Source: Prorocentrum cordatum
Lineage: Eukaryota > Sar > Dinophyceae > Prorocentrales > Prorocentraceae
Assembly (NCBI GenBank): GCA_963575745.1
Contig: CAUYUJ010014358.1
Location: 220,319-284,318 of the forward strand
Length of the DNA: 64,000 nt
Direction: 5' to 3'
The first letter of the stretch is position 1, and each line of letters starts with the position of its first letter. The notes beneath the pieces were generated by a model. It was not told the origin of the DNA. It saw only the letters and a list, made by a program, of their open reading frames with translations, and made no database searches. Position numbers and translations under genes: made by a program. Positions 1-64,000 of this stretch are shown piece after piece.

Positions 1-215
1 GAGGAGGAGGAGAGGAGGAGGAGGACAGGAGCAGGAGGAGGAGGAGGAGGAGGAGGAGGAGGAGAGGAGGAGGAGGAGGGGGGAGGAGAGGATTGAGGAG
101 GGAGGGGAGGGAGGGAGGGAGGGAGGAGGGAGGGAGGATTGAGGAAGGAGGGAAGGGGGGGAGGAGGAGGACGAGGAGGAGGAGGAGGATAGGGGGAGGT
201 AGAGAGACAGTGACC
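1..215. repeat. GGA-rich microsatellite
   Basis: Imperfect purine-only GGA/GGGA repeat covering the left edge of the window. It is polypurine on the plus strand, whereas most other long triplet tracts here are polypyrimidine on plus. Confidence 0.9.
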
Positions 216-226
216 TCGATTGGTGC

Positions 227-640
227 CACTTCTCGCCGCTAGGGGGGGCTGCAGGGCTGGTTCCACTGGGTCGCCGTCCAGGCCCCGTGGATCACGCAAA
301 AAGGCAGGCCTCGTTCCACAGGGGAGCCGAACGGCTCGTTCCAACGGGTTTCTGTCGGGATCCGCGGGCCGCACGTCTCGTTCAGGCCGCAGGGTTCGTT
401 CCACCGGGGGCCCCGCGAAATTCGTTCTACAGAGAGGCCCTGGGGCTCGTTCCATTGGGCGCCCGTCAAAGCAGAAAACCGCGGGCTCGTTCCACGGGGG
501 AGCTCGTTCCACAGGGGGACCGGAAGGCTGGGTCCACCGTGTTCCTGTCGGGACCCACGAGCTCCAGGGCACGTTCCACAGAGGCCACGGGGCTTGCTCC
601 ATAGGGGTGGGCTGGTTCCACAGAAGGGCCCCAGGCTGCC
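227..640. repeat. degenerate ~30-bp tandem repeat (core CTCGTTCCACAGGGG)
   Basis: About a dozen imperfect copies of a 25-40-bp unit with the core CTCGTTCCAC(A/G/C)GGGG, for example near 318, 390, 448, 486, 505, 570 and 615. Spacing is irregular and both strands are open here only because the repeat lacks stops. I see no protein in it. Confidence 0.75.
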
Positions 641-744
641 CCGCCCCCCGGAGGAGGTCGCCACGAACTGGCTCTTGGACACGGTGACCTCGGAGGCTGC
701 TCTGGTCCTCTCCTGTCTTCCCGTGGGCACTTGCTTGTTCCAAA

Positions 745-965
745 CTCTCGGAAGTGCTGCTCGCACTTCCCCTCGTCCTCCTCCTCCTCCGCCCTGTCCC
801 CCTTCTCCGCCTGTTTCTCCTCCTCCCTGCTCCCTGTTCCCCCCTGCCTTCTCCCCCTGCCCCTCCCGCTCCCCCACCCCCCTCTCGTTATTCCTGCTCT
901 TCCTCCGCCTCCTCCGCCTCCTCCCCCATTTCATCCTCCTCCCCGTCCTCCCTCCTCCCTCCTCC
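745..965. repeat. TCC/CCT-rich polypyrimidine tract
   Basis: Imperfect (TCC)n and C-rich tract. Apparent Pro/Ser/Leu-rich reading frames across it are repeat translation, not genes. Confidence 0.85.
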
Positions 966-1785
966 TCCTGTAGACAGCTGCCTTCTCAAAGTTTACGGAA
1001 ATGTCACTGGTGGGCAAAAGGGGCTCATCCACTCCAGATAATCGGCACCAGGCCGTTCCATGGCAATTTCGGACGTGCATCTTGCAGCGCGAAGATCGGT
1101 AAACATCCGAGGGCGCATCCCACCATAGCCAAGGGGCGGCCCGCGCATAGCAATATAACCACCCACGTCTTGAATCAGCTACTGCCCCGCATTTTTCGCA
1201 AATCTCTCCGCTTCTTTAGGGCGTGAGTGGTTTAGCGGATTTCCTCTCATATCCCCCTTCCTCCCCCACGGGCAGGGTTTACCACTGTTCTCTTATTATA
1301 AACACCCCCTGGCCGAGGCGACCTGCCGCCAACCAAGAACAACGACAACACCCCCGAACCAACCCTATCAACTTGACCCTGCGACGAATCAAAAGCATCG
1401 GCACCAAGGGGTGATATAAGGTGTGCCGATCATGGTGTGACGGCAGCACTGCAAGATACGGTGCACGGGCCATGTGTGCGTGGCCGAGTCGCAGAACAGA
1501 GGTACCAAAGGCCTGGAGGTATTGTGCTTAGAAGGGAAAGGAAAAAGGAACACATCGGGGCGGGATAACCACCACCACGGCAGAAGCAGCGAAACGATGG
1601 ACCATGGGCAAGATAAGGGTACATAGGCAGAGACGCAACCAGACAATGAAGCGTCGCGCTTTTTTCCTGCCGAAGTACTCAACTCCTGCGCTGCCAGCGC
1701 TCTGCGTTGCTGCAGCGCCTCGGACAATTAAAAGCTTCGCTAACTCGTGTGAGAAGGGGTCAAGGCCTGGCTCGCCCGCCACCCT
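966..1785. other. unassigned, non-repetitive stretch
   Basis: No recognisable domain, RNA gene or clear repeat. Short frames on both strands show no protein-like composition. It lies downstream, on the minus strand, of the helicase remnant at 1786-1992 and could be decayed flank of the same element. Confidence 0.4.
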
Positions 1786-1992
1786 CTACCTTTCCTCCCT
1801 GCACCTCGCGCGCATGTGCGCCGCCAGGTCAGCGGGCGGGCCGCGGGACAGGAAATCAAACCCAGGGTCGCGTATCATCAGCAGGTTGTCAACCGTGGTG
1901 GCTCTCGAGAGAATCACGTAGCGATGCAGCCATAGCGCGTCCAAATCGCCCGCGTCCTTGCACCCGGCGTCGATGATGACTCCGTTGCGCAA
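1786..1992 (-). pseudogene. remnant of a Pif1-like (possibly Helitron) helicase, C-terminal motif
   Basis: The minus-strand frame contains WLHRYVILSRATTVDNLLMI. This matches the last conserved motif of Pif1/RecD-type superfamily 1 helicases (YVALSRxxxxxxLLI), preceded by a 'GVIIDAG' segment typical of the strand before it. Only about 69 codons are open, there is no ATG at the start, and Walker A and B motifs are absent. The upstream side is replaced by tandem repeats from about 2010. I infer a truncated fragment of a Pif1-type gene, which in eukaryotic repeats is often Helitron-borne. No Helitron end was seen. Confidence 0.5.
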
Positions 1993-2009
1993 GGCCCGGT
2001 TCTGGCGGT

Positions 2010-2455
2010 CGCAGTGGCCACCCCAGCAGCCCTCGGAAATGGCGACAGTTCCACACTCGGCACCCCCCCCCCTCAGGATGGCGAGGTCCCGTGTGGATCT
2101 GTGTGGGACGCCACTGTGCTGGCCTCCCAGCAGCCCTCGAAAGCCGCGACATGTTCACACTTCGCACCCCCAAAGAGTGGCGAGGGCTCGTTTGGATCTG
2201 CGTGGGGCCCCGCTGCGCGGGCTCCCCTCGCAGCCCTCGAAAGTCGCGACATTTGGATCCCTTTGCACCCCTTCGCAGCCCCCCAGGGATGGCGAGGTCC
2301 CGATTGGATCTGCGTGTGGCCGCACTGTGCGGGCTCCCCCAACAACCCTCGAAGCTGGTGACAAGTTCATGCTTCGCAGCCCCTTCCCAAGGATGGCGAG
2401 GTCCCGGTTGGATCTGCGAGGTCCCGTTTGGATATGCGTGGGGCCCCACCGTCTT
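2010..2455. repeat. ~90-120-bp tandem repeat
   Basis: Four to five diverged copies of a unit containing 'GGATGGCGAGGTCCCG', then 'TGGATCTGCGTG' and 'CAGCCCTCGAAA.xCGCGACA'. Cores occur near 2075, 2170, 2287 and 2393. Long open frames on both strands are a by-product of the repeat. Confidence 0.75.
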
Positions 2456-2689
2456 ATGTGCTGAAGCTCGGGTGCTACTTCTGTGCTGAGCGGGCGGGTG
2501 GGAGTGAGCGAGACAGCTTGCGGGCGGGGAGGCTGTCTTGCCCCCTCCCCCTCGCCCCTCCCCATGGACATGGACAGGTGGGGTCGCGGGTCGTTGGAGC
2601 GTCCAGGATGGCCTCGGGTTTGGGGCCAATTTGGGCCTCCTGGAGGGGGGGGGGCGCTAATGTACTACCCCCCCTTCTTTGATCGATCT

Positions 2690-2955
2690 CGTTCAAGATG
2701 GCCCCAAGATGGCCCCCAAGGCTCCCAAAAGAGCCCGAAGAGGGCCCCCAAAGGCGCCCAGGAGGCCCCAAGAGGCCCCCAAGAGGCCCCTAAGAGGCTC
2801 CCAAGAGACCCCCAAGATGCTCCTCCGATGCACCCAAGACGCTCCAAGAGGCGCCCAGGACAACCAATAAGCCCCCAAGATGCCACTGCTACTGGAGGAC
2901 TCCAAGAAGCTCCCGGGAGACATCCGAACATACTCCGAGAGGCATCCAATAGGCT
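2690..2955. repeat. short-period CCCAAGAGGCCCCCAAGATGG repeat, block 1
   Basis: Runs of a 9-12-bp motif (CCAAGAGGCxx / CCAAGATGGCC). The same motif fills 3590-4470, and its reverse complement builds the 386-bp tandem at 53520-54705. Confidence 0.8.
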
Positions 2956-2964
2956 CCTGGCCAT

Positions 2965-3165
2965 TCTGCTCGCCTTCCCCCTCCTCCTCTTCCTCCTCCT
3001 CCTCCTCCTCCTCCTCCTCCTCCTCCTCCTCCTCCTCCCTGCTCCCCGTTTCCCCTCCCCCCCTCCCATCCCCCTGCTCCCCATCCCCCTCCTGCCCTCC
3101 TCCTCCTCCTCCTCCTCCTCCTCCTCCTCCTCCTCCTCCTCCTCCTCCATTCTTTTTCCTTGCAA
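2965..3165. repeat. (TCC)n microsatellite
   Basis: Two long TCC blocks separated by a C-rich segment at about 3040-3095. Confidence 0.95.
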
Positions 3166-3249
3166 ATAACTCCTCCCTATCGCACCTCGAAGCTGGTCGA
3201 AAGGGCAGGCTGGGCATTTCGCCTGAATGTATGGCCCTGACGCTTGAAA

Positions 3250-3425
3250 CTTGACAACGGTTTCACGGATTGAGGGCGGGTGCTTTTCAAAATGTGGCTC
3301 TCGCCTTAGCGCTCTACGCATTTGTTTGTAAATTGCAAGAGCCTCAAATATTGAGAGTAGTTTCTGCTCAAAATGCGGCTCTGGCTTTAGCGCCGCACGC
3401 TTTTATTTCAAATCTGCTACTGTGC
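3250..3425 (+). repeat. dispersed ~85-bp repeat family, two copies
   Basis: Contains 'TTCACGGATTGAGGGCGGGT', then 'TTTTCAAAATGTGGCTCTCGC' and 'TTAGCGC', followed by a second diverged copy ('CTCAAAATGCGGCTCTGG', 'TTTAGCGCCGCACGC'). Related copies lie at 4598-4660 and 62905-63330, and in inverse orientation at 9655-9738 and 41125-41280. Confidence 0.8.
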
Positions 3426-3589
3426 CTCTGGGCACGCAGGGGGCGTGTCCTCAGGTCCTTTGCCCAATCCCCTACGCTTCAGTCCTCAGTCCTGACGCAG
3501 TGGGCTCCGGCGCGTCCCGGCGGGGTCCCGGGAGGATGCCGAAAGATCTTCCAGAGGTGGTTGCAAAGGGTTTCTCCGTTCTAGACGGC

Positions 3590-4470
3590 TCCAAGATGGC
3601 CTCCGAGACGCCTCCAAGAGGGCCAGGATGGCCTCCAAGACGGCTAAGATGGCCCCCAGATGCCTCCAAGACGGCCCAAGGTGCACCCAAGACGCCCTAA
3701 GATGGCCTCAAGATGGCCCAAAACGGCCCAAGAGGCTCCCAAGAGGCCTCCAAGACGGCCCGGTCCTCCAGGAAGGCCCGAAGAGGCCCAAATCCTTGAT
3801 TTTCCTAAGGTTTTTGAAGGATTTTGGTATTTGCGCCTTTTCGGCTTTCCGACGGCCCAAGACGGCCCAAGAGGCCCCCAAGGTCGCCCCAGGATCGTCC
3901 AAGAGGCCTCCAAGATGGCCCCATGACGGCCCAAGAGGCCCCCAACACGGCCCTGAGAGGGCCCCAAGACGGGCCAAGAGGCATCCAAGACGCCCAAGAT
4001 GGCCTCTAAGACGGCCCCGAAGCGCCCCAAGAGGGCCCCAAGTCGGCCCAGAGAGGCCCCCGAGACGGCTCCCGACGGCGTCAGACGTGTGCCAGGAGCC
4101 CACCAAGACGGCCGAAGATGGCCTCAAGATGGCCCAAGACGGCCCAAGAGGCCTCCAAGAGTGCCTCCAGGAAGGCCCGAAAAGCCCAAAATCATTTATT
4201 TTCCTGAAGAGTTTTTGAAAGATTGTGGCATGTGCTTTTTTTCTGCCTTCCGACGGCCCGACGGCCCAAGTGCCCCCGAAGATAGCCCAAGACTGCCCCA
4301 AGAGGCCCCCAAGACGGCCCAAGAGGCCTCCAAAACGCTCAAGATGGCCTCCAGGACGGCCCACGAGCCCTCCAAGACGTCCTCCAAGAAGGCCCGAAAG
4401 GGTCCAAATGGCCTCCAGACGGCCAAGATGACCTTCAAGATGCCCACGTGTTCCCCGAAGGCTGTCCAAA
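3590..4470 (+). repeat. CCAAGATGGCC short-period repeat with ~400-bp higher-order unit
   Basis: Dense CCAAGA(T/G)GGCC-type motifs interrupted twice by a T-rich segment ('GGAAGGCCCGAA...' to 'CTTTCCGACGGCCCAAG') at about 3769-3860 and 4168-4265, giving a ~399-bp higher-order period. The segment 'GCCTTTT.GGCTTTCCGACG' is shared, inverted, with the 386-bp tandem at 53520-54705, so both belong to one satellite family. Confidence 0.85.
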
Positions 4471-4597
4471 CCGATTCGGGGAACCCATGGTCCGATAGCT
4501 TGGCAGGTCTGGCCTCAACGTTCGGCCACGTAGGCGCTTCCACAAAGGCAGGGGGCGGCGGTGATTCGCCGTAGGCGTCTTCGATATCTGCAAAAAT

Positions 4598-4660
4598 TTC
4601 ACGGATTGAGGGCGGGTCGCTTTCAAAATGTGGCTCTCGCCTTAGCGCCGCGCGCAATCG
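4598..4660 (+). repeat. dispersed ~85-bp repeat family, single copy
   Basis: Single copy with 'TTCACGGATTGAGGGCGGGT' and 'TTTCAAAATGTGGCTCTCGC', directly downstream of the CCAAGATGGCC array. Confidence 0.8.
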
Positions 4661-4984
4661 TTGAAAACATTGGCCCAGGCATCGTTTCTGCATGTGCTGG
4701 TGGGGCTAAGCGAAGCGTCTGAAGCTTCTTCCACGGTGGGGGCAGCGAATAAAAGGAACCCTTGATCGAGGAATCCACGGGCCTGCAAGGCGGAGGGACT
4801 CCAGAGCGTGGCCTGGCTGTGGCTATCCCTGCGGCCCCCGCCAGACAAGCCGCCCTCCCAGGGGCCCGAAGCCTCCCTGTCGCACTCCTCGGCGGACGCC
4901 CCCCCGGGGCCGTGCCGGCGGCGAGCACGGGGGGGGGGGCGGCAGAGGGCGCTGGCCTGCTCAGAAAGCGGCGGGGCTTTCCAC

Positions 4985-5135
4985 TTCCTCCTCCTCCTCC
5001 TCCTCTTCTCCTTTTCCTCCTCCTCCTCCTTTTCCTCTCCTTTTCCTCCTCCTCCTCCTCCTCCTCCTCCTCCGCCTCCTCCTTCTCCTCCTCCTCCTCC
5101 TCCTCCGCCTCCTCCTCCTCCTCCTCCTCCCAGAA
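4985..5135. repeat. (TCC)n microsatellite
   Basis: Imperfect TCC array with TTTTCC interruptions. Flanking 4670-4985 and 5135-5675 show no gene. The latter holds two copies of 'CCCATATTTTCCT' near 5402 and 5447. Confidence 0.9.
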
Positions 5136-5675
5136 GCCCTCTCGCCTTCCGAGGCGCCTGCTGAACCTTCTCCGCAGCCACCGGGGGCCTCGCAGAGGGC
5201 ACGGAGGGCTTCTGAGAGGCCCCCGCCGCCTGCTGAGAGGAGGCCGCCCCCTCGGCATTCCTCGCCCGGGCGCGCAGGGGATCCCGAGGGCGAGAGTGGG
5301 GTTCGCAGGCGACGTCTCGCCCCCCTGCCCCCGAGCTCCACCCCAAACATCATGAAGGGGCCCTGGGACACACAAATAAAAACACACAAATAAAAAGATC
5401 CCCCATATTTTCCTATATTTTCTGAGTTTTGTCTTCCCCACCACTTCCCATATTTTCCTGTATTTTCTGTGGAGTCGACGTTTAATTGTGTCTGTGTGTT
5501 TCTCCCCCTCCTGACATCAGCCCCTTCAGGAAAGAAATGGAACTCGGGGATGCACCCCCACAGCCCCAGTCGCACGTCCACGTGCTGGGCCCCAGAATGC
5601 CTGGCCCATCGACAAGTCCTACTGAATCGGAGATTTTGAGCCGCCAGACTTGTGTTTCGATGTCATGGTACAGTT

Positions 5676-5813
5676 TTTGGGGGTCACATGCGAACCCTAC
5701 CCCTACCCCCCACGATTTCTGAGGGGGAGGGGGGAGGAGGCGAACGAAGTGAACCCCACCCTCCCCCTCAGAAATCGTAGGGGGATGGGGGCAGGGTTCG
5801 CATGTGGCCCCCG
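5676..5813. repeat. foldback (inverted repeat, ~50-bp arms)
   Basis: Left arm from about 5679 (GGGGGTCACATGCGAACCCT) through CGATTTCTGAGGGGGAGGG is repeated inverted as CCCTCCCCCTCAGAAATCG through AGGGTTCGCATGTGGCCCCC, ending near 5812. The loop is short (about 5740-5760). It would fold as a long hairpin and could be a MITE or a locally inverted duplication. Confidence 0.85.
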
Positions 5814-6149
5814 AAGTTTGCCCAGGGTGCGGTGCAAAAGCTCCATGGTATCTGGCGGGCATCGACTCGGGACACGGAGCGTCTGGAAATCGTTTCTTTG
5901 AGCGCATCATGTATCATGACCTCTTTCTCCTCCCCTCCCCTCCCACTCCCTCCTCGTCCTCCTCTATGTCCTACTCCTGCTCCTCCTCGTCTCCCTTTCT
6001 GACCGTGGCACCCTTCTCAAAGCGAAGCGGGCCACGACCAAGTGGAGGGGGCCCCCCCTATGAAGGGCTGGGCAACTGAAAGGGTGGACGGGCTCAGGGG
6101 GGAGGGAATCATCGAGATGGAATCAGCGACACATCTGCGGGACGGGAAA

Positions 6150-6221
6150 ATGACCACAACCACTGCTTCTCGTTTGCGCCCACTTCCAGCCGGCCGAAGA
6201 TGAAGCAGTGGTTATGGTCAT
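6150..6221. repeat. 20-bp-arm foldback with a third copy downstream
   Basis: ATGACCACAACCACTGCTTC at 6150-6169 is matched inverted by GAAGCAGTGGTTATGGTCAT at 6202-6221, with one mismatch and a ~32-bp loop. A third, direct copy ('GGCCACAACCACTGCTTT') lies near 6248. Confidence 0.8.
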
Positions 6222-6299
6222 CTGCCTGGCGCCTAGTTTAACGAAGGTGGCCACAACCACTGCTTTGTTTCTGCTGGCTGGAAGGCGGCAACAGAAGAA

Positions 6300-7420
6300 A
6301 AGCAGTTTTTTTGTTGTTACAAAAAAACATGTTCTTTTTCTTCTTCTTTTTAATACTTTTTTTTCCCGCCCCGCCCCGTAACATCGCCGATTGATCCGCA
6401 TGTTCCCTGGCGGCGTGGGCTGTCGAGCACCTGTCGGCGACGAGTGGTGACCGACGCTCTCCCCTCCGAACCTCTCCCTCCCCAGCGTTTGCCCCCTGAC
6501 CCGCAGCGCCGGCCCCCCCGAGCGGTGGAGGGTGGCACGAGTGGCAACCAGCGGCGGCGACCGAGAACATGCCTGCAGGTCCGAGTCTGACTGAGGCCGT
6601 GGCGTCGCCGCTAGCCTGCACGTCACACTCCGGGGCACGGCCCACCACGAACGCCTCCGGCGGCGCCAACGCTTGGGAACCGCAAGGCGTGGGAGAAGGG
6701 GCGGAGCACAGAAGGAGACGTCCGGGAAGCGCGAGCAACGATACCGGCCCGCATGCGTGACTGCACGCTCACGCGTACTGCACGTGTGCATGCAGAAGGT
6801 GAGCGTGTGTTGTTTTGAAGTGTGAGAGCGCCTGTGCACGTCTTCTAGCACGAACGCGCGCACCAAAGTACACGAGCACGCACGGCTCTTCGCGCGTCTG
6901 CGCCTCTGGGCCAGCATCCCTGCGATTTGCTACAAGGGATAACCGCGGCATGAAGCGCGGGGCGCACGTCCGCCACCAGGACATGGCGCCAATGAGAACC
7001 ACGATGTCAACGCGAACATGGGCTCGCTCATGCTCGCTTATAGCCTGGCAGCGCTCCCGTTGGTGACGCCGTGGTGCCTGCTTGCGGTCCCCCTTGCCAG
7101 CAGGGATCAAATGTCGCAATGTGTCGAGCCCATCAAGAACTCTACCTATGCTCTTTGTCGGACGATCTGGGTCCAGACTCGCTCGTCGGCGTGATCGGCG
7201 ACAACATTTTCTGAGGACTGTGTGTATATGTGTGTCTCTCCATTTCTTGTTCCCACAGTCCCTAACTGTCCAACGCTTGACTTTTTTCATCCATCTAGAC
7301 ATTTGATGTCCTACTATACCCCCAGCCCCGTCTTCTGGAGCCTGGGCTTGGCCATCACATGATGACACGCATCACGGTTAGCGATGTGCACCAGCGTTGG
7401 GTGAGCCATGGCGGCGTGAG
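6300..7420. other. no gene recognised
   Basis: Mixed-composition DNA with a T-rich stretch at 6305-6365. I see no domain, RNA gene or clear repeat. Short frames on both strands are Arg/Ala-rich and unconvincing. Confidence 0.4.
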
Positions 7421-7499
7421 CGCGACTACTCCCGCGCGCCGTAGGGTGTGACCGTGGTGGGTATAACGTAACGCCCCCCACCCTGCAGTGGGACCCAGA

Positions 7500-7522
7500 G
7501 CGCTCGCGCGCAACTGGGCCTT

Positions 7523-7563
<41 letters not shown>

Positions 7564-8165
7564 GAACGAGCGACGACGACTGGGTGACGACGACTGGGTG
7601 ACGACGACGATGGACGACGACGTCGGCGCAGACGACGACAGCGACGACGACAACGACAGCAAAGTCGCCACGAGAACTGCGGGCCCGCGTACGGCACGAC
7701 CATTCACACACACACACACACACCCACAGGGACATGGGTGACGATGACGAAGGCGTCGACGACGACGACGGCGGCGACCAGTAAACAACAACGGCGAGGG
7801 CGACGGCGGGGCGATGACGACCACGACGACGGCGAATAATGACGGCGGCGACGATGACGACGACGGACGACGACGCATACGACGTCAACGTCGACAACGG
7901 CGCGGGCAACGACACCGACCACGACGACACCAGCAAGGACGACACGCGAACAACGACGACGACAACGACGACGGCTGGACAATGACAACGACGAAGGCTG
8001 CACGATTGCAAGCTGTGCGTCTGGACGACTGGACAACAACACCACTGCACACAACAACACCACTGCACAAAAACGGAAACGACGACGCCGACCACGACGT
8101 CGACGACGGCGAAGGCAGACGACGACGTCAACGACAATGACGGCGGAGACAACGACAACTGGACA
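7500..8165. repeat. GAC/GACGA-rich microsatellite region
   Basis: Dominated by GAC triplets with small unique islands. It includes a (CA)n run at 7708-7728. Long Val/Ser- or Asp/Thr-rich frames here are repeat artefacts. Confidence 0.85.
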
Positions 8166-8169
8166 ACGA

Positions 8170-8260
8170 CGAGACAGACAAGTGGCCTGCGCTGGGGCGA
8201 GAGCGCCATTCGGAACGACGGGAGCAACGAGCCGATCCGAAAACCAGGCCGGCTCTGCGG
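8170..8260 (+). repeat. dispersed repeat (AGTGGCCTGCGCTGGGGCGA family)
   Basis: About 60 bp matching 53035-53100: 'AGTGGCC(T/C)GCGCTGGGGCGA', 'GAGCGCCATTC(G/T)GAACGACG' and 'GCCGATCCGA'. A third, partial copy lies near 52910. Confidence 0.75.
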
Positions 8261-8819
8261 AGGCAAAACGAAGATCATGTTAAATGCAAAAACAACTGGT
8301 TGGAATCCGGTGCAAAAGCAGTACACATTTCTGATAGACGCAGGGGGGAGAAGGGAGTAGTACTCCGAATGTGTCAGCGTGGAGGAGGCGGAAGGAGGGT
8401 GGAGGAGGATGTGGAGGAGGCGGACAGGAGGAGCAGGTGGACATAGCTACTTCCAGCCCCTGGAGGGACAGTCGGTCATTCTTGTCGCAACCCTTATCTA
8501 ATGACAGCTCCTAGTTCAACCTCCCAGCAGTGGCGGCCGCCACTTGGGGGAGGCACGTGGCAGCGTCCCGAAGGACTCGGATGCCTTCAGGGCCCAGCGC
8601 CCAGGAAGAGGGAGGAGAGAGGAGGAGGAGGCGCAGGAGGAGGAGGGAGCAGGAACGAGGTAGGAGGAAGAAACAGGAACGATGACGAAGGTGGGGGAAG
8701 AACCAACACGTGACTGAAGGAGTGCTGCTTCCGCTTCCACCGTCTCGTCTCTCTCCTGCTGCTCGCGCCTCCTGCTGCTCACGCCTCCCGCTGCTGGTTT
8801 GCCCCTTCACTCTCCCCCT

Positions 8820-9005
8820 CCCCCTCCCCCCCCTCCTCCTCCTCCTCCTCCTCCTCCTCCTCCTCCTCCTCCTCCCCCTCCTCCTCCTCCTCCTCCTCCT
8901 CCTCATCATCCCAACTATCCGATGTGTTGATGTTCCTGTTGCTCTTCCTCCTTCTCCTCCTCCTCTTCCCCCTCCTCCTCCTCCTCCTCCTCCTCCTCCT
9001 CCACT
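8820..9005. repeat. (TCC)n microsatellite
   Basis: TCC arrays at 8825-8905 and 8945-9003 separated by a short unique segment. Confidence 0.95.
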
Positions 9006-9234
9006 ACGCTCAGAGTCGTGGTCTGTTCGTCCCGGGTCGCTGCTGTTCGGCGGTCCCGGCGTCGGGGGAGGGCCTGCAGAGGCAGAAGAAGCAGACGAGA
9101 GAGCGCAAGGAGTTGCTCAGCGCGCCATCTCTCTGCGTGGGCTTCTGCCTGCAGGGCCAGGCAACCTCGAGGCGAGAGGCACGGATGCGTGCCCCTCTCC
9201 GGGGGAGGCACCCTGGCGGCCAACTTCCGGGAAG

Positions 9235-9365
9235 AGGGGGGGGGAGGAAGGAGGAGGAGGAGGAGGAGGAGGAGGAGGAGGAGGAGGAGGAGGAGGAGGA
9301 GGAGGGGAGGAGGAGGAAAGAGGAGGAGGAGGGGGGGGGAGGAGGGGAGGAGGAGGCGGAGGACC
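9235..9365. repeat. (GGA)n microsatellite
   Basis: Polypurine array on plus, 230 bp after a polypyrimidine array on the same strand. The strand of the triplet switches between neighbouring arrays. Confidence 0.95.
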
Positions 9366-9654
9366 AATGTGAACCCACGACCTATCAACGATGTTGCAAC
9401 AAGCACTCCCTCCAAGTTCCCTCTTCAGAGGTCCCTACAAGGGTTTGTTTTCACTGAGGCGCGTGCCCCGTTGGAAGGCAACTGCTTGAAATCCCGAACC
9501 GTGCCAGAACACCTTCCTGGAACCTCCACGCCACGACTCAACGTTACTGGTCGCGTCCCGACGATCCTGAACCGTGCCAGAACACCATTGCGGGGACGTC
9601 GCCAACGCGACTGTTGCACCCTGGCAGCCCTGCGTTGTGCCAAGACATACTCTG

Positions 9655-9738
9655 CAGGGCTAGAAAGCTGCACGCGCGGCGCGGAAGCGAGAACCACACT
9701 CTGGAAAAGGAACCGCCCTCCACCCGCGGAGCTCGTGA
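9655..9738 (-). repeat. dispersed ~85-bp repeat family, inverse copy at the left flank of LINE-A
   Basis: Contains 'GCGAGAACCACACTCTGGAA' and 'GGAACCGCCCTCCA', the reverse-complement form of the family at 3250-3425. The same family in the same orientation lies just beyond the right end of LINE-A (41125-41280), again adjoining a TCC tract. Confidence 0.8.
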
Positions 9739-9866
9739 AACTCCTCCTCCTCCTCCTCCTCCTCCTCCTCCTCCTCCTCCTCCTCCTCCTCCTCCTCCTC
9801 CTCCTCCTACCTCCTCCTCCTCCTACCTCTTCCTGCCTCCTCCCCCTCCTCCCTCCTCCTCCTCCA
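9738..9866. repeat. (TCC)n microsatellite at the LINE-A 5' junction
   Basis: Uninterrupted TCC units, then imperfect units, ending directly at a spliced-leader-like sequence (9869-9879). LINE-B has the same arrangement at 44104/44105. Confidence 0.9.
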
Positions 9867-9868
9867 GG

Positions 9869-9879
9869 TTTGGCTCGAG
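9869..9879 (+). promoter_or_regulatory. possible relic of the dinoflagellate spliced leader at the LINE-A 5' end
   Basis: TTTGGCTCGAG matches 10 of 11 bases of the 3' end of the dinoflagellate spliced leader and is preceded by CCAGG where the leader has CCATT. On its own this is weak. It gains weight because LINE-B begins with a perfect leader in the same position, right after a TCC tract. I infer that LINE-A was also copied from a trans-spliced RNA and has since decayed at its end. Confidence 0.45.
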
Positions 9880-10068
9880 CGGTTGCATAACCGGTTCCGC
9901 GCCGATCCCCGCCGCGACGCCCTATCGGGCCGCCATCCGACAGGCGCGACGCCTGCCTACTCTCCTCCTTCCTATCCCCAGCGGCCTCGTGACGAGCCCG
10001 CTCCTCATCGTAGAGCGCGCAAGCAGCGCGCCAACGCCCGCACGCTTTTAAGGGTGCACAAGGCCGCG

Positions 10069-12441
10069 ATGATGCTTTCACAGCACCACTCCTTTCAGGG
10101 CATCCCCCAGCAAGGCGCTGTTCCTCCTACCTTACCCCCTCAGCATGCGCCACTATCTGGGCTGCAGCAGCATGGCATGGCTACTTCTCCCACCCAGCGC
10201 TTGGCTGCCCCTCCCTCACCGTCTCTTTATGCCACGCGCCTGCCCTTGGACTTTTTTCCTCCACCCCAGCAGCCAGTGCACCAGAAAGGCAGCGCCCCGC
10301 CCGAGTTCTGGTATTGCCTGCAATGTGGCCGGGCCAATACCACTTTGGATGCCTCATGTCCCAACTGTTTTCCGACTAGGGCCGCAGGTCACCAACAAGC
10401 GAAGGTCGGCCCAGTCAAAGGTCAGGGGCAGCACAGGCCCCTGCATGATGGAGGCGCGGGGCCGGGCCACAAGGGCCCTCGCTCCTTTTCAGGCAGCACG
10501 GGGGGGATGCACCAGGGCAAGGGCCCCGCACCGACAGGTGCGCCGTCCTTCGACCAGGTGGCTGCATGGGCAGCGGAATACGGCCTGCTCCCCGCGCCCC
10601 CAGGAGATCATGCGGTCCAAGAGGCTGGGATCTCCAACAAGGAGCGCAAGAAGCGAGAGAAGGACGACGCTCGTAGAGCTCGCGAGTACCAGCGCAGAGA
10701 CGGGGAGCAGCCTCCATTGAAGGCTCCTGGCACCCCACACGGGGCCAAGGACACAGGCATCATAGGGCAGTCTCCCCAGTCACTGCCTTCCCCTTTTGCG
10801 CCTCCTCAAGACGGCGTGGCCACTCCCCCTACACTCTTCGGCCCTACCTCTGTACAGCAGTCCCCTTTCCTCGCGGCCGAACAGGCCTCTGCCTCGCTTG
10901 GAGCGCTGGATCCCGCCACCGAACTCTCGGAGGCGGAGCTCACAGCGCAGTGCCCTACCCTTACCCCAGACGAGGCGCACTCTCACTCAGCCTGGCTTTA
11001 CCCCCCGCTTGAGCCCGACCGCCTGCTGGAGCACCGCAAGGCCCTTGCAATGAGCAAGGAGGCACTAATCCTGCAGCTTAGGGCCTCAACTCTCCTAGGA
11101 CACTCCGATATGCGTATCACCGAGATCCGTAAGGAGATTTCACTAGTTAATTTTCAATTGGCCAACGCGAGGGATCCGCTGGCCAAGATTAGCGAGCAAG
11201 AGCACGCGGTGGCCTCCCTGCAGGCCAATTGTGAGCAATTGGCAGCCAAACAAACGCAGGCGGAGGAGCACGTGCGCAACATTGCCCTGGCCCTTCAGAC
11301 CGCACAAGCGGACCTCAGCCAGGCTGCCATGCTACTAGCTTATTTCAAGTCGCAAGCACCGCCAGTCGCCGCCATCACTGACTCGCTCATGATGGGGGAC
11401 GCGGCGGAGGAGCCAGGTGCAGTACAGCGCACTGCGACACTCTCTGCAACGCATACAGGTGAGGAGCAAGCCGAACCACATGACCTGGGAACGGCCACGC
11501 CCCTCACGGCAGCGCCGACCTCTCCCCCACTCCTCCATTGCCCAGCGCCCCTTCCAGGCATCCAAGGATTGGAACAGCCTTACATCACATCACTCTCTGC
11601 GGCCATGCAAAGCAACGCCGAGGCCATGGCCAGGGAAGTTGCCACCATCAAGGCAAATTTTGACTCCCAGGCCCAAGCCATGCGCAACTCAGTAGAAACC
11701 CTAGTCTCACAGATCAAGGCCGGGCAATTAGTGCCAGCCGCCACCTCTAGCCACGGCGCCACGGTCCGAGGGGGGACCACAGCGCCGTTAGGATGTGAAC
11801 AGGCCCGCGCTTCCCCCAAAGCAGGCCCGCTATTCCGCCTAGGTTTCGTGCCCAAACCCGGGCCAGCGCCAGTGCCCAAGTCGCCGACAGGGGAGGCGAT
11901 CACCACTGCGCCCTCGCTTCAAGATAGCTCAGTTAGGGAAGACGCTATCAACCAGCAAAGCCCGGCACCAGCTTCAGTAGAGGATCCTAGCGGCATGCCC
12001 CCACCTACCCGCTCTGCCAGCCAGATTGGGTGGGACCTCTCCGATGAAAAAGGCGAGCCAGTCTCTATGGCATCCTCCCGCCGCAGCGCAAGCGCGCAGG
12101 CCAGGGGCAGACCCGCACGCGCGGGTCAGGCCGAGCAGCGCGCGCTATCAGGCATCAGCGAGGAAGATTTTGTAGCTAGGCAGGCAGCACGCAGCAAGAG
12201 CCCTCGTGGATCACGTCGCCCCAGGCCCGAGACAGCCGAGGATGAGCCTAAGGCACGTGCAGGGGCATCCGCCTCGTCTACCCCACGCAGCCCTGCAGAT
12301 GCAATGGCAGAAGCAGAGGCTGCGGACCTCCGTGCTGAAGCCGAGGCCCACGCGGCACAAGCTGCTCAGGACGATTTAGCCCAGGCAGCGCGCGACGGCA
12401 CGGTTTTTCAGGTCGCCCCCCCGGACACTGCCCACGGGTGA
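10069..12441 (+). CDS. LINE-A ORF1 protein (zinc ribbon, coiled coil; gag-like)
   Basis: 790-aa open frame starting at the tandem ATGATG after a stop-containing leader. Near residue 81 it has a RanBP2-like or ribbon-type zinc motif: CLQCGRANTTLDASCPNC, with two CxxC pairs 10 residues apart. Residues ~210-230 are Lys/Arg-rich. Residues ~330-430 look coiled-coil (Leu/Ala/Glu/Gln-rich, e.g. QEHAVASLQANCEQLAAKQT). The C-terminal third is disordered, Ala/Pro/Ser-rich with basic patches. Position directly upstream of a reverse-transcriptase ORF, nucleic-acid-type zinc motif and coiled coil fit the ORF1p/gag role of binding element RNA. The architecture resembles LINE-B ORF1. The stop TGA at 12439 lies 47 bases before the next ATG of ORF2. 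The role is inferred from context; the sequence is not a recognised ORF1p family. Confidence 0.7.
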   Translation: MMLSQHHSFQGIPQQGAVPPTLPPQHAPLSGLQQHGMATSPTQRLAAPPSPSLYATRLPLDFFPPPQQPVHQKGSAPPEFWYCLQCGRANTTLDASCPNCFPTRAAGHQQAKVGPVKGQGQHRPLHDGGAGPGHKGPRSFSGSTGGMHQGKGPAPTGAPSFDQVAAWAAEYGLLPAPPGDHAVQEAGISNKERKKREKDDARRAREYQRRDGEQPPLKAPGTPHGAKDTGIIGQSPQSLPSPFAPPQDGVATPPTLFGPTSVQQSPFLAAEQASASLGALDPATELSEAELTAQCPTLTPDEAHSHSAWLYPPLEPDRLLEHRKALAMSKEALILQLRASTLLGHSDMRITEIRKEISLVNFQLANARDPLAKISEQEHAVASLQANCEQLAAKQTQAEEHVRNIALALQTAQADLSQAAMLLAYFKSQAPPVAAITDSLMMGDAAEEPGAVQRTATLSATHTGEEQAEPHDLGTATPLTAAPTSPPLLHCPAPLPGIQGLEQPYITSLSAAMQSNAEAMAREVATIKANFDSQAQAMRNSVETLVSQIKAGQLVPAATSSHGATVRGGTTAPLGCEQARASPKAGPLFRLGFVPKPGPAPVPKSPTGEAITTAPSLQDSSVREDAINQQSPAPASVEDPSGMPPPTRSASQIGWDLSDEKGEPVSMASSRRSASAQARGRPARAGQAEQRALSGISEEDFVARQAARSKSPRGSRRPRPETAEDEPKARAGASASSTPRSPADAMAEAEAADLRAEAEAHAAQAAQDDLAQAARDGTVFQVAPPDTAHG

Positions 12442-12485
12442 ACCTGGGGGGGCGGCAAGGTATTCGCCGCAGCCCACTCCCGCCC

Positions 12486-15400
12486 ATGAGGTGGATGCTA
12501 CCGGTGCTAACAGCTACCTCCATACAGCTGGTCAGGGACTTCGATGTCATCTTTCCAGCCCTCCACTCCTCCTCCATCCCCACATGGCACAGCTTTGTCT
12601 TTGATACTCCCTACGCGGCTTTTGACTCCGCGGATATATATACCGACGCCAGCGGAGGGGCCTCCAAAGGAGATCTTGCTGGCCCACCAGCGTGGGCTTT
12701 TCTGGTCTTTGCATGGCTTAACGGCACTCGACACTTTCTAGGATTCCTAGGGTGTCCCACCCCGGAGACTATGGGAGAAGATAGAGTCTCCGCTAAAGCG
12801 GAATTCGATGCCGCCACTTGGGCGGCGCTATGGGCTCTACAGTCCCCCCTCCCTCCCGCCGTTCCTATCACCTTTCACTCAGACAACATGGATGTTGTCG
12901 CCACCGCCAAAGGCGGTACAGTGGCTGAGCCACTAATGGAGCATAGAAGCCGCCTCGACAGTCTATGCAAGGTACTTGGCCTAAAACGCCACTTTACATG
13001 GCAGCACGTGCACGGTCACCAAGCCGACCCGCTCAACGAAATGGTTGACACGGTCGCCAGACTTTACTCCCTCGCACTCCTACCTCCGCCAGTGCTCCCG
13101 CCCCTCATGAGCTTTCTCCAAGACAATGCGCATATTTTGGAATGGCTCTGGCTTGAGTGCCTGCCTCAGCAACAGCGTGCGCTTTACCCGCCAAACCATC
13201 AAGTTAGCCTCAATCCTCCTCTCCCCCCGCGCACCTCGCTTGCTGATGTTTTTCCAGGTCTCTTCAAAGAAGCAGCCCCGATCGCAGACGCCACGGCATC
13301 ATGCTGTCTCAGGCTAGCCTCAGCCAACATTCTCTCTCTCACTCCTGCCTCGCGCATCTCCCAAAGAGCCAGGCTGACAGGCGTGGCCGTCAAAGGACGC
13401 CTCCACCAACTGGCCGCCGCTTTTCAACGCAACGGGCTCGACGTTATCGGCATGCAAGAGACGCGAGTCACAGACACGGGCTCTGGCAAGCGCCAGGTTC
13501 CCCCGTACGTAGTCTTTTTGTCAAAGTCTCAAGCTGGAACTCATGCCTGCGGCTGCGCGCTATGGGTCAACCTTACCACGCCCGTTTTTCCCAATGCCAA
13601 AGGCATTCCCACTTTCCCTATTAAGTCTCACAGCGTGCGTATTGTACACCAAGACCCGCGCATTATTGCGGCAGTCATCAGTCAGAACGGCCTACGTTTC
13701 AGCATCCTCGTGGCACATGCTCATCATTCAGGGCGTCCTCTCCACGAACAGGTCGTATGGTGGCAGCACCTTAGACATGTGCACGACCATATTTTACCGC
13801 AGCCTACGCCTACTCTTGTCCTAATGGACTCCAATGCTGCAGTGGGCGCGCAAACATCAGCGGCCATTGGCCCACAACACGCGGAGCAAGTTAACACGGC
13901 TGGCTCCTTTTTCCATCGCTTCTTACTTGCATCTAAGCTCTGGCTGCCGGCCACCTTTGTGCCACACCCTATGGGGGCAGGCACATGGATCGCGCCAGCA
14001 CGTGACCCCGCTTTCAAACAGCACTGGAAGCGCAGGGACTATATAGCTATACCCCTAGGTGCCTCTGCCAACGAATGCGAGGTCAAGTATTCTCTTTCCC
14101 TAGCACTTGCAGTGTTAGACCACGCTGTTCCGTGCTTATTATGCCAATTCAAGCTGCAGCTCCGACCTAACGAAGACCAGGGACGCCAGGTCATGCGTAT
14201 TCCGCACGACCCCAATGCATACCTAGACCCGTCGGCCAGACAGCTTTTTGAAGACACTTTCTCGCCTCCCCCTGAAAATTTAACTTTTGACCTGCATGCC
14301 TCAGACCACGCGCTCATATTAGACAGGGAGGCGCGCAACGCCATGCTACAGGCATTTCCCCAACCCCGCACATCTACAGGTCGCGCACCTTCCAATTCCC
14401 GCGTCTCCATGGCCACCCTTAGGCTCATGGATGCCAGAGCTTTAATTGTCAGCCAAGCCGACACGCTTCAACAGGAAGCACGCAACCTTTTCCTACTGGC
14501 AGCTACCGCGGCATGGAAGCGATATGTGCGATCCAGGCAAGCATTTACACGTCCTAAAGCGGCATTGCGACATCACGAAGAGCTCTCGCTGATGCCCGCA
14601 ATCAATAATGCTTTTGCCAAACTTGCGGAGCTCGGCGCTGCTCTCCGCGGCATGCGGGCCAGCATGGCGGACCCTAATGCCTCCATTAAATGGAAGCCCA
14701 GAATTCGCATGGCCTGCTTGTATCAGTTTCTAGCATCCTCGCCTACTCGCGTTGCTAAAACCCGTTTCCCTCATGCTTGCTCTGCGCCTACCATAGGTAC
14801 CGCACGCGCGGCTGCCATCCAGCTACGCGCACGCGCAAGCGCCATCAGGGCCATCGTCCTTGCCCAATTCACACAGGCAGTACGGTGCTCAGTCGACCTG
14901 GATGCCGCCTTTCACCTACAAGGCATTGCTGCCGAAGTTCACGAGGCATGGCAGACCTCACAACAACGCACTGCCTTTGCGCGCTTACGCACGTTGGGCG
15001 TGGGCTCCAAAAAGAAGTTGCGCTCCTCTCCCCTACCTATCCTCTCCACGGCAGCGGGCACCTTCGTGGTGGACGCCACCCAAGCGGCCGACACGTGGCT
15101 GTCCCATTTTGCTCGACAGGAGCATGGCGCGGTTATTCCGCTCAAACATGCCAAAGCCGACGACGCTAGTGCATCGTATCTACCCGCTGACCTTACTGTG
15201 GATATTCCCCCTCCATACTCCCTCTTCTCCCTAGCGCAAATCGAGCGCGCCTATGCCAGAACCCCAGACTCGGCAGCCAGTGTGGATGGCTTCAAAGGAG
15301 CCTTTGTCAAGTCGTTTCACCGTCTACTTGCGAAGCAGTACTACCCGGTCCACCTCAAGGCGCAGGTGCGCCTTGAGGAACCGCTGGCTTGGCGGGGAGG

Positions 15401-17186
15401 ATACAATTTCGACATTTTTAAGGGTAAAGGCAATCCGGCCATAATGGCCAACTCCCGCTCGGTAATGGCCTCCCCCCACTTCTCCAAGCGGCATCGTGCC
15501 CTATTGCGTAAAGAACTGGTGGAATATCTTCCTCCCATGGCAGGCGCCTCGCAATCAGGCGGCATTGCTGGACGGGGCACAGATTTCGCCACGCTTGCGG
15601 TCTTAGCGCACCAAGCCTACGCAAATAGCCTGCGCATTTCTTCAGCGTACATATTTATAGACGCTGTCTCAGCCTTTTACAGGGCCCTCCGGCAGCTCAT
15701 ATTTTACTGCGACTCGCAACAAGCCGACCTCTACTACTTAGTTGCCTCCCTTGATCTCCCTCAGGAGACAGGGGAAGAACTAATAAGACACTTGCTCTCT
15801 GCCCCTCCTATTCTGCAGGAGGCTGGTCTCCCCCCGCATCTCCATGCTCAAATCTCGGCTGCATACGAGCATACTTGGGCCTTTTACCCGGGAGCCTCAG
15901 GGGTTGCACTCACATTACGTGGCACCATCCCAGGACAGCAGCTCGGAGATGTTCTTTTCAACTTCCTCATGGCCCGAGCCAACAACGAAGCTGTCAAGCA
16001 GCTCACCGAATCACCGCTTGCACACCTTATTCTCAATGTCCAGGTGAACAAGGATGCCCCGCGCTCTTTTTTCGCTCATCACAAGGACAATATTGCCTCC
16101 GCAGAGACAGAAGTGCACCAATATCTGGACTCATGCTTTTTCGATGATGGTGCATATGCCTTCCTTGGTCCCACTAAGGAGCTATTTGACGCCATGCCCG
16201 CACTAATGGCCACCATAGTTGAAGCCTACGCGCTCTCAGGCATCAAGCTAAATTTTCAAGTCAACAAAACCATGTGCCTTTTTCAGTTTAGAGGGGAAGC
16301 TTCCATATCCCTTCGCCGCAAGCTCTGGGACCCCCAAGGGCTCAATGGGCACATGCTAGTCTCACCTGCTCTAGGGCACTTGCCTTTCTCCCTCCACTTC
16401 GCCAGAATATACACATATCTAGGCACACACCTGGACGAAAAGGGCAGTATAGGCCCCGAACTCGCCCACAGGCGATCGGAGGCGGCCCCCAGCTGGCGTA
16501 ATCTAGCCAGGCAATTTTTGCGCCACTCTTCCAGTACCTGGCTTCATGAGCACTTGCATTTACTGGACTCCCTCATCCTCTCTTCCCGCCTTTTTAATGC
16601 AGCTGTTTGGCCATTGCTCACTGGGCCGCAAATAGTCTCCTTACAAGGAGAACTCATGAGAATGTACAGGCGCTTGCTCCACCTCCCAAGGTGCGACAGC
16701 ACGGCAGAGCGAGACTCATTTATCCTGGCCAAGGTCTGCAGACCCCCTCTACCGCATATCTTCAGTGCAATGCGTCTGCGCCTCTTTGGCAGACTCCTCC
16801 GCACGGGACCTCCGCACCTCACCTCCCTGCTGGCCAAACTAGCCGCAGACGTCCCGGATTCGCGGCTTGCCCTGGTGCAGAAGGACCTGCAGTGGCTGGG
16901 CGAATTTTCTGCCAATCTTGAACAAATGCCCTCGCCAGTGTCGCATCTGGACCAGTGGGAGGCCCTAGCTCTTCAATCCCACACAGGATGGAAGCGCAGA
17001 ATTCGCAACGCCCTTACAGCGGGAGCACAGCATTTCGCTCGAGCAGCACTCGCCGAGGCAGCTGCCAAGCACTTTTTTACCATTTCTGTCCCATGTGGGA
17101 TCCCCCTGCCGACGGACCATGTACAGCACCCGATCGAGCAGCAACGCATGGCAGCGCACTACCCAACGGTGCTCACCTGTCCATGA
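12486..17186 (+). CDS. LINE-A ORF2: RNase H, endonuclease, reverse transcriptase (N-terminal part, ends at an internal TGA)
   Basis: Polyprotein read from the first in-frame ATG, 47 bases after ORF1; the frame is open from 12438. Residues ~48-190 are an RNase H domain: IYTDASG, KAEFDAATWAAL, FHSDNMD, then HVHGHQ. Residues ~290-615 are an apurinic-type endonuclease/exonuclease/phosphatase (EEP) domain: IGMQETRV, LVLMDSNAA, and SDHALI as the catalytic His motif. Residues ~975-1260 are a reverse transcriptase: FKGKGNP, motif A IFIDAVSAFYRAL, motif B GTIPGQQLGDVLF, motif C CFFDDGAYAF. It would nick target DNA and prime cDNA synthesis there. RNase H ahead of the endonuclease is unusual, since LINE RNase H domains normally follow the RT. 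The TGA at 17184 falls inside a zinc finger and the same frame continues beyond it (see 17187-17591 and 34008-35477), so this is probably a nonsense mutation, not a natural end. Confidence 0.85.
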   Translation: MRWMLPVLTATSIQLVRDFDVIFPALHSSSIPTWHSFVFDTPYAAFDSADIYTDASGGASKGDLAGPPAWAFLVFAWLNGTRHFLGFLGCPTPETMGEDRVSAKAEFDAATWAALWALQSPLPPAVPITFHSDNMDVVATAKGGTVAEPLMEHRSRLDSLCKVLGLKRHFTWQHVHGHQADPLNEMVDTVARLYSLALLPPPVLPPLMSFLQDNAHILEWLWLECLPQQQRALYPPNHQVSLNPPLPPRTSLADVFPGLFKEAAPIADATASCCLRLASANILSLTPASRISQRARLTGVAVKGRLHQLAAAFQRNGLDVIGMQETRVTDTGSGKRQVPPYVVFLSKSQAGTHACGCALWVNLTTPVFPNAKGIPTFPIKSHSVRIVHQDPRIIAAVISQNGLRFSILVAHAHHSGRPLHEQVVWWQHLRHVHDHILPQPTPTLVLMDSNAAVGAQTSAAIGPQHAEQVNTAGSFFHRFLLASKLWLPATFVPHPMGAGTWIAPARDPAFKQHWKRRDYIAIPLGASANECEVKYSLSLALAVLDHAVPCLLCQFKLQLRPNEDQGRQVMRIPHDPNAYLDPSARQLFEDTFSPPPENLTFDLHASDHALILDREARNAMLQAFPQPRTSTGRAPSNSRVSMATLRLMDARALIVSQADTLQQEARNLFLLAATAAWKRYVRSRQAFTRPKAALRHHEELSLMPAINNAFAKLAELGAALRGMRASMADPNASIKWKPRIRMACLYQFLASSPTRVAKTRFPHACSAPTIGTARAAAIQLRARASAIRAIVLAQFTQAVRCSVDLDAAFHLQGIAAEVHEAWQTSQQRTAFARLRTLGVGSKKKLRSSPLPILSTAAGTFVVDATQAADTWLSHFARQEHGAVIPLKHAKADDASASYLPADLTVDIPPPYSLFSLAQIERAYARTPDSAASVDGFKGAFVKSFHRLLAKQYYPVHLKAQVRLEEPLAWRGGYNFDIFKGKGNPAIMANSRSVMASPHFSKRHRALLRKELVEYLPPMAGASQSGGIAGRGTDFATLAVLAHQAYANSLRISSAYIFIDAVSAFYRALRQLIFYCDSQQADLYYLVASLDLPQETGEELIRHLLSAPPILQEAGLPPHLHAQISAAYEHTWAFYPGASGVALTLRGTIPGQQLGDVLFNFLMARANNEAVKQLTESPLAHLILNVQVNKDAPRSFFAHHKDNIASAETEVHQYLDSCFFDDGAYAFLGPTKELFDAMPALMATIVEAYALSGIKLNFQVNKTMCLFQFRGEASISLRRKLWDPQGLNGHMLVSPALGHLPFSLHFARIYTYLGTHLDEKGSIGPELAHRRSEAAPSWRNLARQFLRHSSSTWLHEHLHLLDSLILSSRLFNAAVWPLLTGPQIVSLQGELMRMYRRLLHLPRCDSTAERDSFILAKVCRPPLPHIFSAMRLRLFGRLLRTGPPHLTSLLAKLAADVPDSRLALVQKDLQWLGEFSANLEQMPSPVSHLDQWEALALQSHTGWKRRIRNALTAGAQHFARAALAEAAAKHFFTISVPCGIPLPTDHVQHPIEQQRMAAHYPTVLTCP

Positions 17187-17591
17187 TGCGCGCGCACATT
17201 TTTAAAATTTCGAGGGCTAAAGCAACACGTTGCCCAGGCGCATTGGACCTTGTCCCACAGGGTCAAGGGCCTAGTACCGGACACCCAGGTGTGCCCGGCC
17301 TGTAGCCTCCCCTTTGGCTCACGCGCCAGTCTTATGCAGCACCTCTGTTTCGACTCCTTCATATGTGCTCTCTACCTCCTCTGCCATTCCCAACGCCTTC
17401 CTCAAGAGCAAATCACAGCGCTTGCTATGCAACGCTGCGAAAATGCCAAGCTTCAAGTAAAGTCAGGCGTAGGTCGATGGCGTGTGGCAATACCGGCACA
17501 TCGTGCCAAGCGCGCTACCACACAACACTTTCGTGACTTTGCCAAACACTTGTCTCAAGCGGATGCGCGCGCCAGAATGGCGGCTACAGAT
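17187..17591 (+). pseudogene. LINE-A ORF2 continuation: C2H2 zinc fingers, up to the transposon insertion
   Basis: This is the same reading frame as the preceding CDS. The sequence around the TGA reads T-C-P-stop-C-A-R-T-F-L-K-F, followed by LKQHVAQAH. This is a canonical C2H2 finger with the stop between its two cysteines. A second finger follows: CPACSLPFGSRASLMQHL. The frame stays open to the GAT codon at 17589-17591. The next codon is interrupted at its TA by the 16.4-kb transposon, which immediately supplies a TAA. Zinc fingers after the RT are usual in dinoflagellate and other LINE ORF2 proteins. An ATG-initiated separate gene is unlikely because the frame and motif are continuous across the stop. 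Confidence 0.75.
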
Positions 17592-17593
17592 TA
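17592..17593. other. TA target-site duplication, left copy
   Basis: TA of the interrupted TAC codon, directly preceding the left terminal inverted repeat. It is matched by TA at 34008-34009 after the right repeat. Confidence 0.8.
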
Positions 17594-17620
17594 ATCCGAA
17601 AGCCCTTATAACGGCGACGA
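17594..17620 (+). repeat. left terminal inverted repeat
   Basis: Begins ATCCGAA, then AGCCCTTATAACGGCGACGA. The latter 20 bp match the inverted right end exactly. The last 8 bp (GGCGACGA) are directly repeated at 17621-17628 on the left side only. Confidence 0.9.
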
Positions 17621-17629
17621 GGCGACGAT

Positions 17630-17694
17630 CGAAAGCAGTGCCCCGGCACTGCTTTGAACGCGTTCAAAGCAGTGCCCCGGCACTGCTTTGAACG
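17630..17694. repeat. paired subterminal palindromes, left end
   Basis: Two adjacent copies of a palindrome with arms CAAAGCAGTGCC / GGCACTGCTTTG. The second is the longer, flanked by CGTT / AACG (17661-17694). The same core occurs twice at the right end and twice at the centre of the transposon. Likely binding sites for the transposase or an accessory protein. Confidence 0.85.
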
Positions 17695-17718
17695 TATGAT
17701 ATGATGATATGATGATGA

Positions 17719-19797
17719 TTATGATTGATGATGATGATGATTTTTCCAGCGTACACTGTCCGCAACTGCGGCAATCAACATCATGCTCCACTTGCCCGCA
17801 ACTGCGGCCATCACCAACGCTGCCCCATCGAAGCTCCGCGGAGGGCGCTCGGCAGGTCGCCCGCTCGAACCCCACTCGACTTCACGCTGAGGAGGCGAGC
17901 CCTCAGGGGCATTGTCCGCAACTGCGGCATGATCAGAGGGCCACCACTGCGCGCCATCAGCGCCCCATTCGCTCGAGCTCCAGTCCCACCAGGACCAGCC
18001 CTGCCATCTCGTGGCGGGACTGCGCGCCTCCCATGCGCCGCTGCCGCTGGCGTCCCAGGACCCAGCCGCCACTGCGGCACAAGAAGGGGTCGCATCGTCG
18101 CCGTTGGCAGCTTGCGGCGGTGGCGTGTTCCCAGCTCGCTCAGCCCCAGCGTCTCTCCCCGCAACTGCGGTTCCCATCTGGGGTCGGACGCCCTTCCCCG
18201 CAACTGCGGTGTCCGCGTAGCTGCCCTTCTTGCCGCCCTTCTTGCCGCCCTTCCTGCCGCCCTTCCTGCGTTCCAACCTCGCGGCGAGTCTTTCAGGTGA
18301 CCTGCGGCACGTATTGTGCGTGAAAGCCACCAGAGGGAAGTGCGCTCCGTGCCTCGCCCTGCCGAAGGCGCCATGCCATATCTTGTCGTCGAGGTTGCCC
18401 TGCTTCACTCTGAAGGGATGGCGCACCCAATCGTCGCGTTCCCTGCGCGCCATCCTTTGCTCGAACTCCGCAACTGCGGTCAAGGATTCGCCAGATGGCG
18501 TCAGGAAGGCGCGCATCTTGTTTTCAACGGGCTCAGCCTTGGGCACGTAAGTCTGAAGCATCTTCCCAGGGCCATTCGTGTAGTCGAAGACAGGGAAAGA
18601 CGGATCATGCTGGGTCGTCAAGAATCCGCCCTCACGGTCGTGCAGAACACTCAGGCCATGGTGAAGCTTGTACTGCCCAGGACAGTTTATGAACAAAATC
18701 GCCATGCTGTCTGCCCTGGGCTGGCCGCCTGCTGTCTTCCAGGGGGTCCACGCGGCGACGTCCACAGTCAGGCCGCAATTGCGGCACCAGGACACAAGCT
18801 GGAACATGCACATGTTGAAGTCCCCCATGCAGACCTTCACGTCCCATTCCCTGACGTAGGCGACGAACCAGTTGTAGAACTCATGGAGCTTCGTGACGCC
18901 CCAGTCTTGGTTGGCCAAGCTGTGGTGGACGTGCACCGCCATGACGTTGAAGGAGCCCCCCAAATGGGTCACGGCCTGGTCCAGGTGGACGCGCACCACC
19001 ATCGCCCTGGAGTACTTGTTGTGCAGCTTTGGCGCAGGAGCCTCCGCAACTGCGGACTGTTTCTTCTTCTTCTTCGTTTTGGACTTCTCCTGCTTGTGGA
19101 AGAGTCTCGCAAAGTCTACGTGTTCAATGTGGCCGCCACTGCGGTCCCTCATGCCAACAAGGAGGGTCCCTGATGGCTCGCCGCCCTTAACGCACAGGTA
19201 GTTGTATTGAGTCCGACTCCGAAACCTATCGTCCGCAACTGCGGCTGCACTGTCCCTCGCGTCGTGCTCCCCACTGAGTACCGCGCAGGTCTCGTCGTCG
19301 CACTCGCAGAGGGCGATGATCTGGGCAGGGTTCGCGCGGAGCTGCGCCCACTCGTCCGCGCGTTGCGTGGGTCTAGCTGCAGTCCCTCCGAAGTTGGCCA
19401 CGTAGAAGCCGACCCGTCCCGCTTCGAACTCCGTTTTCTCCTCCCATGCGTCGACAAGAGCTCTTTGTTTTTCCGACAGATTGCTTGTCTCGATGATGGG
19501 CACCCGTTTCCAGGGTCTCCGCGACGACAACACTCTCGGCATGTAGGAGTCATGTGCTGCCGCAACTGCGGCTCCCGCACCTCCCCGGGACTCAGCCTCG
19601 TCAGCGGAGGCAGCCGAGGACGCGACGGTGCTGTCGCCATCTTGCGTCCGCTGGTCGTCGTCATCATCCGCAACTGCGGCTTCCTCGTCTTTGCCTCCCT
19701 CCTCCTCCTCAGCGTTGTGGATGAACACCGTTCTGGCGAATCGAGGTCCACGGTCCATACTCCCTGAGGATGCGCTCGGGCGCGCGGGCGGCCACAT
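17719..19797 (-). CDS. EEP-like (endonuclease/exonuclease/phosphatase fold) protein of the giant transposon
   Basis: 692 aa from the first in-frame ATG at 19797; 19758 is an alternative. Residues ~20-110 are acidic and low-complexity. Residues ~120-470 look globular. Features consistent with the EEP superfamily are 'IIALCECDD' (Glu of the first metal motif), 'FNVMAVHVHH', 'KVCMGDFNM' near residue 324 (the GDxN motif), and a late 'HNTC'. The C-terminal ~150 residues are basic then Gly/Trp-rich. Eight or more copies of the 12-mer motif are read here as AVA, RSCG or RSGG. In the family such domains cut DNA or RNA at abasic or unpaired sites; the role in this element is unknown. It is the last gene of a same-strand series, downstream of the transposase (gap ~330 bp). 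Confidence 0.6.
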   Translation of the reverse strand: MWPPARPSASSGSMDRGPRFARTVFIHNAEEEEGGKDEEAAVADDDDDQRTQDGDSTVASSAASADEAESRGGAGAAVAAAHDSYMPRVLSSRRPWKRVPIIETSNLSEKQRALVDAWEEKTEFEAGRVGFYVANFGGTAARPTQRADEWAQLRANPAQIIALCECDDETCAVLSGEHDARDSAAAVADDRFRSRTQYNYLCVKGGEPSGTLLVGMRDRSGGHIEHVDFARLFHKQEKSKTKKKKKQSAVAEAPAPKLHNKYSRAMVVRVHLDQAVTHLGGSFNVMAVHVHHSLANQDWGVTKLHEFYNWFVAYVREWDVKVCMGDFNMCMFQLVSWCRNCGLTVDVAAWTPWKTAGGQPRADSMAILFINCPGQYKLHHGLSVLHDREGGFLTTQHDPSFPVFDYTNGPGKMLQTYVPKAEPVENKMRAFLTPSGESLTAVAEFEQRMARRERDDWVRHPFRVKQGNLDDKIWHGAFGRARHGAHFPLVAFTHNTCRRSPERLAARLERRKGGRKGGKKGGKKGSYADTAVAGKGVRPQMGTAVAGRDAGAERAGNTPPPQAANGDDATPSCAAVAAGSWDASGSGAWEARSPATRWQGWSWWDWSSSEWGADGAQWWPSDHAAVADNAPEGSPPQREVEWGSSGRPAERPPRSFDGAALVMAAVAGKWSMMLIAAVADSVRWKNHHHHQS

Positions 19798-20124
19798 GCT
19801 TGCGTCTTCGCGTGCGCCACCTCGAGCCACGGTGGCTACGGAAATGGATCGTGAATGGGCATGGGGTCGGATGGAGGGAGGAGACAAAGAGGATTCGAGG
19901 AGTGGCAGAAGGAGGGCGAGGACTCAAAGGAACCGAAAGAACAACAAATGGACTGGCGGAGAAGCAGAAGGAGGGCGACGATTGCAAGGGACTGTGAAAG
20001 GATTATTTTCACAGCAGCAGGAAGACCGCAACTGCGGTTTTGCCTCATCTCCTGCCCGCGCGGGAGCCGCTTGGAAAAACAACTTCCCTCTGGACTTCCT
20101 GTGGGTCCGCAACTGCGGCCTGCA

Positions 20125-23100
20125 TCACGCTAGGGCTGGGATTACCAGCGCCATTTGCCCTCCCAGGGTTCTCACTGTTTCCGAATGCACGAACTGCGAC
20201 AGCGCCGAACGGTTCCCAGACGCCGCGTCGTTCGCGACTTTTTGCAGCCACCCAGCAAACGTGAGCGGCCATTGCTCCTTGTGCTGCTTGCACATCTCCT
20301 CGTCCCAATGCGTCTTGAACCATGCCCACTCCCCCCTCTGCTCGTCTGAGAGGACGCCTTTTCCGCGAGCCAGGCGATCCAGAGCTGCCATCCTGTTTTT
20401 CTTGATCTTGAACTCCTCGGGATTCCACTGCGCTAGGGCGTGTTTGTTAGCCAAAGCCGTTTCCACCGCAACTGCGGCCTCCTTCTTTGCCCTCAAGGCG
20501 GCCTCGGCCTCTCGAATCTGCTTCTTGAGATCGTGCAACGCCTTCGTCCTGTCGTTCGCTTCCAGAGCCAGGCGCCGCTTTTTCGCCACCACTGCGGCTT
20601 CGTGGTCTCGCTGGGCAGTCAACGCTCGTAGGACCTCGTTGTCCTCCCGCGCCAGCTCTCTCAACCGCTTCTTTTGTTTGTGTCGTTGCTGTCGGCAATC
20701 CTGCGCTAGTTTCTCCATGCCCACTTGGCGCAGCATATCTTCCGCCTCGCGGAGCGTTTCTGCCAAGGACGTCGCCACTGCCACCTGCTCGGCCGCCTCT
20801 GCGTCGACCACGCAGTCCATGGATACCGAGGATCCTTGAGGCCCAGGTGCCGCAACTGCGGCATCGCACTGTTCCGCAAGAGCCTCGGCCCACGAGGCCT
20901 CCTCTTGCTCTTCGTCCTCCTCGTGCTCCTCGTGCACCTCCTCCTCCTCCTCCTCCCCGCCCTCCTCATCGCCCTCCTCGTGGCCTGGCTCCTGGCCTAG
21001 CGCTTCGTCGCCGAGCTTCTCCAACACGGAATCTGTGGCGTCGTGTTTCTCGTATTCGTGTATGAGACGCAGCACGTCATTGTAGGACCATTTCAAACGT
21101 TTCTGCTCGCATTCTTCCCTCACCTCCGCGACTGCGGTGTCCACTTTTGCTCGCAGCCCCCCTGCTTCCCAGAGTTCCGCCGCCTCTCGGCAAATCTCGA
21201 GATCTCCTGACTTGTCGAAGGGCGCTCGAATTCCCACTTTCAGGAAACCTTTCGCGGCGTCCAAGTGCAACTGCACATTCTCCAACACTGACAGCATCAA
21301 GTCGGCGCAATCGGAACGCCGCAACTGCGGCACGTGCTTCCCCAACGCCATTTGCTGCACCAGCGCTTTGGTCTCGAGGGCAATGTACCGGCGCTTCACG
21401 TGCTGGTTCAAGTCCGTGTCCACGGGCTGCGCAACTGCGGTCGTCCCCCCGCCGTGAATGATCAGCACGTAGCCGCGCTGCCAGGCGAGTCTCCGCACAG
21501 CGTCTGCTTTGTGCGGGGAATGGTCGTCGGCCATGAGGATGCGCCACTTTCCCCGCAACTGCGGGTCGTCGGGCCAGGCCCGCAAGTGCCGCTGCAAGAA
21601 TGATACAACGTCGTCTGCGCGGTAGGACCCCTTCTCGGACGTCGCCGTGCTCACCCAAGACGGATAGCCGCGACTGCGGGCATGTGCGGCCAAGCCCTCA
21701 GCGATGACAGATCCCCCCTTGAACATTAGCTCCGCCGGCGGTGGTCCGCAACTGCGGATGTCCTCCGCGTCGCTCGACACCGTCAGGTTCGCTGTCCACC
21801 GAGCCCTGCTGTCGTCATGCGCCTCGACAAGCGGGACAATGCCACCCTTCACAGCCAAGGTCGGCTTCGAGGCCGACGACGACTCGTTGTGGTGAAAGGG
21901 CGACTGGTCCCAGTTCAGGATGTGCGGGTCGTACCCCAGAAGCTCCTCTGCAGCTGCGCGGACCCTGGCCACGTTCAAGATCATAGTCTCAAAACGAGAT
22001 TGGAGCAACCATTTTGGCACCTTGTACTTGCGGTTCGGCTTCTTCATGCTCAGGCCGTAGGAGCGCCGCCACTTCACCCACCACCGAGGCCGCAACTGCG
22101 GCACCATCGGTTTGCCTCCCCGCTTCATTGTCTCCACGCAGTAGTCCGCGACGAGTTGCTTCGCCTTCGTAACCAGCAGGGATTGGGAGAACCTGGCCAA
22201 CATCTTGGGCCTCTCCTCCGCAACTGCGGTTCGCTTGGCCACCGCCTTCCAGTCCACGGAGTACCTCATGTGGGACCACCACTCGTACAGAGCGGCTTCC
22301 AGCCATGGAGCCTTGTTCGGGCGCCCTTGGTTGCCCCGCGCGCGGCGTCGGCCATGCACGCCCGCCGTGCCATGTCCACCTTGTGTGCGCCAGTTTTGAA
22401 ACCACTTGGAGACGGCCTGGCGCTGCTGGACGACCCCCATGCCCTTCGGCCACGTGAACCGCCCGCAAAAAGACGCGATTGAATTCCGTGGCAGAACGCC
22501 CTCGCCCATCCAACCACAACTGCGTGCGTGCGCCTCCAGTTCTTTGCAAACCAGTTCGCGGTCTCTGAGCATGTGCGGGCACACGCGCCGCTTCTGTTCC
22601 GCAACTTCGGGTTTTGGGCGTGCGCTGGCCAGTGCGTGCGCCCTGATCTGCTCCTCCTGCAACGCCTCGGGCATAGCCTCAGCCATGGCAAGCAATATAC
22701 CCATGTCCTGCACGCCCGTCTGCCACTCTAACGCCGCCATGAGAGCGGGGCGTGGCGCGCTCGCCTCTCTCGGCGCCTCTGCTGGTTCGCCCTCGCCCTC
22801 GGAGTCGTGCAGGACCATGGGTCCAGCAGGGCCGCTGGCCCCGCAACTGCGGTACGCCCGCACCTCCTCCAAGGTTAGTTCCTGCGTGACAACGAGCATG
22901 TCGTGCAACCACGGTTCGTCCCAGCGGCGCACCCCGAAATCGTACAGTTCCTCCCGAAGCCATTTGCGCGTCTCGGCATTTTGCGGTTTCTGCAACATCA
23001 TCGCCATAAGGTCAATGCCGCAGTTTCCATCGCAAACAGTCCCTAGGACCCATTGTCCCAGAGGACCGTAGAACCTGTTCAACGCGTCCGCCCCCTCAGA

Positions 23101-24240
23101 GCACACGCCACCCACCGCAACTGCGGCCACCCAGTGGCGCACCTCATGGAGAGGGTTCTCGGGAGTCACGGGCCTGAGTTCCACCGTTGTCCATTCCCCG
23201 AACAGATCCTCAGCAGCGGCGAGTACGCACGCCACGCCGTCGACGGCGCATGGCTCAGTGCACTTCTCCTTTGCCCAAGGCATGTAGAAGTCAAGGAGGT
23301 CCTTGCGGTTCTCGCCTTCCCACACGTAAGGTCGACGCCCGAACCGCAAGGCAAACAGCATGAAAGCTGAATACCCTATGTAGGAATTCTCGGACAGAAT
23401 CTGCCTCAGGAGAGCCATCACGACGTCAGGCACCGTCGCCGCCACTGCGGCCTGGATCTTTGGCGCGTCTTCCACAGGTACACCTTTCTCTGGCGCCAGG
23501 GGTGGCGCCGCGACTCGTGGCCGCAAGGCGTCGCCAACAGGCGCCGCAACTCGTGCTGCAGCCTTTGGGTCTGGGCACGGGAAGAATGCGACCTGCGTCT
23601 TCGACCAGTTCTCTGGCAGCGGCCGCGCTGGTGGCAAGCGTGCTGGAAGTGGTGTGTCTTTGTCCGCTTCCACTCCCTCAGGAGCTTCAACCGCAATTGC
23701 GGTCTCCTGCGCAGCAGGCGGGTCTGGTGTTGCGTGCACTTGAGCTGGAGGAGCTGGAGGGACTGCTGCTGCGGGTGCTTCGGGCACAGGGGCTGCTGGA
23801 GGTTTGGGTTCTGCGGGTGCTTCTGGTGCTGGAGCTGCGTGTCCTTCTTGCGCAGGAGCTGCGAGTTCTGCTGGTGTTGCTGGTGCTATGTGTGCAGGGG
23901 CCGAGGGAGCCGCAACTGCGGTGCCGCCTGGAGCCGCAACTGCGGGGGGTGGCGTCGCGCCCGGTCGCCAAGCAGACGGCCGCAAATGAAAGCGAGGCGG
24001 CTCAACAAGGCCGTACTGCGACGCGGGCCACTTCGCTAGGCACGGAAAATCCGCACATGCGTGCACCTTTATCTTCTTGGGGCACGGAACGCCGCTACTG
24101 CGGCCCAAGATGTTGGCGAGCCCAGTGGTGCCATACTTCGTTTTCCTCGGTGCGCAGCCGCTGTCGTAATGGAGCCACTCCACCTCGAAATGCGTTCCGT
24201 CCTCCTCGCCATACCATGTCCGCCCCACGGGAACATCCAT
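20125..24240 (-). CDS. pogo/Tc5-like DDE transposase, giant form
   Basis: 1371 aa from an ATG at 24240. The N-terminal ~90 residues are unrecognised, followed by an Ala/Pro-rich linker (~95-190) and a globular segment with 'VCDGNCGIDLMAMML' near 404, which recalls the OTU-protease DGNC motif. Around 640-740 is a basic region ending in LRPRWWVKWRRSYGLSMKK, which matches CENP-B/Tc5-type helix-turn-helix sequences. The catalytic core follows: NWDQSPFH (~775, first Asp), LMADDHSPHKADAVRR (~904, second Asp), and QPVDTDLNQHVKRRY (~940, third Asp), i.e. a DDD catalytic triad. The C-terminal ~330 residues hold an acidic Glu run and a long coiled coil. The family cuts at inverted repeats and inserts at TA, exactly the ends seen here. 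Related pogo/Tigger proteins are usually 450-600 aa, so the extensions are unusual. Confidence 0.85.
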   Translation of the reverse strand: MDVPVGRTWYGEEDGTHFEVEWLHYDSGCAPRKTKYGTTGLANILGRSSGVPCPKKIKVHACADFPCLAKWPASQYGLVEPPRFHLRPSAWRPGATPPPAVAAPGGTAVAAPSAPAHIAPATPAELAAPAQEGHAAPAPEAPAEPKPPAAPVPEAPAAAVPPAPPAQVHATPDPPAAQETAIAVEAPEGVEADKDTPLPARLPPARPLPENWSKTQVAFFPCPDPKAAARVAAPVGDALRPRVAAPPLAPEKGVPVEDAPKIQAAVAATVPDVVMALLRQILSENSYIGYSAFMLFALRFGRRPYVWEGENRKDLLDFYMPWAKEKCTEPCAVDGVACVLAAAEDLFGEWTTVELRPVTPENPLHEVRHWVAAVAVGGVCSEGADALNRFYGPLGQWVLGTVCDGNCGIDLMAMMLQKPQNAETRKWLREELYDFGVRRWDEPWLHDMLVVTQELTLEEVRAYRSCGASGPAGPMVLHDSEGEGEPAEAPREASAPRPALMAALEWQTGVQDMGILLAMAEAMPEALQEEQIRAHALASARPKPEVAEQKRRVCPHMLRDRELVCKELEAHARSCGWMGEGVLPRNSIASFCGRFTWPKGMGVVQQRQAVSKWFQNWRTQGGHGTAGVHGRRRARGNQGRPNKAPWLEAALYEWWSHMRYSVDWKAVAKRTAVAEERPKMLARFSQSLLVTKAKQLVADYCVETMKRGGKPMVPQLRPRWWVKWRRSYGLSMKKPNRKYKVPKWLLQSRFETMILNVARVRAAAEELLGYDPHILNWDQSPFHHNESSSASKPTLAVKGGIVPLVEAHDDSRARWTANLTVSSDAEDIRSCGPPPAELMFKGGSVIAEGLAAHARSRGYPSWVSTATSEKGSYRADDVVSFLQRHLRAWPDDPQLRGKWRILMADDHSPHKADAVRRLAWQRGYVLIIHGGGTTAVAQPVDTDLNQHVKRRYIALETKALVQQMALGKHVPQLRRSDCADLMLSVLENVQLHLDAAKGFLKVGIRAPFDKSGDLEICREAAELWEAGGLRAKVDTAVAEVREECEQKRLKWSYNDVLRLIHEYEKHDATDSVLEKLGDEALGQEPGHEEGDEEGGEEEEEEVHEEHEEDEEQEEASWAEALAEQCDAAVAAPGPQGSSVSMDCVVDAEAAEQVAVATSLAETLREAEDMLRQVGMEKLAQDCRQQRHKQKKRLRELAREDNEVLRALTAQRDHEAAVVAKKRRLALEANDRTKALHDLKKQIREAEAALRAKKEAAVAVETALANKHALAQWNPEEFKIKKNRMAALDRLARGKGVLSDEQRGEWAWFKTHWDEEMCKQHKEQWPLTFAGWLQKVANDAASGNRSALSQFVHSETVRTLGGQMALVIPALA

Positions 24241-24615
24241 GAGCGGTCGCGTGGCGAACGACTCGGGCCGGGCACTCGGCTGCGGGCTACAGAACTAGGA
24301 AGAGGGAGGGGAGGAGGGAGGAGCAACTGAAGACGATGCGGAGGGGCGAAGAAGGAGGTACTTTTCAACAACGCCCGCGCGGAAGCCCCAATCATCGCGC
24401 GCACAGGGTTTCGATGCTTCACTCCATGCTTCTCTAAGAAAAACGCTCGCCCACACAAGTTGGCGCACTAAGGCGTGCACCCGTGGAACACCCTAAACCT
24501 TCCGCCTGCCTCCTCACACCGCCTCGCCCTCCGCGTGTTCACGCGCACCCAGCCACCCCGCAACTGCGGGCACTCAGTAGCCCCACCGCAACTGCGGCCC
24601 ATACGGCTTCGGGCC
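24241..24615. other. spacer between transposase and next gene
   Basis: No gene. It contains two exact copies of the 12-mer (near 24558 and 24585), showing that the motif is not confined to coding DNA. Confidence 0.6.
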
Positions 24616-25614
24616 TCAGTCGAACAGACTGGGGATTTGGAGCTCGAGGTAATCCAGAGCCGCTTGCTTGCGCTGGTGCTGCGTCATGCCCTCCCACTCG
24701 TAGTCGTAGCCCTTCACCGACTGCGCCGACTGCCACTTCTTCTTTGTAAGTTTCTTCACATCCATCTCGATCCTTTTGCCCTTGTTGGCACACTCTCGCG
24801 TGATGGTCGCGACCCAAGCGCCCTTGAAGTCCCAAACGACGGTGAAGCCAGAGCCGCTCCCCTGCGCCACGGGGGGGTCGACCTCCTTTTGCTTCGCCAG
24901 CGGGGTGGCAGGGTCAACCGCCGTTGCCCAGTCCCTGTCCGCCACTGCGGCCTCGTCCTTGTCGCCGTCGCCGATGTCGGGGACACCGCCGAGGCTCACG
25001 TCGTCCACGATCATGTCGATCAGCCACCCAAGGTCTGCAGCGTCCAGCCACAACGTCCTCCGCTTGAAGCTGGCCACCCGCACGTTTCGAACGGCCGTGT
25101 CGTGCGGAAACTTCATGGGGCTCTTTGCGGGCATCTGTACAGAGTGCACAGTGGCTATGGCCGACTCCACGGCCTCGCCCCTGGGCAGGCCAGTAGTCGC
25201 CGCACGCGTTCCAGTCTTCTGCTTCTTGGCGCTGGTCGGGGTCGCTGCCTGCTTCTTCGTGGCGTCCGTGGAGCTGACCAGGGCCGACATGGGGTCATCT
25301 GCTTCGTCCCCCGCGTCGCCGTCGCTCTCATCGTCCGCAACTGCGGCGCCGCCCTGCTTCGCGACTTCTTTCTTCAGCGCGTCCCAGGCCTTGGAGGCCT
25401 TCAAGGCCCCTGCGGTCGGTTTACCTTTGGCGCACACCTTGAGCAGCCAAGCCTTTTGCATGTTCACGTGCACGAAAGTTATCTCTCCGAGGGGCCATGC
25501 GTGGAGCACCTTGACATCCTTTTCGGGGACGGGGGTGGTCTGCGCAAGCCAACCTCCACGGATGCACAAGACCTTCTCAACGCACACAGGGCTCCATTCG
25601 CTCGAAGTCGGCAT
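24616..25614 (-). CDS. unrecognised protein of the giant transposon (332 aa)
   Basis: Start chosen at the ATG at 25614 (MPTSSEWSPV). The frame is open further upstream, to 25842, but that part reads through the central palindrome and is probably leader. The N-terminal ~90 residues look globular (VCVEKVLCIRGGWLAQ). The middle is acidic and Lys/Thr-rich (KKQAATPTSAKKQKTG). The C-terminus is basic-aromatic (KLTKKKWQSAQ, YDYEWEGMTQHQRKQAALDY). Two or three 12-mer copies read as AVA. No family is recognised. Basic segments suggest nucleic-acid contact, which is a guess. It lies ~375 bp upstream of the transposase in the same orientation. Confidence 0.55.
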   Translation of the reverse strand: MPTSSEWSPVCVEKVLCIRGGWLAQTTPVPEKDVKVLHAWPLGEITFVHVNMQKAWLLKVCAKGKPTAGALKASKAWDALKKEVAKQGGAAVADDESDGDAGDEADDPMSALVSSTDATKKQAATPTSAKKQKTGTRAATTGLPRGEAVESAIATVHSVQMPAKSPMKFPHDTAVRNVRVASFKRRTLWLDAADLGWLIDMIVDDVSLGGVPDIGDGDKDEAAVADRDWATAVDPATPLAKQKEVDPPVAQGSGSGFTVVWDFKGAWVATITRECANKGKRIEMDVKKLTKKKWQSAQSVKGYDYEWEGMTQHQRKQAALDYLELQIPSLFD

Positions 25615-25752
25615 GTGTGCTACTGCGCTGGACACAGCCGCAACTGCGGGCAAGGCGGGGGTGCGGGCAGTGGGGCCGCGCGCGGTTGAGCCAGATGGCG
25701 AGCTGAACGCCTCCCTGGAGGGCCTCCCTCGGTCCCTGCGATCCTCGCGCCT

Positions 25753-25879
25753 CCCTGGAGGGCCTCCGCCCTCAGAATGCTTCAAAGCAGTGCCGGGGCA
25801 CTGCTTTGAAGCATCAGATGCTTCAAAGCAGTGCCGCGGCACTGCTTTGAAGCATTCTGAGGGCGGAGGCCCTCCAGGG
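25753..25879. repeat. 127-bp near-perfect palindrome at the transposon midpoint
   Basis: The arms are inverted copies about 63 bp long, from CCCTGGAGGGCCTCCGCC on the left to GGCGGAGGCCCTCCAGGG on the right, centred at 25816 (GCAT-CAG-ATGC). The only mismatch I see is CCGGGG against CCGCGG. Each arm contains the CAAAGCAGTGCC/GGCACTGCTTTG palindrome found in pairs at both ends of the element. The centre is 8222 bp from the left end and 8191 bp from the right end. Confidence 0.9.
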
Positions 25880-26030
25880 CCTCCGCCCTCAGCCCAGGGC
25901 CCTCCAGGCCCTCCAGGGCCTCCAGGGAGGCCCTCCAGGGCCTCCAGGGAGGCCCTCCAGGGCCTCCAGGGCCCTCCAGGCCCTCCAGGGCGGACGCCCT
26001 CCAGGGCCTCCAGGGAGGGAGGGAGGGAGT
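25880..26030. repeat. CCCTCCAGGGCCT tandem repeat
   Basis: Short GC-rich repeat (CCCTCCAGGGCCTCCAGGGAGG) adjoining the central palindrome, apparently grown from its outer arm. 26030-26335 is spacer with a GGA tract and several 12-mer variants. Confidence 0.8.
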
Positions 26031-26334
26031 GAGGAAATGAGTAGTTTCGGCTTCCAACTTGGGAGGAAGGGGAGAAAGGAGGAGGAGAGAGGGAGGAAGT
26101 GGAGGAAGGGCGAGGGAGGAGAGGGAGAAGGGAGGGAGGAGGTCCGTTTCGAACCTCCGTGCTCGATCGTCAGCGGTCCGCTACTGCGGCATCAGCTAAC
26201 AGAAGCAGTGACACTGCAAACTACACGAGCGCTCCGCAACAGCGGTCACGCGTGCGCCCCCCCCTTCGGCCTGTTGCCCGCAACTGCGGTCACGCGAGCA
26301 AGCCGCCCTGACTGCCGCCACTGCGGCTTCTTAA

Positions 26335-28761
26335 TTAGAGCGACATCTTCCCGCTTTCGTCGAACCCTTTCTTCGATTTCTTCGGCGCGGGCTGGCCCGA
26401 AGGCTTCCCTTTGGCCCTCTTGGCCGCGTCCGTCTTCCACGTCTCCTCGGCCGCCTTCTTCTTCGGTGCGGTTTTGGGTCTCGCCTCCCACAGGAGCTCT
26501 TCTCCTTTCTTCACGGCCGTGGTATTCACCAGCACAGGGACATTCACGGCGAGCACGACCCCGCCTGTCCCAGGCACGCACACCGCCAATTCTTTCGTCT
26601 CCAGCTCCATGTTGATGCGCGCAACTGCGCTTTCATTACGGCTGTTTCTCTGCTGGATCTCCTGTTCCGTGACTCTGTTGACTGCCCAGAAGACGTGCAT
26701 TGTCTCTTGCGCATCCCACTTCCATGCTCTCAACCGCACATCGTGGTCAGCCACGTCGGCGGGCGTCTTGTCCGCAGGCGGCTTGAACTCGGGGTGCAAG
26801 TAGAAGGTCGTGGGCGTGGCCCCATTTGGATCTCCTTTCACCCAGACTTGCACGGCCACCCTCTCGGGGTGCGTGCTTGCGGCGTGCACCTTGGATGCCT
26901 TTGGGACGCACGGCCACAACTCGATGCATTTTTCGTCGTTTGCAGCGGTTGCCTTGACGGTGCGTTTCTCTGTGTCAGCGTCTTGCAACACCTCTACTTG
27001 CGCTTCCGCAACTGCGGACATGTGGCGCGCCCAAAGGCACAGCAACACTGCGCTGACCAAAGCAGGCTCCCGCCCCAGCTCCTTCGCTGCCGCTGAACGC
27101 CTCCATTCGGCGATTGGCAAAGGGAAGGATCCGCGTGGAATGGCCGTCGTGTCCCTGCTGCGCTGGTGGTTCGTTGGTAATTGCGTCGTGGGGTCAAAGG
27201 AAATGACCGTCGGCATCAACTCGTGCTCCTCTGCGGAAGCCTTTGTCTTCCCCGCCACTGCGGGCTCATTCGGTTCTGGGCGCGGCAACGCGTTGAAATC
27301 GAACCAATCGGGCTTCCCGCCTCGGACTCCCACTTCGCCGAGGGCCTTCTCAAGGGCGTCCCGATTGGACTTCGGCTCCACCTTCCCCGTGGCCTCCGCG
27401 CAAGCGCGGAGGAGCGCCTGACGATGTCCTGGGATACTTCGTTCCTTGACGTGGGTGTCCTTCAGGTACTGCATGAAGCCGTCTGCGGTCAGTATGCACA
27501 GGTTCGCCTTGAACTCGATCGCCTTCTCAGGGCCCATGCCGTCGATGGCCTTGCTCAGCGTGAACAAGTACAAACGGAGAGCCGAGTTCATGTCGATGAG
27601 GAAGTCTCGGAACTCCTTCTTCTTCCACGATTGTTCTGGGTCAGGGCACCACACAGGAGTGTCAACGCCCCTCTTCCTCGCAGGCGCGTTCCTGTAGCAT
27701 CGCATCACCACGGCAACCTTGACCCACGGCACTTCGTCGGGAAGCTCGCTGGCTGCCCCGAAGGCACCGAGCCGAAGGGCCCTTCTCCTGGAGTTCACGT
27801 AGACCTCGCAGAACTGGAGCAGCAAGGGGATGAACTGCGCTTTCGTGCTCCCGAGCCCAACAACGAACGAGAACAGCTCAATGAAGTCTGGGTCCTGAAC
27901 GACTCGATCGAGTTCGTGCATGACGGAGAGCTTGACCTTTTCAAAGGCAACCTGATCCGCAACTGCGGCGTGCAGCTCCGCGTCAACAGCCTTGCGCAGA
28001 ACACGGAGCGCGGTGAGTTCAGTCGTTCGCAACGCAAAATCGGCTCCTTTATTGAGGGACTGGCTGATGAGCGAAGCACCAGTGGGTTCCTCGTCCATGA
28101 TTTTCCAGCTAAGCACTTCCATGAGCATACCCCCCTGCACGAGTTTCTTAGCGACAGGGTCATGTTCCGCCACTGCGGCCATGTCGAGATTGCCGTCCTT
28201 ATCGAGCACGCGCTTCAGCCTCGCGCTCTCGTCCTCCGTGAACTCCATGCCTTGGGGGATGGGCCACTTGGCTCCCAGGGCGCACGCCCGCAACACGAGG
28301 CACAAGTGGGAGTGCGAACACGTCCCATACGCAACGTCTGTTCCGCAACTGCGGTCGAAGCACGCAGCGAGGTGGCCGGTCGCTTTTTCCAGATTGTACT
28401 CTGTGTACGTCTGGAACTTCGGGTCCTCCTTTTTTCTCAGCACCAGCTCTTGTGCTGGGTACATCTGAACGCAGACACCTTCGTGGTCAGCTTCGGCTTG
28501 CGTGAATCCAGCCAGGAAGATTTTCACAGCGAGTTCCCGAACCCTTTCCTGCTGAGGGTAGTGCCCGCCTCGGTTGCCCGTGTGCGGGGCGAGCATGAGC
28601 ACAGGGAGGCGCACCTTGTCCCCTGTCCTGAATCTAGACCTCAAGGCGTTGGCCCTCTGAAAGATCCCTTGCGTTCCGCCTGGAACTGCGGCTGTCTCGT
28701 CCGCCACTGCGGCTTTCTTGTCCGCCACTGCGGCATTATCTGTGCCGACGCTGTCGTTCAT
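26335..28761 (-). CDS. unrecognised protein of the giant transposon (808 aa)
   Basis: Start at the first ATG (28761). The N-terminus is a short repeat-derived segment: three 12-mer variants there read KAAVADETAAV-like. Residues ~30-600 look globular and cysteine-containing: CFDRSCGTDVAYGTCSHSHLC resembles a metal-binding cluster. Leu-rich helices follow (FIELFSFVVGLGSTKAQFIP, FLIDMNSALRLYLFTLSKAI). Residues ~640-740 are probably beta-rich (VAVQVWVKGDPN, VFWAVNRVTEQE). The last 60 are Lys/Ala-rich with a nuclear-localisation-like PKKSKKGF. I cannot assign a family. The long conserved-looking core and same-strand position argue for a real gene. The shorter plus-strand frame across the same region is its shadow. 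Confidence 0.6.
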   Translation of the reverse strand: MNDSVGTDNAAVADKKAAVADETAAVPGGTQGIFQRANALRSRFRTGDKVRLPVLMLAPHTGNRGGHYPQQERVRELAVKIFLAGFTQAEADHEGVCVQMYPAQELVLRKKEDPKFQTYTEYNLEKATGHLAACFDRSCGTDVAYGTCSHSHLCLVLRACALGAKWPIPQGMEFTEDESARLKRVLDKDGNLDMAAVAEHDPVAKKLVQGGMLMEVLSWKIMDEEPTGASLISQSLNKGADFALRTTELTALRVLRKAVDAELHAAVADQVAFEKVKLSVMHELDRVVQDPDFIELFSFVVGLGSTKAQFIPLLLQFCEVYVNSRRRALRLGAFGAASELPDEVPWVKVAVVMRCYRNAPARKRGVDTPVWCPDPEQSWKKKEFRDFLIDMNSALRLYLFTLSKAIDGMGPEKAIEFKANLCILTADGFMQYLKDTHVKERSIPGHRQALLRACAEATGKVEPKSNRDALEKALGEVGVRGGKPDWFDFNALPRPEPNEPAVAGKTKASAEEHELMPTVISFDPTTQLPTNHQRSRDTTAIPRGSFPLPIAEWRRSAAAKELGREPALVSAVLLCLWARHMSAVAEAQVEVLQDADTEKRTVKATAANDEKCIELWPCVPKASKVHAASTHPERVAVQVWVKGDPNGATPTTFYLHPEFKPPADKTPADVADHDVRLRAWKWDAQETMHVFWAVNRVTEQEIQQRNSRNESAVARINMELETKELAVCVPGTGGVVLAVNVPVLVNTTAVKKGEELLWEARPKTAPKKKAAEETWKTDAAKRAKGKPSGQPAPKKSKKGFDESGKMSL

Positions 28762-28789
28762 ATCTGTGCCGACGCTGTCCGCCACTGCG

Positions 28790-29465
28790 GCCCGGAGCTC
28801 CGATATGGCGGACTATGGCACGACGTCCGTCGCTCAGGGTGGAGGCGTGTGTGCCAGGAGCCCAACGACCTGCTGAGCCGAATGCCTGCGGACGACTGAA
28901 GGCTCAGTTTTAATCCAAAATATCGGGCGAGAGCTTGGGGGGGGCGCAGGCTGGAGGAGGGAGGGGGGTGCAAGCTGGAGGAGGACGAGGAGGGGAAGGG
29001 GAAGGAGAGCTAGGACGGAGGTGGCGGGGGGATGCGGCCTGGAGGAGGACGAGGAGGGAGGAGGGAGGAGGGAGGAGGGAGGAGGGAGGGGAGGAGGGAG
29101 GAGGGACGACGACGACGACGACTGCTGACGACAGACGACAGACTTGACGACGACGACGACCGACGACGACTGCTGACGACAGACGACAGACGCGACGACG
29201 ACGACGGCAGCGACGACGACGAGGACGGACGACGACGATGATGATGACCCAGCGCGCGCACACTTATTGCAAACTGCGGCTTCGCAACCGCGTGCTCTCC
29301 TATTATACGCAACCGCAACTGCGGCTTCGCAACCGCAACCCCGCAACTGCGGGCTATCCTACACCGCAACATGCACTCCATCGCTAATGGGATGCACTAC
29401 GCAGGCAGCAGGCGCCCAGTAGTACCGAGCTCTGTTCCGCAACTGCGGCTCCTCGGTCTTGCCGC
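28790..29465. other. spacer with GAC and GGA microsatellites and a 12-mer cluster
   Basis: GGA-rich at 29035-29105, GAC-rich at 29105-29245. At 29270-29490 there are four or five 12-mer copies within ~220 bp, interspersed with the partial form CGCAACCGCAA. No gene seen. Confidence 0.7.
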
Positions 29466-29467
29466 AC

Positions 29468-31294
29468 TCACCGCTCGTCCGCAACTGCGGCAGATCGCGG
29501 CTCTTCGTGCTTCCGCTTGCTCGCCCGACTTGCGCGTCCGTGGCCGACGAAGACGATGTTTTGGTGGATGCCCTCGCACCAGTGCGTGCTGAAGGTCTTC
29601 TCGTTGAGCTCCTTCTGAATGACCTTGCCGATTGGGGGCAGCGCTGCCAAGCCGAGCTTTTCTCTGACTCCGCTACTGCGGTCAGGGTCATCCTCCCACT
29701 TGGGCATGTACTTCGCTGGGACCCAGCGCCGAGAGATGATGGAGTCGCTTGTTCGATGCATCCAATCAGGGAGCCACTGGGGATCGTTCTTCGACGGCCT
29801 CCCTGCAAAATCCAGGTTGTAGTCCGCAATGCGCACGTCGCACGGGCCAATGGGGAGGACGTAATTCGGATGCATGACGCGTGTGCCCTCCACAATGCCT
29901 CCGAACAGGGCGGGTCCAGCCCTGAACACCACCCCCACCGGGCAGGTGTAGCTGGCTCCGCAACTGCGGCCAAATGCTGCGAGCTGCTCAGGCGGGATGT
30001 CAAACAGGCCGCACAAGAACCGCACATCATTTTTATGGATGGAAGCAACCGCGTCCTTGAAGAAACCTGGCTGCCACGCTGTTTGTTCTGTTTGCGTGAT
30101 CTTCTGTTGGAGACGTTCGGTGACTGCGTGTCTGGACACGACGGCAAAACGGATCACCGCGGCAGGATTCATGTCGGAGCCCTTCAGGCGAAAGCGCAGG
30201 ATCGTGACGGCGTGGGTGGCCCCAACAACATGACCCGCAACTGCGGTCTCTGCGATGATGTGCGGGCGCACGAGCACCACGCCCGTGTCTCTGAACAGGC
30301 CAACCGTCGTCCAGTAAGGCTCCGCGGTGTTGTTTTTCAAAGTGACAGCGTCTTCGACGGCAGTCCTGAGTCCAACGGGAACGTCGTAGCTGCAAGCGCC
30401 TTCGACGTTCCCCGTGCGGAACAGCTCGGGGTCCCATACGACGAAGACGACCGCCGCAGTTTGGTGCAAGATGCACCTGAAGACATCTTCCTTTGTTGCC
30501 ACCTTCGTGATGACCACCACGTTGAACACCAAAGCGATGGTGGACGGAACCCGATTGCCGTCTTCTGTACGAAGGAATCCTTCGTTCCACTTGGGGCGTT
30601 CCCCAAAGTAGTTTATCCCTGGAGGGGACCTGGTCCGCTGCTTCTTCCGCGGTGCTCCCGCATCTTCCCGCAACTGCGGTTCCGACGGAGGCCCCGCGCG
30701 ACCCCGCGACTGCGGTTCTGACAGCGGCGAGTCTTCCGTGGGAGGCGGCCTTTTCCTCGGCCGCGAATCGGCCGAGGCGGTTGTCTCGGCGGCTTTCTCC
30801 TGGGAGGCGGCCTCGTCTTCGGGTTGGGCGCCTCGTTTGGACTCGGCTGCGAGCAGCACGGCCGAGGGCGCGCTGCTCCCAGATGAGCCGCGCGCGGCAC
30901 CTGGCTCGCCGGCCACCCCCGCAACTGCGGTCTCGGTGGCGGCTCCCGTCACTGCTGGTTGGTCCTGCTGCTTCGTCGGCGTCTGCGCCCGAGGCCCCCA
31001 TTTTGCCTTGGGGGTCAAGTGCGCCCTGCGCAACTGCGCCTCTTCGCGCCTCCCACCAGCAGAGCTCCCACTCGCAGCGCTTATCGGCGGCGGCGGCCGA
31101 TATTCCCGCGAGGAGCTAGACGACTGCGGGGAGGCCTCGCGCGGCGGTCGCTCGGGGCTTCCGCAACTGCGGTCCTCCGTCGGCTCCGCGACTGCGGCAT
31201 CCGCGGCAGCCCCTTGCAGGCCGAACCTTTCCCGCAGTTGCTGCTTCAGCTCGGCGAACCGCTTGTCGACCTCGGCTTTGCGACCTGGGTCCAT
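29468..31294 (-). CDS. unrecognised protein of the giant transposon (608 aa)
   Basis: Start ATG at 31294 (MDPGRKAEVDKRF). Residues ~1-225 are disordered: Ser/Pro/Arg/Glu-rich with basic clusters (PRKRPPP, PRKKQRTRSPP) that could be nuclear localisation signals. Residues ~230-590 look globular, with alternating hydrophobic strands (STIALVFNVVVITKV, AAVVFVVWDPELFRTG, VVLVRPHIIAETAVAG) and a Trp-rich end (DPQWLPDWMHRTSD). The general strand pattern somewhat recalls the EEP-like neighbour at 17719-19797, but I see no catalytic set, so this is only a suggestion. 12-mer copies read as PQLR, AVA and RSCG. No family assigned. Confidence 0.55.
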   Translation of the reverse strand: MDPGRKAEVDKRFAELKQQLRERFGLQGAAADAAVAEPTEDRSCGSPERPPREASPQSSSSSREYRPPPPISAASGSSAGGRREEAQLRRAHLTPKAKWGPRAQTPTKQQDQPAVTGAATETAVAGVAGEPGAARGSSGSSAPSAVLLAAESKRGAQPEDEAASQEKAAETTASADSRPRKRPPPTEDSPLSEPQSRGRAGPPSEPQLREDAGAPRKKQRTRSPPGINYFGERPKWNEGFLRTEDGNRVPSTIALVFNVVVITKVATKEDVFRCILHQTAAVVFVVWDPELFRTGNVEGACSYDVPVGLRTAVEDAVTLKNNTAEPYWTTVGLFRDTGVVLVRPHIIAETAVAGHVVGATHAVTILRFRLKGSDMNPAAVIRFAVVSRHAVTERLQQKITQTEQTAWQPGFFKDAVASIHKNDVRFLCGLFDIPPEQLAAFGRSCGASYTCPVGVVFRAGPALFGGIVEGTRVMHPNYVLPIGPCDVRIADYNLDFAGRPSKNDPQWLPDWMHRTSDSIISRRWVPAKYMPKWEDDPDRSSGVREKLGLAALPPIGKVIQKELNEKTFSTHWCEGIHQNIVFVGHGRASRASKRKHEEPRSAAVADER

Positions 31295-31959
31295 GGCGTG
31301 GCCGCGCGCGGCCCCCGTCCGACGGGGGAACTGCGGCCGGCTTGGGAGAGGAAGGACAACGAGGGAGACGGCGGGGATGAGGACGAGGAAGGCGAAGAGG
31401 AGGATGGAGAGGACGCGACGGAAGAGGATGGCGCGAAGAGCTCAGACGAGGGTGAAAGGAGCAAGGGGACTGCGACGAGGATGACGGGGCAGAAACGGAG
31501 GAGGAGGAATCAACAAAGTCCGCAACTGCGGCCCTCGGGGGGGACTGCGACGAGGACGACGGGAAATGACTCGGCCAACGGAGGCGGGCTACGGCCAACG
31601 GAAGGAACTGCGACGAGGAGGAAAGGCGGAGGGAGGAGACTGCGACGAGGACGACGGGGAAGGGGCGACGAGGACGACGAACAACTGCGGATCCATCTGT
31701 TTAAGTACCTGTCTCCGCAACTGCGGCCGCGCTAATTAACGTCACGAGTGCTTCAACGGAGGTGATGCGCGCCCGAAGCACCTAATTACAGCGGTCAGTC
31801 GTGGGAGCGCCGCAACTGCGGCCAAGCTGTATGAAGTCGCTAGAAGGCAGCGCCGCAACTGCGGCCGAAAGCGCGCATAGTGAGTCAAACGAGCGCGGCG
31901 TCACGCGATCGGTCCCCGCAACTGCGGTTCCATGGCTGCGCAATCCCGCAACTGCGGTG
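31295..31959. other. spacer with GAGGAC repeats and 12-mers
   Basis: The left part is GAGGACGAC-rich with short copies of GGGGACTGCGACGAGGA. The right part (31700-31960) holds five exact 12-mers. No gene recognised. Confidence 0.6.
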
Positions 31960-33126
31960 TCAAGGCTGCGCGGACCACCGCGGTTGCAGCTGCGCCCCCT
32001 TGCTCGCGTCGAACCGCCCAGGATTCGGATGGGCGTGCAGCATCTTCCAGAACGTGAACGTTCCGTGGCCATCGCTCTTGCCGAGACCTGCCCTCGGGCC
32101 CCGCACGGGATGCGAGTGCGGCTCCACCTCATACGTGTTGAACTTCGGGCTAGACCAGGATGGGTGGACGCGAATGCCCGAGCCGTCGTCGCGGATGAGG
32201 ACGAAATCCCACTGGGGCAGAGGGATTCTTTGCGCCTGTCCTCTGTCCACCCCTTTCGTGTGCCTCATGTTGTCGAGACTGCTAGGGCACGGGCGGCACT
32301 CGCAGCGGACCAACCCGCGACTGCGGTCATTGTCAGGGCCGCACACGACGCGCAGCATTGTAGGTCCATCCATCTGCGCGACCATCTCCAGCCAAGACCA
32401 CGGCACTTTGACAGTGTGGTCCCAGTCCCAATCCCTGTTGTCCTGCGCCTTCCCCTTTGCGCGGTACTTAAGGATCTTCGAAATTTCCTCCGCAACTGCG
32501 GTACCTCCGAAGACGGGCGTGCGGCTGCCGAAAGGGTTTTCTCGGTCTTCGTACTCGTCTCGGAACCACTTCAAGGCCGCGTTGTGCTGCTTATAATTGC
32601 CGTTCCAGTTCGCCCTGAAGTTCTCGAAGAATTCCAACTTGAAAATTGGCAGCGGCTCATTGCGCACAATTTGAAACAGCGCAACTGCGCCTTGTTCTTC
32701 GCGCCCTGGGGGAAGCAGGGGACCGCCTCCTTTGCCCGCCGCTGTTGCGGCCGCGGGCTCCGCGGCAGGAGAACCTGCCGAGGCACTCGAGCGGCCACCT
32801 TCCCATGCATTCCACCAGCCACCCTCGTCGTCCCACCAGCGGGCGCCCTCCATTCCCCAACCCTCGCATCCGTTGCCGCCCCATCCGCCGCCCTCCCATC
32901 CGCGACTGCGGTCACTTCCGTCGCCGCCATCCTGCGCTTTTCCTCTCCATCCGCCAAGAGAATCTCCGCCGCCCCAGCCGCCACTGCGGTCACCTCCGCC
33001 GCCGTATCCGCCACTGCGGCCGCCCCAACCCCCACTTGTTCCCCAACCGCCGCCGCTGCTCTTTGAAGAATCCGCAACTGCGGCCCGTGTTTCCTCTTCC
33101 GCTTTGTCATCCCACCCTGCACGCAT
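31960..33126 (-). CDS. unrecognised Gly/Trp-rich protein of the giant transposon (388 aa)
   Basis: The start at 33126 (MRAGWDDK) is preferred. The frame is open to 33330, but the extra N-terminus, including a leucine run, is translated GGA microsatellite. Residues ~20-130 are Gly/Trp-rich (SGGWGGRSGGYGGGG), and several 12-mers read RSGG or RSRG within this tract. Residues ~150-388 look globular: FKLEFFENFRANWNGNYKQH, WDFVLIRDDGSGIRVHPSW, and a C-terminal THIS-like 'SDGHGTFTFWKMLHAHPN'. No domain recognised. As the gene furthest right, it would be the first transcribed from the right end. Confidence 0.55.
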   Translation of the reverse strand: MRAGWDDKAEEETRAAVADSSKSSGGGWGTSGGWGGRSGGYGGGGDRSGGWGGGDSLGGWRGKAQDGGDGSDRSRGWEGGGWGGNGCEGWGMEGARWWDDEGGWWNAWEGGRSSASAGSPAAEPAAATAAGKGGGPLLPPGREEQGAVALFQIVRNEPLPIFKLEFFENFRANWNGNYKQHNAALKWFRDEYEDRENPFGSRTPVFGGTAVAEEISKILKYRAKGKAQDNRDWDWDHTVKVPWSWLEMVAQMDGPTMLRVVCGPDNDRSRGLVRCECRPCPSSLDNMRHTKGVDRGQAQRIPLPQWDFVLIRDDGSGIRVHPSWSSPKFNTYEVEPHSHPVRGPRAGLGKSDGHGTFTFWKMLHAHPNPGRFDASKGAQLQPRWSAQP

Positions 33127-33469
33127 CTCTGCCCCGACTGCAGGCCGCGGAGGCGGGCGCGAGCCCGCCCAACCGCCGTGAAACCTACCGTCGGCGCGGG
33201 CTTGAGCCGAACGTGCATGGAGGAGGAGGATGAGGAGGAGGAGGGTGAATGTGAGGAGGATGATGCGTTCCTGGGAGGTGTGCCTTCGCGTGCAACACAA
33301 GAGCCCTGAGAATTCCTGAGGCCCCTCCAACAGCCAAGGACGCGGATGACAAGAAAGTCGAGAAGATTGGGAACCGATTGAGGATTAAGAGGCGTGCGAC
33401 GAAAGGGATGATGATGACGAAGAGGAAGATCAGTGAAGGGGAGGAGCGGACAGGAATTATGGAGGAGTG

Positions 33470-33760
33470 ATAGCAGAGGAGGAAGAGGGGGAAGGGGGAG
33501 GAGGAGGAGGAGGAGGAGGAGGGAGAGGAAAAGGGGGAGGAGGAGGAGGAGGAAGAAGGTGAGGAGGAGGAAGGAGGAGGAGGAGGGAGGAGGAGGAGGA
33601 AGAGGAGGAGGAGGACGACGACGACGAGGAGGAGGAGGAGGAGGAGAGGGAGAAGGAGAACGGGGACAGGAGGACAAGGACGGAGAAATATAACAAATGA
33701 GGGGGAGGAGGCGGAGGAGGAGGAGGACGAGGAGGAGAAGCAGGAAGAGGAGGAGGAGAG
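33470..33760. repeat. (GGA)n microsatellite inside the transposon's right end
   Basis: Polypurine tract with a GACGAC interruption at 33613-33627. 33760-33900 is non-repetitive with no gene. Confidence 0.9.
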
Positions 33761-33906
33761 GGGGGAGGAAGAGTGCGCGTGAGACTGGGAGAACGAGGTA
33801 ATTAATTAGAGAGGGAACGGGGGAGGAGGGAGGACAAGGAAGAGCATACAGCGACGAGAAGAGGAGAAGGAACAGACGAAGGCTCCTGCTGATCGCATTT
33901 CCGCAT

Positions 33907-33979
33907 CGTTCAAAGCAGTGCCGGGGCACTGCTTTGAACGACTGGTGATGTTCAAAGCAGTTCCCCGGCACTGTGTTCC
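33907..33979. repeat. paired subterminal palindromes, right end
   Basis: 33907-33940 is a full copy (CGTTCAAAGCAGTGCC / GGCACTGCTTTGAACG). 33951-33978 is a decayed copy (TTCAAAGCAGTTCC / GGCACTGTGTT). This mirrors the pair at the left end. Confidence 0.85.
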
Positions 33980-33980
33980 A

Positions 33981-34007
33981 TCGTCGCCGTTATAAGGGCT
34001 ATTGGAT
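33981..34007 (-). repeat. right terminal inverted repeat
   Basis: TCGTCGCCGTTATAAGGGCT then ATTGGAT, the inverse of the left repeat with two mismatches. Followed by the TA duplication at 34008-34009. Confidence 0.9.
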
Positions 34008-35477
34008 TACGCGCTGGACTCTGCAGCCGTCTCTCTACTTTTTCCCGCCGATGTCCCTCCGCCACTACCTCCTCCTCTCCCTGCGCTGCCTGAATGGCCA
34101 TTCCAACCAGAGGAGTATTCTGGTCTAGCGACCAGAGAAATTCCAGCCCGTATAAGGCGCAAGGAAATTTTCATCCTCAATCTTTTCTCTGGCCGCAGGC
34201 GCGAAGGGGATATCCAGCATCGCCTGGAATCTTTTACGCCTGACCCCTCCATAGAGGTACATATACTGTCGGTCGATATTGCTATCGACCCCGACTTGGG
34301 CGATCTCACCAAGTCGGAGACCATTAAGCTCTGGCAACAACATATTTATGCCGGCAGAGTGGTTGTTTCAGGTGGGGGCCCGCCGTGCGAAACCTTTTGC
34401 GCGGCCCGATGGAAGCCCAACGGGCCACCGCCGCTGCGCACTGCCGAGCACTACTGGGGCATCCCCAACGCAACTCCCAAGCAATCCCGCCAATTGCAGA
34501 TTGCCAACTTGCTACTCGCCTCATTGGTTCTTCTTTTTGCCGCTCATTTGGAAATGGGCACCTCGGCATGGATGGAACATCCATGCCCTGCCCACTGGGA
34601 ACCCAGGGCACAGCCTAGCTGGATTTGGAGACCTTTAATGGCCCTGGCTGCTGCTCCGGCTGTCCGCACCACGGACATCGACCAGTGCATGTTCCAACCG
34701 TCTTGCCGACCTCCTAACGAATTCGGCAAAGCCCCCGCGCGCTTGCTATCGCTACGCCTTCCCTCGCTCCCAGAGCTCCTAAATAACCGTCCCCAAGGGA
34801 CCAAGTGCACGCACCCACGGGGGTCACATCGTACACTTCTAGGTAAGGACGAGAATGACCGCTTTTTCACTGCTGACAAAAAGACCTATCCTTCTGCCCT
34901 TTGCGAATGTCTCGCCCAGGCTATATATCAGGACGTCATTTTACCATTGGTTGACGACCCACAGGATCCTCTTCCCCAGTCGGACCCCTCGGTCCTGGCT
35001 CCCCTCCTCCGCTTCTCCGCTTCCATGACCAGCGACTTTTGGCTAGGCCCCGACTTTGTTGATTCCTCCGCCCCTCGCACCCGTGCCAAGGTAGATGGGG
35101 AGCTGGACCGCTTCCGCAGGCTTTTGGCTCTCTCCAGGCCCCGCGAGCCGCGGCGCCATAGCGACCTCCCCGCAGAGGCTCACGAGCAGCCTGATCCCGC
35201 AGATCAGGACTCGGAAGCGGAACAAGAGGCCATGCACTTTTTGGGCACAGCCCCCATTTTTCCCTCCACCCTCCCTCCGCCGCCACCCCCGCCTTCCCTA
35301 ACTCTGGATCAGAAAAGGCGCATCCAGTGCAATAGGGAGCGGGCCAGGCAAATCAGGGCCGAACGTTCCCGTCAAGCGGCACGACCCGTCCCGCTCACGG
35401 GAATTTCCTTCTCTCACATGTGGCACCCCGCCTCGCCCGCCCCGCAGGACTTCAACGCCGACATCTTCGACGCTTAG
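34008..35477 (+). CDS. LINE-A ORF2 C-terminal part: cytosine-methyltransferase-like domain
   Basis: About 489 codons in the LINE-A ORF2 frame, resuming at the TAC codon split by the transposon. There is no ATG at its start, as expected for an interrupted exon. Residues ~45-130 resemble the N-terminal half of C5-cytosine DNA methyltransferases: a FILNLFSGRRREGD segment like the AdoMet-binding FxGxG motif I, an acidic strand LSVDIAID, and GGGPPCETFCAARW like the catalytic PPCxxFS motif IV. 'AWMEHPCPAHW' may stand for the ENV/motif VI strand. The glycine pattern of motif I is poor, so activity is uncertain. The last ~130 residues are Pro-rich. Cytosine methyltransferases carried by dinoflagellate retroelements have been reported, which fits. 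A different AdoMet-dependent fold is possible. Confidence 0.6.
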   Translation, partial: YALDSAAVSLLFPADVPPPLPPPLPALPEWPFQPEEYSGLATREIPARIRRKEIFILNLFSGRRREGDIQHRLESFTPDPSIEVHILSVDIAIDPDLGDLTKSETIKLWQQHIYAGRVVVSGGGPPCETFCAARWKPNGPPPLRTAEHYWGIPNATPKQSRQLQIANLLLASLVLLFAAHLEMGTSAWMEHPCPAHWEPRAQPSWIWRPLMALAAAPAVRTTDIDQCMFQPSCRPPNEFGKAPARLLSLRLPSLPELLNNRPQGTKCTHPRGSHRTLLGKDENDRFFTADKKTYPSALCECLAQAIYQDVILPLVDDPQDPLPQSDPSVLAPLLRFSASMTSDFWLGPDFVDSSAPRTRAKVDGELDRFRRLLALSRPREPRRHSDLPAEAHEQPDPADQDSEAEQEAMHFLGTAPIFPSTLPPPPPPPSLTLDQKRRIQCNRERARQIRAERSRQAARPVPLTGISFSHMWHPASPAPQDFNADIFDA

Positions 35478-35491
35478 CTGGCATCCCTCCC

Positions 35492-36784
35492 ATGTCCAGA
35501 CGGCCATGGGTGCTGGTGCCGCGTGAAGCCAGGCCTAAGCATCCCCCACCGGGCCAATTTCGGTCCGCCTCAGCTCCTCCACCCCTCCTTTCGCCTGCCC
35601 AATTCGCCCAGGTAGCCAAAGCGGTGCAGCGCTCTCTGTCCAGCACCCCACCTGCCCCAGATCCCCCGCGGCCGCCTGGCGATTTCAGCGGCCCCCCCAT
35701 GGGTCGAGGCAGGCACATTTACGGGGCCACTTTTCGTCCTCCGCCACCTCCGCCAGCCTTGCCTCCCTTGCCGCCCCCAGAGCATCCCAGGGTGCCTGCT
35801 AAAGCAGCCATTCCGGAAGGCTGGATAGGCCAGGCAGCTTCTCCTTTTTCTCCACCCCTTTCAGCGTGCACCTCGCCTCCACCCCTGCGCGAGCCTCGCA
35901 AACAGTCCCGCAAAGCTGCGCCATTCAAGAGCCAGCCAAGCAAGCCTTCTAGTCCCCCAGCATCGCCTAGAAGGCTGGATCAGGTGGACGACGCCTCATA
36001 TTCCTCTGCCTCCTCACCATTTCCTCCGCTCGACTCTCCAGAGCCGGCGGAACAGTCAGTTGCGCCCCGCGCCTCTGCAACTCGCAAGCGCAAGCAGGTC
36101 TCATTTGCGGACGAGTTCACGGCCAAGCCCCCCAAGGTGGCCCATAATTCGCGCTTACGCAACGAGCCGCGCAAAAGCGCGCTCAAACAGTCTGCGCCAA
36201 TACGCAGGGAATCTGCTGAGGCACATAGCAGCCCGCAGGAGTCCCTCGGCACGCAGACACCTCCAGCCTCTCCTCCCCCTAGGCACCATAGAGCTCGCAA
36301 GGCCAAGGCGCACCGCGCGGCCCATGCAGCACAGCGCTCACGTTCGCCTGCCAAAGCGTCTGATGCAGCCTCGGACGAGCAGCCTATGCCACAGCGCCGA
36401 GATCCAGTAGAGGCTCAAAGCAGCCCGCAGGATTCCCACGGCCCGGCCTCGTCACCAGCCTCACCTCCTACAAGGCATCACAAGGCTCGTAAGTCTCACC
36501 ATTCTGGCCATGTAGCTACGCGCCTGCCGCCTACAGTCGCAGCTGCAGCTGCGTCAGCCGCAGCAGCGGACGAACAGCGCAGCGCATTTCTCAAGGAGCA
36601 CGAGAATAAAATTGCTCAGCTCAAAGAAGAGCATAGGCAGGACCAGCTCCGTATCGACAGGATACACAGGGAGCGCCTTAAGATGCAGTTGCGAGATGGC
36701 GAAAGCCTCTCGCATTGCGGTCAGCGTCTGTCGCCCAGGAGGCCGCGCAAACCTCATGAAGGAGGTGAGGCTGCCAGGCGCTAG
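35492..36784 (+). CDS. LINE-A ORF3: Pro/Ser-rich protein with C-terminal coiled coil
   Basis: 430 aa from the ATG 14 bases after the ORF2 stop; the frame is open upstream but overlaps ORF2. Residues 1-330 are Pro/Ser/Ala-rich and basic, with two internal repeats of a 'SSPQ(E/D)S.G....PASPP.RHH(R/K)ARK' unit (near residues 248 and 310). Residues ~355-400 form a charged coiled coil (EHENKIAQLKEEHRQDQLR). No enzyme domain. A structural or nucleic-acid-binding role is possible but not shown. The close spacing places it in a polycistronic set with ORFs 4-6. Confidence 0.6.
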   Translation: MSRRPWVLVPREARPKHPPPGQFRSASAPPPLLSPAQFAQVAKAVQRSLSSTPPAPDPPRPPGDFSGPPMGRGRHIYGATFRPPPPPPALPPLPPPEHPRVPAKAAIPEGWIGQAASPFSPPLSACTSPPPLREPRKQSRKAAPFKSQPSKPSSPPASPRRLDQVDDASYSSASSPFPPLDSPEPAEQSVAPRASATRKRKQVSFADEFTAKPPKVAHNSRLRNEPRKSALKQSAPIRRESAEAHSSPQESLGTQTPPASPPPRHHRARKAKAHRAAHAAQRSRSPAKASDAASDEQPMPQRRDPVEAQSSPQDSHGPASSPASPPTRHHKARKSHHSGHVATRLPPTVAAAAASAAAADEQRSAFLKEHENKIAQLKEEHRQDQLRIDRIHRERLKMQLRDGESLSHCGQRLSPRRPRKPHEGGEAARR

Positions 36785-36874
36785 ACCCTTGCCAGGCAGC
36801 TAGCCCCCAGCCTAAGCCTAACCTCTCCCTCTTTCCTCTATAAGCTCCCCTTCCTGCCTCATCCCCATCAGGCC

Positions 36875-37567
36875 ATGAGGAGCGAGCCCAATATCCTGGA
36901 CAACGCCGATGCAGACGAGGACGTGCCCGCTGCTGAGGTGTACCCCGGGCAACAATTAGACCCGCGAAGCATCGCGCATCCAGCCTCTCGCTTGACTTCC
37001 TTATGGAAGCATCTAGCTGAACGGCTTCTTTTGGCTCACCAGCAAGTCTACCGCTTTCTCAGCGGCGGCGCAAGGCGCCACGCACTCATTCTGTCTCCCA
37101 CCACGGTGTGCCAGCATAATGCGGCACCCCAGTGGCAAGCCACATGGCAGCTCGAGAGCGGGCCGCCCGCATGGCCACACGCGCGCTCCTTCGTGGGCCC
37201 TCTGCTTCACTTAGATTTGCCCACGGCCGTTAATCGCACACTCGAGCGCTGGCATGGCCGCTGGCGCGAGGCCAACTCCCCCAACCTACTCCACATCTAC
37301 CCCCAATGTGCTGCGGGGGACGGTCCCTACGATGCCCGTTTCTCACCCACCATAGGGCTAGTTTCAGTTTACGTGCCGAACCAACTTTTTCTGGTCCTAC
37401 TTCAATCGGGGGCCTGGGAGCAGGCCTCCCTCAGCCCTCACAGGCTTTTGCAGGATGCAGCGGCCGGCAGCCCCATCCTTATAGACTTCCAGGCCATGAT
37501 CATGGTTCGGCCATTCTGCCTCCCGTTGTCCCACCTCGCTCGAATCCTCCGCCTCCCCGAACCCTAA
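36875..37567 (+). CDS. LINE-A ORF4, unknown (230 aa)
   Basis: Starts in the context CAGGCCATGAGG after a pyrimidine-rich stretch (36822-36870), which looks like a splice-acceptor region. The protein is globular in composition with many Trp/His/Leu residues (WQATWQLESGPPAWPHAR, VYVPNQLFLVLLQSGAWEQ). No family recognised. Confidence 0.6.
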   Translation: MRSEPNILDNADADEDVPAAEVYPGQQLDPRSIAHPASRLTSLWKHLAERLLLAHQQVYRFLSGGARRHALILSPTTVCQHNAAPQWQATWQLESGPPAWPHARSFVGPLLHLDLPTAVNRTLERWHGRWREANSPNLLHIYPQCAAGDGPYDARFSPTIGLVSVYVPNQLFLVLLQSGAWEQASLSPHRLLQDAAAGSPILIDFQAMIMVRPFCLPLSHLARILRLPEP

Positions 37568-37578
37568 GCCCTCAGGCC

Positions 37579-38010
37579 ATGCCGACCCCAGAGGCGCAGC
37601 ACCTGCCGCAGTTCGAGCACGGTGACTTCCGCTGCGCCCCCACTGAAGCAGCGCCACCACCGCCTACAGCAGTGCAGTGGATGGTAGTGATAACGACAGG
37701 CCCCATTTCGCTTTGGTCCCCACTGCCCATCAATGTAGGGCTCCTAATGGAGCAATTCCATGGGCAGGAGACCAGGCTGCCATCCTCTGTGGAAAGGCCG
37801 CGCATTTTTCACCTCTCCATCCTTCAGGAGATGGATGCACGGCCCATCCTATTTGGCACGGGCATACCCTACCGCACCGGTCTTGCGCTGCGGGTCAACA
37901 TGCGTAGCGGCAACATCCTCATCCCTATAGACTCCGCACCAGGCCAGGCGTGCATCAGTCGGCCAGTCAGGAGGGTCCTCCTCACACAGATGCTAGCACA
38001 GGCCAGCTAG
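37579..38010 (+). CDS. LINE-A ORF5, unknown (143 aa)
   Basis: Begins 11 bases after the ORF4 stop in the identical context CAGGCCATG, again after a C/T-rich stretch. The frame is open further upstream but overlaps ORF4. Beta-rich composition (WMVVITTGPISLW, LALRVNMRSGNILIPID). No family recognised. Confidence 0.55.
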   Translation: MPTPEAQHLPQFEHGDFRCAPTEAAPPPPTAVQWMVVITTGPISLWSPLPINVGLLMEQFHGQETRLPSSVERPRIFHLSILQEMDARPILFGTGIPYRTGLALRVNMRSGNILIPIDSAPGQACISRPVRRVLLTQMLAQAS

Positions 38011-38103
38011 GTTTCACTCACATCTGGCCGCCGTTGGCTTATGGGCTATTTCTTTTTGCTTCCTCGGCACTCCCCCCCTTCTCTCAGCGCGCCCCACGCC
38101 GCC

Positions 38104-38583
38104 ATGGTGCCCATGCCTCCCGCGGGTGGTTCCGCTGCGGCCGCGGCGGAGGCGGGCGCGGCCGAGGCCAGCAGGGCGTCGCCTGACACGCGGGAGCTCT
38201 TCGGCCTCTCAGGGGACACCTATGCTGGTTCGGCTTGGCAGGGCTCCCAATACACGGCCGCCACGCGCGAGTTCAAAAAGTGGTGGCCCTCCACCTACCC
38301 GGGCGAATGGAAGATGCCCAACGGCATGCTATACCCGTTCGTCTGGAAGCTCAAGTCGCTGGACGTCATCGACGGCCAGGTCGTCGAAACCTGGGACTGG
38401 GAGTGGATCGAGACCCCAGGCCTGGCGACCATCTCTGAGGTGGAGGCCATGCTGAGGAACCACTACAACCAGCAGCAGGCTGTCGCGCAAGAGGCCCAGG
38501 CGCGTGCGGCGGCGACAGCGGCAGGTCTCTCGGCGCTCTCTGCTGCCGCCCGCACTCTCAACCCGTCGCCCTTCAGTGCCTGA
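38104..38583 (+). CDS. LINE-A ORF6, unknown (159 aa)
   Basis: ATG at 38104 preferred because a strong pyrimidine tract and CAG (about 38047-38085) lie just before it. An in-frame ATG at 38041 is inside that tract. The N-terminus is Ala/Gly-rich. The core (~45-115) is Trp-rich with a compact look: FKKWWPSTYPGEWKMPNGM, FVWKLKSLDVIDGQVVETWD. The C-terminus is an Ala-rich helix. No family recognised. Confidence 0.6.
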   Translation: MVPMPPAGGSAAAAAEAGAAEASRASPDTRELFGLSGDTYAGSAWQGSQYTAATREFKKWWPSTYPGEWKMPNGMLYPFVWKLKSLDVIDGQVVETWDWEWIETPGLATISEVEAMLRNHYNQQQAVAQEAQARAAATAAGLSALSAAARTLNPSPFSA

Positions 38584-38664
38584 GCGAGCCACGCTAATGA
38601 CGCATCAGTCAGCGCCCTTCTAGGTCGACCTAAGCGACCTCGGCGCCACTAGCAGCGTGCATAC

Positions 38665-38744
38665 TTAGGTGGTGGGCTCGCCTAATACTTTCCTTTCCAC
38701 ATCCTTTCAGCGTCTTCTCTCCACCTCGGCAGCCCACCACCTAA
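38665..38744 (+). ncRNA. hairpin unit 1 (TTAGGTGGTGGGCT / AGCCCACCACCTAA)
   Basis: Perfect 14-bp arms around a ~52-nt loop containing CGCCTAATACTTTCC and ending CTCGGC. The same CTAATAC element sits in the loops of units 3 and 4. A function in element RNA recognition or 3'-end processing is a guess. Confidence 0.55.
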
Positions 38745-38947
38745 ACAGCTGGAGCCATGCCGCTCCAACTCAAGGTCGGTCGAGCCGTCCTGCATAGCTG
38801 AGTTGTATGCCACGCGAGTCTAGCAGCATCCAGCCCTTCCCGTCATTGTGCGGCTCTGCAACCTTGGGCAGCCCCGCTAACAGTGAGGCGGCTGAGCGCC
38901 GCTCACACATATCAATTCGCAGACTCGCCACGGCTGAGTCCTCACGC

Positions 38948-39005
38948 ATAGGTGGTGGGTTAGCACAATGCTCAGATTCTGGTTTGCCTGCAGCCCACCA
39001 CCTAT
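38948..39005 (+). ncRNA. hairpin unit 2
   Basis: Arms ATAGGTGGTGGG / CCCACCACCTAT (12 bp, perfect) with a ~34-nt loop in which the CTAATAC element is lost. Confidence 0.5.
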
Positions 39006-39429
39006 TCAGCCCAAGCCTTCTTTGCTAGCCAAACTCTTATAAAGGAGACACCGCGTCTCCAATTTAAGGCCGGCCAAGCCGGCATACATTCCGCTGCAGT
39101 GAGGCCTTCAGGTGCACACTCTCACTGCAGCTCTTGCGGCATCAGTCGACACCATCTCAGGCCAATATGGGATGGGTGCCCATGGCGCTACCGTAAATGT
39201 GCCACACAGGGGCGGAGCCGCCTAATACTTACCTCGGCAGCCCACCTAGCGCTCTTTTCTCCACCGGCCCCTCTTTTAGAGGGCCCTATCCAGGAGTAGT
39301 CGCCACTCATGGGCGCGACTTCTCACTTTGCTGCACTAGTGCGGCCAGCGCAGCACATTTTAACAGCCTCGCTAAACAGCGATCGGCTAGGCTCACACAG
39401 CAATTCGCAGACTCGTCACGGCGGAGTCT

Positions 39430-39484
39430 CTAGGGGATGGGCTGGCCTAATACTCGTGGTTCGCCCTGGCAGCTCACTACCTAG
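39430..39484 (+). ncRNA. hairpin unit 3
   Basis: Arms TAGGGGATGGGCTG / CAGCTCACTACCTA pair with two mismatches and two G-U pairs. The loop carries GCCTAATACTCG. Confidence 0.45.
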
Positions 39485-40026
39485 ACAGTCCTAGCCACAA
39501 GTGCCTCATGAGAGGAACGTGGCCTCTGCCCCGACGCATCTCTTTGGCCCCCGTCCAGGTGTAGCAGGGTCCCCTTGGTCCCTGTGTGCCTGTGAGGGGC
39601 CACGCGGAGGTGGGTCTCTGTTGTCTGGTCTCGGCTAGCGCCCAGGCACACCCACCTCCCCGTCGCGGACGGCCCGCACAGGCCTTTCAGCTGCAGCTGC
39701 AACTCTTTCAGCGCCCGTAAGGCCTTTAACTGTGCGGCATCCAGCCGGCACCATCTCAGGTAATATGGGATGGGCGCCCATGATGCAACCGTCAATGCGC
39801 CACACAGGGGCGGGGCCAGCCTAATACATACCTCGGCAGCCCACCTAGTCACTCTGCTTTTTACCGGCCCCCCTTGGAGGGCCTGTGCAAGAGTCGTTGC
39901 CAATCAGGGGCTCGACCTTCCACCTTGCCGCATGAGTGGGGCCAACGCGGCACTTCTTAGCAGCCTCGCTATACAGCGATCGGCTTGCTCACACAGCAAT
40001 TCGCAGACTCGCCACGGCTGAGTCTC

Positions 40027-40080
40027 CTAGGTGGCGAGCTGGCCTAATACTCTTGGTTCACCTTGGCAGCTCATTACCTA
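40027..40080 (+). ncRNA. hairpin unit 4
   Basis: Arms TAGGTGGCGAGCT / AGCTCATTACCTA. Relative to unit 1, a G-C pair (GGGCT/AGCCC) is replaced by A-T (GAGCT/AGCTC), a compensatory change. The loop again carries GCCTAATACTC. Confidence 0.5.
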
Positions 40081-40904
40081 ACGATGCTACAGCACAGCCC
40101 CGCCGAGTAACTCTCGGCCAAGGCGGCCAGCGAAGGTGCCATATATGCAGACAGGCACCATGCCCCAGTGCGTCTTGGCTGCGCGGCTGAGGCAAGGCCG
40201 CGGCAAACATATGTGCCTCGTGGGAGGAACGCGGCACTGGCCTTGGCTTGTCTCTCTGGCCCTCGTCCAGGTGTAGCAGGGTCCCCTTGGTCCTTGTGTG
40301 CCTGTGAGGGGCCACGCGGAGGTGGGTCTCTGCTGTCTGGTCTCGGCTAGCGCCCAGGCACACCCACCTCCCCGCCGCGGTCGGCCCGTACAGGCCTCTC
40401 AGCTGCAGCGTACGCCCTGCAACACGGCCATGCCATTCCGGCCCTTCTTCCTCTCCCGCCTCTTTTGACTTCCCTAGCTCCTCCTTCAGTCCAGATCTCC
40501 TCCCCTGGAGGTTTGGACAGCCGCAATGCGGCCTGGCCATTTTGGCCCTCCGTCCAGCTCTTCCCTCTTAATAGCAGTCCGAAATTCGGAAGGCACTCCC
40601 AGGCAGGTCTCTTCTTTTTCCTGCCTCGCACTGCTCTCTGCATCGAGGGCTGCCCTTCTATGGGCAACGAAGCAGGGTGCCGCTGATGTCTCTCTTCGCA
40701 CGGCGCTGCAATCTCCTCCTCCTTCGTTATGATTCCCTTCCTCCCCTCCCTCAGCGCCAATACCTCTCTCCTGACAGTTTTCGGGACGAGAGCGGAAGCA
40801 GCTCAGCGTCCATGCTCTCGGGCTTCTCGTGTGCAGCCTGTGCCAGTCCTTTTGGCCGCTGCGCTCAAGCTAACTTGCAACGAGCTAAGTATAGTCAAAA
40901 GCCT

Positions 40905-41118
40905 CCTCCTCCTCCTCCTACCGCCTCCGCCTCCCTCCTCCTCCTCCTCCGCCTCCTCCTCCCTCCTCCTCCTCCTCCTCCTCCTCCTCCTCCTCCTCCT
41001 CCTCCTCCTCCTCCTCCTACTCCTCCTCCGCCTCCCTCCTCCTCCTCCGCCTCCTCCTCCTCCTCCTCCTCCCTCCTCCTCCCTCCTCCTTTTCCTCCTC
41101 CTCTTCCTCCTCCTCCAC
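40905..41118. repeat. (TCC)n microsatellite at the LINE-A 3' junction
   Basis: TCC/CCG-interrupted array. With the tract at 9738-9866 it brackets LINE-A. Confidence 0.9.
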
Positions 41119-41124
41119 CCGCGG

Positions 41125-41285
41125 CGCTGAAGCGAGAACCATGCTTTGGAAAGGAGACGCCCTCCATCCGTGAGGCTTCTGCAATGTTCTGAAACGGATG
41201 CGCGCGGCGCTAATGCGAGAACCACACTTTGGAAAGGAACCGCCCTCCAGTCGTGAAGCTCTTGCGAACTGCAAGCCTAAGAAAC
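41125..41285 (-). repeat. dispersed ~85-bp repeat family, two tandem inverse copies
   Basis: 'AAGCGAGAACCATGCTTTGG' then 'AATGCGAGAACCACACTTTGG', each followed by 'AAAGGA' and 'CGCCCTCCA'. Same family and orientation as the left flank of LINE-A at 9655-9738. Confidence 0.85.
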
Positions 41286-41479
41286 ATACATGATGAGGAA
41301 GTCTCATGCGAAATGCCCGGCCCGCCCAACCGACACGTCTCGGGGTGCGACAGGGAGGGGTTGTTTATAAGGCACAGGGATGGAGGAGAAGCGAGGAGGG
41401 CGATATCGGATATCGAATGTACGATGGGGACCTGTCTAAGGGCTCTGACTCTCGAAACAACTTCACTCCAAAAACTGAT

Positions 41480-41565
41480 AGAGGAGGAGGAGAAGGAGAA
41501 GGAGGAGGAGGAGGAGGAGGAGGAGGAGGAAGAACGACCAGGAGGAAGGAGGAAGAAAGAAGGAC
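41480..41565. repeat. (GGA)n microsatellite
   Basis: Imperfect GGA/GAAGGA array. 41565-41940 is unassigned, GC-rich and without a convincing gene. Confidence 0.85.
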
Positions 41566-41951
41566 GATGAAGGCGGGGGAAGGACCGGCACGTGACCCGA
41601 GGAGAGCGGCCCTCCAGCCACGGACGCCAGCTGGGAGGCATCGGTTTGTAGGTGTCGGGTCAGAGCCCCGCTCTCCGGTGGCCCTTCGGGGCCATCGGGG
41701 CACCCCCAAAAACGCCCCGAGGCCGGAAAGCCGCCGGGGGCCGATCGAGCACGCCCGACGACCTCGAGACGACCTCGAGCCTCGAGCGTGGAACCTCGGA
41801 GGCCATCCTCCCCAGAGGGCCCTCCCGGCGGCCTCGTGGAAGCGGAAGTGGCTGGGCCTTCAAGGCCAGAGGGGCCCCAGTGAGGCTGAGCAGGGACCGA
41901 CCGTCCCGGCAGTCCTACAGTCCTGCCACGAAATGTTCTTATTATCCCAAA

Positions 41952-42039
41952 ATGTTCTAAGAGCAATAGCAGTGCTCTTAGAACATACACACGATGTGCT
42001 CAAACAAGACAGACTCCGCCAGAAATGTTCTGAGAACAT
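41952..42039. repeat. TGTTCT palindromes
   Basis: ATGTTCTAAGAGCA / TGCTCTTAGAACAT (41952-41986, perfect 14-bp arms, 7-nt loop), then ATGTTCTGAGAACAT (42025-42039, palindrome around one G). A half-site AAATGTTCTTAT precedes at 41932. Confidence 0.8.
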
Positions 42040-42484
42040 CTCGTGGGCACCACAAGAGGTTCTTAGCACATTGCCTGGTAGGGCTATAGGCGAGCCAGGA
42101 CGCTTCGCCACTGCTTGAAGGACAATGCCCACCTATTCCATCTCAAGCCCGCGTGGGGTGAGCCCATCCGGAAAGTTGTTCTTTCTAGAGGGCGCGCCGC
42201 TGGATGCCCCAATGGTGGGGAGGGGGGGCGAGGAGGCGTGTCGGACCGATCCCAAACGACAGGTAGTTACCCATTGGCCCGGCCACTTCCCAACTGGCCC
42301 AAAGCCCGACTGCTTGATGAGGGGCCGAGAGGCCGACGGCAAGCGGCGGCCTCGTGGCTCACGGTTCGACCGGCGGTCTGCCGCACCTCCACGCGCACGG
42401 GCGGCGAGGCCCGGGGGCTCCCTGGCGGCCGGGCGGGCGCGTGCAGCGGCATCGGCGGGCAGGGGCGGGGTGGGCGAAGGACCT

Positions 42485-42572
42485 CCTCCTCCCTCCTCCT
42501 CCTCCTCCTCCTCCTCCTCCTCCTCCTCCTCCTCCTCCTCCTCCTCCTCCTCCTCCTCCTCCTCCTCCTCCT
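42485..42572. repeat. (TCC)n microsatellite
   Basis: Nearly pure TCC array of about 28 units. Confidence 0.95.
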
Positions 42573-43540
42573 GCGCACTCCCCTGGAAGACGATGTGTCC
42601 GTGGTGTCCACAACAGTGCGGTATGCAAAGAGGAAGCAGACAGAGACAATGAAAAAGGGCGCGGGGGGGGGGCCTCCTCGCCGCCGTCGGCGGCGCTCCC
42701 TCTAACCCACGTAGGGGTCTAATAACATGTACAGGGGAGCGAAACACGACTCGGGCGGTGTGAACTGGCCGATCAAACACGTCGGGGCCGATCGAGCAAC
42801 ACAATCATACATGCACGTGGCGACAACTCGGAAAATCGGTGACGGCCAAAGGACGGAGGAGGACCGAAAACCGTCCAGGCAATCAGACACTGCCATAACG
42901 GCACCGCTGAACACCGGCAATCCTGAGAAGCACATCCTCATCGGCACAACCGAAGATTCTGATGGGCTGAGGACGAAATCGCACACCTCTGAGAGGCTGA
43001 GGGTCCAGTCGAGCTCGGGCAGCGACCAGGGGGACGGTCTGTGCGGGGCCTCTAAAGGATTCACGTGCAACATCACCCATGGGATCTCTGGGCAGCACGA
43101 GCGGCGACCGATAAGACGATCGCAAAACGCAACAAGACGTTATCTTCCTGTACAGTCGCCCAGTCCTTCGGGGACAGGGATGGTACACCCCATGGGTGGG
43201 CCAAGGAACGAAAGGGTATGGCACGATTATCTCGCCTCTCGCACCACGTCTCAAACCTGGGGGCTGCAATAATACCGAGCACCGGCTTGGATAAAACAAG
43301 CTTAACTAACCTATTACGTTGGGCCTCAGAGGAGACAGTCTCGGGAGCAATATTCAAAACACAAATAGACAAACCGCGTGCGGCAAAGCATTCCTCACAC
43401 CACCATTGTACATCATGTAGTGCGCGTGCACAGGACGCGACGTGCAAAAAGTACATAGTGGAGCCATTAGGAGGTGCAGCAGGAGCATAGGGATAAAAAG
43501 GCGTCACGTTCGCCTCCACGGGCACGGGACGGCAACCGAC
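42573..43540. other. no gene recognised
   Basis: Non-repetitive DNA of lower GC than its surroundings, with short open frames on both strands that carry no motif. I see no tRNA or snRNA signature. Confidence 0.4.
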
Positions 43541-43544
43541 ACGG

Positions 43545-44104
43545 CACCAGGAGGAGGAGGAGGAAGAGGAGGGCCAGGGAGCCCTCCTCCTCCTCCTCCA
43601 ACTCCTCCTCCTCCTCCAACTCCTCCTCCTCCTCCTCCTCCTCCTTCTCCTTCTCCCGCCTCCTCTTCCTCCTGCCTCCTCTTTCTGACTCCCTACGACT
43701 CTCCCTCCTCCTCGTCAGCATCAGCACCCCTCCTTCTCATCGCCCTCCGAGCTTCAAGCCGCGGACCCTTCTGTCCTCGTCCTCCAGGGCCGAGTGGACG
43801 TGGACTCCGAAAAGGCCAGGACGCCGGCGCGCCCAAGAAAGGATTGCGCGCCCGTTCTCCTTCTCGTCGCTCTTCCATCTTCCTCCTCGTCCTTATCCTC
43901 CTTCTCCCCCTTCTCCTCCTTCTCCCCCTTCTCCTCCTCGCCCTCCTCGCCCTCCTCGCCCTACTCGCCTCGCCTCGTCTCTCCTGCTCGTCCTCCTCCC
44001 CCTCCTCCTCCTCCTCCTCCTCCTCCACCTCCTCCCACCTCCTCCTCCACCTCCTCCTCATCTCCTCCTCCTCCCTCCTCCTCCTCTTCCTCTTCCTCCT
44101 CCTG
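43545..44104. repeat. TCC-rich polypyrimidine region upstream of LINE-B
   Basis: TCC blocks at 43580-43680 and 43860-44104 around a more complex segment (43685-43860). The last block ends exactly where the spliced leader begins. Confidence 0.9.
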
Positions 44105-44126
44105 TCCGTAGCCATTTTGGCTCAAG
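44105..44126 (+). promoter_or_regulatory. dinoflagellate spliced-leader sequence at the LINE-B 5' end
   Basis: All 22 bases agree with the dinoflagellate spliced leader: T at the variable first position, CCGTAGCCATTTT in the middle, GGCTCAAG at the end. No donor GT follows (the next bases are ATGTCC), so it is not an SL RNA gene. It is a leader already joined to an mRNA body. The leader marks the 5' end of the RNA that was reverse-transcribed to make this LINE copy. Confidence 0.92.
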
Positions 44127-44272
44127 ATGTCCGACTGGGGGGGCTGCAAGCCTCCAGGCGGAAGGGATACCGCTAGTCCGCGGCCAGCCTCCAGTTTTCC
44201 TGTGAGCTCCTGGGGGAGCGCCATCCGCTTAATCTACTTGATTGCCGCGGCGGTGCTTGTGAGCTGTGCAGA

Positions 44273-45458
44273 ATGGCGGCCAGGCGTGCCCCTTGGGCGG
44301 CGGGCAGCAATGGCGGGAGCAGGCCACCACAAGGCGGTCCAGTCGGCAGCGGCTACTTGCGCGACAAGCCCGACTGGTTCTGCTGCAAGGACGGCTGCAA
44401 GAATGCGAAGGGTGAGCGCTGGTGGAACCCTGGCTCATCCTTATGGTGTACAAAATGCAAGCTGCACAAGGGCGCCTGTTTCGGCAGCAACCGCCCAGCA
44501 GGTGGAGGCACCCCCTCGACGCGCGCGCCAAGCGTGGCCGACAGTCGAGCGGAGGCGAAGTACAAGAAGCTCTACGAGGACAAGATTGCGGCGCTGGAGC
44601 AGGAACTGCGCAGCAAGTCCTCGCAGGATGGCGACATGGAGACCGACGGCTCAGCAGTCGAGGCCCCAGCTGCAGGTGCTGCCGCGCTGCGGAAGCGTGC
44701 TGACAAGCTGGCGGCGGAGATCAAGCTGCTCAAGGGCCGCGACGACGTGGGTGGCATTTACAAGAGTGTCATCGAATCCTTCCAGACGGAGCTGGGCGAG
44801 CTGCGGAAGAAGCTGCATGACGCCAAGCCCGCGGACGCCAAGCTCCAGATCGCCCGTCGGGAAGTCAAGAAGAAGGAGGCCGCCCTGGCCAAGGCGGGCG
44901 ACAAGCTGGCGCAGCAGGAGGAGGCAGTCGCAGCAGCGCAGCTGCGCCTGCAGGAGCTCAAGTCCCAGCGGGAGCAGTGCGAGGCCGAGCTCGGCCGTGC
45001 CAAGGCCGTGGTGCACGAGCTGGTGGCTGCTGATGCTGCTCAGGTTGGCCCAGCTGCTGACGGAGGCAGCGAGACGGGGGCGGTCGCCCACACGTTCGGC
45101 ATCAACAAGGCCGCGCTGGTGGCCAAGTGCGGGGAGCGCGGCTTCGGCGACCACGCGGAGGCAGTGTCCAAGCTCCTGGAGGAGTTGCTGCCGCAGCTGG
45201 TGGTGCCCGCGGAGCGCCAAGCTCCCCCCCCCTGCAGGAGCGGCGAGCGCAGCTGCCGCTCAAGCCGTGCCCAGCACCGAGGACCCCATCGGCAAGGCCT
45301 CCGAGGAGGCGCTGCGCGCCGAGCTCAACGTGCTGTGGCCCGCTGACACCGCGCCCGACATGCCGACGGACCTGGAGGAGCTGCGCGCTGTCGCTGCTCG
45401 CCTTGCCGCTAGCCCGCTCATCGGGGCCGCAGCGCGCATGCGAGCTGGACCGTACTAA
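44273..45458 (+). CDS. LINE-B ORF1 (zinc finger, coiled coil), with a +1 shift at a nine-C run
   Basis: Starts at ATG 44273. Residues ~30-66 hold a zinc-finger-like cluster: WFCCKDGCKNAKGERWWN, then LWCTKCKLHKGAC. Residues ~95-260 are a long coiled coil (YKKLYEDKIAALEQELRSK, EEAVAAAQLRLQELKSQREQ). The reading frame meets a run of nine C at 45224-45232. Read straight, it ends at 45346 in a poor Arg/Ser tail. Shifted by one base, it continues with an Ala-rich linker and an acidic helix (EEALRAELNVLWPADTA) to a stop at 45458, 10 bases before ORF2. I infer a one-base insertion, sequencing error or programmed shift. An ATG directly after the spliced leader (44127) opens another frame, which I take as an upstream ORF. 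Role: RNA-binding ORF1p by position and architecture. Confidence 0.7.
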
Positions 45459-45468
45459 CCTTGTCCTC

Positions 45469-48400
45469 ATGACGAGCATGGACAAGAGCAACAGCACCGT
45501 CGCCGCGGCCGACCTGGTACAGGAGGTCGCGTGGGAGGCGGAGGACGCAGCGGCCCGTCACCTCCTCGGCGAGGCAGAAGTTGCCGCAGGCAGCCGCGGC
45601 GCGGCAGCCATCATCGAGCGGGGGCTCAAGTCCCATAGCAGGGACACTGGGCCCCCCCTCCCTCTCCAGGTCGACTGCGCCTGGGCTGCCGAGGTTCCGC
45701 GGCTGCGTGAGGAGGAGGCGGCGCAGGCAGTACTGGATGAAGCTGCGCCACATGCTCTTCGTGCGCCACCGGTCGTCGCCGCAGCTGCGAACGGAGCCCG
45801 AGGTGCAGAGCCAGAGCCCCACGGATCGGTTGCTGTCGGAGCTCCTGGCCAAGGGCGTCCACCGTTTGGGGCCCAGGCGGGGATTGGCTATAACGACGGG
45901 GCTACGGCCCTACATGCCACCCCAGCCTCAGCGCGTGAGGAGACCCGAGCCTCACCGCACTTCGAGACAAATGGCGACGTCAGGGCGCACGCAGGCCTGG
46001 CCTTCCTCAAGGGCCAAGTCAAGGAGCCCCACAAGGTACAGCTGAACGCACAGGTATCGCAGTTCGTGGACCTGGTGCTTGAGCTCATAGGCGAGATCGT
46101 GCTCTACTTCAAGCGGGTCGGCATCCTAGCGGTGAAGGACCACGGGCCAGACCAGCACCACATCAAGGACGCCAACTACAGCAACGCGTTCCTGGAGGTG
46201 GGGCAGGACGGGCTGATGGACATGCAGGTCGCGTCGGAGGAGGAGCTCCGCAGGGTGCGAGCACTCACGGCCCCCTTCCCGATTCTCCCAGCCACACTGG
46301 AGCGGCGGAGGGTTATGCCCGAGGTTGCCACGGTGCAGCAGGTAGCAGAGCCCGCAGCAGAGGGTACCGACCCTTCGGGGCACGCACTGCTCACTGCGGG
46401 CCGAGCATCCTGGACGGCAGAGGGTACCGACCCTGCGGGGCACGCACTGCTCACCGTCCGAGCTGCACGAAGGAGGGCGGTCAAGCCGAGGCAACCGAAG
46501 AGCGAGCACACGCTAGCCATCACGGCGAACGGCACCACATGGTCGAGCCTCACCGACCTGCTGCTGGATGAGGTGGGTCGCCGAGCAGACATCTTCCTGG
46601 GTCAGGAGACCCACTTGCGCGGCACCGTGGCGTGCGCGACGCAGGAGGACTGGGCGAAGAGGGCCAAGTGGAACTTGCAGCTGGACCCAGCAGTGCCCAC
46701 AGGTCGTGGAGGCACTAGCGGCGGCTTGTGTATTGCCACGCAGCCGTGGCGAGGTCTGGCGAGCTACCCATGCGTGAGCACGAGGTTCGGCATCGCACGT
46801 GGCCGAGTACAGCTGAGATGTTGGAAAGGATGGCTTCCAGGAGGCGTGGTGGTGGCCAACGTCTACCTGCGCCACAGCGAGGGCATGACAGCCAGGAATA
46901 GGCTCCTGGTCAACCTCCTCGCACGAGAGCTGAAACGGCTAGCTCGGCCCTTCATCATTGGAGGCGACCTCAACATGCACCCCGCGGAGCTAGCCAAGTC
47001 AGGAATTTTCGAGAAGCTGAGGGCCGAGCCGATCTTCACCCAGGAGGCAACGCTGGGCGACCTGGCGGAGGGCTCCGTGCTGGACTACTGGGTCCTGCCG
47101 AAGGCCGTCGTGCAGAGGGTCGAGTCCTGCTTCGTCATCCACACCACCACCATCAAGGATCACCGCCCAGTTGGACTCAAGCTGAAGAACGGTGTGGTGG
47201 AGGACCTGATCACGGTTCACAAGGCCCCCGCCAGTTCCCCAGCTACGCGGCCCATAGGACCTGGGCGGGAGGTGGCGACATCCTGGGGAGAGGCCATGAC
47301 GGCCCTGGGGGAAACGGAGGGCTGTCAGGAGGCCTTGGCGAACGGATTCGCGGCCTTCATGCAGGGAGCTGAGGAGGAGCTGGGCAGCTTGTTCCATATC
47401 CCGAAGGACGACATGCCGAAGTACACAGGGCGAGGGCTGGAGCCGCGCTTCGTCAAGATTCACCCCACGAGGCGGAACAGCGCGGCGGTGGCCAAGGCAT
47501 CCCCAGAGGCACGTCAGGCTCTCTGGCTGCATGACCGTCTACGCGAGCTCCAGCGGGCTTACGAGAGAGACGAGCTGAGGCACCGCCAGGCAGCGCAGCG
47601 ACTCCTCGACACTCTGGAGCACTGGAATGGCTCCCTCATGAAGACTCAAGATTGGCACCACTTCGGGGCGTACTGGCAGCGGCTGCGCAAGCTCACGATC
47701 GACGACCTGGCCAAGCTGGCGGACCAGGCCCAGACTGTGAGCGTGCGCCTCTCCAAGGAGTTCGAGAAGGCACGTTGCCGCTCATTTGACGCCTGGGCGA
47801 AGAAGGCCACGTTGAACGGCGCTGGCCTCGCCCACAAGTGGACACGTGGGCCCGCGGGTGCGGGAACAGGGCTGTTGGCCAACGGCGTGGCAGCAGACGT
47901 GCAGGATGCTGCCGACAAGTTCTGCGCTGACTGGCTCAAGCAGGTCTGGAATGTCCATGAGCCCATGAAAGCCACCAGCTGGGACGAGATCAAGCACCAC
48001 GTGCTGGACGCGCCCGCGGCTGGAGCTATCAGGACAGCGAGCAGGAGGTTCAAGCATCGAACGGCCCTGGGCTCCGACGCGTTCCACCCACGGTGGTTCG
48101 CGATGCTGTCCGACGAGGCCCTGACCTCCCTGGGCCAGCTCATGGTTTACATGGAGAGGGCCGGCAACCAGCCGAAGCAGCTGACCACCATCATCGTCTT
48201 CCTCGCCAAGAAGGAGGGCGGGGTGAGGCCCATCGCTCTACTAGGAGGATTTCTTCGTGTTTGGACAGAGGTACGTCGGGCACAAATGCAGCAGTGGGAG
48301 GACGAGCATGACCTGCCATGTTTTCACAACGCAAGCGGCAGGACGGCCGAGCGGGCCGTCTGGGACCAGGCCGTCTATCAGGAGTGGGCCCTCAAGGTCG

Positions 48401-51400
48401 GCATGGTCACGGCCTCCAACCAGCTCGACATGACCAAGGCATACGAGAGGGTGGGCCACCAGACGCTCTGGGACGAAGGCTGCGCCAGCGGCGCCAACCT
48501 GGTGCTACTGCGCACCAGCATCAGCATATATGCGGGCCCACGGCGATGCAAGGTCGACGACGCGGTCTCGGGCGAGGTTGAGTTGGGCTGCAGCATCTTG
48601 GCGGGATGCGGGTTCGCGACATCATGGCTGAAGGTCCTCATGTACCGCAGCCTGAGGCTGTTCGGAGACAGGTATCAGTGCATCCAGCTGTTCGCCTTCG
48701 TCGACGACATCACCATCCTCTGCATCGGGTCACAGCGGTTCCTACTCAAGGTAGCAGCGGACGGCCTGCAGTATCTCATCGAGCTCCTCCGCAAGCTGGG
48801 CTTCGAGATCAACGGCTCGAAGTCCACGATCGTGATCTCCACGGCGTACGCGGGCAAGTGGATCGCCGACAAGGTGCACACGCGCACGGCGCAGCGGCTC
48901 CAGGTCAGGCAGCACCACCGCAACCTTGGCGTGGACTCGATGGTGGGGGCAAGGAGGCGCACCAAGGTCATGGACGGAAACTTCGACATGCAGAGGCGCC
49001 GCCTCGGACGAGTCACGTGCCTCAGACGCCAGGGCGCTAAGTCGGGCAAGGTGGGCAGGATGGGCATGCAGCCTGCAATGACGCACGGTGCCAGCGTGAT
49101 CGGCAGGAGCGATTCGCAGCTGCACGTGATCAGGGCGGCGGTCGGAGCGGCGATGTTCACCGACACGGCAAGGCGCTCGCTCACGCTGTCCTTCATGTTG
49201 GAGGGAGGCAAGCAGGACCCAGCCTACGCCGTCAACGCGGCGCCGCTGGTCGAATGGGCGAAGGCGGTCTGGACTAAGCGCATCCCCACCCACATACTGC
49301 AGGGAGCGCTTGACCGAGCAGAGGCGACTCAGCGGAACAAGTTGCACCCATGGGCCGCCGTGGTCGGGCCAGCGGGGGCGATGCTAGCCACGGCAAGGAG
49401 GATAGGCTGGCAAGTGCTCTCGGCCAGCAGGTGGACCTCTCACGACGGCGAGGAGCTGGAGTTGGGAGAAGGTGTGGGGCCACGGGCGATCAAAGGTTTG
49501 CTGGACAGAGCCATCGAGCGGTGGCAGTACACTCAGATAAGTATGCATGAAGGGCTGGAGCACCTCAAGGATGGCATTCACCTGGAGCCAGTGCGCAGGG
49601 TCATCCGCAACCTCGAGAAGCACGGCCTGCAGCAGGAGGCGCGCGGCCTGCGCTCCACCGTCATCGGAGCACAGTGGCCCCAGCAGCAGCTGCAGGCCGC
49701 GGGTCTTGCTGACTCCCCGCTGTGCCAGCGCTGCGGAGAGGCCCCTGGCACGCTCCCGCACCGCCACGGTGCATGCGTGGCGTGGACGCGGGAGCGCAGG
49801 GAGAGCGAGATCGGCCAGGTCCACTTCCCCGAGGGCATGCTCACCGCGATGCAGGAGGCGTTCTGGGGCAGGTGCCTGCTGCCCAACTGGAACGCGGGGC
49901 CGAGGCCATCGAGAGCGTGGCACACGGTATGGAGCGTGGAGGTCCCAGGAGGTTTCTTCATGGACGACGGCTTCGTGGACGGATCAGGGCGTAGCCTCGC
50001 AGGCCCTGATGGCATGCGGGTGGGCTTCGGCTGCGCATCGGTGGACCACCTCGGGCGAGTCGCGGGAGCCTGCCACGGGCCATCTCCTGGCTGGCTACAG
50101 GAAGTGGGAGAGGGCGAGCTCTTCGCAGTGGAGGTCATGCTGCAGCACGCCGTGCCCCCGTTCACCATCTACAGCGACTACCAGGACCTGCTCGACGGCA
50201 TCGCCGCGGGGACTGCCATATGCTGCGCGCCTGGCAAGGCCTACGCCGAGCAGTGGAGGAGGATCTGGCGTCTGATCATGGACATCGGGCAGGACCAGCT
50301 CCAGTTCCGCAAGGTCAAGGCCCACCAGGTCATCACCCAGCTCGCGCACGGCTCGGTGGAGCGGCGGCTCGCCCTTGGCAATCACGCCGCCGACACCGAG
50401 GCCAAGCTGGGAGCGGCCTGCCACCCCTGCAGCTCGCTGGCCGAGGAGGAGCGCTTCGCCTCCCAGCAAGGGGCGGTGGGCCGCATGGCTGGCTGGGTGG
50501 CCCAGGCGTGCGTGCTTGCCAACGGGAGCCAGAGGGACACCACGGGCAAGCAGGTGCTGACGAGGGCCCCGAGGCACGAGGAGCAGCACGGCATGGTGCG
50601 CGCCGCCAAGCGCCGCCGCACCCAGCCGCGCGGGCAGCCAGTGCCCGCGCCCGTCAGGAGAGTCGACACGAGCCTGAGCATGGAGCACGACGACCAGGAC
50701 GGCGACAGCAGCGGAGGCGAGCCGCCTCCGCGCGGGGCCACGGTGCTGTCGGCGGCGGCGCTCGCGGCGGCAGCTCGCAGCGCAGGCCTGGCGGGGGGCT
50801 CCGACGGCGTGACCGACGGCAAGGACCTGGCCCAGCGTGACAGCGCTGGCAGCAGGGGCGAGGCCGACCCCGCCGCGCCCCGCGGGACCCAGCAGGGGAC
50901 GGCGAGCCAGGCCAGCGGCGGTGGCCCTGACGGCCTGGCGGGCGGCTGGGCAGCGCGGGTCACCCCGCAGAGCGGCCAGGGCTGCAGCAGCCAGGCCTGC
51001 CACGGCGACGAGGACAGCGACGACGCGCCGCTGGTGCAGCCGCGCAGGCAGGCGGCACCGCGACGACGGCAGCTCTACACGGCGAAGGGCACGCTGGCTC
51101 GAGGAGGTGACAAGCGGCCTCGCGAGGCTGAAGCTCGGCAAGCAGCGCTGGAGGCGAGCAGCAGCCAGGCCGATGGCAGGACTGCCAGCCTGGACGGCAT
51201 CGGCCGCCGCGTGGCGGCACGGCTCCAGCGTGAGCGAGGGCCCCAGCTCTTCATGCCCGACGACGAGGGCAGCGTGGTGGGCCTGCCGCTGCGGCACCGT
51301 GCGCAGTGGGTCGGCGGCGACAGCGCGCTGCCCTTCGCATGCGACCGCTGCGGAGTCCGCTGCAGGGACCGCGCCCAGCTGGAGGCGGGGCTGTGCCGCG

Positions 51401-51681
51401 GGACGCCTGCTGCCGTGCTGGCGGCCGACGCGTCGCACCGGCTGATGACCATGGGCGACGTGGTGTTCTGCAGCGCATGCGGTGCAAGGGCGAGCGGAGG
51501 TGCGGCTGTCCTGCTGGCGGCGAAGTGCTTGGGCAAGATCGCCAACGCCACTGCGGGCACGAGGCTCAACAGGATGAAGGCGGGGGAGCACCCGATCAAG
51601 GGCCACTACATCGGCGAGCCCGTCCAGCTGGAGGCGCGCCTCACGGAGACCCCAGCGGACGAGGTGCCGACATCGGCATGA
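45469..51681 (+). CDS. LINE-B ORF2: endonuclease, reverse transcriptase, RNase H, zinc fingers (2070 aa)
   Basis: The ATG at 45469, 10 bases after the ORF1 stop, is preferred; the frame is open further upstream inside ORF1. Residues ~1-345 are unrecognised, with a tandem AEGTDP(S/A)GHALLT near 305-325. EEP endonuclease ~350-570: FLGQETHL (~377), GGDLNMHP (~498), LDYWVLP (~538), IKDHRPV (~563, catalytic His). Reverse transcriptase ~890-1130: TIIVFLAKKEGG.RPIALL, motif A LDMTKAYERVGH (~986), motif B ILAGCGFATSW, motif C FAFVDDITIL (~1077). A CxxC...HxxxC zinc motif (CQRCGEAPGTLPHRHGAC, ~1418) follows. RNase H ~1495-1645: DDGFVDGSG, YSDYQDLLDGI, KVKAHQ, GNHAADTEAK. The C-terminus is disordered, then zinc fingers CDRCGVRC (~1956) and CSACGARA. 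All catalytic residues are present, so it looks functional for target-primed reverse transcription. Confidence 0.92.
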   Translation: MTSMDKSNSTVAAADLVQEVAWEAEDAAARHLLGEAEVAAGSRGAAAIIERGLKSHSRDTGPPLPLQVDCAWAAEVPRLREEEAAQAVLDEAAPHALRAPPVVAAAANGARGAEPEPHGSVAVGAPGQGRPPFGAQAGIGYNDGATALHATPASAREETRASPHFETNGDVRAHAGLAFLKGQVKEPHKVQLNAQVSQFVDLVLELIGEIVLYFKRVGILAVKDHGPDQHHIKDANYSNAFLEVGQDGLMDMQVASEEELRRVRALTAPFPILPATLERRRVMPEVATVQQVAEPAAEGTDPSGHALLTAGRASWTAEGTDPAGHALLTVRAARRRAVKPRQPKSEHTLAITANGTTWSSLTDLLLDEVGRRADIFLGQETHLRGTVACATQEDWAKRAKWNLQLDPAVPTGRGGTSGGLCIATQPWRGLASYPCVSTRFGIARGRVQLRCWKGWLPGGVVVANVYLRHSEGMTARNRLLVNLLARELKRLARPFIIGGDLNMHPAELAKSGIFEKLRAEPIFTQEATLGDLAEGSVLDYWVLPKAVVQRVESCFVIHTTTIKDHRPVGLKLKNGVVEDLITVHKAPASSPATRPIGPGREVATSWGEAMTALGETEGCQEALANGFAAFMQGAEEELGSLFHIPKDDMPKYTGRGLEPRFVKIHPTRRNSAAVAKASPEARQALWLHDRLRELQRAYERDELRHRQAAQRLLDTLEHWNGSLMKTQDWHHFGAYWQRLRKLTIDDLAKLADQAQTVSVRLSKEFEKARCRSFDAWAKKATLNGAGLAHKWTRGPAGAGTGLLANGVAADVQDAADKFCADWLKQVWNVHEPMKATSWDEIKHHVLDAPAAGAIRTASRRFKHRTALGSDAFHPRWFAMLSDEALTSLGQLMVYMERAGNQPKQLTTIIVFLAKKEGGVRPIALLGGFLRVWTEVRRAQMQQWEDEHDLPCFHNASGRTAERAVWDQAVYQEWALKVGMVTASNQLDMTKAYERVGHQTLWDEGCASGANLVLLRTSISIYAGPRRCKVDDAVSGEVELGCSILAGCGFATSWLKVLMYRSLRLFGDRYQCIQLFAFVDDITILCIGSQRFLLKVAADGLQYLIELLRKLGFEINGSKSTIVISTAYAGKWIADKVHTRTAQRLQVRQHHRNLGVDSMVGARRRTKVMDGNFDMQRRRLGRVTCLRRQGAKSGKVGRMGMQPAMTHGASVIGRSDSQLHVIRAAVGAAMFTDTARRSLTLSFMLEGGKQDPAYAVNAAPLVEWAKAVWTKRIPTHILQGALDRAEATQRNKLHPWAAVVGPAGAMLATARRIGWQVLSASRWTSHDGEELELGEGVGPRAIKGLLDRAIERWQYTQISMHEGLEHLKDGIHLEPVRRVIRNLEKHGLQQEARGLRSTVIGAQWPQQQLQAAGLADSPLCQRCGEAPGTLPHRHGACVAWTRERRESEIGQVHFPEGMLTAMQEAFWGRCLLPNWNAGPRPSRAWHTVWSVEVPGGFFMDDGFVDGSGRSLAGPDGMRVGFGCASVDHLGRVAGACHGPSPGWLQEVGEGELFAVEVMLQHAVPPFTIYSDYQDLLDGIAAGTAICCAPGKAYAEQWRRIWRLIMDIGQDQLQFRKVKAHQVITQLAHGSVERRLALGNHAADTEAKLGAACHPCSSLAEEERFASQQGAVGRMAGWVAQACVLANGSQRDTTGKQVLTRAPRHEEQHGMVRAAKRRRTQPRGQPVPAPVRRVDTSLSMEHDDQDGDSSGGEPPPRGATVLSAAALAAAARSAGLAGGSDGVTDGKDLAQRDSAGSRGEADPAAPRGTQQGTASQASGGGPDGLAGGWAARVTPQSGQGCSSQACHGDEDSDDAPLVQPRRQAAPRRRQLYTAKGTLARGGDKRPREAEARQAALEASSSQADGRTASLDGIGRRVAARLQRERGPQLFMPDDEGSVVGLPLRHRAQWVGGDSALPFACDRCGVRCRDRAQLEAGLCRGTPAAVLAADASHRLMTMGDVVFCSACGARASGGAAVLLAAKCLGKIANATAGTRLNRMKAGEHPIKGHYIGEPVQLEARLTETPADEVPTSA

Positions 51682-51990
51682 AGTTCGTGGGCGGCTCGCC
51701 GCCCAGCCTGGGCACTGCTGCGGCCGTTCGGCCTGCTGGGCGGCAGCGGGAGGGCGCTGGGCGGCGAGAGGCCCCTGGCGTGGCGCGGAGGCGGCCTGCG
51801 CCGCGCCGCGCCTGCGCCGAGGTGGGCTGGCGGCTGAGGCCGTAGGCCCGTGCCCGCCCGCGCGGCGGCGGCGGTCGGCGCCGTGTCGCGAGGGCGTGCC
51901 GCGCCCGCGGCGGCGAGGCGGGGGGCCGCCGCGCCGCTCGGGCGCTCGGGCGGCGCGCCGAGACAGACGGCCCGCCGCGCAAGTGGGTGC
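51682..51990 (+). other. LINE-B 3' untranslated region
   Basis: About 300 bases of extreme GC content after the ORF2 stop, with no poly(A) tail. It runs directly into TCC repeats at about 51990, so the element may end in, or be primed by, the microsatellite. Confidence 0.6.
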
Positions 51991-52022
51991 GGCTCCTCCT
52001 CCTCCTCCTCCTCCTCCTCCTC

Positions 52023-52057
<35 letters not shown>

Positions 52058-52390
52058 CTTCCCCTCCTCGCCCTCCTCGCCCTCCTCGCCCTCCTCGCCC
52101 TCCTTCCCTCTTCCCGCTGGCTCCCCCCTCCCTCCTCCGTCTCCTCCTCCGAGGGACGGGGGGGAAGGGGGCAGCGGCGGCTCCGGACGAGGGCCCGAGG
52201 GAGGAGGAGGGAGGAGTGCGGGGGGCGAGGGGGAGGGGAGGGGGGGGGGGGCGAGGGGGGCGAGGCAAGCAAGGGGGGGCCAGGGGGGGGGGCGAGGGGG
52301 AGGGGGGGCGAGGGGGAGGGGAGGGAAGGGGGGCGAGGAGTAGTGCGGGGGGCGAGGGGCGGGGAGGGGAGGGGGGCGAGGGGGGCGAGG
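51991..52390. repeat. (TCC)n tract followed by G-rich GGGGGCGAGG repeat
   Basis: TCC array 51991-52045, C run, CCTCGCCCT repeats to ~52105. Then from ~52150 the G-rich form (GGGGGCGAGGGGGAGGG) takes over on the same strand, so the two halves are roughly inverted. Confidence 0.85.
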
Positions 52391-52403
52391 CATGCTGGGT
52401 TTA

Positions 52404-52589
52404 GGTCGGGCGTGTCCCCCTACAGGGGGCTTTCGACGAAAAACGAAAACTACCCAGAAAATGCCCCTAAGAAGGCCAACGAATATTCAAAAAATAGTCC
52501 CCGGACTATTTTTGGACTATTGTTTCACTATGTTTGGGGTATGTTTTGTTTTTCGTCGCAAATCCCCTTGTAGGGGGACAGGCCCGACA
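52404..52589. mobile_element. MITE, copy 1 (186 bp)
   Basis: Terminal inverted repeats of ~40 bp: GTCGGGCGTGTCCCCCTACA...TTCGACGAAAAACGAAA at the left, and inverted GTCGGGCCTGTCCCCCTACA...GCGACGAAAAACAAAA at the right. The interior is AT-rich with GTCCCCGGACTATTTTTGGAC. Flanked by TA on both sides. No coding capacity. Confidence 0.85.
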
Positions 52590-52879
52590 TAAAGCTAGGT
52601 GCACTCGCGCCTCATCTGCCGTCCGCGCCCCGTTCCCATGGGGCCGGGTCTCCTCCACCCGCGGGCGGACGCGTGGCATGGCCGACCTGCGACTCGCCCA
52701 GATCGTGCTGTGCGCCATCGGAAACATGCGAACTCCGTGACAGGAGGAGGCGGTGGCGGGTGAGCAGGAGGACCAGCGGGCGGAGGAGAATGAGGACGAA
52801 CAGCAGCAAGAGGAACTAGAGCGGAAGGATCGGGATGGAAAGGAAGACCAGGGGAAAGCGGAGGAGGGGAGATTAGGGG

Positions 52880-53160
52880 GGCGACAGCGATGAAGAACGA
52901 CACGGATTCAGAAGTGGCCCGCGCAGGGGCGAGGACAAACGGGAATGGAACGAGCGGGAGAAAGAGGAGGACCAGGGGAAGGCGGAGGAGGGGAAATGAT
53001 GGGGGGAACCACAATGATGCAAGACTCGGATCCAGAAAAGTGGCCCGCGCTGGGGCGAGAGCGCCATTCTGAACGACGGGAGCAAAGCGCCGATCCGACA
53101 AGGAGGCCCACGCTGCAGAGGGAGCACCATTTTGACACACCCAGCATTAATTCAAGTCTG
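52880..53160 (+). repeat. dispersed AGTGGCCCGCGC repeat, partial and full copies
   Basis: Copies near 52910 and 53035 of the family also at 8170-8260. The copy at 53035-53100 is the best match. Confidence 0.75.
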
Positions 53161-53519
53161 TAAAAACAAAACTAACTGTGTGTAAAATCCTGTGTGGAGA
53201 ACAGCACTCGGAGGGGCGAACGATCTCCTGGACAACTTCAGGGGAGGAGGGGGATTAGTATTCATATTGGTTAATTGTGAAAGAGAGGGGGGCGAGAGGC
53301 GAGAGGTGAGGAGATGGGGGCTCCAGAAGAGACGGGGGGCGAGGGGGGTGAGGGGGGGAGGGAGGAGTGATGGAAGGGAGGGGGACTCGATGTTCGAGGA
53401 CCGAGGTTGTTGTAAACGTTTAACTAGAACCACGCGCGCGCTTCGCGCGCGCTTAGGTTCTGTCGAGTCACAGACCCAGGAATCGTTGTGAGAAGAAATT
53501 GGTGACGCGAAGCGTCGTG

Positions 53520-54705
53520 GGGGCGTCCTTGGACGTCTGGGGTCTCCTGGGGCCTCTTGAGGGGCCTCCTGGGGGCCTCCTGGCGGCCTCTTGGGGCGGA
53601 AGGCTCGAGCTTGCGGTTCGTGGTCCCCCTCTGGGCCCCCTCTTGGGCCCGTCTTGGGGCCCTCTTGGGCCATCTTGGGCGCCTCTTGGGCCGTCTTGGG
53701 GCCCTCTTGGGCTGTCCTGGGGCCCTCTTGGAAGCTTCTTGGGCCGTCTTAGGGCGGTCTTGGGCGCCTCTTGGGCCGTCCTGTAACGTCGGAAAGCCCA
53801 AAAGGCGACTTTGTGGAACATGTACGTTTTACGAAGGGAATGGGTCAATTTTTGCGTCTAGGGGCCCTCTTGGGACGCATGTTGGAGGCTTCTTGGGGCG
53901 TCTTGGGGGCGTCCTTGGACGTCTGGGGTCTCCTGGGGCCTCTTGAGGGGCCTCCTTGGGGCCTCCTGGCGGCCTCTTGGGGCGGAAGGCTCGAGCTTGC
54001 GGTTCGTGGTCCCCCTCTGGGCCCCCTCTTGGGCCCGTCTTGGGGCCCTCTTGGGCCATCTTGGGCGCCTCTTGGGCCGTCTTGGGGCCCTCTTGGGCTG
54101 TCCTGGGGCCCTCTTGGAAGCTTCTTGGGCCGTCTTGGGGCGGTCTTGGGCGCCTCTTGGGCCGTCCTGTAACGTCGGAAAGCCCAAAAGGCGACTTTGT
54201 TGAAAAATGTACGTTTTACGAAGGGAATGGGCAATTTTTGCGTCTAGGGGCCCTCTTGGGACGCATGTTGGAGGCTTCTTGGGGCGTCTTGGGGGCGTCC
54301 TTGGACGTCTGGGGTCTCCTGGGGCCTCTTGAGGGGCCTCCTGGGGGCCTCCTGGCGGCCTCTTGGGGCGGAAGGCTCGAGCTTGCGGTTCGTGGTCCCC
54401 CTCTGGGCCCCCTCTTGGGCCCGTCTTGGGGCCCTCTTGGGCCATCTTGGGCGCCTCTTGGGCCGTCTTGGGGCCCTCTTGGGCTGTCCTGGGGCCCTCT
54501 TGGAAGCTTCTTGGGCCGTCTTGGGGCGGTCTTGGGCGCCTCTTGGGCCGTCCTGTAACGTCGGAAAGCCCAAAAGAGAACTTTGTTGAAAATGTACGTT
54601 TTACGAAGGGAATGGGCCAATTTTGCGTCTAGGGGCCCTCTTGGGACGCATGTTGGAGGCTTCTTGGGGCCTCTTGGGGGCGTCCTTGGACGTCTGGAGG
54701 CCATC
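53520..54705 (-). repeat. 386-bp tandem repeat, three full copies plus a partial
   Basis: Landmarks recur at exact spacing. GTCCTTGGACGTCTGG is at 53525, 53911, 54297 and 54682. CTGTAACGTCGGAAAGCCCA is at 53781, 54167 and 54553. Units are almost identical and are themselves built from a 9-12-bp CCTCTTGGGCCGTCTTGGG motif. Related, inverted and more diverged sequence lies at 3590-4470. All long frames here (Pro/Arg/Gly-rich) are repeat artefacts. Confidence 0.95.
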
Positions 54706-54789
54706 TTCAGCATCTCGGAGCCCTCTTGGAGGCCTCTTGGAAGTTTCTTGGGCCGTCTTGGGCGCTCCTGGGGCCGTCTTGTCTGACCG

Positions 54790-55855
54790 GGGAGGCCTCC
54801 GGCAAGCCCCGACGAGCCTCCGGGCCCCCCGGAGCCCACATTTGCGGTCGAGGTCCCGGCCCCGGGCCCCCGGACCCGGTGCGCCGTTATATGTATATAA
54901 TTCTTTCTGCCCCCGTCGCCATGGTTGGATCCGTGTCGAAACTCGGAGGTCCAGACACCGATGAGGAGGTCCAGACACCGATTTTGACTGGAGGGGGTGG
55001 GGAGGGACAGGACAGGGGGGCCATGAGGAGAGGAGAGGGAGAGAGAGGAGGGAAGTAGGGGAGGGGAGGGAAGGGACGGATGGCGACAGTTTTGTTTGAG
55101 TGGGGGGGGATTCGAAGAGCATGGCGGGGAGGATGGGGGAAGGCAGAAAGGAAGAGAGGGGAGGAAGCGAATGACCCAGGAAGGGATGGTAAAGGAGGCG
55201 AGGGGGTTGTGAAGGGAGGGGAAATGGTGGACAGGAGAGCAGCGGCCAAACAAGGGCTTCAAGAAGCCAGGGCGGAGGGAGGGAGGGGCGGAAGGGAGCA
55301 GAAGTTCGCCAAGGAGCGAAGAGAGACATGAGAAGCTGTGTTTATGCTGCTTTTCTGGTCTGAGTTATGGGTGAAGTCGATAGCGCACAAAAATCCACAC
55401 ACACACACACAGCACTTCAATTCAAGCCTGTCTAGTGGGCCTGTCCTCCACCACTACGCCTGTTGTTTGGTCCGACGCGCAGACGATTTCGCATTTGATG
55501 AGCCTCCTGTATGTTCACGCAGCATGTTCAAAATAAGGGTGACGCCGACAGCGCAGGCAAGTCCCCACACGATACTACAAGACAAGCCAGTCGAGTCGGT
55601 CGATCCTCCCCCCGCTCTCCCCCCACTCCTCCTTCTCCTTCCACCCTGCTGCGCCATTTTTCTTCTGACGCACGTATGCCAACAAGCAATTGTCAGAGAC
55701 AATTCGCTCAAATCCGCTGGACGCCCCCCGACTGCAAGCAGTCGCCGCGGAGAGCGTCTCCAAAATCCGATGGCACATCAGCTGGGCAGAAGGGATAGGG
55801 ACAGCGAAGCACAGACGCGATGACAACGAGATCGGGGGCCAACACGCGATGACAG
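54790..55855. other. no gene recognised
   Basis: G-rich 54980-55330, then mixed-composition DNA with a short CA run at 55396. No domain or RNA gene seen. Confidence 0.4.
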
Positions 55856-55857
55856 CA

Positions 55858-55922
55858 GCAGCAGCAACAACACACACACACGCACACACACGCACACACA
55901 CACATACACACACACACACACC
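55858..55922. repeat. (CA)n microsatellite
   Basis: CA repeat with CG interruptions, preceded by CAGCAGCAGCAA. Confidence 0.9.
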
Positions 55923-56059
55923 AAAAAAAGGAATACTCAAATCCCAGGACTCCCCCTACGTTCCACACCTATGGACCACCGGCAGATCAACCCACCTCCC
56001 GCATGTTCCACATCTTCCGGGGAATCGACGAGGATGTGTGTCTGTGAATGTCCTTTTCC

Positions 56060-56255
56060 TCCTGGAGACCGTGTGTCGGCTACACGCAAGAGTGACCCCA
56101 GGCAGGAGTGGCCTTTGGTGCGCGGACCGAGGGGGCGCAAGGTGGCCAAATTCAAGCGCGCAGTCAGCTGCTATCCCATCGCGCTCGGCGATCAGAGGGA
56201 CCCCGATGAGCCCGCACCAGAGGTCCCTCCGGCAAAGAGCCACTCTTCCGCGCAG
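56060..56255 (+). repeat. diverged duplication A, copy 1
   Basis: Contains 'GTCGGCTACACG.A.GAGTGACCC', 'GTG(G/A)CCTTTGGTGCGC' and, ~100 bp later, 'CC(G/C)GCACCA.A.GTC.CTCCGGC'. Matches 57843-58020 in the same order. Confidence 0.75.
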
Positions 56256-56459
56256 CCGAGTGGGAGGCCCAAGCTGACACTGCTCGGGAGCGGCCAAGAG
56301 GGGGGTGTCCAAGAGGGGCGGGTGCAAAATCATGACCGGCGGCATGTGCGCGGCCCAGCGGGGGGGCCGGGGGCGTACTGAAATACGAAGAGGCGCCATG
56401 AAATCTGGGGAGGTATCATGGCCTCCGCCATGATATCCACCCCCCCCTAGTCATCACCC

Positions 56460-56605
56460 CCTGGCCATCGCTCGAACGTCCATTTCCTGTGTATTTGTCA
56501 GTTTCGTGCGTGGTTTTTTCGCGAAATGATCAAGGATGCTCCTCGATGGTCCTCGCCGAAGGAAAAAATGCACACGGCCGAGCGATGCCAAGCCCCCCTC
56601 TTTGC
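56460..56605 (+). repeat. diverged duplication B, copy 1
   Basis: Contains 'CATCGCTCG.A.GTCCA.TTCC', 'GGTCCTCG' and 'AAAAATGCACACG.CCGAGCG' plus 'ATGCCA'. Matches 57412-57560. Confidence 0.75.
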
Positions 56606-56694
56606 CGCCCCCGACGTTCGGCCTCTGGGTGCCCTCACCGGGCCTCGGGACCGTCAAAAGCGACCCAGGATGAACAACTGGCCCCGGGGAAGGG

Positions 56695-57000
56695 GAAGAG
56701 GAGGAGGAGGACGACGAGGAGGAGGAGGAGGACGAAGAGGAGGAGGAGGAGGACGACGAGAGGAGGAGGAGGAGGAGGAGGAGGAGGACGAAGAGGAGGA
56801 GGGGGAGGAGGAGGACGACGAGGAGGAGGAGGAGGAGAGGGAGGAGGAGAGAGAGGAGGAGACGGAGGAGGAGGGAGGAGGAGGAGGAGACGACGAGGAG
56901 GAGGAGGAGGAGGAGAGGGAGGAGGAGAGGAGGACGACGAGGAGGAGGAGGACGACGAGGAGGAGGAGGAGGAGGAGGAGGACGAGGAGGAGGAGCCAGC
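56695..57000. repeat. GGA/GAC polypurine-rich microsatellite
   Basis: GGAGGA with GACGACGAG interruptions, followed at 57000-57180 by a GGCGGCCCGCGG repeat of very high GC. Confidence 0.9.
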
Positions 57001-57411
57001 GGGCGCAGGCTCGGCTCCCGGGGCGCCGCCTCCGCCGGGCGGCGCGGCCAGGGCGGCGGTCGCCGGCCTCGCGGCCAGGGCCTGCGGCGGGGGGCGGCCC
57101 GCGGCGGCGGCCCGCGGGCGGCCCGCGGCGGCGGCCCGCGGCGGCGGCCCGCGGGCGGCCAGGCCGCGCGGCGGAAGCGATTGAGCGAGCAAGGACCGGT
57201 GCGCAGTCGAGGCGTTGACCCAAGGAACCCTAAAGAAGGAACGGGGCCCCTATTTTCCATTCCACAAGTGGAGCTTCGATCTCCCATCGGGAATCTGAGG
57301 TACACCTCAGGCAAGCTGTGAAACACTTCAGGAGCACGGAGCCCCTCCCCAACGAAAAGGGTTCCTTCTTCAGGGCCCCGACTGTAAGACAAACTGCTTC
57401 GCCGTCGGGGA

Positions 57412-57560
57412 CGCCCTTGCCGTCGCTCGGAGGTCCACTTCCCGTGCGCGTCTCGGTGTCGTGCATGTTATGTTTGTTTGTTTGCTCTCGATGGTACAGG
57501 ATGGTCCTCGGTGGTTCTCGCCGAGAAAAATGCACACGTCCGAGCGATGCCAGGCTTATG
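57412..57560 (+). repeat. diverged duplication B, copy 2
   Basis: Second copy of the 56460-56605 segment, with a GTTTGTTTGTTTG insertion near 57470. Confidence 0.75.
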
Positions 57561-57842
57561 TTGTTCCCATCCTACTGAAGGACCACATCCCAGAAATAAT
57601 TTCGAGCACCCAGGTGTCGAAACGGTGTCGAGACAGTGCAGGGCGGGTGTCTCCCAGGGCCCGACACGTGAAAGCCCTTGAGTTTCGGTACTTCTTCTGG
57701 CCGCTCGAAATTCGTCCTGGTGGTCAACGCTGCAGTAGTTTGGAGCACCATAGTGCCAGGCGCCCGTGCTGGAGGAGGCTGGCGCTGAGAGCTCCAGCTC
57801 CGACCAGGCGCGCTCGTCCTCGGTCGTGGCTCCCGGGGCCCG

Positions 57843-58020
57843 CTGTCGGCTACACGTATGAGTGACCCTGGGTAAGAGTGACCTTTGGTGCGCAGCTTTT
57901 TGGGGACCGCGGGGAGGCCAAATCCAGGCGCGCTAGCCGCTGCTACCGCTTCGCGGTCGGCCATCTGGGGGCCCATCTGTACCCGCACCAAATGTCACTC
58001 CGGCGAAAGGACACTCTTAC
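57843..58020 (+). repeat. diverged duplication A, copy 2
   Basis: Second copy of the 56060-56255 segment. The order of the four segments along the plus strand is A, B, B, A. Confidence 0.75.
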
Positions 58021-58119
58021 GTCCAGTCGACGCTGGCGGGCTCCAGGGCCAACAGAGATGAGCCCGGGGCGAAGCATTTGGCCCCTGGGGCCTCTCCCCA
58101 GGGGCGACGACTGGAGTTA

Positions 58120-58272
58120 AGTCGGGCGTGTCCCCCTATATGGGGATCTTCGACGAGAAATGAAATATATTCAAAAGATAGCCAAAAATTATAAAAACAA
58201 ATGCTCAAACAATACTCCCCAGACTATTCTTACTATTTTTGAATATTCCCCCTGTAGAGGGACAGGCCCGAC
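58120..58272. mobile_element. MITE, copy 2 (153 bp)
   Basis: Same family as 52404-52589: ends GTCGGGCGTGTCCCCCTATA and, inverted, GTCGGGCCTGTCCCTCTACA; AT-rich interior with CCAGACTATTC; flanked by TA. Its inner arms are more diverged than in copy 1. Confidence 0.85.
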
Positions 58273-58274
58273 TA

Positions 58275-59125
58275 AGACTGGAGATCAGCAATTGCCGCCC
58301 TCAGGGCGTACCTCGAGCATGTGCAGAGCCGAGCTGCCAGCATGCTGGCTCTCGCAAGCTGCTGGCAGGAAGCTGGCGACAGCGGGTGCCGGTAGAGGCG
58401 TGAGCTCCACGGCGGACCTCCTTGGGCCACACGCCGGGTCGGGACCTCTCGACGGGAGGGGCGCGGCTTCGGGGAGCGCTGCCGGGGCCGCAGCCGCTGA
58501 CGGGGCCGCAGCCGCTGACGCTCCCGACCCTGCTGCTGCTCCCCCCGACGCTCCTCCGGATGAGCCTCAGCACGATCGGAGATGGCGTCCAGCCAGCAAG
58601 GCTTTTGGCCCTGCAGCCCGTGCCAGAGTCGGACCTTTGAAGGGCCTTCACCAGTCGAGCCCTCCACGCGAATGCGCCGCACCACGCCCCGCCTACGTGT
58701 GGCGGAGCCTGCCGAGGCCTCCCCGTCACGTGCGGAGGATGCGGCTGCAGGTCGTGCCGCCGAGCGGCGGGATCGGTCGAAGCCTGCAAGAGCAGGATGG
58801 ACCGACCACCGCGCGAGTGACTCAGGCGGGGCCGCGGAGAGGGCTGCACCAGCGTCATACGCGATGACATTCAGCAGCACAGGGACTTTTGGAAAAACAA
58901 GCAAGAAACTTTTAAAACAAGGGATTCCAGATTCTAGGTTGCCACGCAGAGATCGCAGCCCCGAAGCGAAGCAGATAACAAAACTGGGAATTGAAACAAA
59001 CACACGAACCAGACCCGCGAAGCGGCATGAAACAAAACGAGGAACGCCCTGGAACAACAGGGGGAAGATCTGGGGGAGATCTGGAGGGTGTCCTGTGAAA
59101 GATTTGGCGCGGCTGCAAAGAGATA
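58275..59125. other. unassigned; possible decayed coding sequence
   Basis: GC-rich to 58860 with open frames on both strands, neither with a recognisable domain. There is a small direct repeat (GGGGCCGCAGCCGCTGAC, twice, near 58485 and 58503). From 58870 it is AT-richer. I cannot support a gene. Confidence 0.35.
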
Positions 59126-59129
59126 CATC

Positions 59130-61290
59130 TGCATGAATATTTGGCGGAAGATCTGGGGGAGATCTGAGGGAACATCTCAGATATGATATTTGGCGGGAAG
59201 TCTGGAGGAAGGTCTGGAGGGACATCTGAGGGAAGATCCGGTGGAAGATCTGGGCGAAAATCTGGGGAATGTGCTGAGGGAGATTTGGCGGTGTAGTGCG
59301 TCGTACATCTGCGGCAAGATTTGCGGGAAGATTTCGGGAAGATCTGGAGAAAGATCTTAGAGAGAAGATATGGGGAAACACCTGGGGGAAGATCTGGGAG
59401 AAGATCTGGAAGACGATCTGGAGGAAGAACTGGGGGAAGATCAGGATCAATATCTGGGTGAATATAGTGGGGGACCATAGAAAAACTCTGCGGGACAACA
59501 TCGGGAAAGATAAGAGGAAAGATCTGGGTGACGAATTGGAGGAAGATCTGGGGGGAGATCTGGCGGAAGAATCCGGGGAGAGATTTGGGGAAAGATCTCG
59601 GAGAACATCTGGGGTAATATCTGGTGGGAAACCTGGGCGAAGTTCTGGAAGAAGATCTGGGGGACGATCTGGTGGAAGATCTGGAGGAATACTTGGGGGA
59701 AGAACTGGAGGAAGATCTGAAGGGAGATCTGGGGGAAGATCTGGGGGAAGATCCGGGGGAAAATCTGGGGGAAGATCTGGGGGAAGATCTGGAAGATGAT
59801 CTGGAGGAAGATCTGGGGTAAGATCTGGGGAAATACTTGAGAGAAAGATGTGGGGGAAGATCTGGGGGGGAGAGCAGGGGGAAGATCTGGGGGAAGATCT
59901 GGGGAAAGATCAGGGGGAAGACTTGGGGAACGATCTGGAGAAACGTCTGGGGAAGATCTGGGGGAAGATCTGTCGGGAGATCTGGGGAGTGTCCAATGAA
60001 AGATTTGGCGCGGTGATGAAATGATAACTCTGCAGGAATGTTTGGCGGAAGATCTGGGAGAGATCAGAGGGAACATCTCAGATATAGTATTTGGCGGGAA
60101 GTCTGGAGGAAGGTCTGGAGGGACATCTGAGGGAGATCTGGTGGAAGATCTGGAGGCAAGTCAGGGGAATGTGCTGAGGGAGATTTGGCGGTGTAGTGCG
60201 TCGCACATATGCGGCAAGATTTGCGGGGAGATCTCGGGAAGATCTGGCGAAAGATCTGAGGGAGAAGATATGGCGAAACATCTGGGGGAAGATCGTGGTG
60301 AAGATCTGGAGGACGATCTTGAGGGAGGTCTGGGGGAAGATCTGGGGGAAGATCTGGAGGAAGATCTGGGGTAAGATCTGAGAGGCGATCTGGGGGGAGA
60401 TCTGGGAGGAGATCTGAGGGGCGATTTGGGCAAGGATCTGAGGAAGATCTGGAGAAAGATCCAACGGAGAAGAGATGGGTAAAACATCTGGGGGAAGATC
60501 TGGGTGAAGATCTGGAGGACAAGCTGAAGGAAGATCTGGGGAAGATCAGAATCAACATCTGGGTGAATATATGGGGGGGGCATAGAAAAGCTCTGCGGGT
60601 CAACATCGGGAAAGATCAGGGGAAAGATCAGGGTGACGATTTGGAGGAAGATCTGGGGGACGATCTGGGGGAAGATCTTGGGAAACATCCGGAAAGAGAT
60701 TTGGGAAAAGATCTGGGAGGAGATCTGGGGGAAGATCTGGCGGAAGATCTGGGCGAAGATCTGGAGAAAGATCTGGAGGGAGAACTGGGGGAAGATCTGG
60801 GGGAAGATCTGGGGGAAGATCTGGAGGAATATCTGAAGGGAGATCTGGGGGAAGATCTGGGGAAAGATCTGGGGGAAGATCTTGGGGGAGATTTGGGGGA
60901 AGATCTGGGGGAAGATCTGGGGAAGATCTGGGTGAAGATTTGGGGAAAGATCTGGAGGAAAATCTGGGGGAAGATCTGGGGAAAGATCTGGGGGAAAATG
61001 CTGGGGAAGAATCAGGGGGAAGATCTGGGGGGAGATCTGGAGGAAGATTTGGGGGAAGATCTGGGGAAGGATCTGGGAGAAGATTTTGGGAAAGATCTGG
61101 AGGAAGATGTGGGGGAAGATCTGGGGAATATCTGGAGGGAGATCTGGAGGAAGACCTCAAGATCTGCGTGACGATCTGGGAGGAGATCTGGATGAAGAAC
61201 CGCGGGGAGATCAAGGGAAACATCTGGGAGAAGATCTGGGTGAAGACCTGGAGGACAATCTGGAGGAAATCGGGGGGAAGATAACCGTGA
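59130..61290. repeat. GATC-rich satellite (12-bp unit GGAAGATCTGGG) with higher-order repeats
   Basis: Over 2 kb of 10-12-bp units around AGATCTGG. Two longer segments are repeated. The ~195-bp block at 59135-59330 ('GAACATCTCAGATAT', 'GGCGGTGTAGTGCGTCG') recurs at 60034-60228, about 901 bp later. 'AACATCGGGAAAGAT' recurs at 59498 and 60602. Asp/Leu/Gly- or Pro/Asp/Leu-repeat frames are artefacts. Confidence 0.95.
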
Positions 61291-61750
61291 CCATTTTTTA
61301 AACTAGGTTTTCGAGTATCACTCGCGCGACGACGGCAGGGCATGAAACAAAACAGAGAATTTCAAATCTATAATTTTAGAATAAGCTCGCGAGACTGAGT
61401 CCGGGCATGCCGTCCTAGTTTGTTTGACATCCCTGTAGTCATGCTGGCTCCTTACTCCACCTATTTTCAAGCTGAGGAAGACTGACACTTACTTGTGCTG
61501 AATTAGCAGCGTGAGCTGTGTAATCCTGCCGGAGATCTGAAATGCACCTGCAAACGCAGGTCGGCGTACACCCACCGTGCAAGCAACTGATTGGGGAGCA
61601 GAGAGGGCGCTTCCCACAAGACTGACAACCAATGGCGGCGGGTGAGCATTCTTGTAAGACAAAGGCAGCGCTGGGATTGCTCTCAGGACACTTGCAGGCA
61701 CTGCGATAAATTGTCACATCGTCATTTTCCGAGTGTGCCCTGCCTCCATG
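61291..61750. other. no gene recognised
   Basis: Non-repetitive, moderate GC. Checked for tRNA-like or snRNA-like patterns without success. Confidence 0.4.
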
Positions 61751-62244
61751 CCGAGAAGGCAAAACATATCCTCCTCCTGCTTCCGATTGTTGTCCTGCTC
61801 CTTCTCTTCCTGCTCCTCCAGCTACTGATATTCCTCAAGCGACCCTGGCGCCTCATCCTGCTCCTAGGTCCTGCTTCTGCTGCTGCCTCCCCCTTCCACC
61901 GTGACCACCATCATCACCCCAGACATCCAGCAACATGTTTTTCCCAATCCCAACGCGCGGCCCCCAGAAGGTCCCGACACCCCTTCCCACGGGCAGCTCA
62001 ATTGGGGGCGGCTCGCCCGAGCCGCCCCCCCCCCCTTTTACCCGCAGGTGCGGGGTGCCACGCTGCTGCGTAGTAGCCGTCGCCGTCGGCATCGCCATCA
62101 GAGCCATCAACACCGCCCGCCCGCCGGCGCCTCGCGAACGGCCGCGGCGAAGCCGGCCCGCACCCGGGCGCAGCGGTCAGCGGCGTCCGGGCTGGCGTCG
62201 GCGTTCTGCCCGCGCGCGGTGCAAGCAGGCAGCGGACAAAAGGA

Positions 62245-62490
62245 GTCCTTTTCCTCCTCCTCCTCCCCCTCCTCCTCCTCCTCCTCCCCCTCCTCCTCCT
62301 CCTGCTCCTGCTCCTCCTCCTCCTCCGCCTCCTCCACCCCCTCCTCCTCTTCCTCCTGCTCCTCCTCCTCCTCCTCCTCCTCCTCCTCCTCCTCCTCCTC
62401 CCCCCTCCTCCTCTCCTCCTCCTCCTCTCCTCCTCCTCTCCTCCTCCTCCTCCTCCTCCTCCTCCTCCTCCTCCTCCCCCTCCTTCTCCT
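62245..62490. repeat. (TCC)n microsatellite
   Basis: Long TCC array with C-rich and TTCC interruptions. A weaker TCC/TGC stretch precedes at 61765-61900. Confidence 0.95.
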
Positions 62491-62637
62491 CATCACACTC
62501 GTCCTCGCCCCCTCTCGCCTCCTGGCCCTCCTCCCCAGCCTCTCGCGATCCTCCCATGCCTGCCCTTCGTCCTGCGATTGCTTTCCTGCGTCCTTCTCCT
62601 CTACTCCGTTTCCTGTTCTTGATGAATATTCTAGTTT

Positions 62638-62797
62638 CTAAATAAGCGTGGGGGGTACCCCTCCGACGGGGGTCAACCTCGCCTCGTCGTCGCGCCGCGA
62701 CGGGGGTCGGAGCGCCTTTGGAGCGCGGTGGCTGCCCGCGATGGGGGTCGATGTGGGGCTGTCGGCGGAGGTGATTCCCCCCCCGACGCTTATTACG
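62638..62797. repeat. possible foldback, ends AATAAGCGT / ACGCTTATT
   Basis: Left AATAAGCGTGGGGGG...CCTCCGAC and right GTCGGCGGAGG...CCCCCCCGACGCTTATT are roughly inverse. Three copies of GA(C/T)GGGGGTC lie between. The inner arms are diverged, so the call is tentative. Confidence 0.4.
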
Positions 62798-62904
62798 AAA
62801 CTCGGAGTAACTCTTCCCTGTCGCACCACGAGGCCACTCAGAAAGGAGGGACAGGCGTGTCGCCTGAGACTTCCTTACCACTTATGTGCCCCGAGCTTTA
62901 AAGC

Positions 62905-63330
62905 TGAAAGTCGATTCACAGATGGAGGACGGGTCGCTCTCGCCTCAGCGCCGCGCACATGTGTTCAAACATTTGCCAAGAGCTTCACGGATCGAGGGCG
63001 GCTCGTTTTCAAAATGTGGCCCTAGCCTTGGCGCCGCACACATTCGTTTAACCAAATTGCGAGAGCTTCTCGGATTGAGGTCTGTTAGTTTTCAAAATGT
63101 GGCTCTCGCTTGAGCGCCGTGCACATTTGTTCTCAACTTCTGCAATAGCTTCACGGGTTGGGGGCGGTTCCTTTTTTTCAAAACGTGGCTCTAACATTAG
63201 CGTCGCGCGCACTCGTCAACACAATTGCGATACTTTCACGAATTGAGGGCGGGCCACTTCCAAAATGCGACTCTCGCTTTAGCGTCACGCAGCTTCTGTT
63301 TGAACATCTGCACAAGTTTCAAATGTTCTC
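62905..63330 (+). repeat. ~83-bp tandem repeat, about five copies
   Basis: Tandem copies of the dispersed family (TTCACGGATTGAGGGCGG, TTTTCAAAATGTGGCTCTCGC, TTAGCGCCGCGCACA, TTTG). Unit starts lie near 62920, 62986, 63066, 63151 and 63235. Confidence 0.85.
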
Positions 63331-63496
63331 ATGGTTACCGTACCAACAATGATTGTTGGACAGATTCAGGATTGTCAGGGAGCAACTGTTGCGCTGATTC
63401 GCGGTGCTGAAGTCCCAATTATTGTGTTCTGGCACGGTTCAGGATTGAGGCGGCGCACGGTGGCGCAACAGAGCGATCTAGGAGGACACCCATTTC

Positions 63497-63640
63497 ATGG
63501 TCAAGGTTCATGGTTTCAGGGTAAGGTTCATGGTCAAGGTTCATGGTTTCAGGGTAAGGTTCATGGTCAAGGTTCATGGTTTCAGGGTAAGGTCCATGGT
63601 TTCAGGGTAAGGTCCATGGTCAAGATGTCATGGTTTTGTA
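63497..63640 (+). repeat. 33-bp tandem repeat
   Basis: Three to four copies of CATGGTCAAGGTTCATGG plus TTTCAGGGTAAGGTT, then shorter GGTTTCAGGGTAAGGTCCAT units. It reads through in one frame as a repeated HGQGSWFQGKV. With no other protein-like context I treat it as a satellite. Confidence 0.8.
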
Positions 63641-63644
63641 AGGT

Positions 63645-64000
63645 TGACTTTTTCACTATCATGTTACGTGCCACCGTTGAAGGGCCCTTTGGGGAGGAGC
63701 GCTTGAAATATATCTTCGCAACGAGCCCCAACAATGCAACTGCGGCACCGTAATGCATTTGAAATGGAGAGGGGGAATCGGCTCCTCATGCGGACGCGGC
63801 CACTGGGGCTTTCGGTGGAGTCTCCTACGGGGACACGACATGTGTGTGACGGGTGCGCCGACATGGGCGGGGGCCTCCATACTGATCACGAGTCCGACCG
63901 CCCAAGGCGTTTCCTGTATCGAAATCGGCTCCTCTTGCGCATCGTTTCTTCCGATAGGACCTCTCCGGGCGATGCCCCCTCCTCCGTCCTCGGTCTTTCC
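63645..64000. other. no gene recognised
   Basis: Non-repetitive right edge. It contains GCAACTGCGGC at 63739, a chance-like partial match to the transposon 12-mer. Confidence 0.4.

Follow-up and report, generated by a model that had tools for sequence, protein, structure and literature searches.

A 12-base word, CCGCAGTNGCGG, runs in a single orientation through the genes and spacers of a giant transposon in the 64,000-base stretch of Prorocentrum cordatum DNA analyzed here (the window). The word is kept up in all three codon frames, is present in related elements, takes the form of a dialect in a distant one, and is bordered by bases that covary beside its stem. This pattern suggests a hitherto unknown self-marking signal of which one strand is read, most likely in RNA. 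The view of the initial annotation that no equivalent has been described agrees with our finding none in the open-licence literature.

Structure and genes of the element

Judged by its sequence, the segment 17594-34007 is a multigene DNA transposon of this dinoflagellate (Table 1). Its 103-bp terminal inverted repeats (17592-17694 and 33907-34009) were aligned with each other, and TA is read directly outside the element at 17592-17593 and 34008-34009. Terminal inverted repeats are likewise found in the TA-inserting DDE transposons of the Tc1/mariner/pogo type, and the flanking TA would correspond to the target-site duplication of that type. A collinear, diverged element on C15 can be aligned with that of the window in part, and C84 carries a partial copy (98%).

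Table 1. Coordinates of the element, its genes, and the 12-mer copies within the window
Feature	Position	Strand	Remarks
Giant DNA transposon, 16.4 kb	17594..34007	-	Six ORFs, all minus strand; TA on both sides
Left terminal inverted repeat (flanking TA included)	17592..17694	+	Contains palindromes of form AAAGCAGTGCCCCGGCACTGCTTT
Right terminal inverted repeat (flanking TA included)	33907..34009	-	
Right terminal repeat to first ATG, 780 bp	33127..33906	-	12-mer copies 0 vs 3.5 expected, P 0.03
ORF1, 388 aa from ATG	31960..33126	-	Gly/Arg-rich N-terminus; conserved folded C-terminal domain, ~220 aa
ORF2, 608 aa	29468..31294	-	
ORF3, 816 aa	26335..28785	-	C-terminal part (~585-776) models as SET-domain-like fold
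ORF4, 408 aa	24616..25842	-	Start likely at later Met
ORF5, 1371 aa, transposase	20125..24240	-	DDE_1-like core (NWDQSP, MADDHSPH, QPVDTDLNQH)
ORF6, 722 aa	17719..19887	-	Endonuclease/exonuclease/phosphatase-like by eye only
CCGCAGTNGCGG array, 69 copies	17760..33083	- (coding strand)	Exact pattern match
Plus-strand starts, copies 1-23	17760 17796 17916 18066 18159 18198 18468 19044 19133 19233 19560 19668 20026 20107 20466 20850 21126 21319 21553 21668 21746 22090 22218		
Plus-strand starts, copies 24-46	22841 23115 23439 23910 23934 24092 24558 24586 24939 25335 25638 26178 26278 26315 27006 27252 27957 28167 28343 28701 28722 28779 29313		
Plus-strand starts, copies 47-69	29341 29437 29479 29670 29958 30235 30668 30704 30919 31161 31186 31520 31715 31810 31853 31916 31946 32315 32490 32900 32978 33008 33072		

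The transposase, ORF5, belongs to a family of at least 98 proteins, the window's own included. The D residues of NWDQSP, MADDHSPH, and QPVDTDLN are conserved across the 13 sequences of alignment A1, and the match to Pfam DDE_1 (E, 0.06 to 0.09) is weaker than the curated cut-off. An OTU-like DGNC motif was seen by eye in the same protein. The model of ORF3 makes it likely that the element encodes a SET fold of the chromatin type. Pfam searches gave no significant match for ORF2 and no match for ORF6; none of the six products was recognized as a capsid protein, a silence that does not exclude one.

The family of ORF1, whose ATG lies at 33126, comprises 37 proteins, one of them identical to that of the window; 33 were aligned with it as A3, and a CCHC zinc knuckle was matched in 1 of the 34 members of this alignment. 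Structure prediction gave a pLDDT of mostly 80 to 97 over residues 161 to 380, and comparison of the model with the PDB returned no convincing structural match.

The 12-mer array

All 69 copies lie on the minus strand and none on the plus strand of the whole window, so that the AGT loop is always on the coding strand, as the initial annotation had stated; its estimate of about 70 copies, about 48 of them with T at N, is close to the count (T 48, G 12, C 6, A 3). Near-copies with one of the 11 fixed positions changed number 6 on the minus strand and 4 on the plus strand between 17700 and 33300. The copies are dispersed, with a mean gap of 225 bases, and confined between the first start codon and the last stop codon, the last match starting at 33072 and ending at 33083. 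The terminal repeats are free of the word as well, but at their length only 0.5 and 0.6 copies would be expected, so that this absence says little.

No copy was found in the window beyond 17760-33083, but the proposal that the word is absent outside the transposon does not extend to the whole genome (4.13 Gb), in which 33,633 copies occur, versus 5,964 for the reversed pattern. The density is nevertheless not similar, at about 8 per Mb for the genome average versus about 4.5 per kb from first ATG to last stop in the window element. Four clusters hold 66 among the 100 genome matches listed, and one cluster, C3, is mixed in orientation (2 and 3).

Open reading frames carry 52 of the 69 sites, and the other 17 (T14, G2, A1) lie outside them; the spacers are denser (6.9 per kb) than the ORFs (4.0 per kb). 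All three codon frames are used across the six ORFs, in keeping with the earlier reading: Ala-Val-Ala at 34 sites (N = T25, G7, C2), R-S-x-G at 13 (T5, G3, C3, A2), and P-Q-x-R at 5 (T4, C1). In the last of these, only T had been reported at N. TAG is indeed absent, but one of the five sites has C and encodes P-Q-S-R. The word length of 12 is a multiple of three. Within the window, T is favored at N even at fully synonymous or noncoding positions, a preference that brings the word close to a palindrome at the DNA level.

Codon bias as a cause of the array was refuted by synonymous-codon shuffles of the ORFs, which gave a mean of 1.15 sites and a maximum of 5, compared with 52 real ones; the check named in the initial annotation thus excludes codon usage. 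In the reverse orientation, the ORFs have 0 sites versus a shuffle mean of 0.18. A codon permutation control gave a mean of 0.02, and the order-3 Markov expectation was 0.03 with the motif masked and 0.3 unmasked.

Turnover and dialects in related elements

Alignment of relatives, also proposed earlier, revealed sites gained and lost by substitution. Of the 23 sites covered in close relatives, 20 are retained. The comparison with P0003 covers 15 sites, of which 10 are changed in place (one of these an alignment shift), 2 are kept, and 3 fall in gaps. Where aligned relatives differ at a site, residues are replaced and the length is unchanged; substitution is evidently how the 12-mer originates, whichever of the three frames it occupies. 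The C84 copy has 4 substitutions at sites versus 5.2 expected, with no clear selection.

Among the matches listed, 97 transposase relatives have the three peptides encoded by the word over-represented 19 to 45 times; peptides of the opposite orientation are above expectation too, by 2 to 5 times. Reversed proteins gave counts of 0/69/12, versus 55/530/210 in the real orientation. Peptide repeats containing the word occur in a few relatives.

The diverged element C15 has 42 forward and 0 reverse CCGCAGTNGCGG sites, 17 of them in common with the window. In the distant element L042 the word is replaced by the dialect CCGCAATNACGG (21 forward, 0 reverse), with the loop AATN and C-A at the closing position; a further candidate dialect is CCGCAATNGCGG. 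The first site of the C4 fragment lies just 221 bases inside the terminal repeat.

It is scarcely credible that the array is a by-product of repeated insertion of a mobile 12-mer, biased codon use, low-complexity sequence, or a repeat at the protein level. A length divisible by three, the many Ala-Val-Ala sites, and the word-containing peptide repeats would suit such an origin, but sites replace aligned residues without change of length (10 of 15 changed in place against P0003), all three frames are in use, and neither the shuffles (1.2 versus 52) nor the reversed proteins reproduce the excess.

Evidence for a hairpin

Folding computation indicates that the 12-mer can fold alone. The bases at -1/+1 pair in 57 of 132 cases versus 41.2 by chance when the three elements are pooled (0 of 5,000 shuffles), a test not fully independent because 17 sites are common to the window and C15; for the window alone, P is 0.055. 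No pairing excess was found farther out, at -2 to -6 in the window or -2 to -4 in C15, and real window flanks brought no gain in hairpin probability (0.42, versus 0.43 with shuffled flanks). In L042 the stem extends outward where the inner pair is lost. Flanking-base pairing beyond chance supports the reading of the 12-mer as a hairpin in one strand, most simply RNA. Recognition as RNA, as initially proposed, thus stands as regards a one-strand hairpin, for which covariation, orientation in relatives, the outer stem of L042, and the empty upstream stretch all speak. We infer that RNA rather than one DNA strand is the carrier, transcript strand and DNA strand being indistinguishable in an element whose ORFs share a single orientation.

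A single-stranded DNA signal, an oriented protection mark of the Chi-like or origin-like kind that is read from one strand when the element is excised, repaired, or copied by replication, appears quite improbable. Strict strandedness and hairpin covariation suit any single strand, but the 780 bp ahead of the first ATG lack the word although they move with the rest of the element, and a DDE-type transposase would imply double-strand cut and paste.

Yeast Rnt1 acts on AGNN tetraloop substrates and needs a long stem. The window's dialect has an AGUN tetraloop closed by C-G, and each of the five spacers contains at least two sites, as might be expected of RNase III-like substrates serving self-processing or small-RNA release. 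This link, made in the initial annotation, is not supported and is highly improbable: stems in the window and C15 end after the single outer pair at -1/+1, the AATN dialect of L042 has neither an AGNN loop nor a Watson-Crick closing pair, and cutting at the 52 sites inside ORFs would destroy the message.

Proposed role of the word

In our view there is an even chance that the element uses the 12-mer to tag itself, the hairpins formed in its transcript being bound by a sequence-specific protein. Where the coding strand is single-stranded, in all likelihood as a long transcript that runs through the element in one direction, each copy would fold into a short hairpin (CCGC-AGUN-GCGG, with an optional extra outer pair). 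A protein with sequence specificity, probably one that the element itself encodes, would bind the many copies and coat the transcript or label it as belonging to the element. The tag might shield the transcript from silencing or decay, promote its export, or let the element's proteins favor the transcript they came from. Both the reader protein and the effect of the tag are what we infer from the pattern. ORF1 is the best candidate reader because of its Gly/Arg-rich tail, its place, and its one zinc-knuckle relative. Selection would hold the density near one tag per 225 bases, with base substitution creating and erasing copies where the encoded proteins tolerate them, and as the specificity of the reader drifts, a lineage's copies would shift to a new dialect. 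Against this reading stand the window flanks, which favor the fold no more than shuffled ones do, the preference for T at N, the excess of opposite-orientation peptides, the C84 sites with no clear selection, the early first site of the C4 fragment, and the mixed cluster C3.

More tentatively, the array may be an RNA self-identity code of a family of giant dinoflagellate transposons, in which dense one-orientation hairpins are written through genes at a cost to protein sequence. Its reader would be an RNA-binding protein that the element encodes, possibly with a new fold (ORF1), and dialects would separate related elements and let proteins act on or protect only their own transcripts.

Comparison with known systems

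A close comparison in DNA is with VANC/VANDAL of Arabidopsis, in which words of 8 to 9 bases in noncoding tandem repeats are bound as double-stranded DNA in anti-silencing (PMC5735166). There, too, a short word recurs many times in one family of DNA transposons and is replaced by other words in related families (PMC5735166). A family-specific iterated motif of this type is present here, CCGCAGTNGCGG in the window and C15 and CCGCAATNACGG in L042. By analogy, an element-encoded DNA-binding protein on double-stranded 12-mers could bring a silencing-countering activity, such as the SET-like ORF3 or demodification, with dialects arising by protein-site co-evolution. The palindromic arms, the palindrome-lengthening T at N in the window, the SET fold likely encoded by ORF3, and the similar variation of VANC motifs between families would fit, but this explanation seems unlikely. 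It leaves unexplained the orientation (69:0, 42:0, and 21:0) and the pairing of bases outside the word, and in contrast to VANC motifs the window's 12-base word is dispersed, with 52 of 69 copies inside ORFs.

The DNA uptake sequence of the Neisseriaceae is about 12 bases long and is not known to be restricted to a single element or strand. Like the word of the window family, it is iterated and has lineage dialects (PMC3630211). It differs in being bacterial and in serving the uptake of incoming DNA. HIP1 of cyanobacteria, a fully palindromic GC-rich octamer that is genome-wide and methyltransferase-linked (PMC4390886), resembles our word in GC richness and very high copy number, but as a palindrome it has no possible orientation, whereas the window word is 69:0.

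Packaging signals of RNA viruses have a loose consensus. They are multiple, dispersed RNA signals read by the virus's own protein (PMC6281560). The window may hold something comparable: one word recurs along coding sequence, can fold alone, and covaries outside, but the window flanks do not favor the fold. There, however, the genome is RNA, and here an exact word lies in a DNA transposon. To our knowledge, no known transposon system explains the purpose of the word.

The array shows strong nucleotide-level selection within the protein-coding genes of a eukaryotic transposon, whatever the reading frame. The dinoflagellate host genome has little transcriptional control. If RNA is the carrier, transcripts would bear a self/non-self code in the word, and how a DNA transposon finds or protects its own message would become testable. 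The dialects offer natural pairs for tracking down the reader protein, and orthogonal 12-base RNA tags with their binders may be useful as tools.

Orientation and density of the 12-mer array

The 12-mer CCGCAGTNGCGG occurs 69 times on the minus strand; counting of both strands of the 64-kb window found no copy on the plus strand and none outside the interval that these copies span. The initial annotation, which had reported about 70 copies in a single orientation, about 48 of them with T at the variable loop base, was thus accurate: 11 positions are invariant, N is T in 48 copies, G in 12, C in 6, and A in 3, and one-mismatch versions are scarce (6 on the minus strand). Within the six open reading frames (ORFs) of the transposon there are 52 copies versus 1.15 expected from synonymous-codon shuffling, so codon usage does not account for the array; the other 17 of the 69 lie outside ORFs. 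All three reading frames are used, as had been noted, encoding Ala-Val-Ala (34 sites), R-S-x-G (13), and P-Q-x-R (5). For the Pro-Gln-Leu-Arg frame no base other than T had been seen at N; among its five sites there is indeed no A, which would give a TAG stop, but C occurs once.

The claim that no copy lies outside the transposon holds for the window but not for the 4.13-Gb genome, which contains 33,633 copies of the pattern versus 5,964 of the same pattern read backwards. Four clusters hold 66 of the 100 places among the matches listed (see the table). C3 is the sole cluster of mixed orientation among those seen.

Features of the window and clusters of the 12-mer elsewhere in the genome
Feature	Position	Orientation	Description
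12-mer array	17760-33083	minus	
LINE-like ORF	12339-17186		adjoins left end of element; endonuclease/exonuclease domain (Pfam E 1.4e-5); RNase H hit below threshold (E 0.009)
Palindrome	25753-25879		63 nt, inside element; arms 98% complementary
ORF3	26335-28785	minus	probable SET-domain-like fold (predicted)
Spliced leader match	44106-44126		perfect, 21 bases; directly 5' of ATG
ORF	44127 (ATG)		
C15 (diverged element)		one-way	42 copies
C84 (partial 98% copy)		one-way	28 copies, 14 among the 100 matches listed
C4		one-way	5 copies
C3 (L062)	G000:C3:990001-1000000	mixed (2 and 3)	5 copies, all N = G

Conservation of the word and its peptides

In relatives with 75 to 80% protein identity, the encoded peptide is kept at 20 of 23 covered sites (10/12, 5/5, and 5/6), against a baseline of 35 to 46% identical random four-residue windows; Ala-Val-Ala sites were scored over just three residues, a length at which identity by chance is somewhat more frequent. 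Collinear with the window's element (59% identity over aligned bases), the C15 element retains 17 of the 37 window sites that can be aligned with it, versus 45 of 2,628 random 12-mers; the other 32 of the 69 sites could not be aligned and do not enter this comparison. At 15 sites covered by the protein relative P0003 (~54% identity), 2 are kept, 10 are replaced at unchanged length (one of these being a shift in the alignment), and the remaining 3 lie in gaps; P0003 carries sites of its own. C84 shares 27 of its 28 sites with the window and looks neutral at motif positions (4 substitutions versus 5.2 expected), as expected for young copies.

The three frame peptides number 55, 530, and 208 in 97 transposase relatives (the window's own transposase excluded) versus 2.9, 11.7, and 6.0 expected, and 0, 69, and 12 in the reversed proteins. 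Opposite-orientation peptides also exceed expectation, but much less (24, 16, and 6 versus 9.2, 7.3, and 1.2). The excess recurs in 36 ORF1 relatives (7, 68, and 54 versus 0.4, 1.5, and 1.2) and 12 ORF3 relatives (6, 42, and 3 versus 0.2, 1.0, and 0.2); relatives were picked among the matches listed by words in common with the query, with a possible slight bias toward same-peptide proteins. Window ORFs outside the element hold one of each peptide in 8,653 residues. The P-Q-x-R and R-S-x-G peptides form 42 position clusters, two of which are common to 60 and 52 relatives. Short peptide repeats that include the word's peptides occur in the relatives P0089, P0136, P0143, and P0146, and sites may have multiplied partly by tandem duplication.

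Other features

The match to the dinoflagellate spliced leader, together with the ORF that follows it, looks like a retroposed mRNA. The palindrome within the element resembles the terminal-repeat palindromes (AAAGCAGTGCC...GGCACTGCTTT) and is possibly an internal relic or a small insertion. Of the 816 amino acids of ORF3, residues 413 to 447 (35 amino acids) are identical in one Prorocentrum cordatum protein, and 30 of them are found in another. These two proteins, P0112 and P0113, are host gene models that bear the names casein kinase I and thioredoxin domain protein; it looks as though a short segment of ORF3 had been exonised twice.

Recognition, dialects, and a candidate reader

The array is strictly oriented and confined to the expressed stretch, and bases immediately flanking the word covary; these features fit a hairpin that is recognised in a single strand. 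The alternative that the 12-mer is read as duplex DNA finds a hint in the SET-like protein, which suggests chromatin action. This SET-like fold is probably encoded by a DNA transposon whose host lineage, the dinoflagellates, has little nucleosomal chromatin. For the one-strand hairpin, RNA is the simplest carrier, since orientation would follow from transcription; one DNA strand is the other candidate carrier. The proposal of recognition as RNA rather than duplex is supported as to the single strand, with RNA as the simplest carrier; the suggested link to the RNase III Rnt1 was not supported.

Nearest in kind are the VANC words of VANDAL transposons, which differ in being non-coding tandem arrays bound as duplex DNA (PMC5735166). 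Single features of the array recur in viral packaging signals, in HIP1, and in the dialects of uptake sequences. Within part of the openly licensed literature we found no account of such an array in any transposon, in agreement with the initial annotation.

A search of the genome collection yielded one DNA relative, L042 (a 7.7-kb contig from a metagenome bin; 36% transposase identity). Its coding strand has 21 copies of CCGCAATNACGG and the opposite strand none, and there are no one-mismatch copies. Judged from its peptides, the protein relative P0006 would fit an intermediate dialect, CCGCAATNGCGG. Because the word changes with lineage, the element itself probably encodes the protein that reads it, and ORF1 is the best candidate, given its Gly/Arg-rich tail, a domain with no convincing match in PDB, and a zinc knuckle in one of its relatives.
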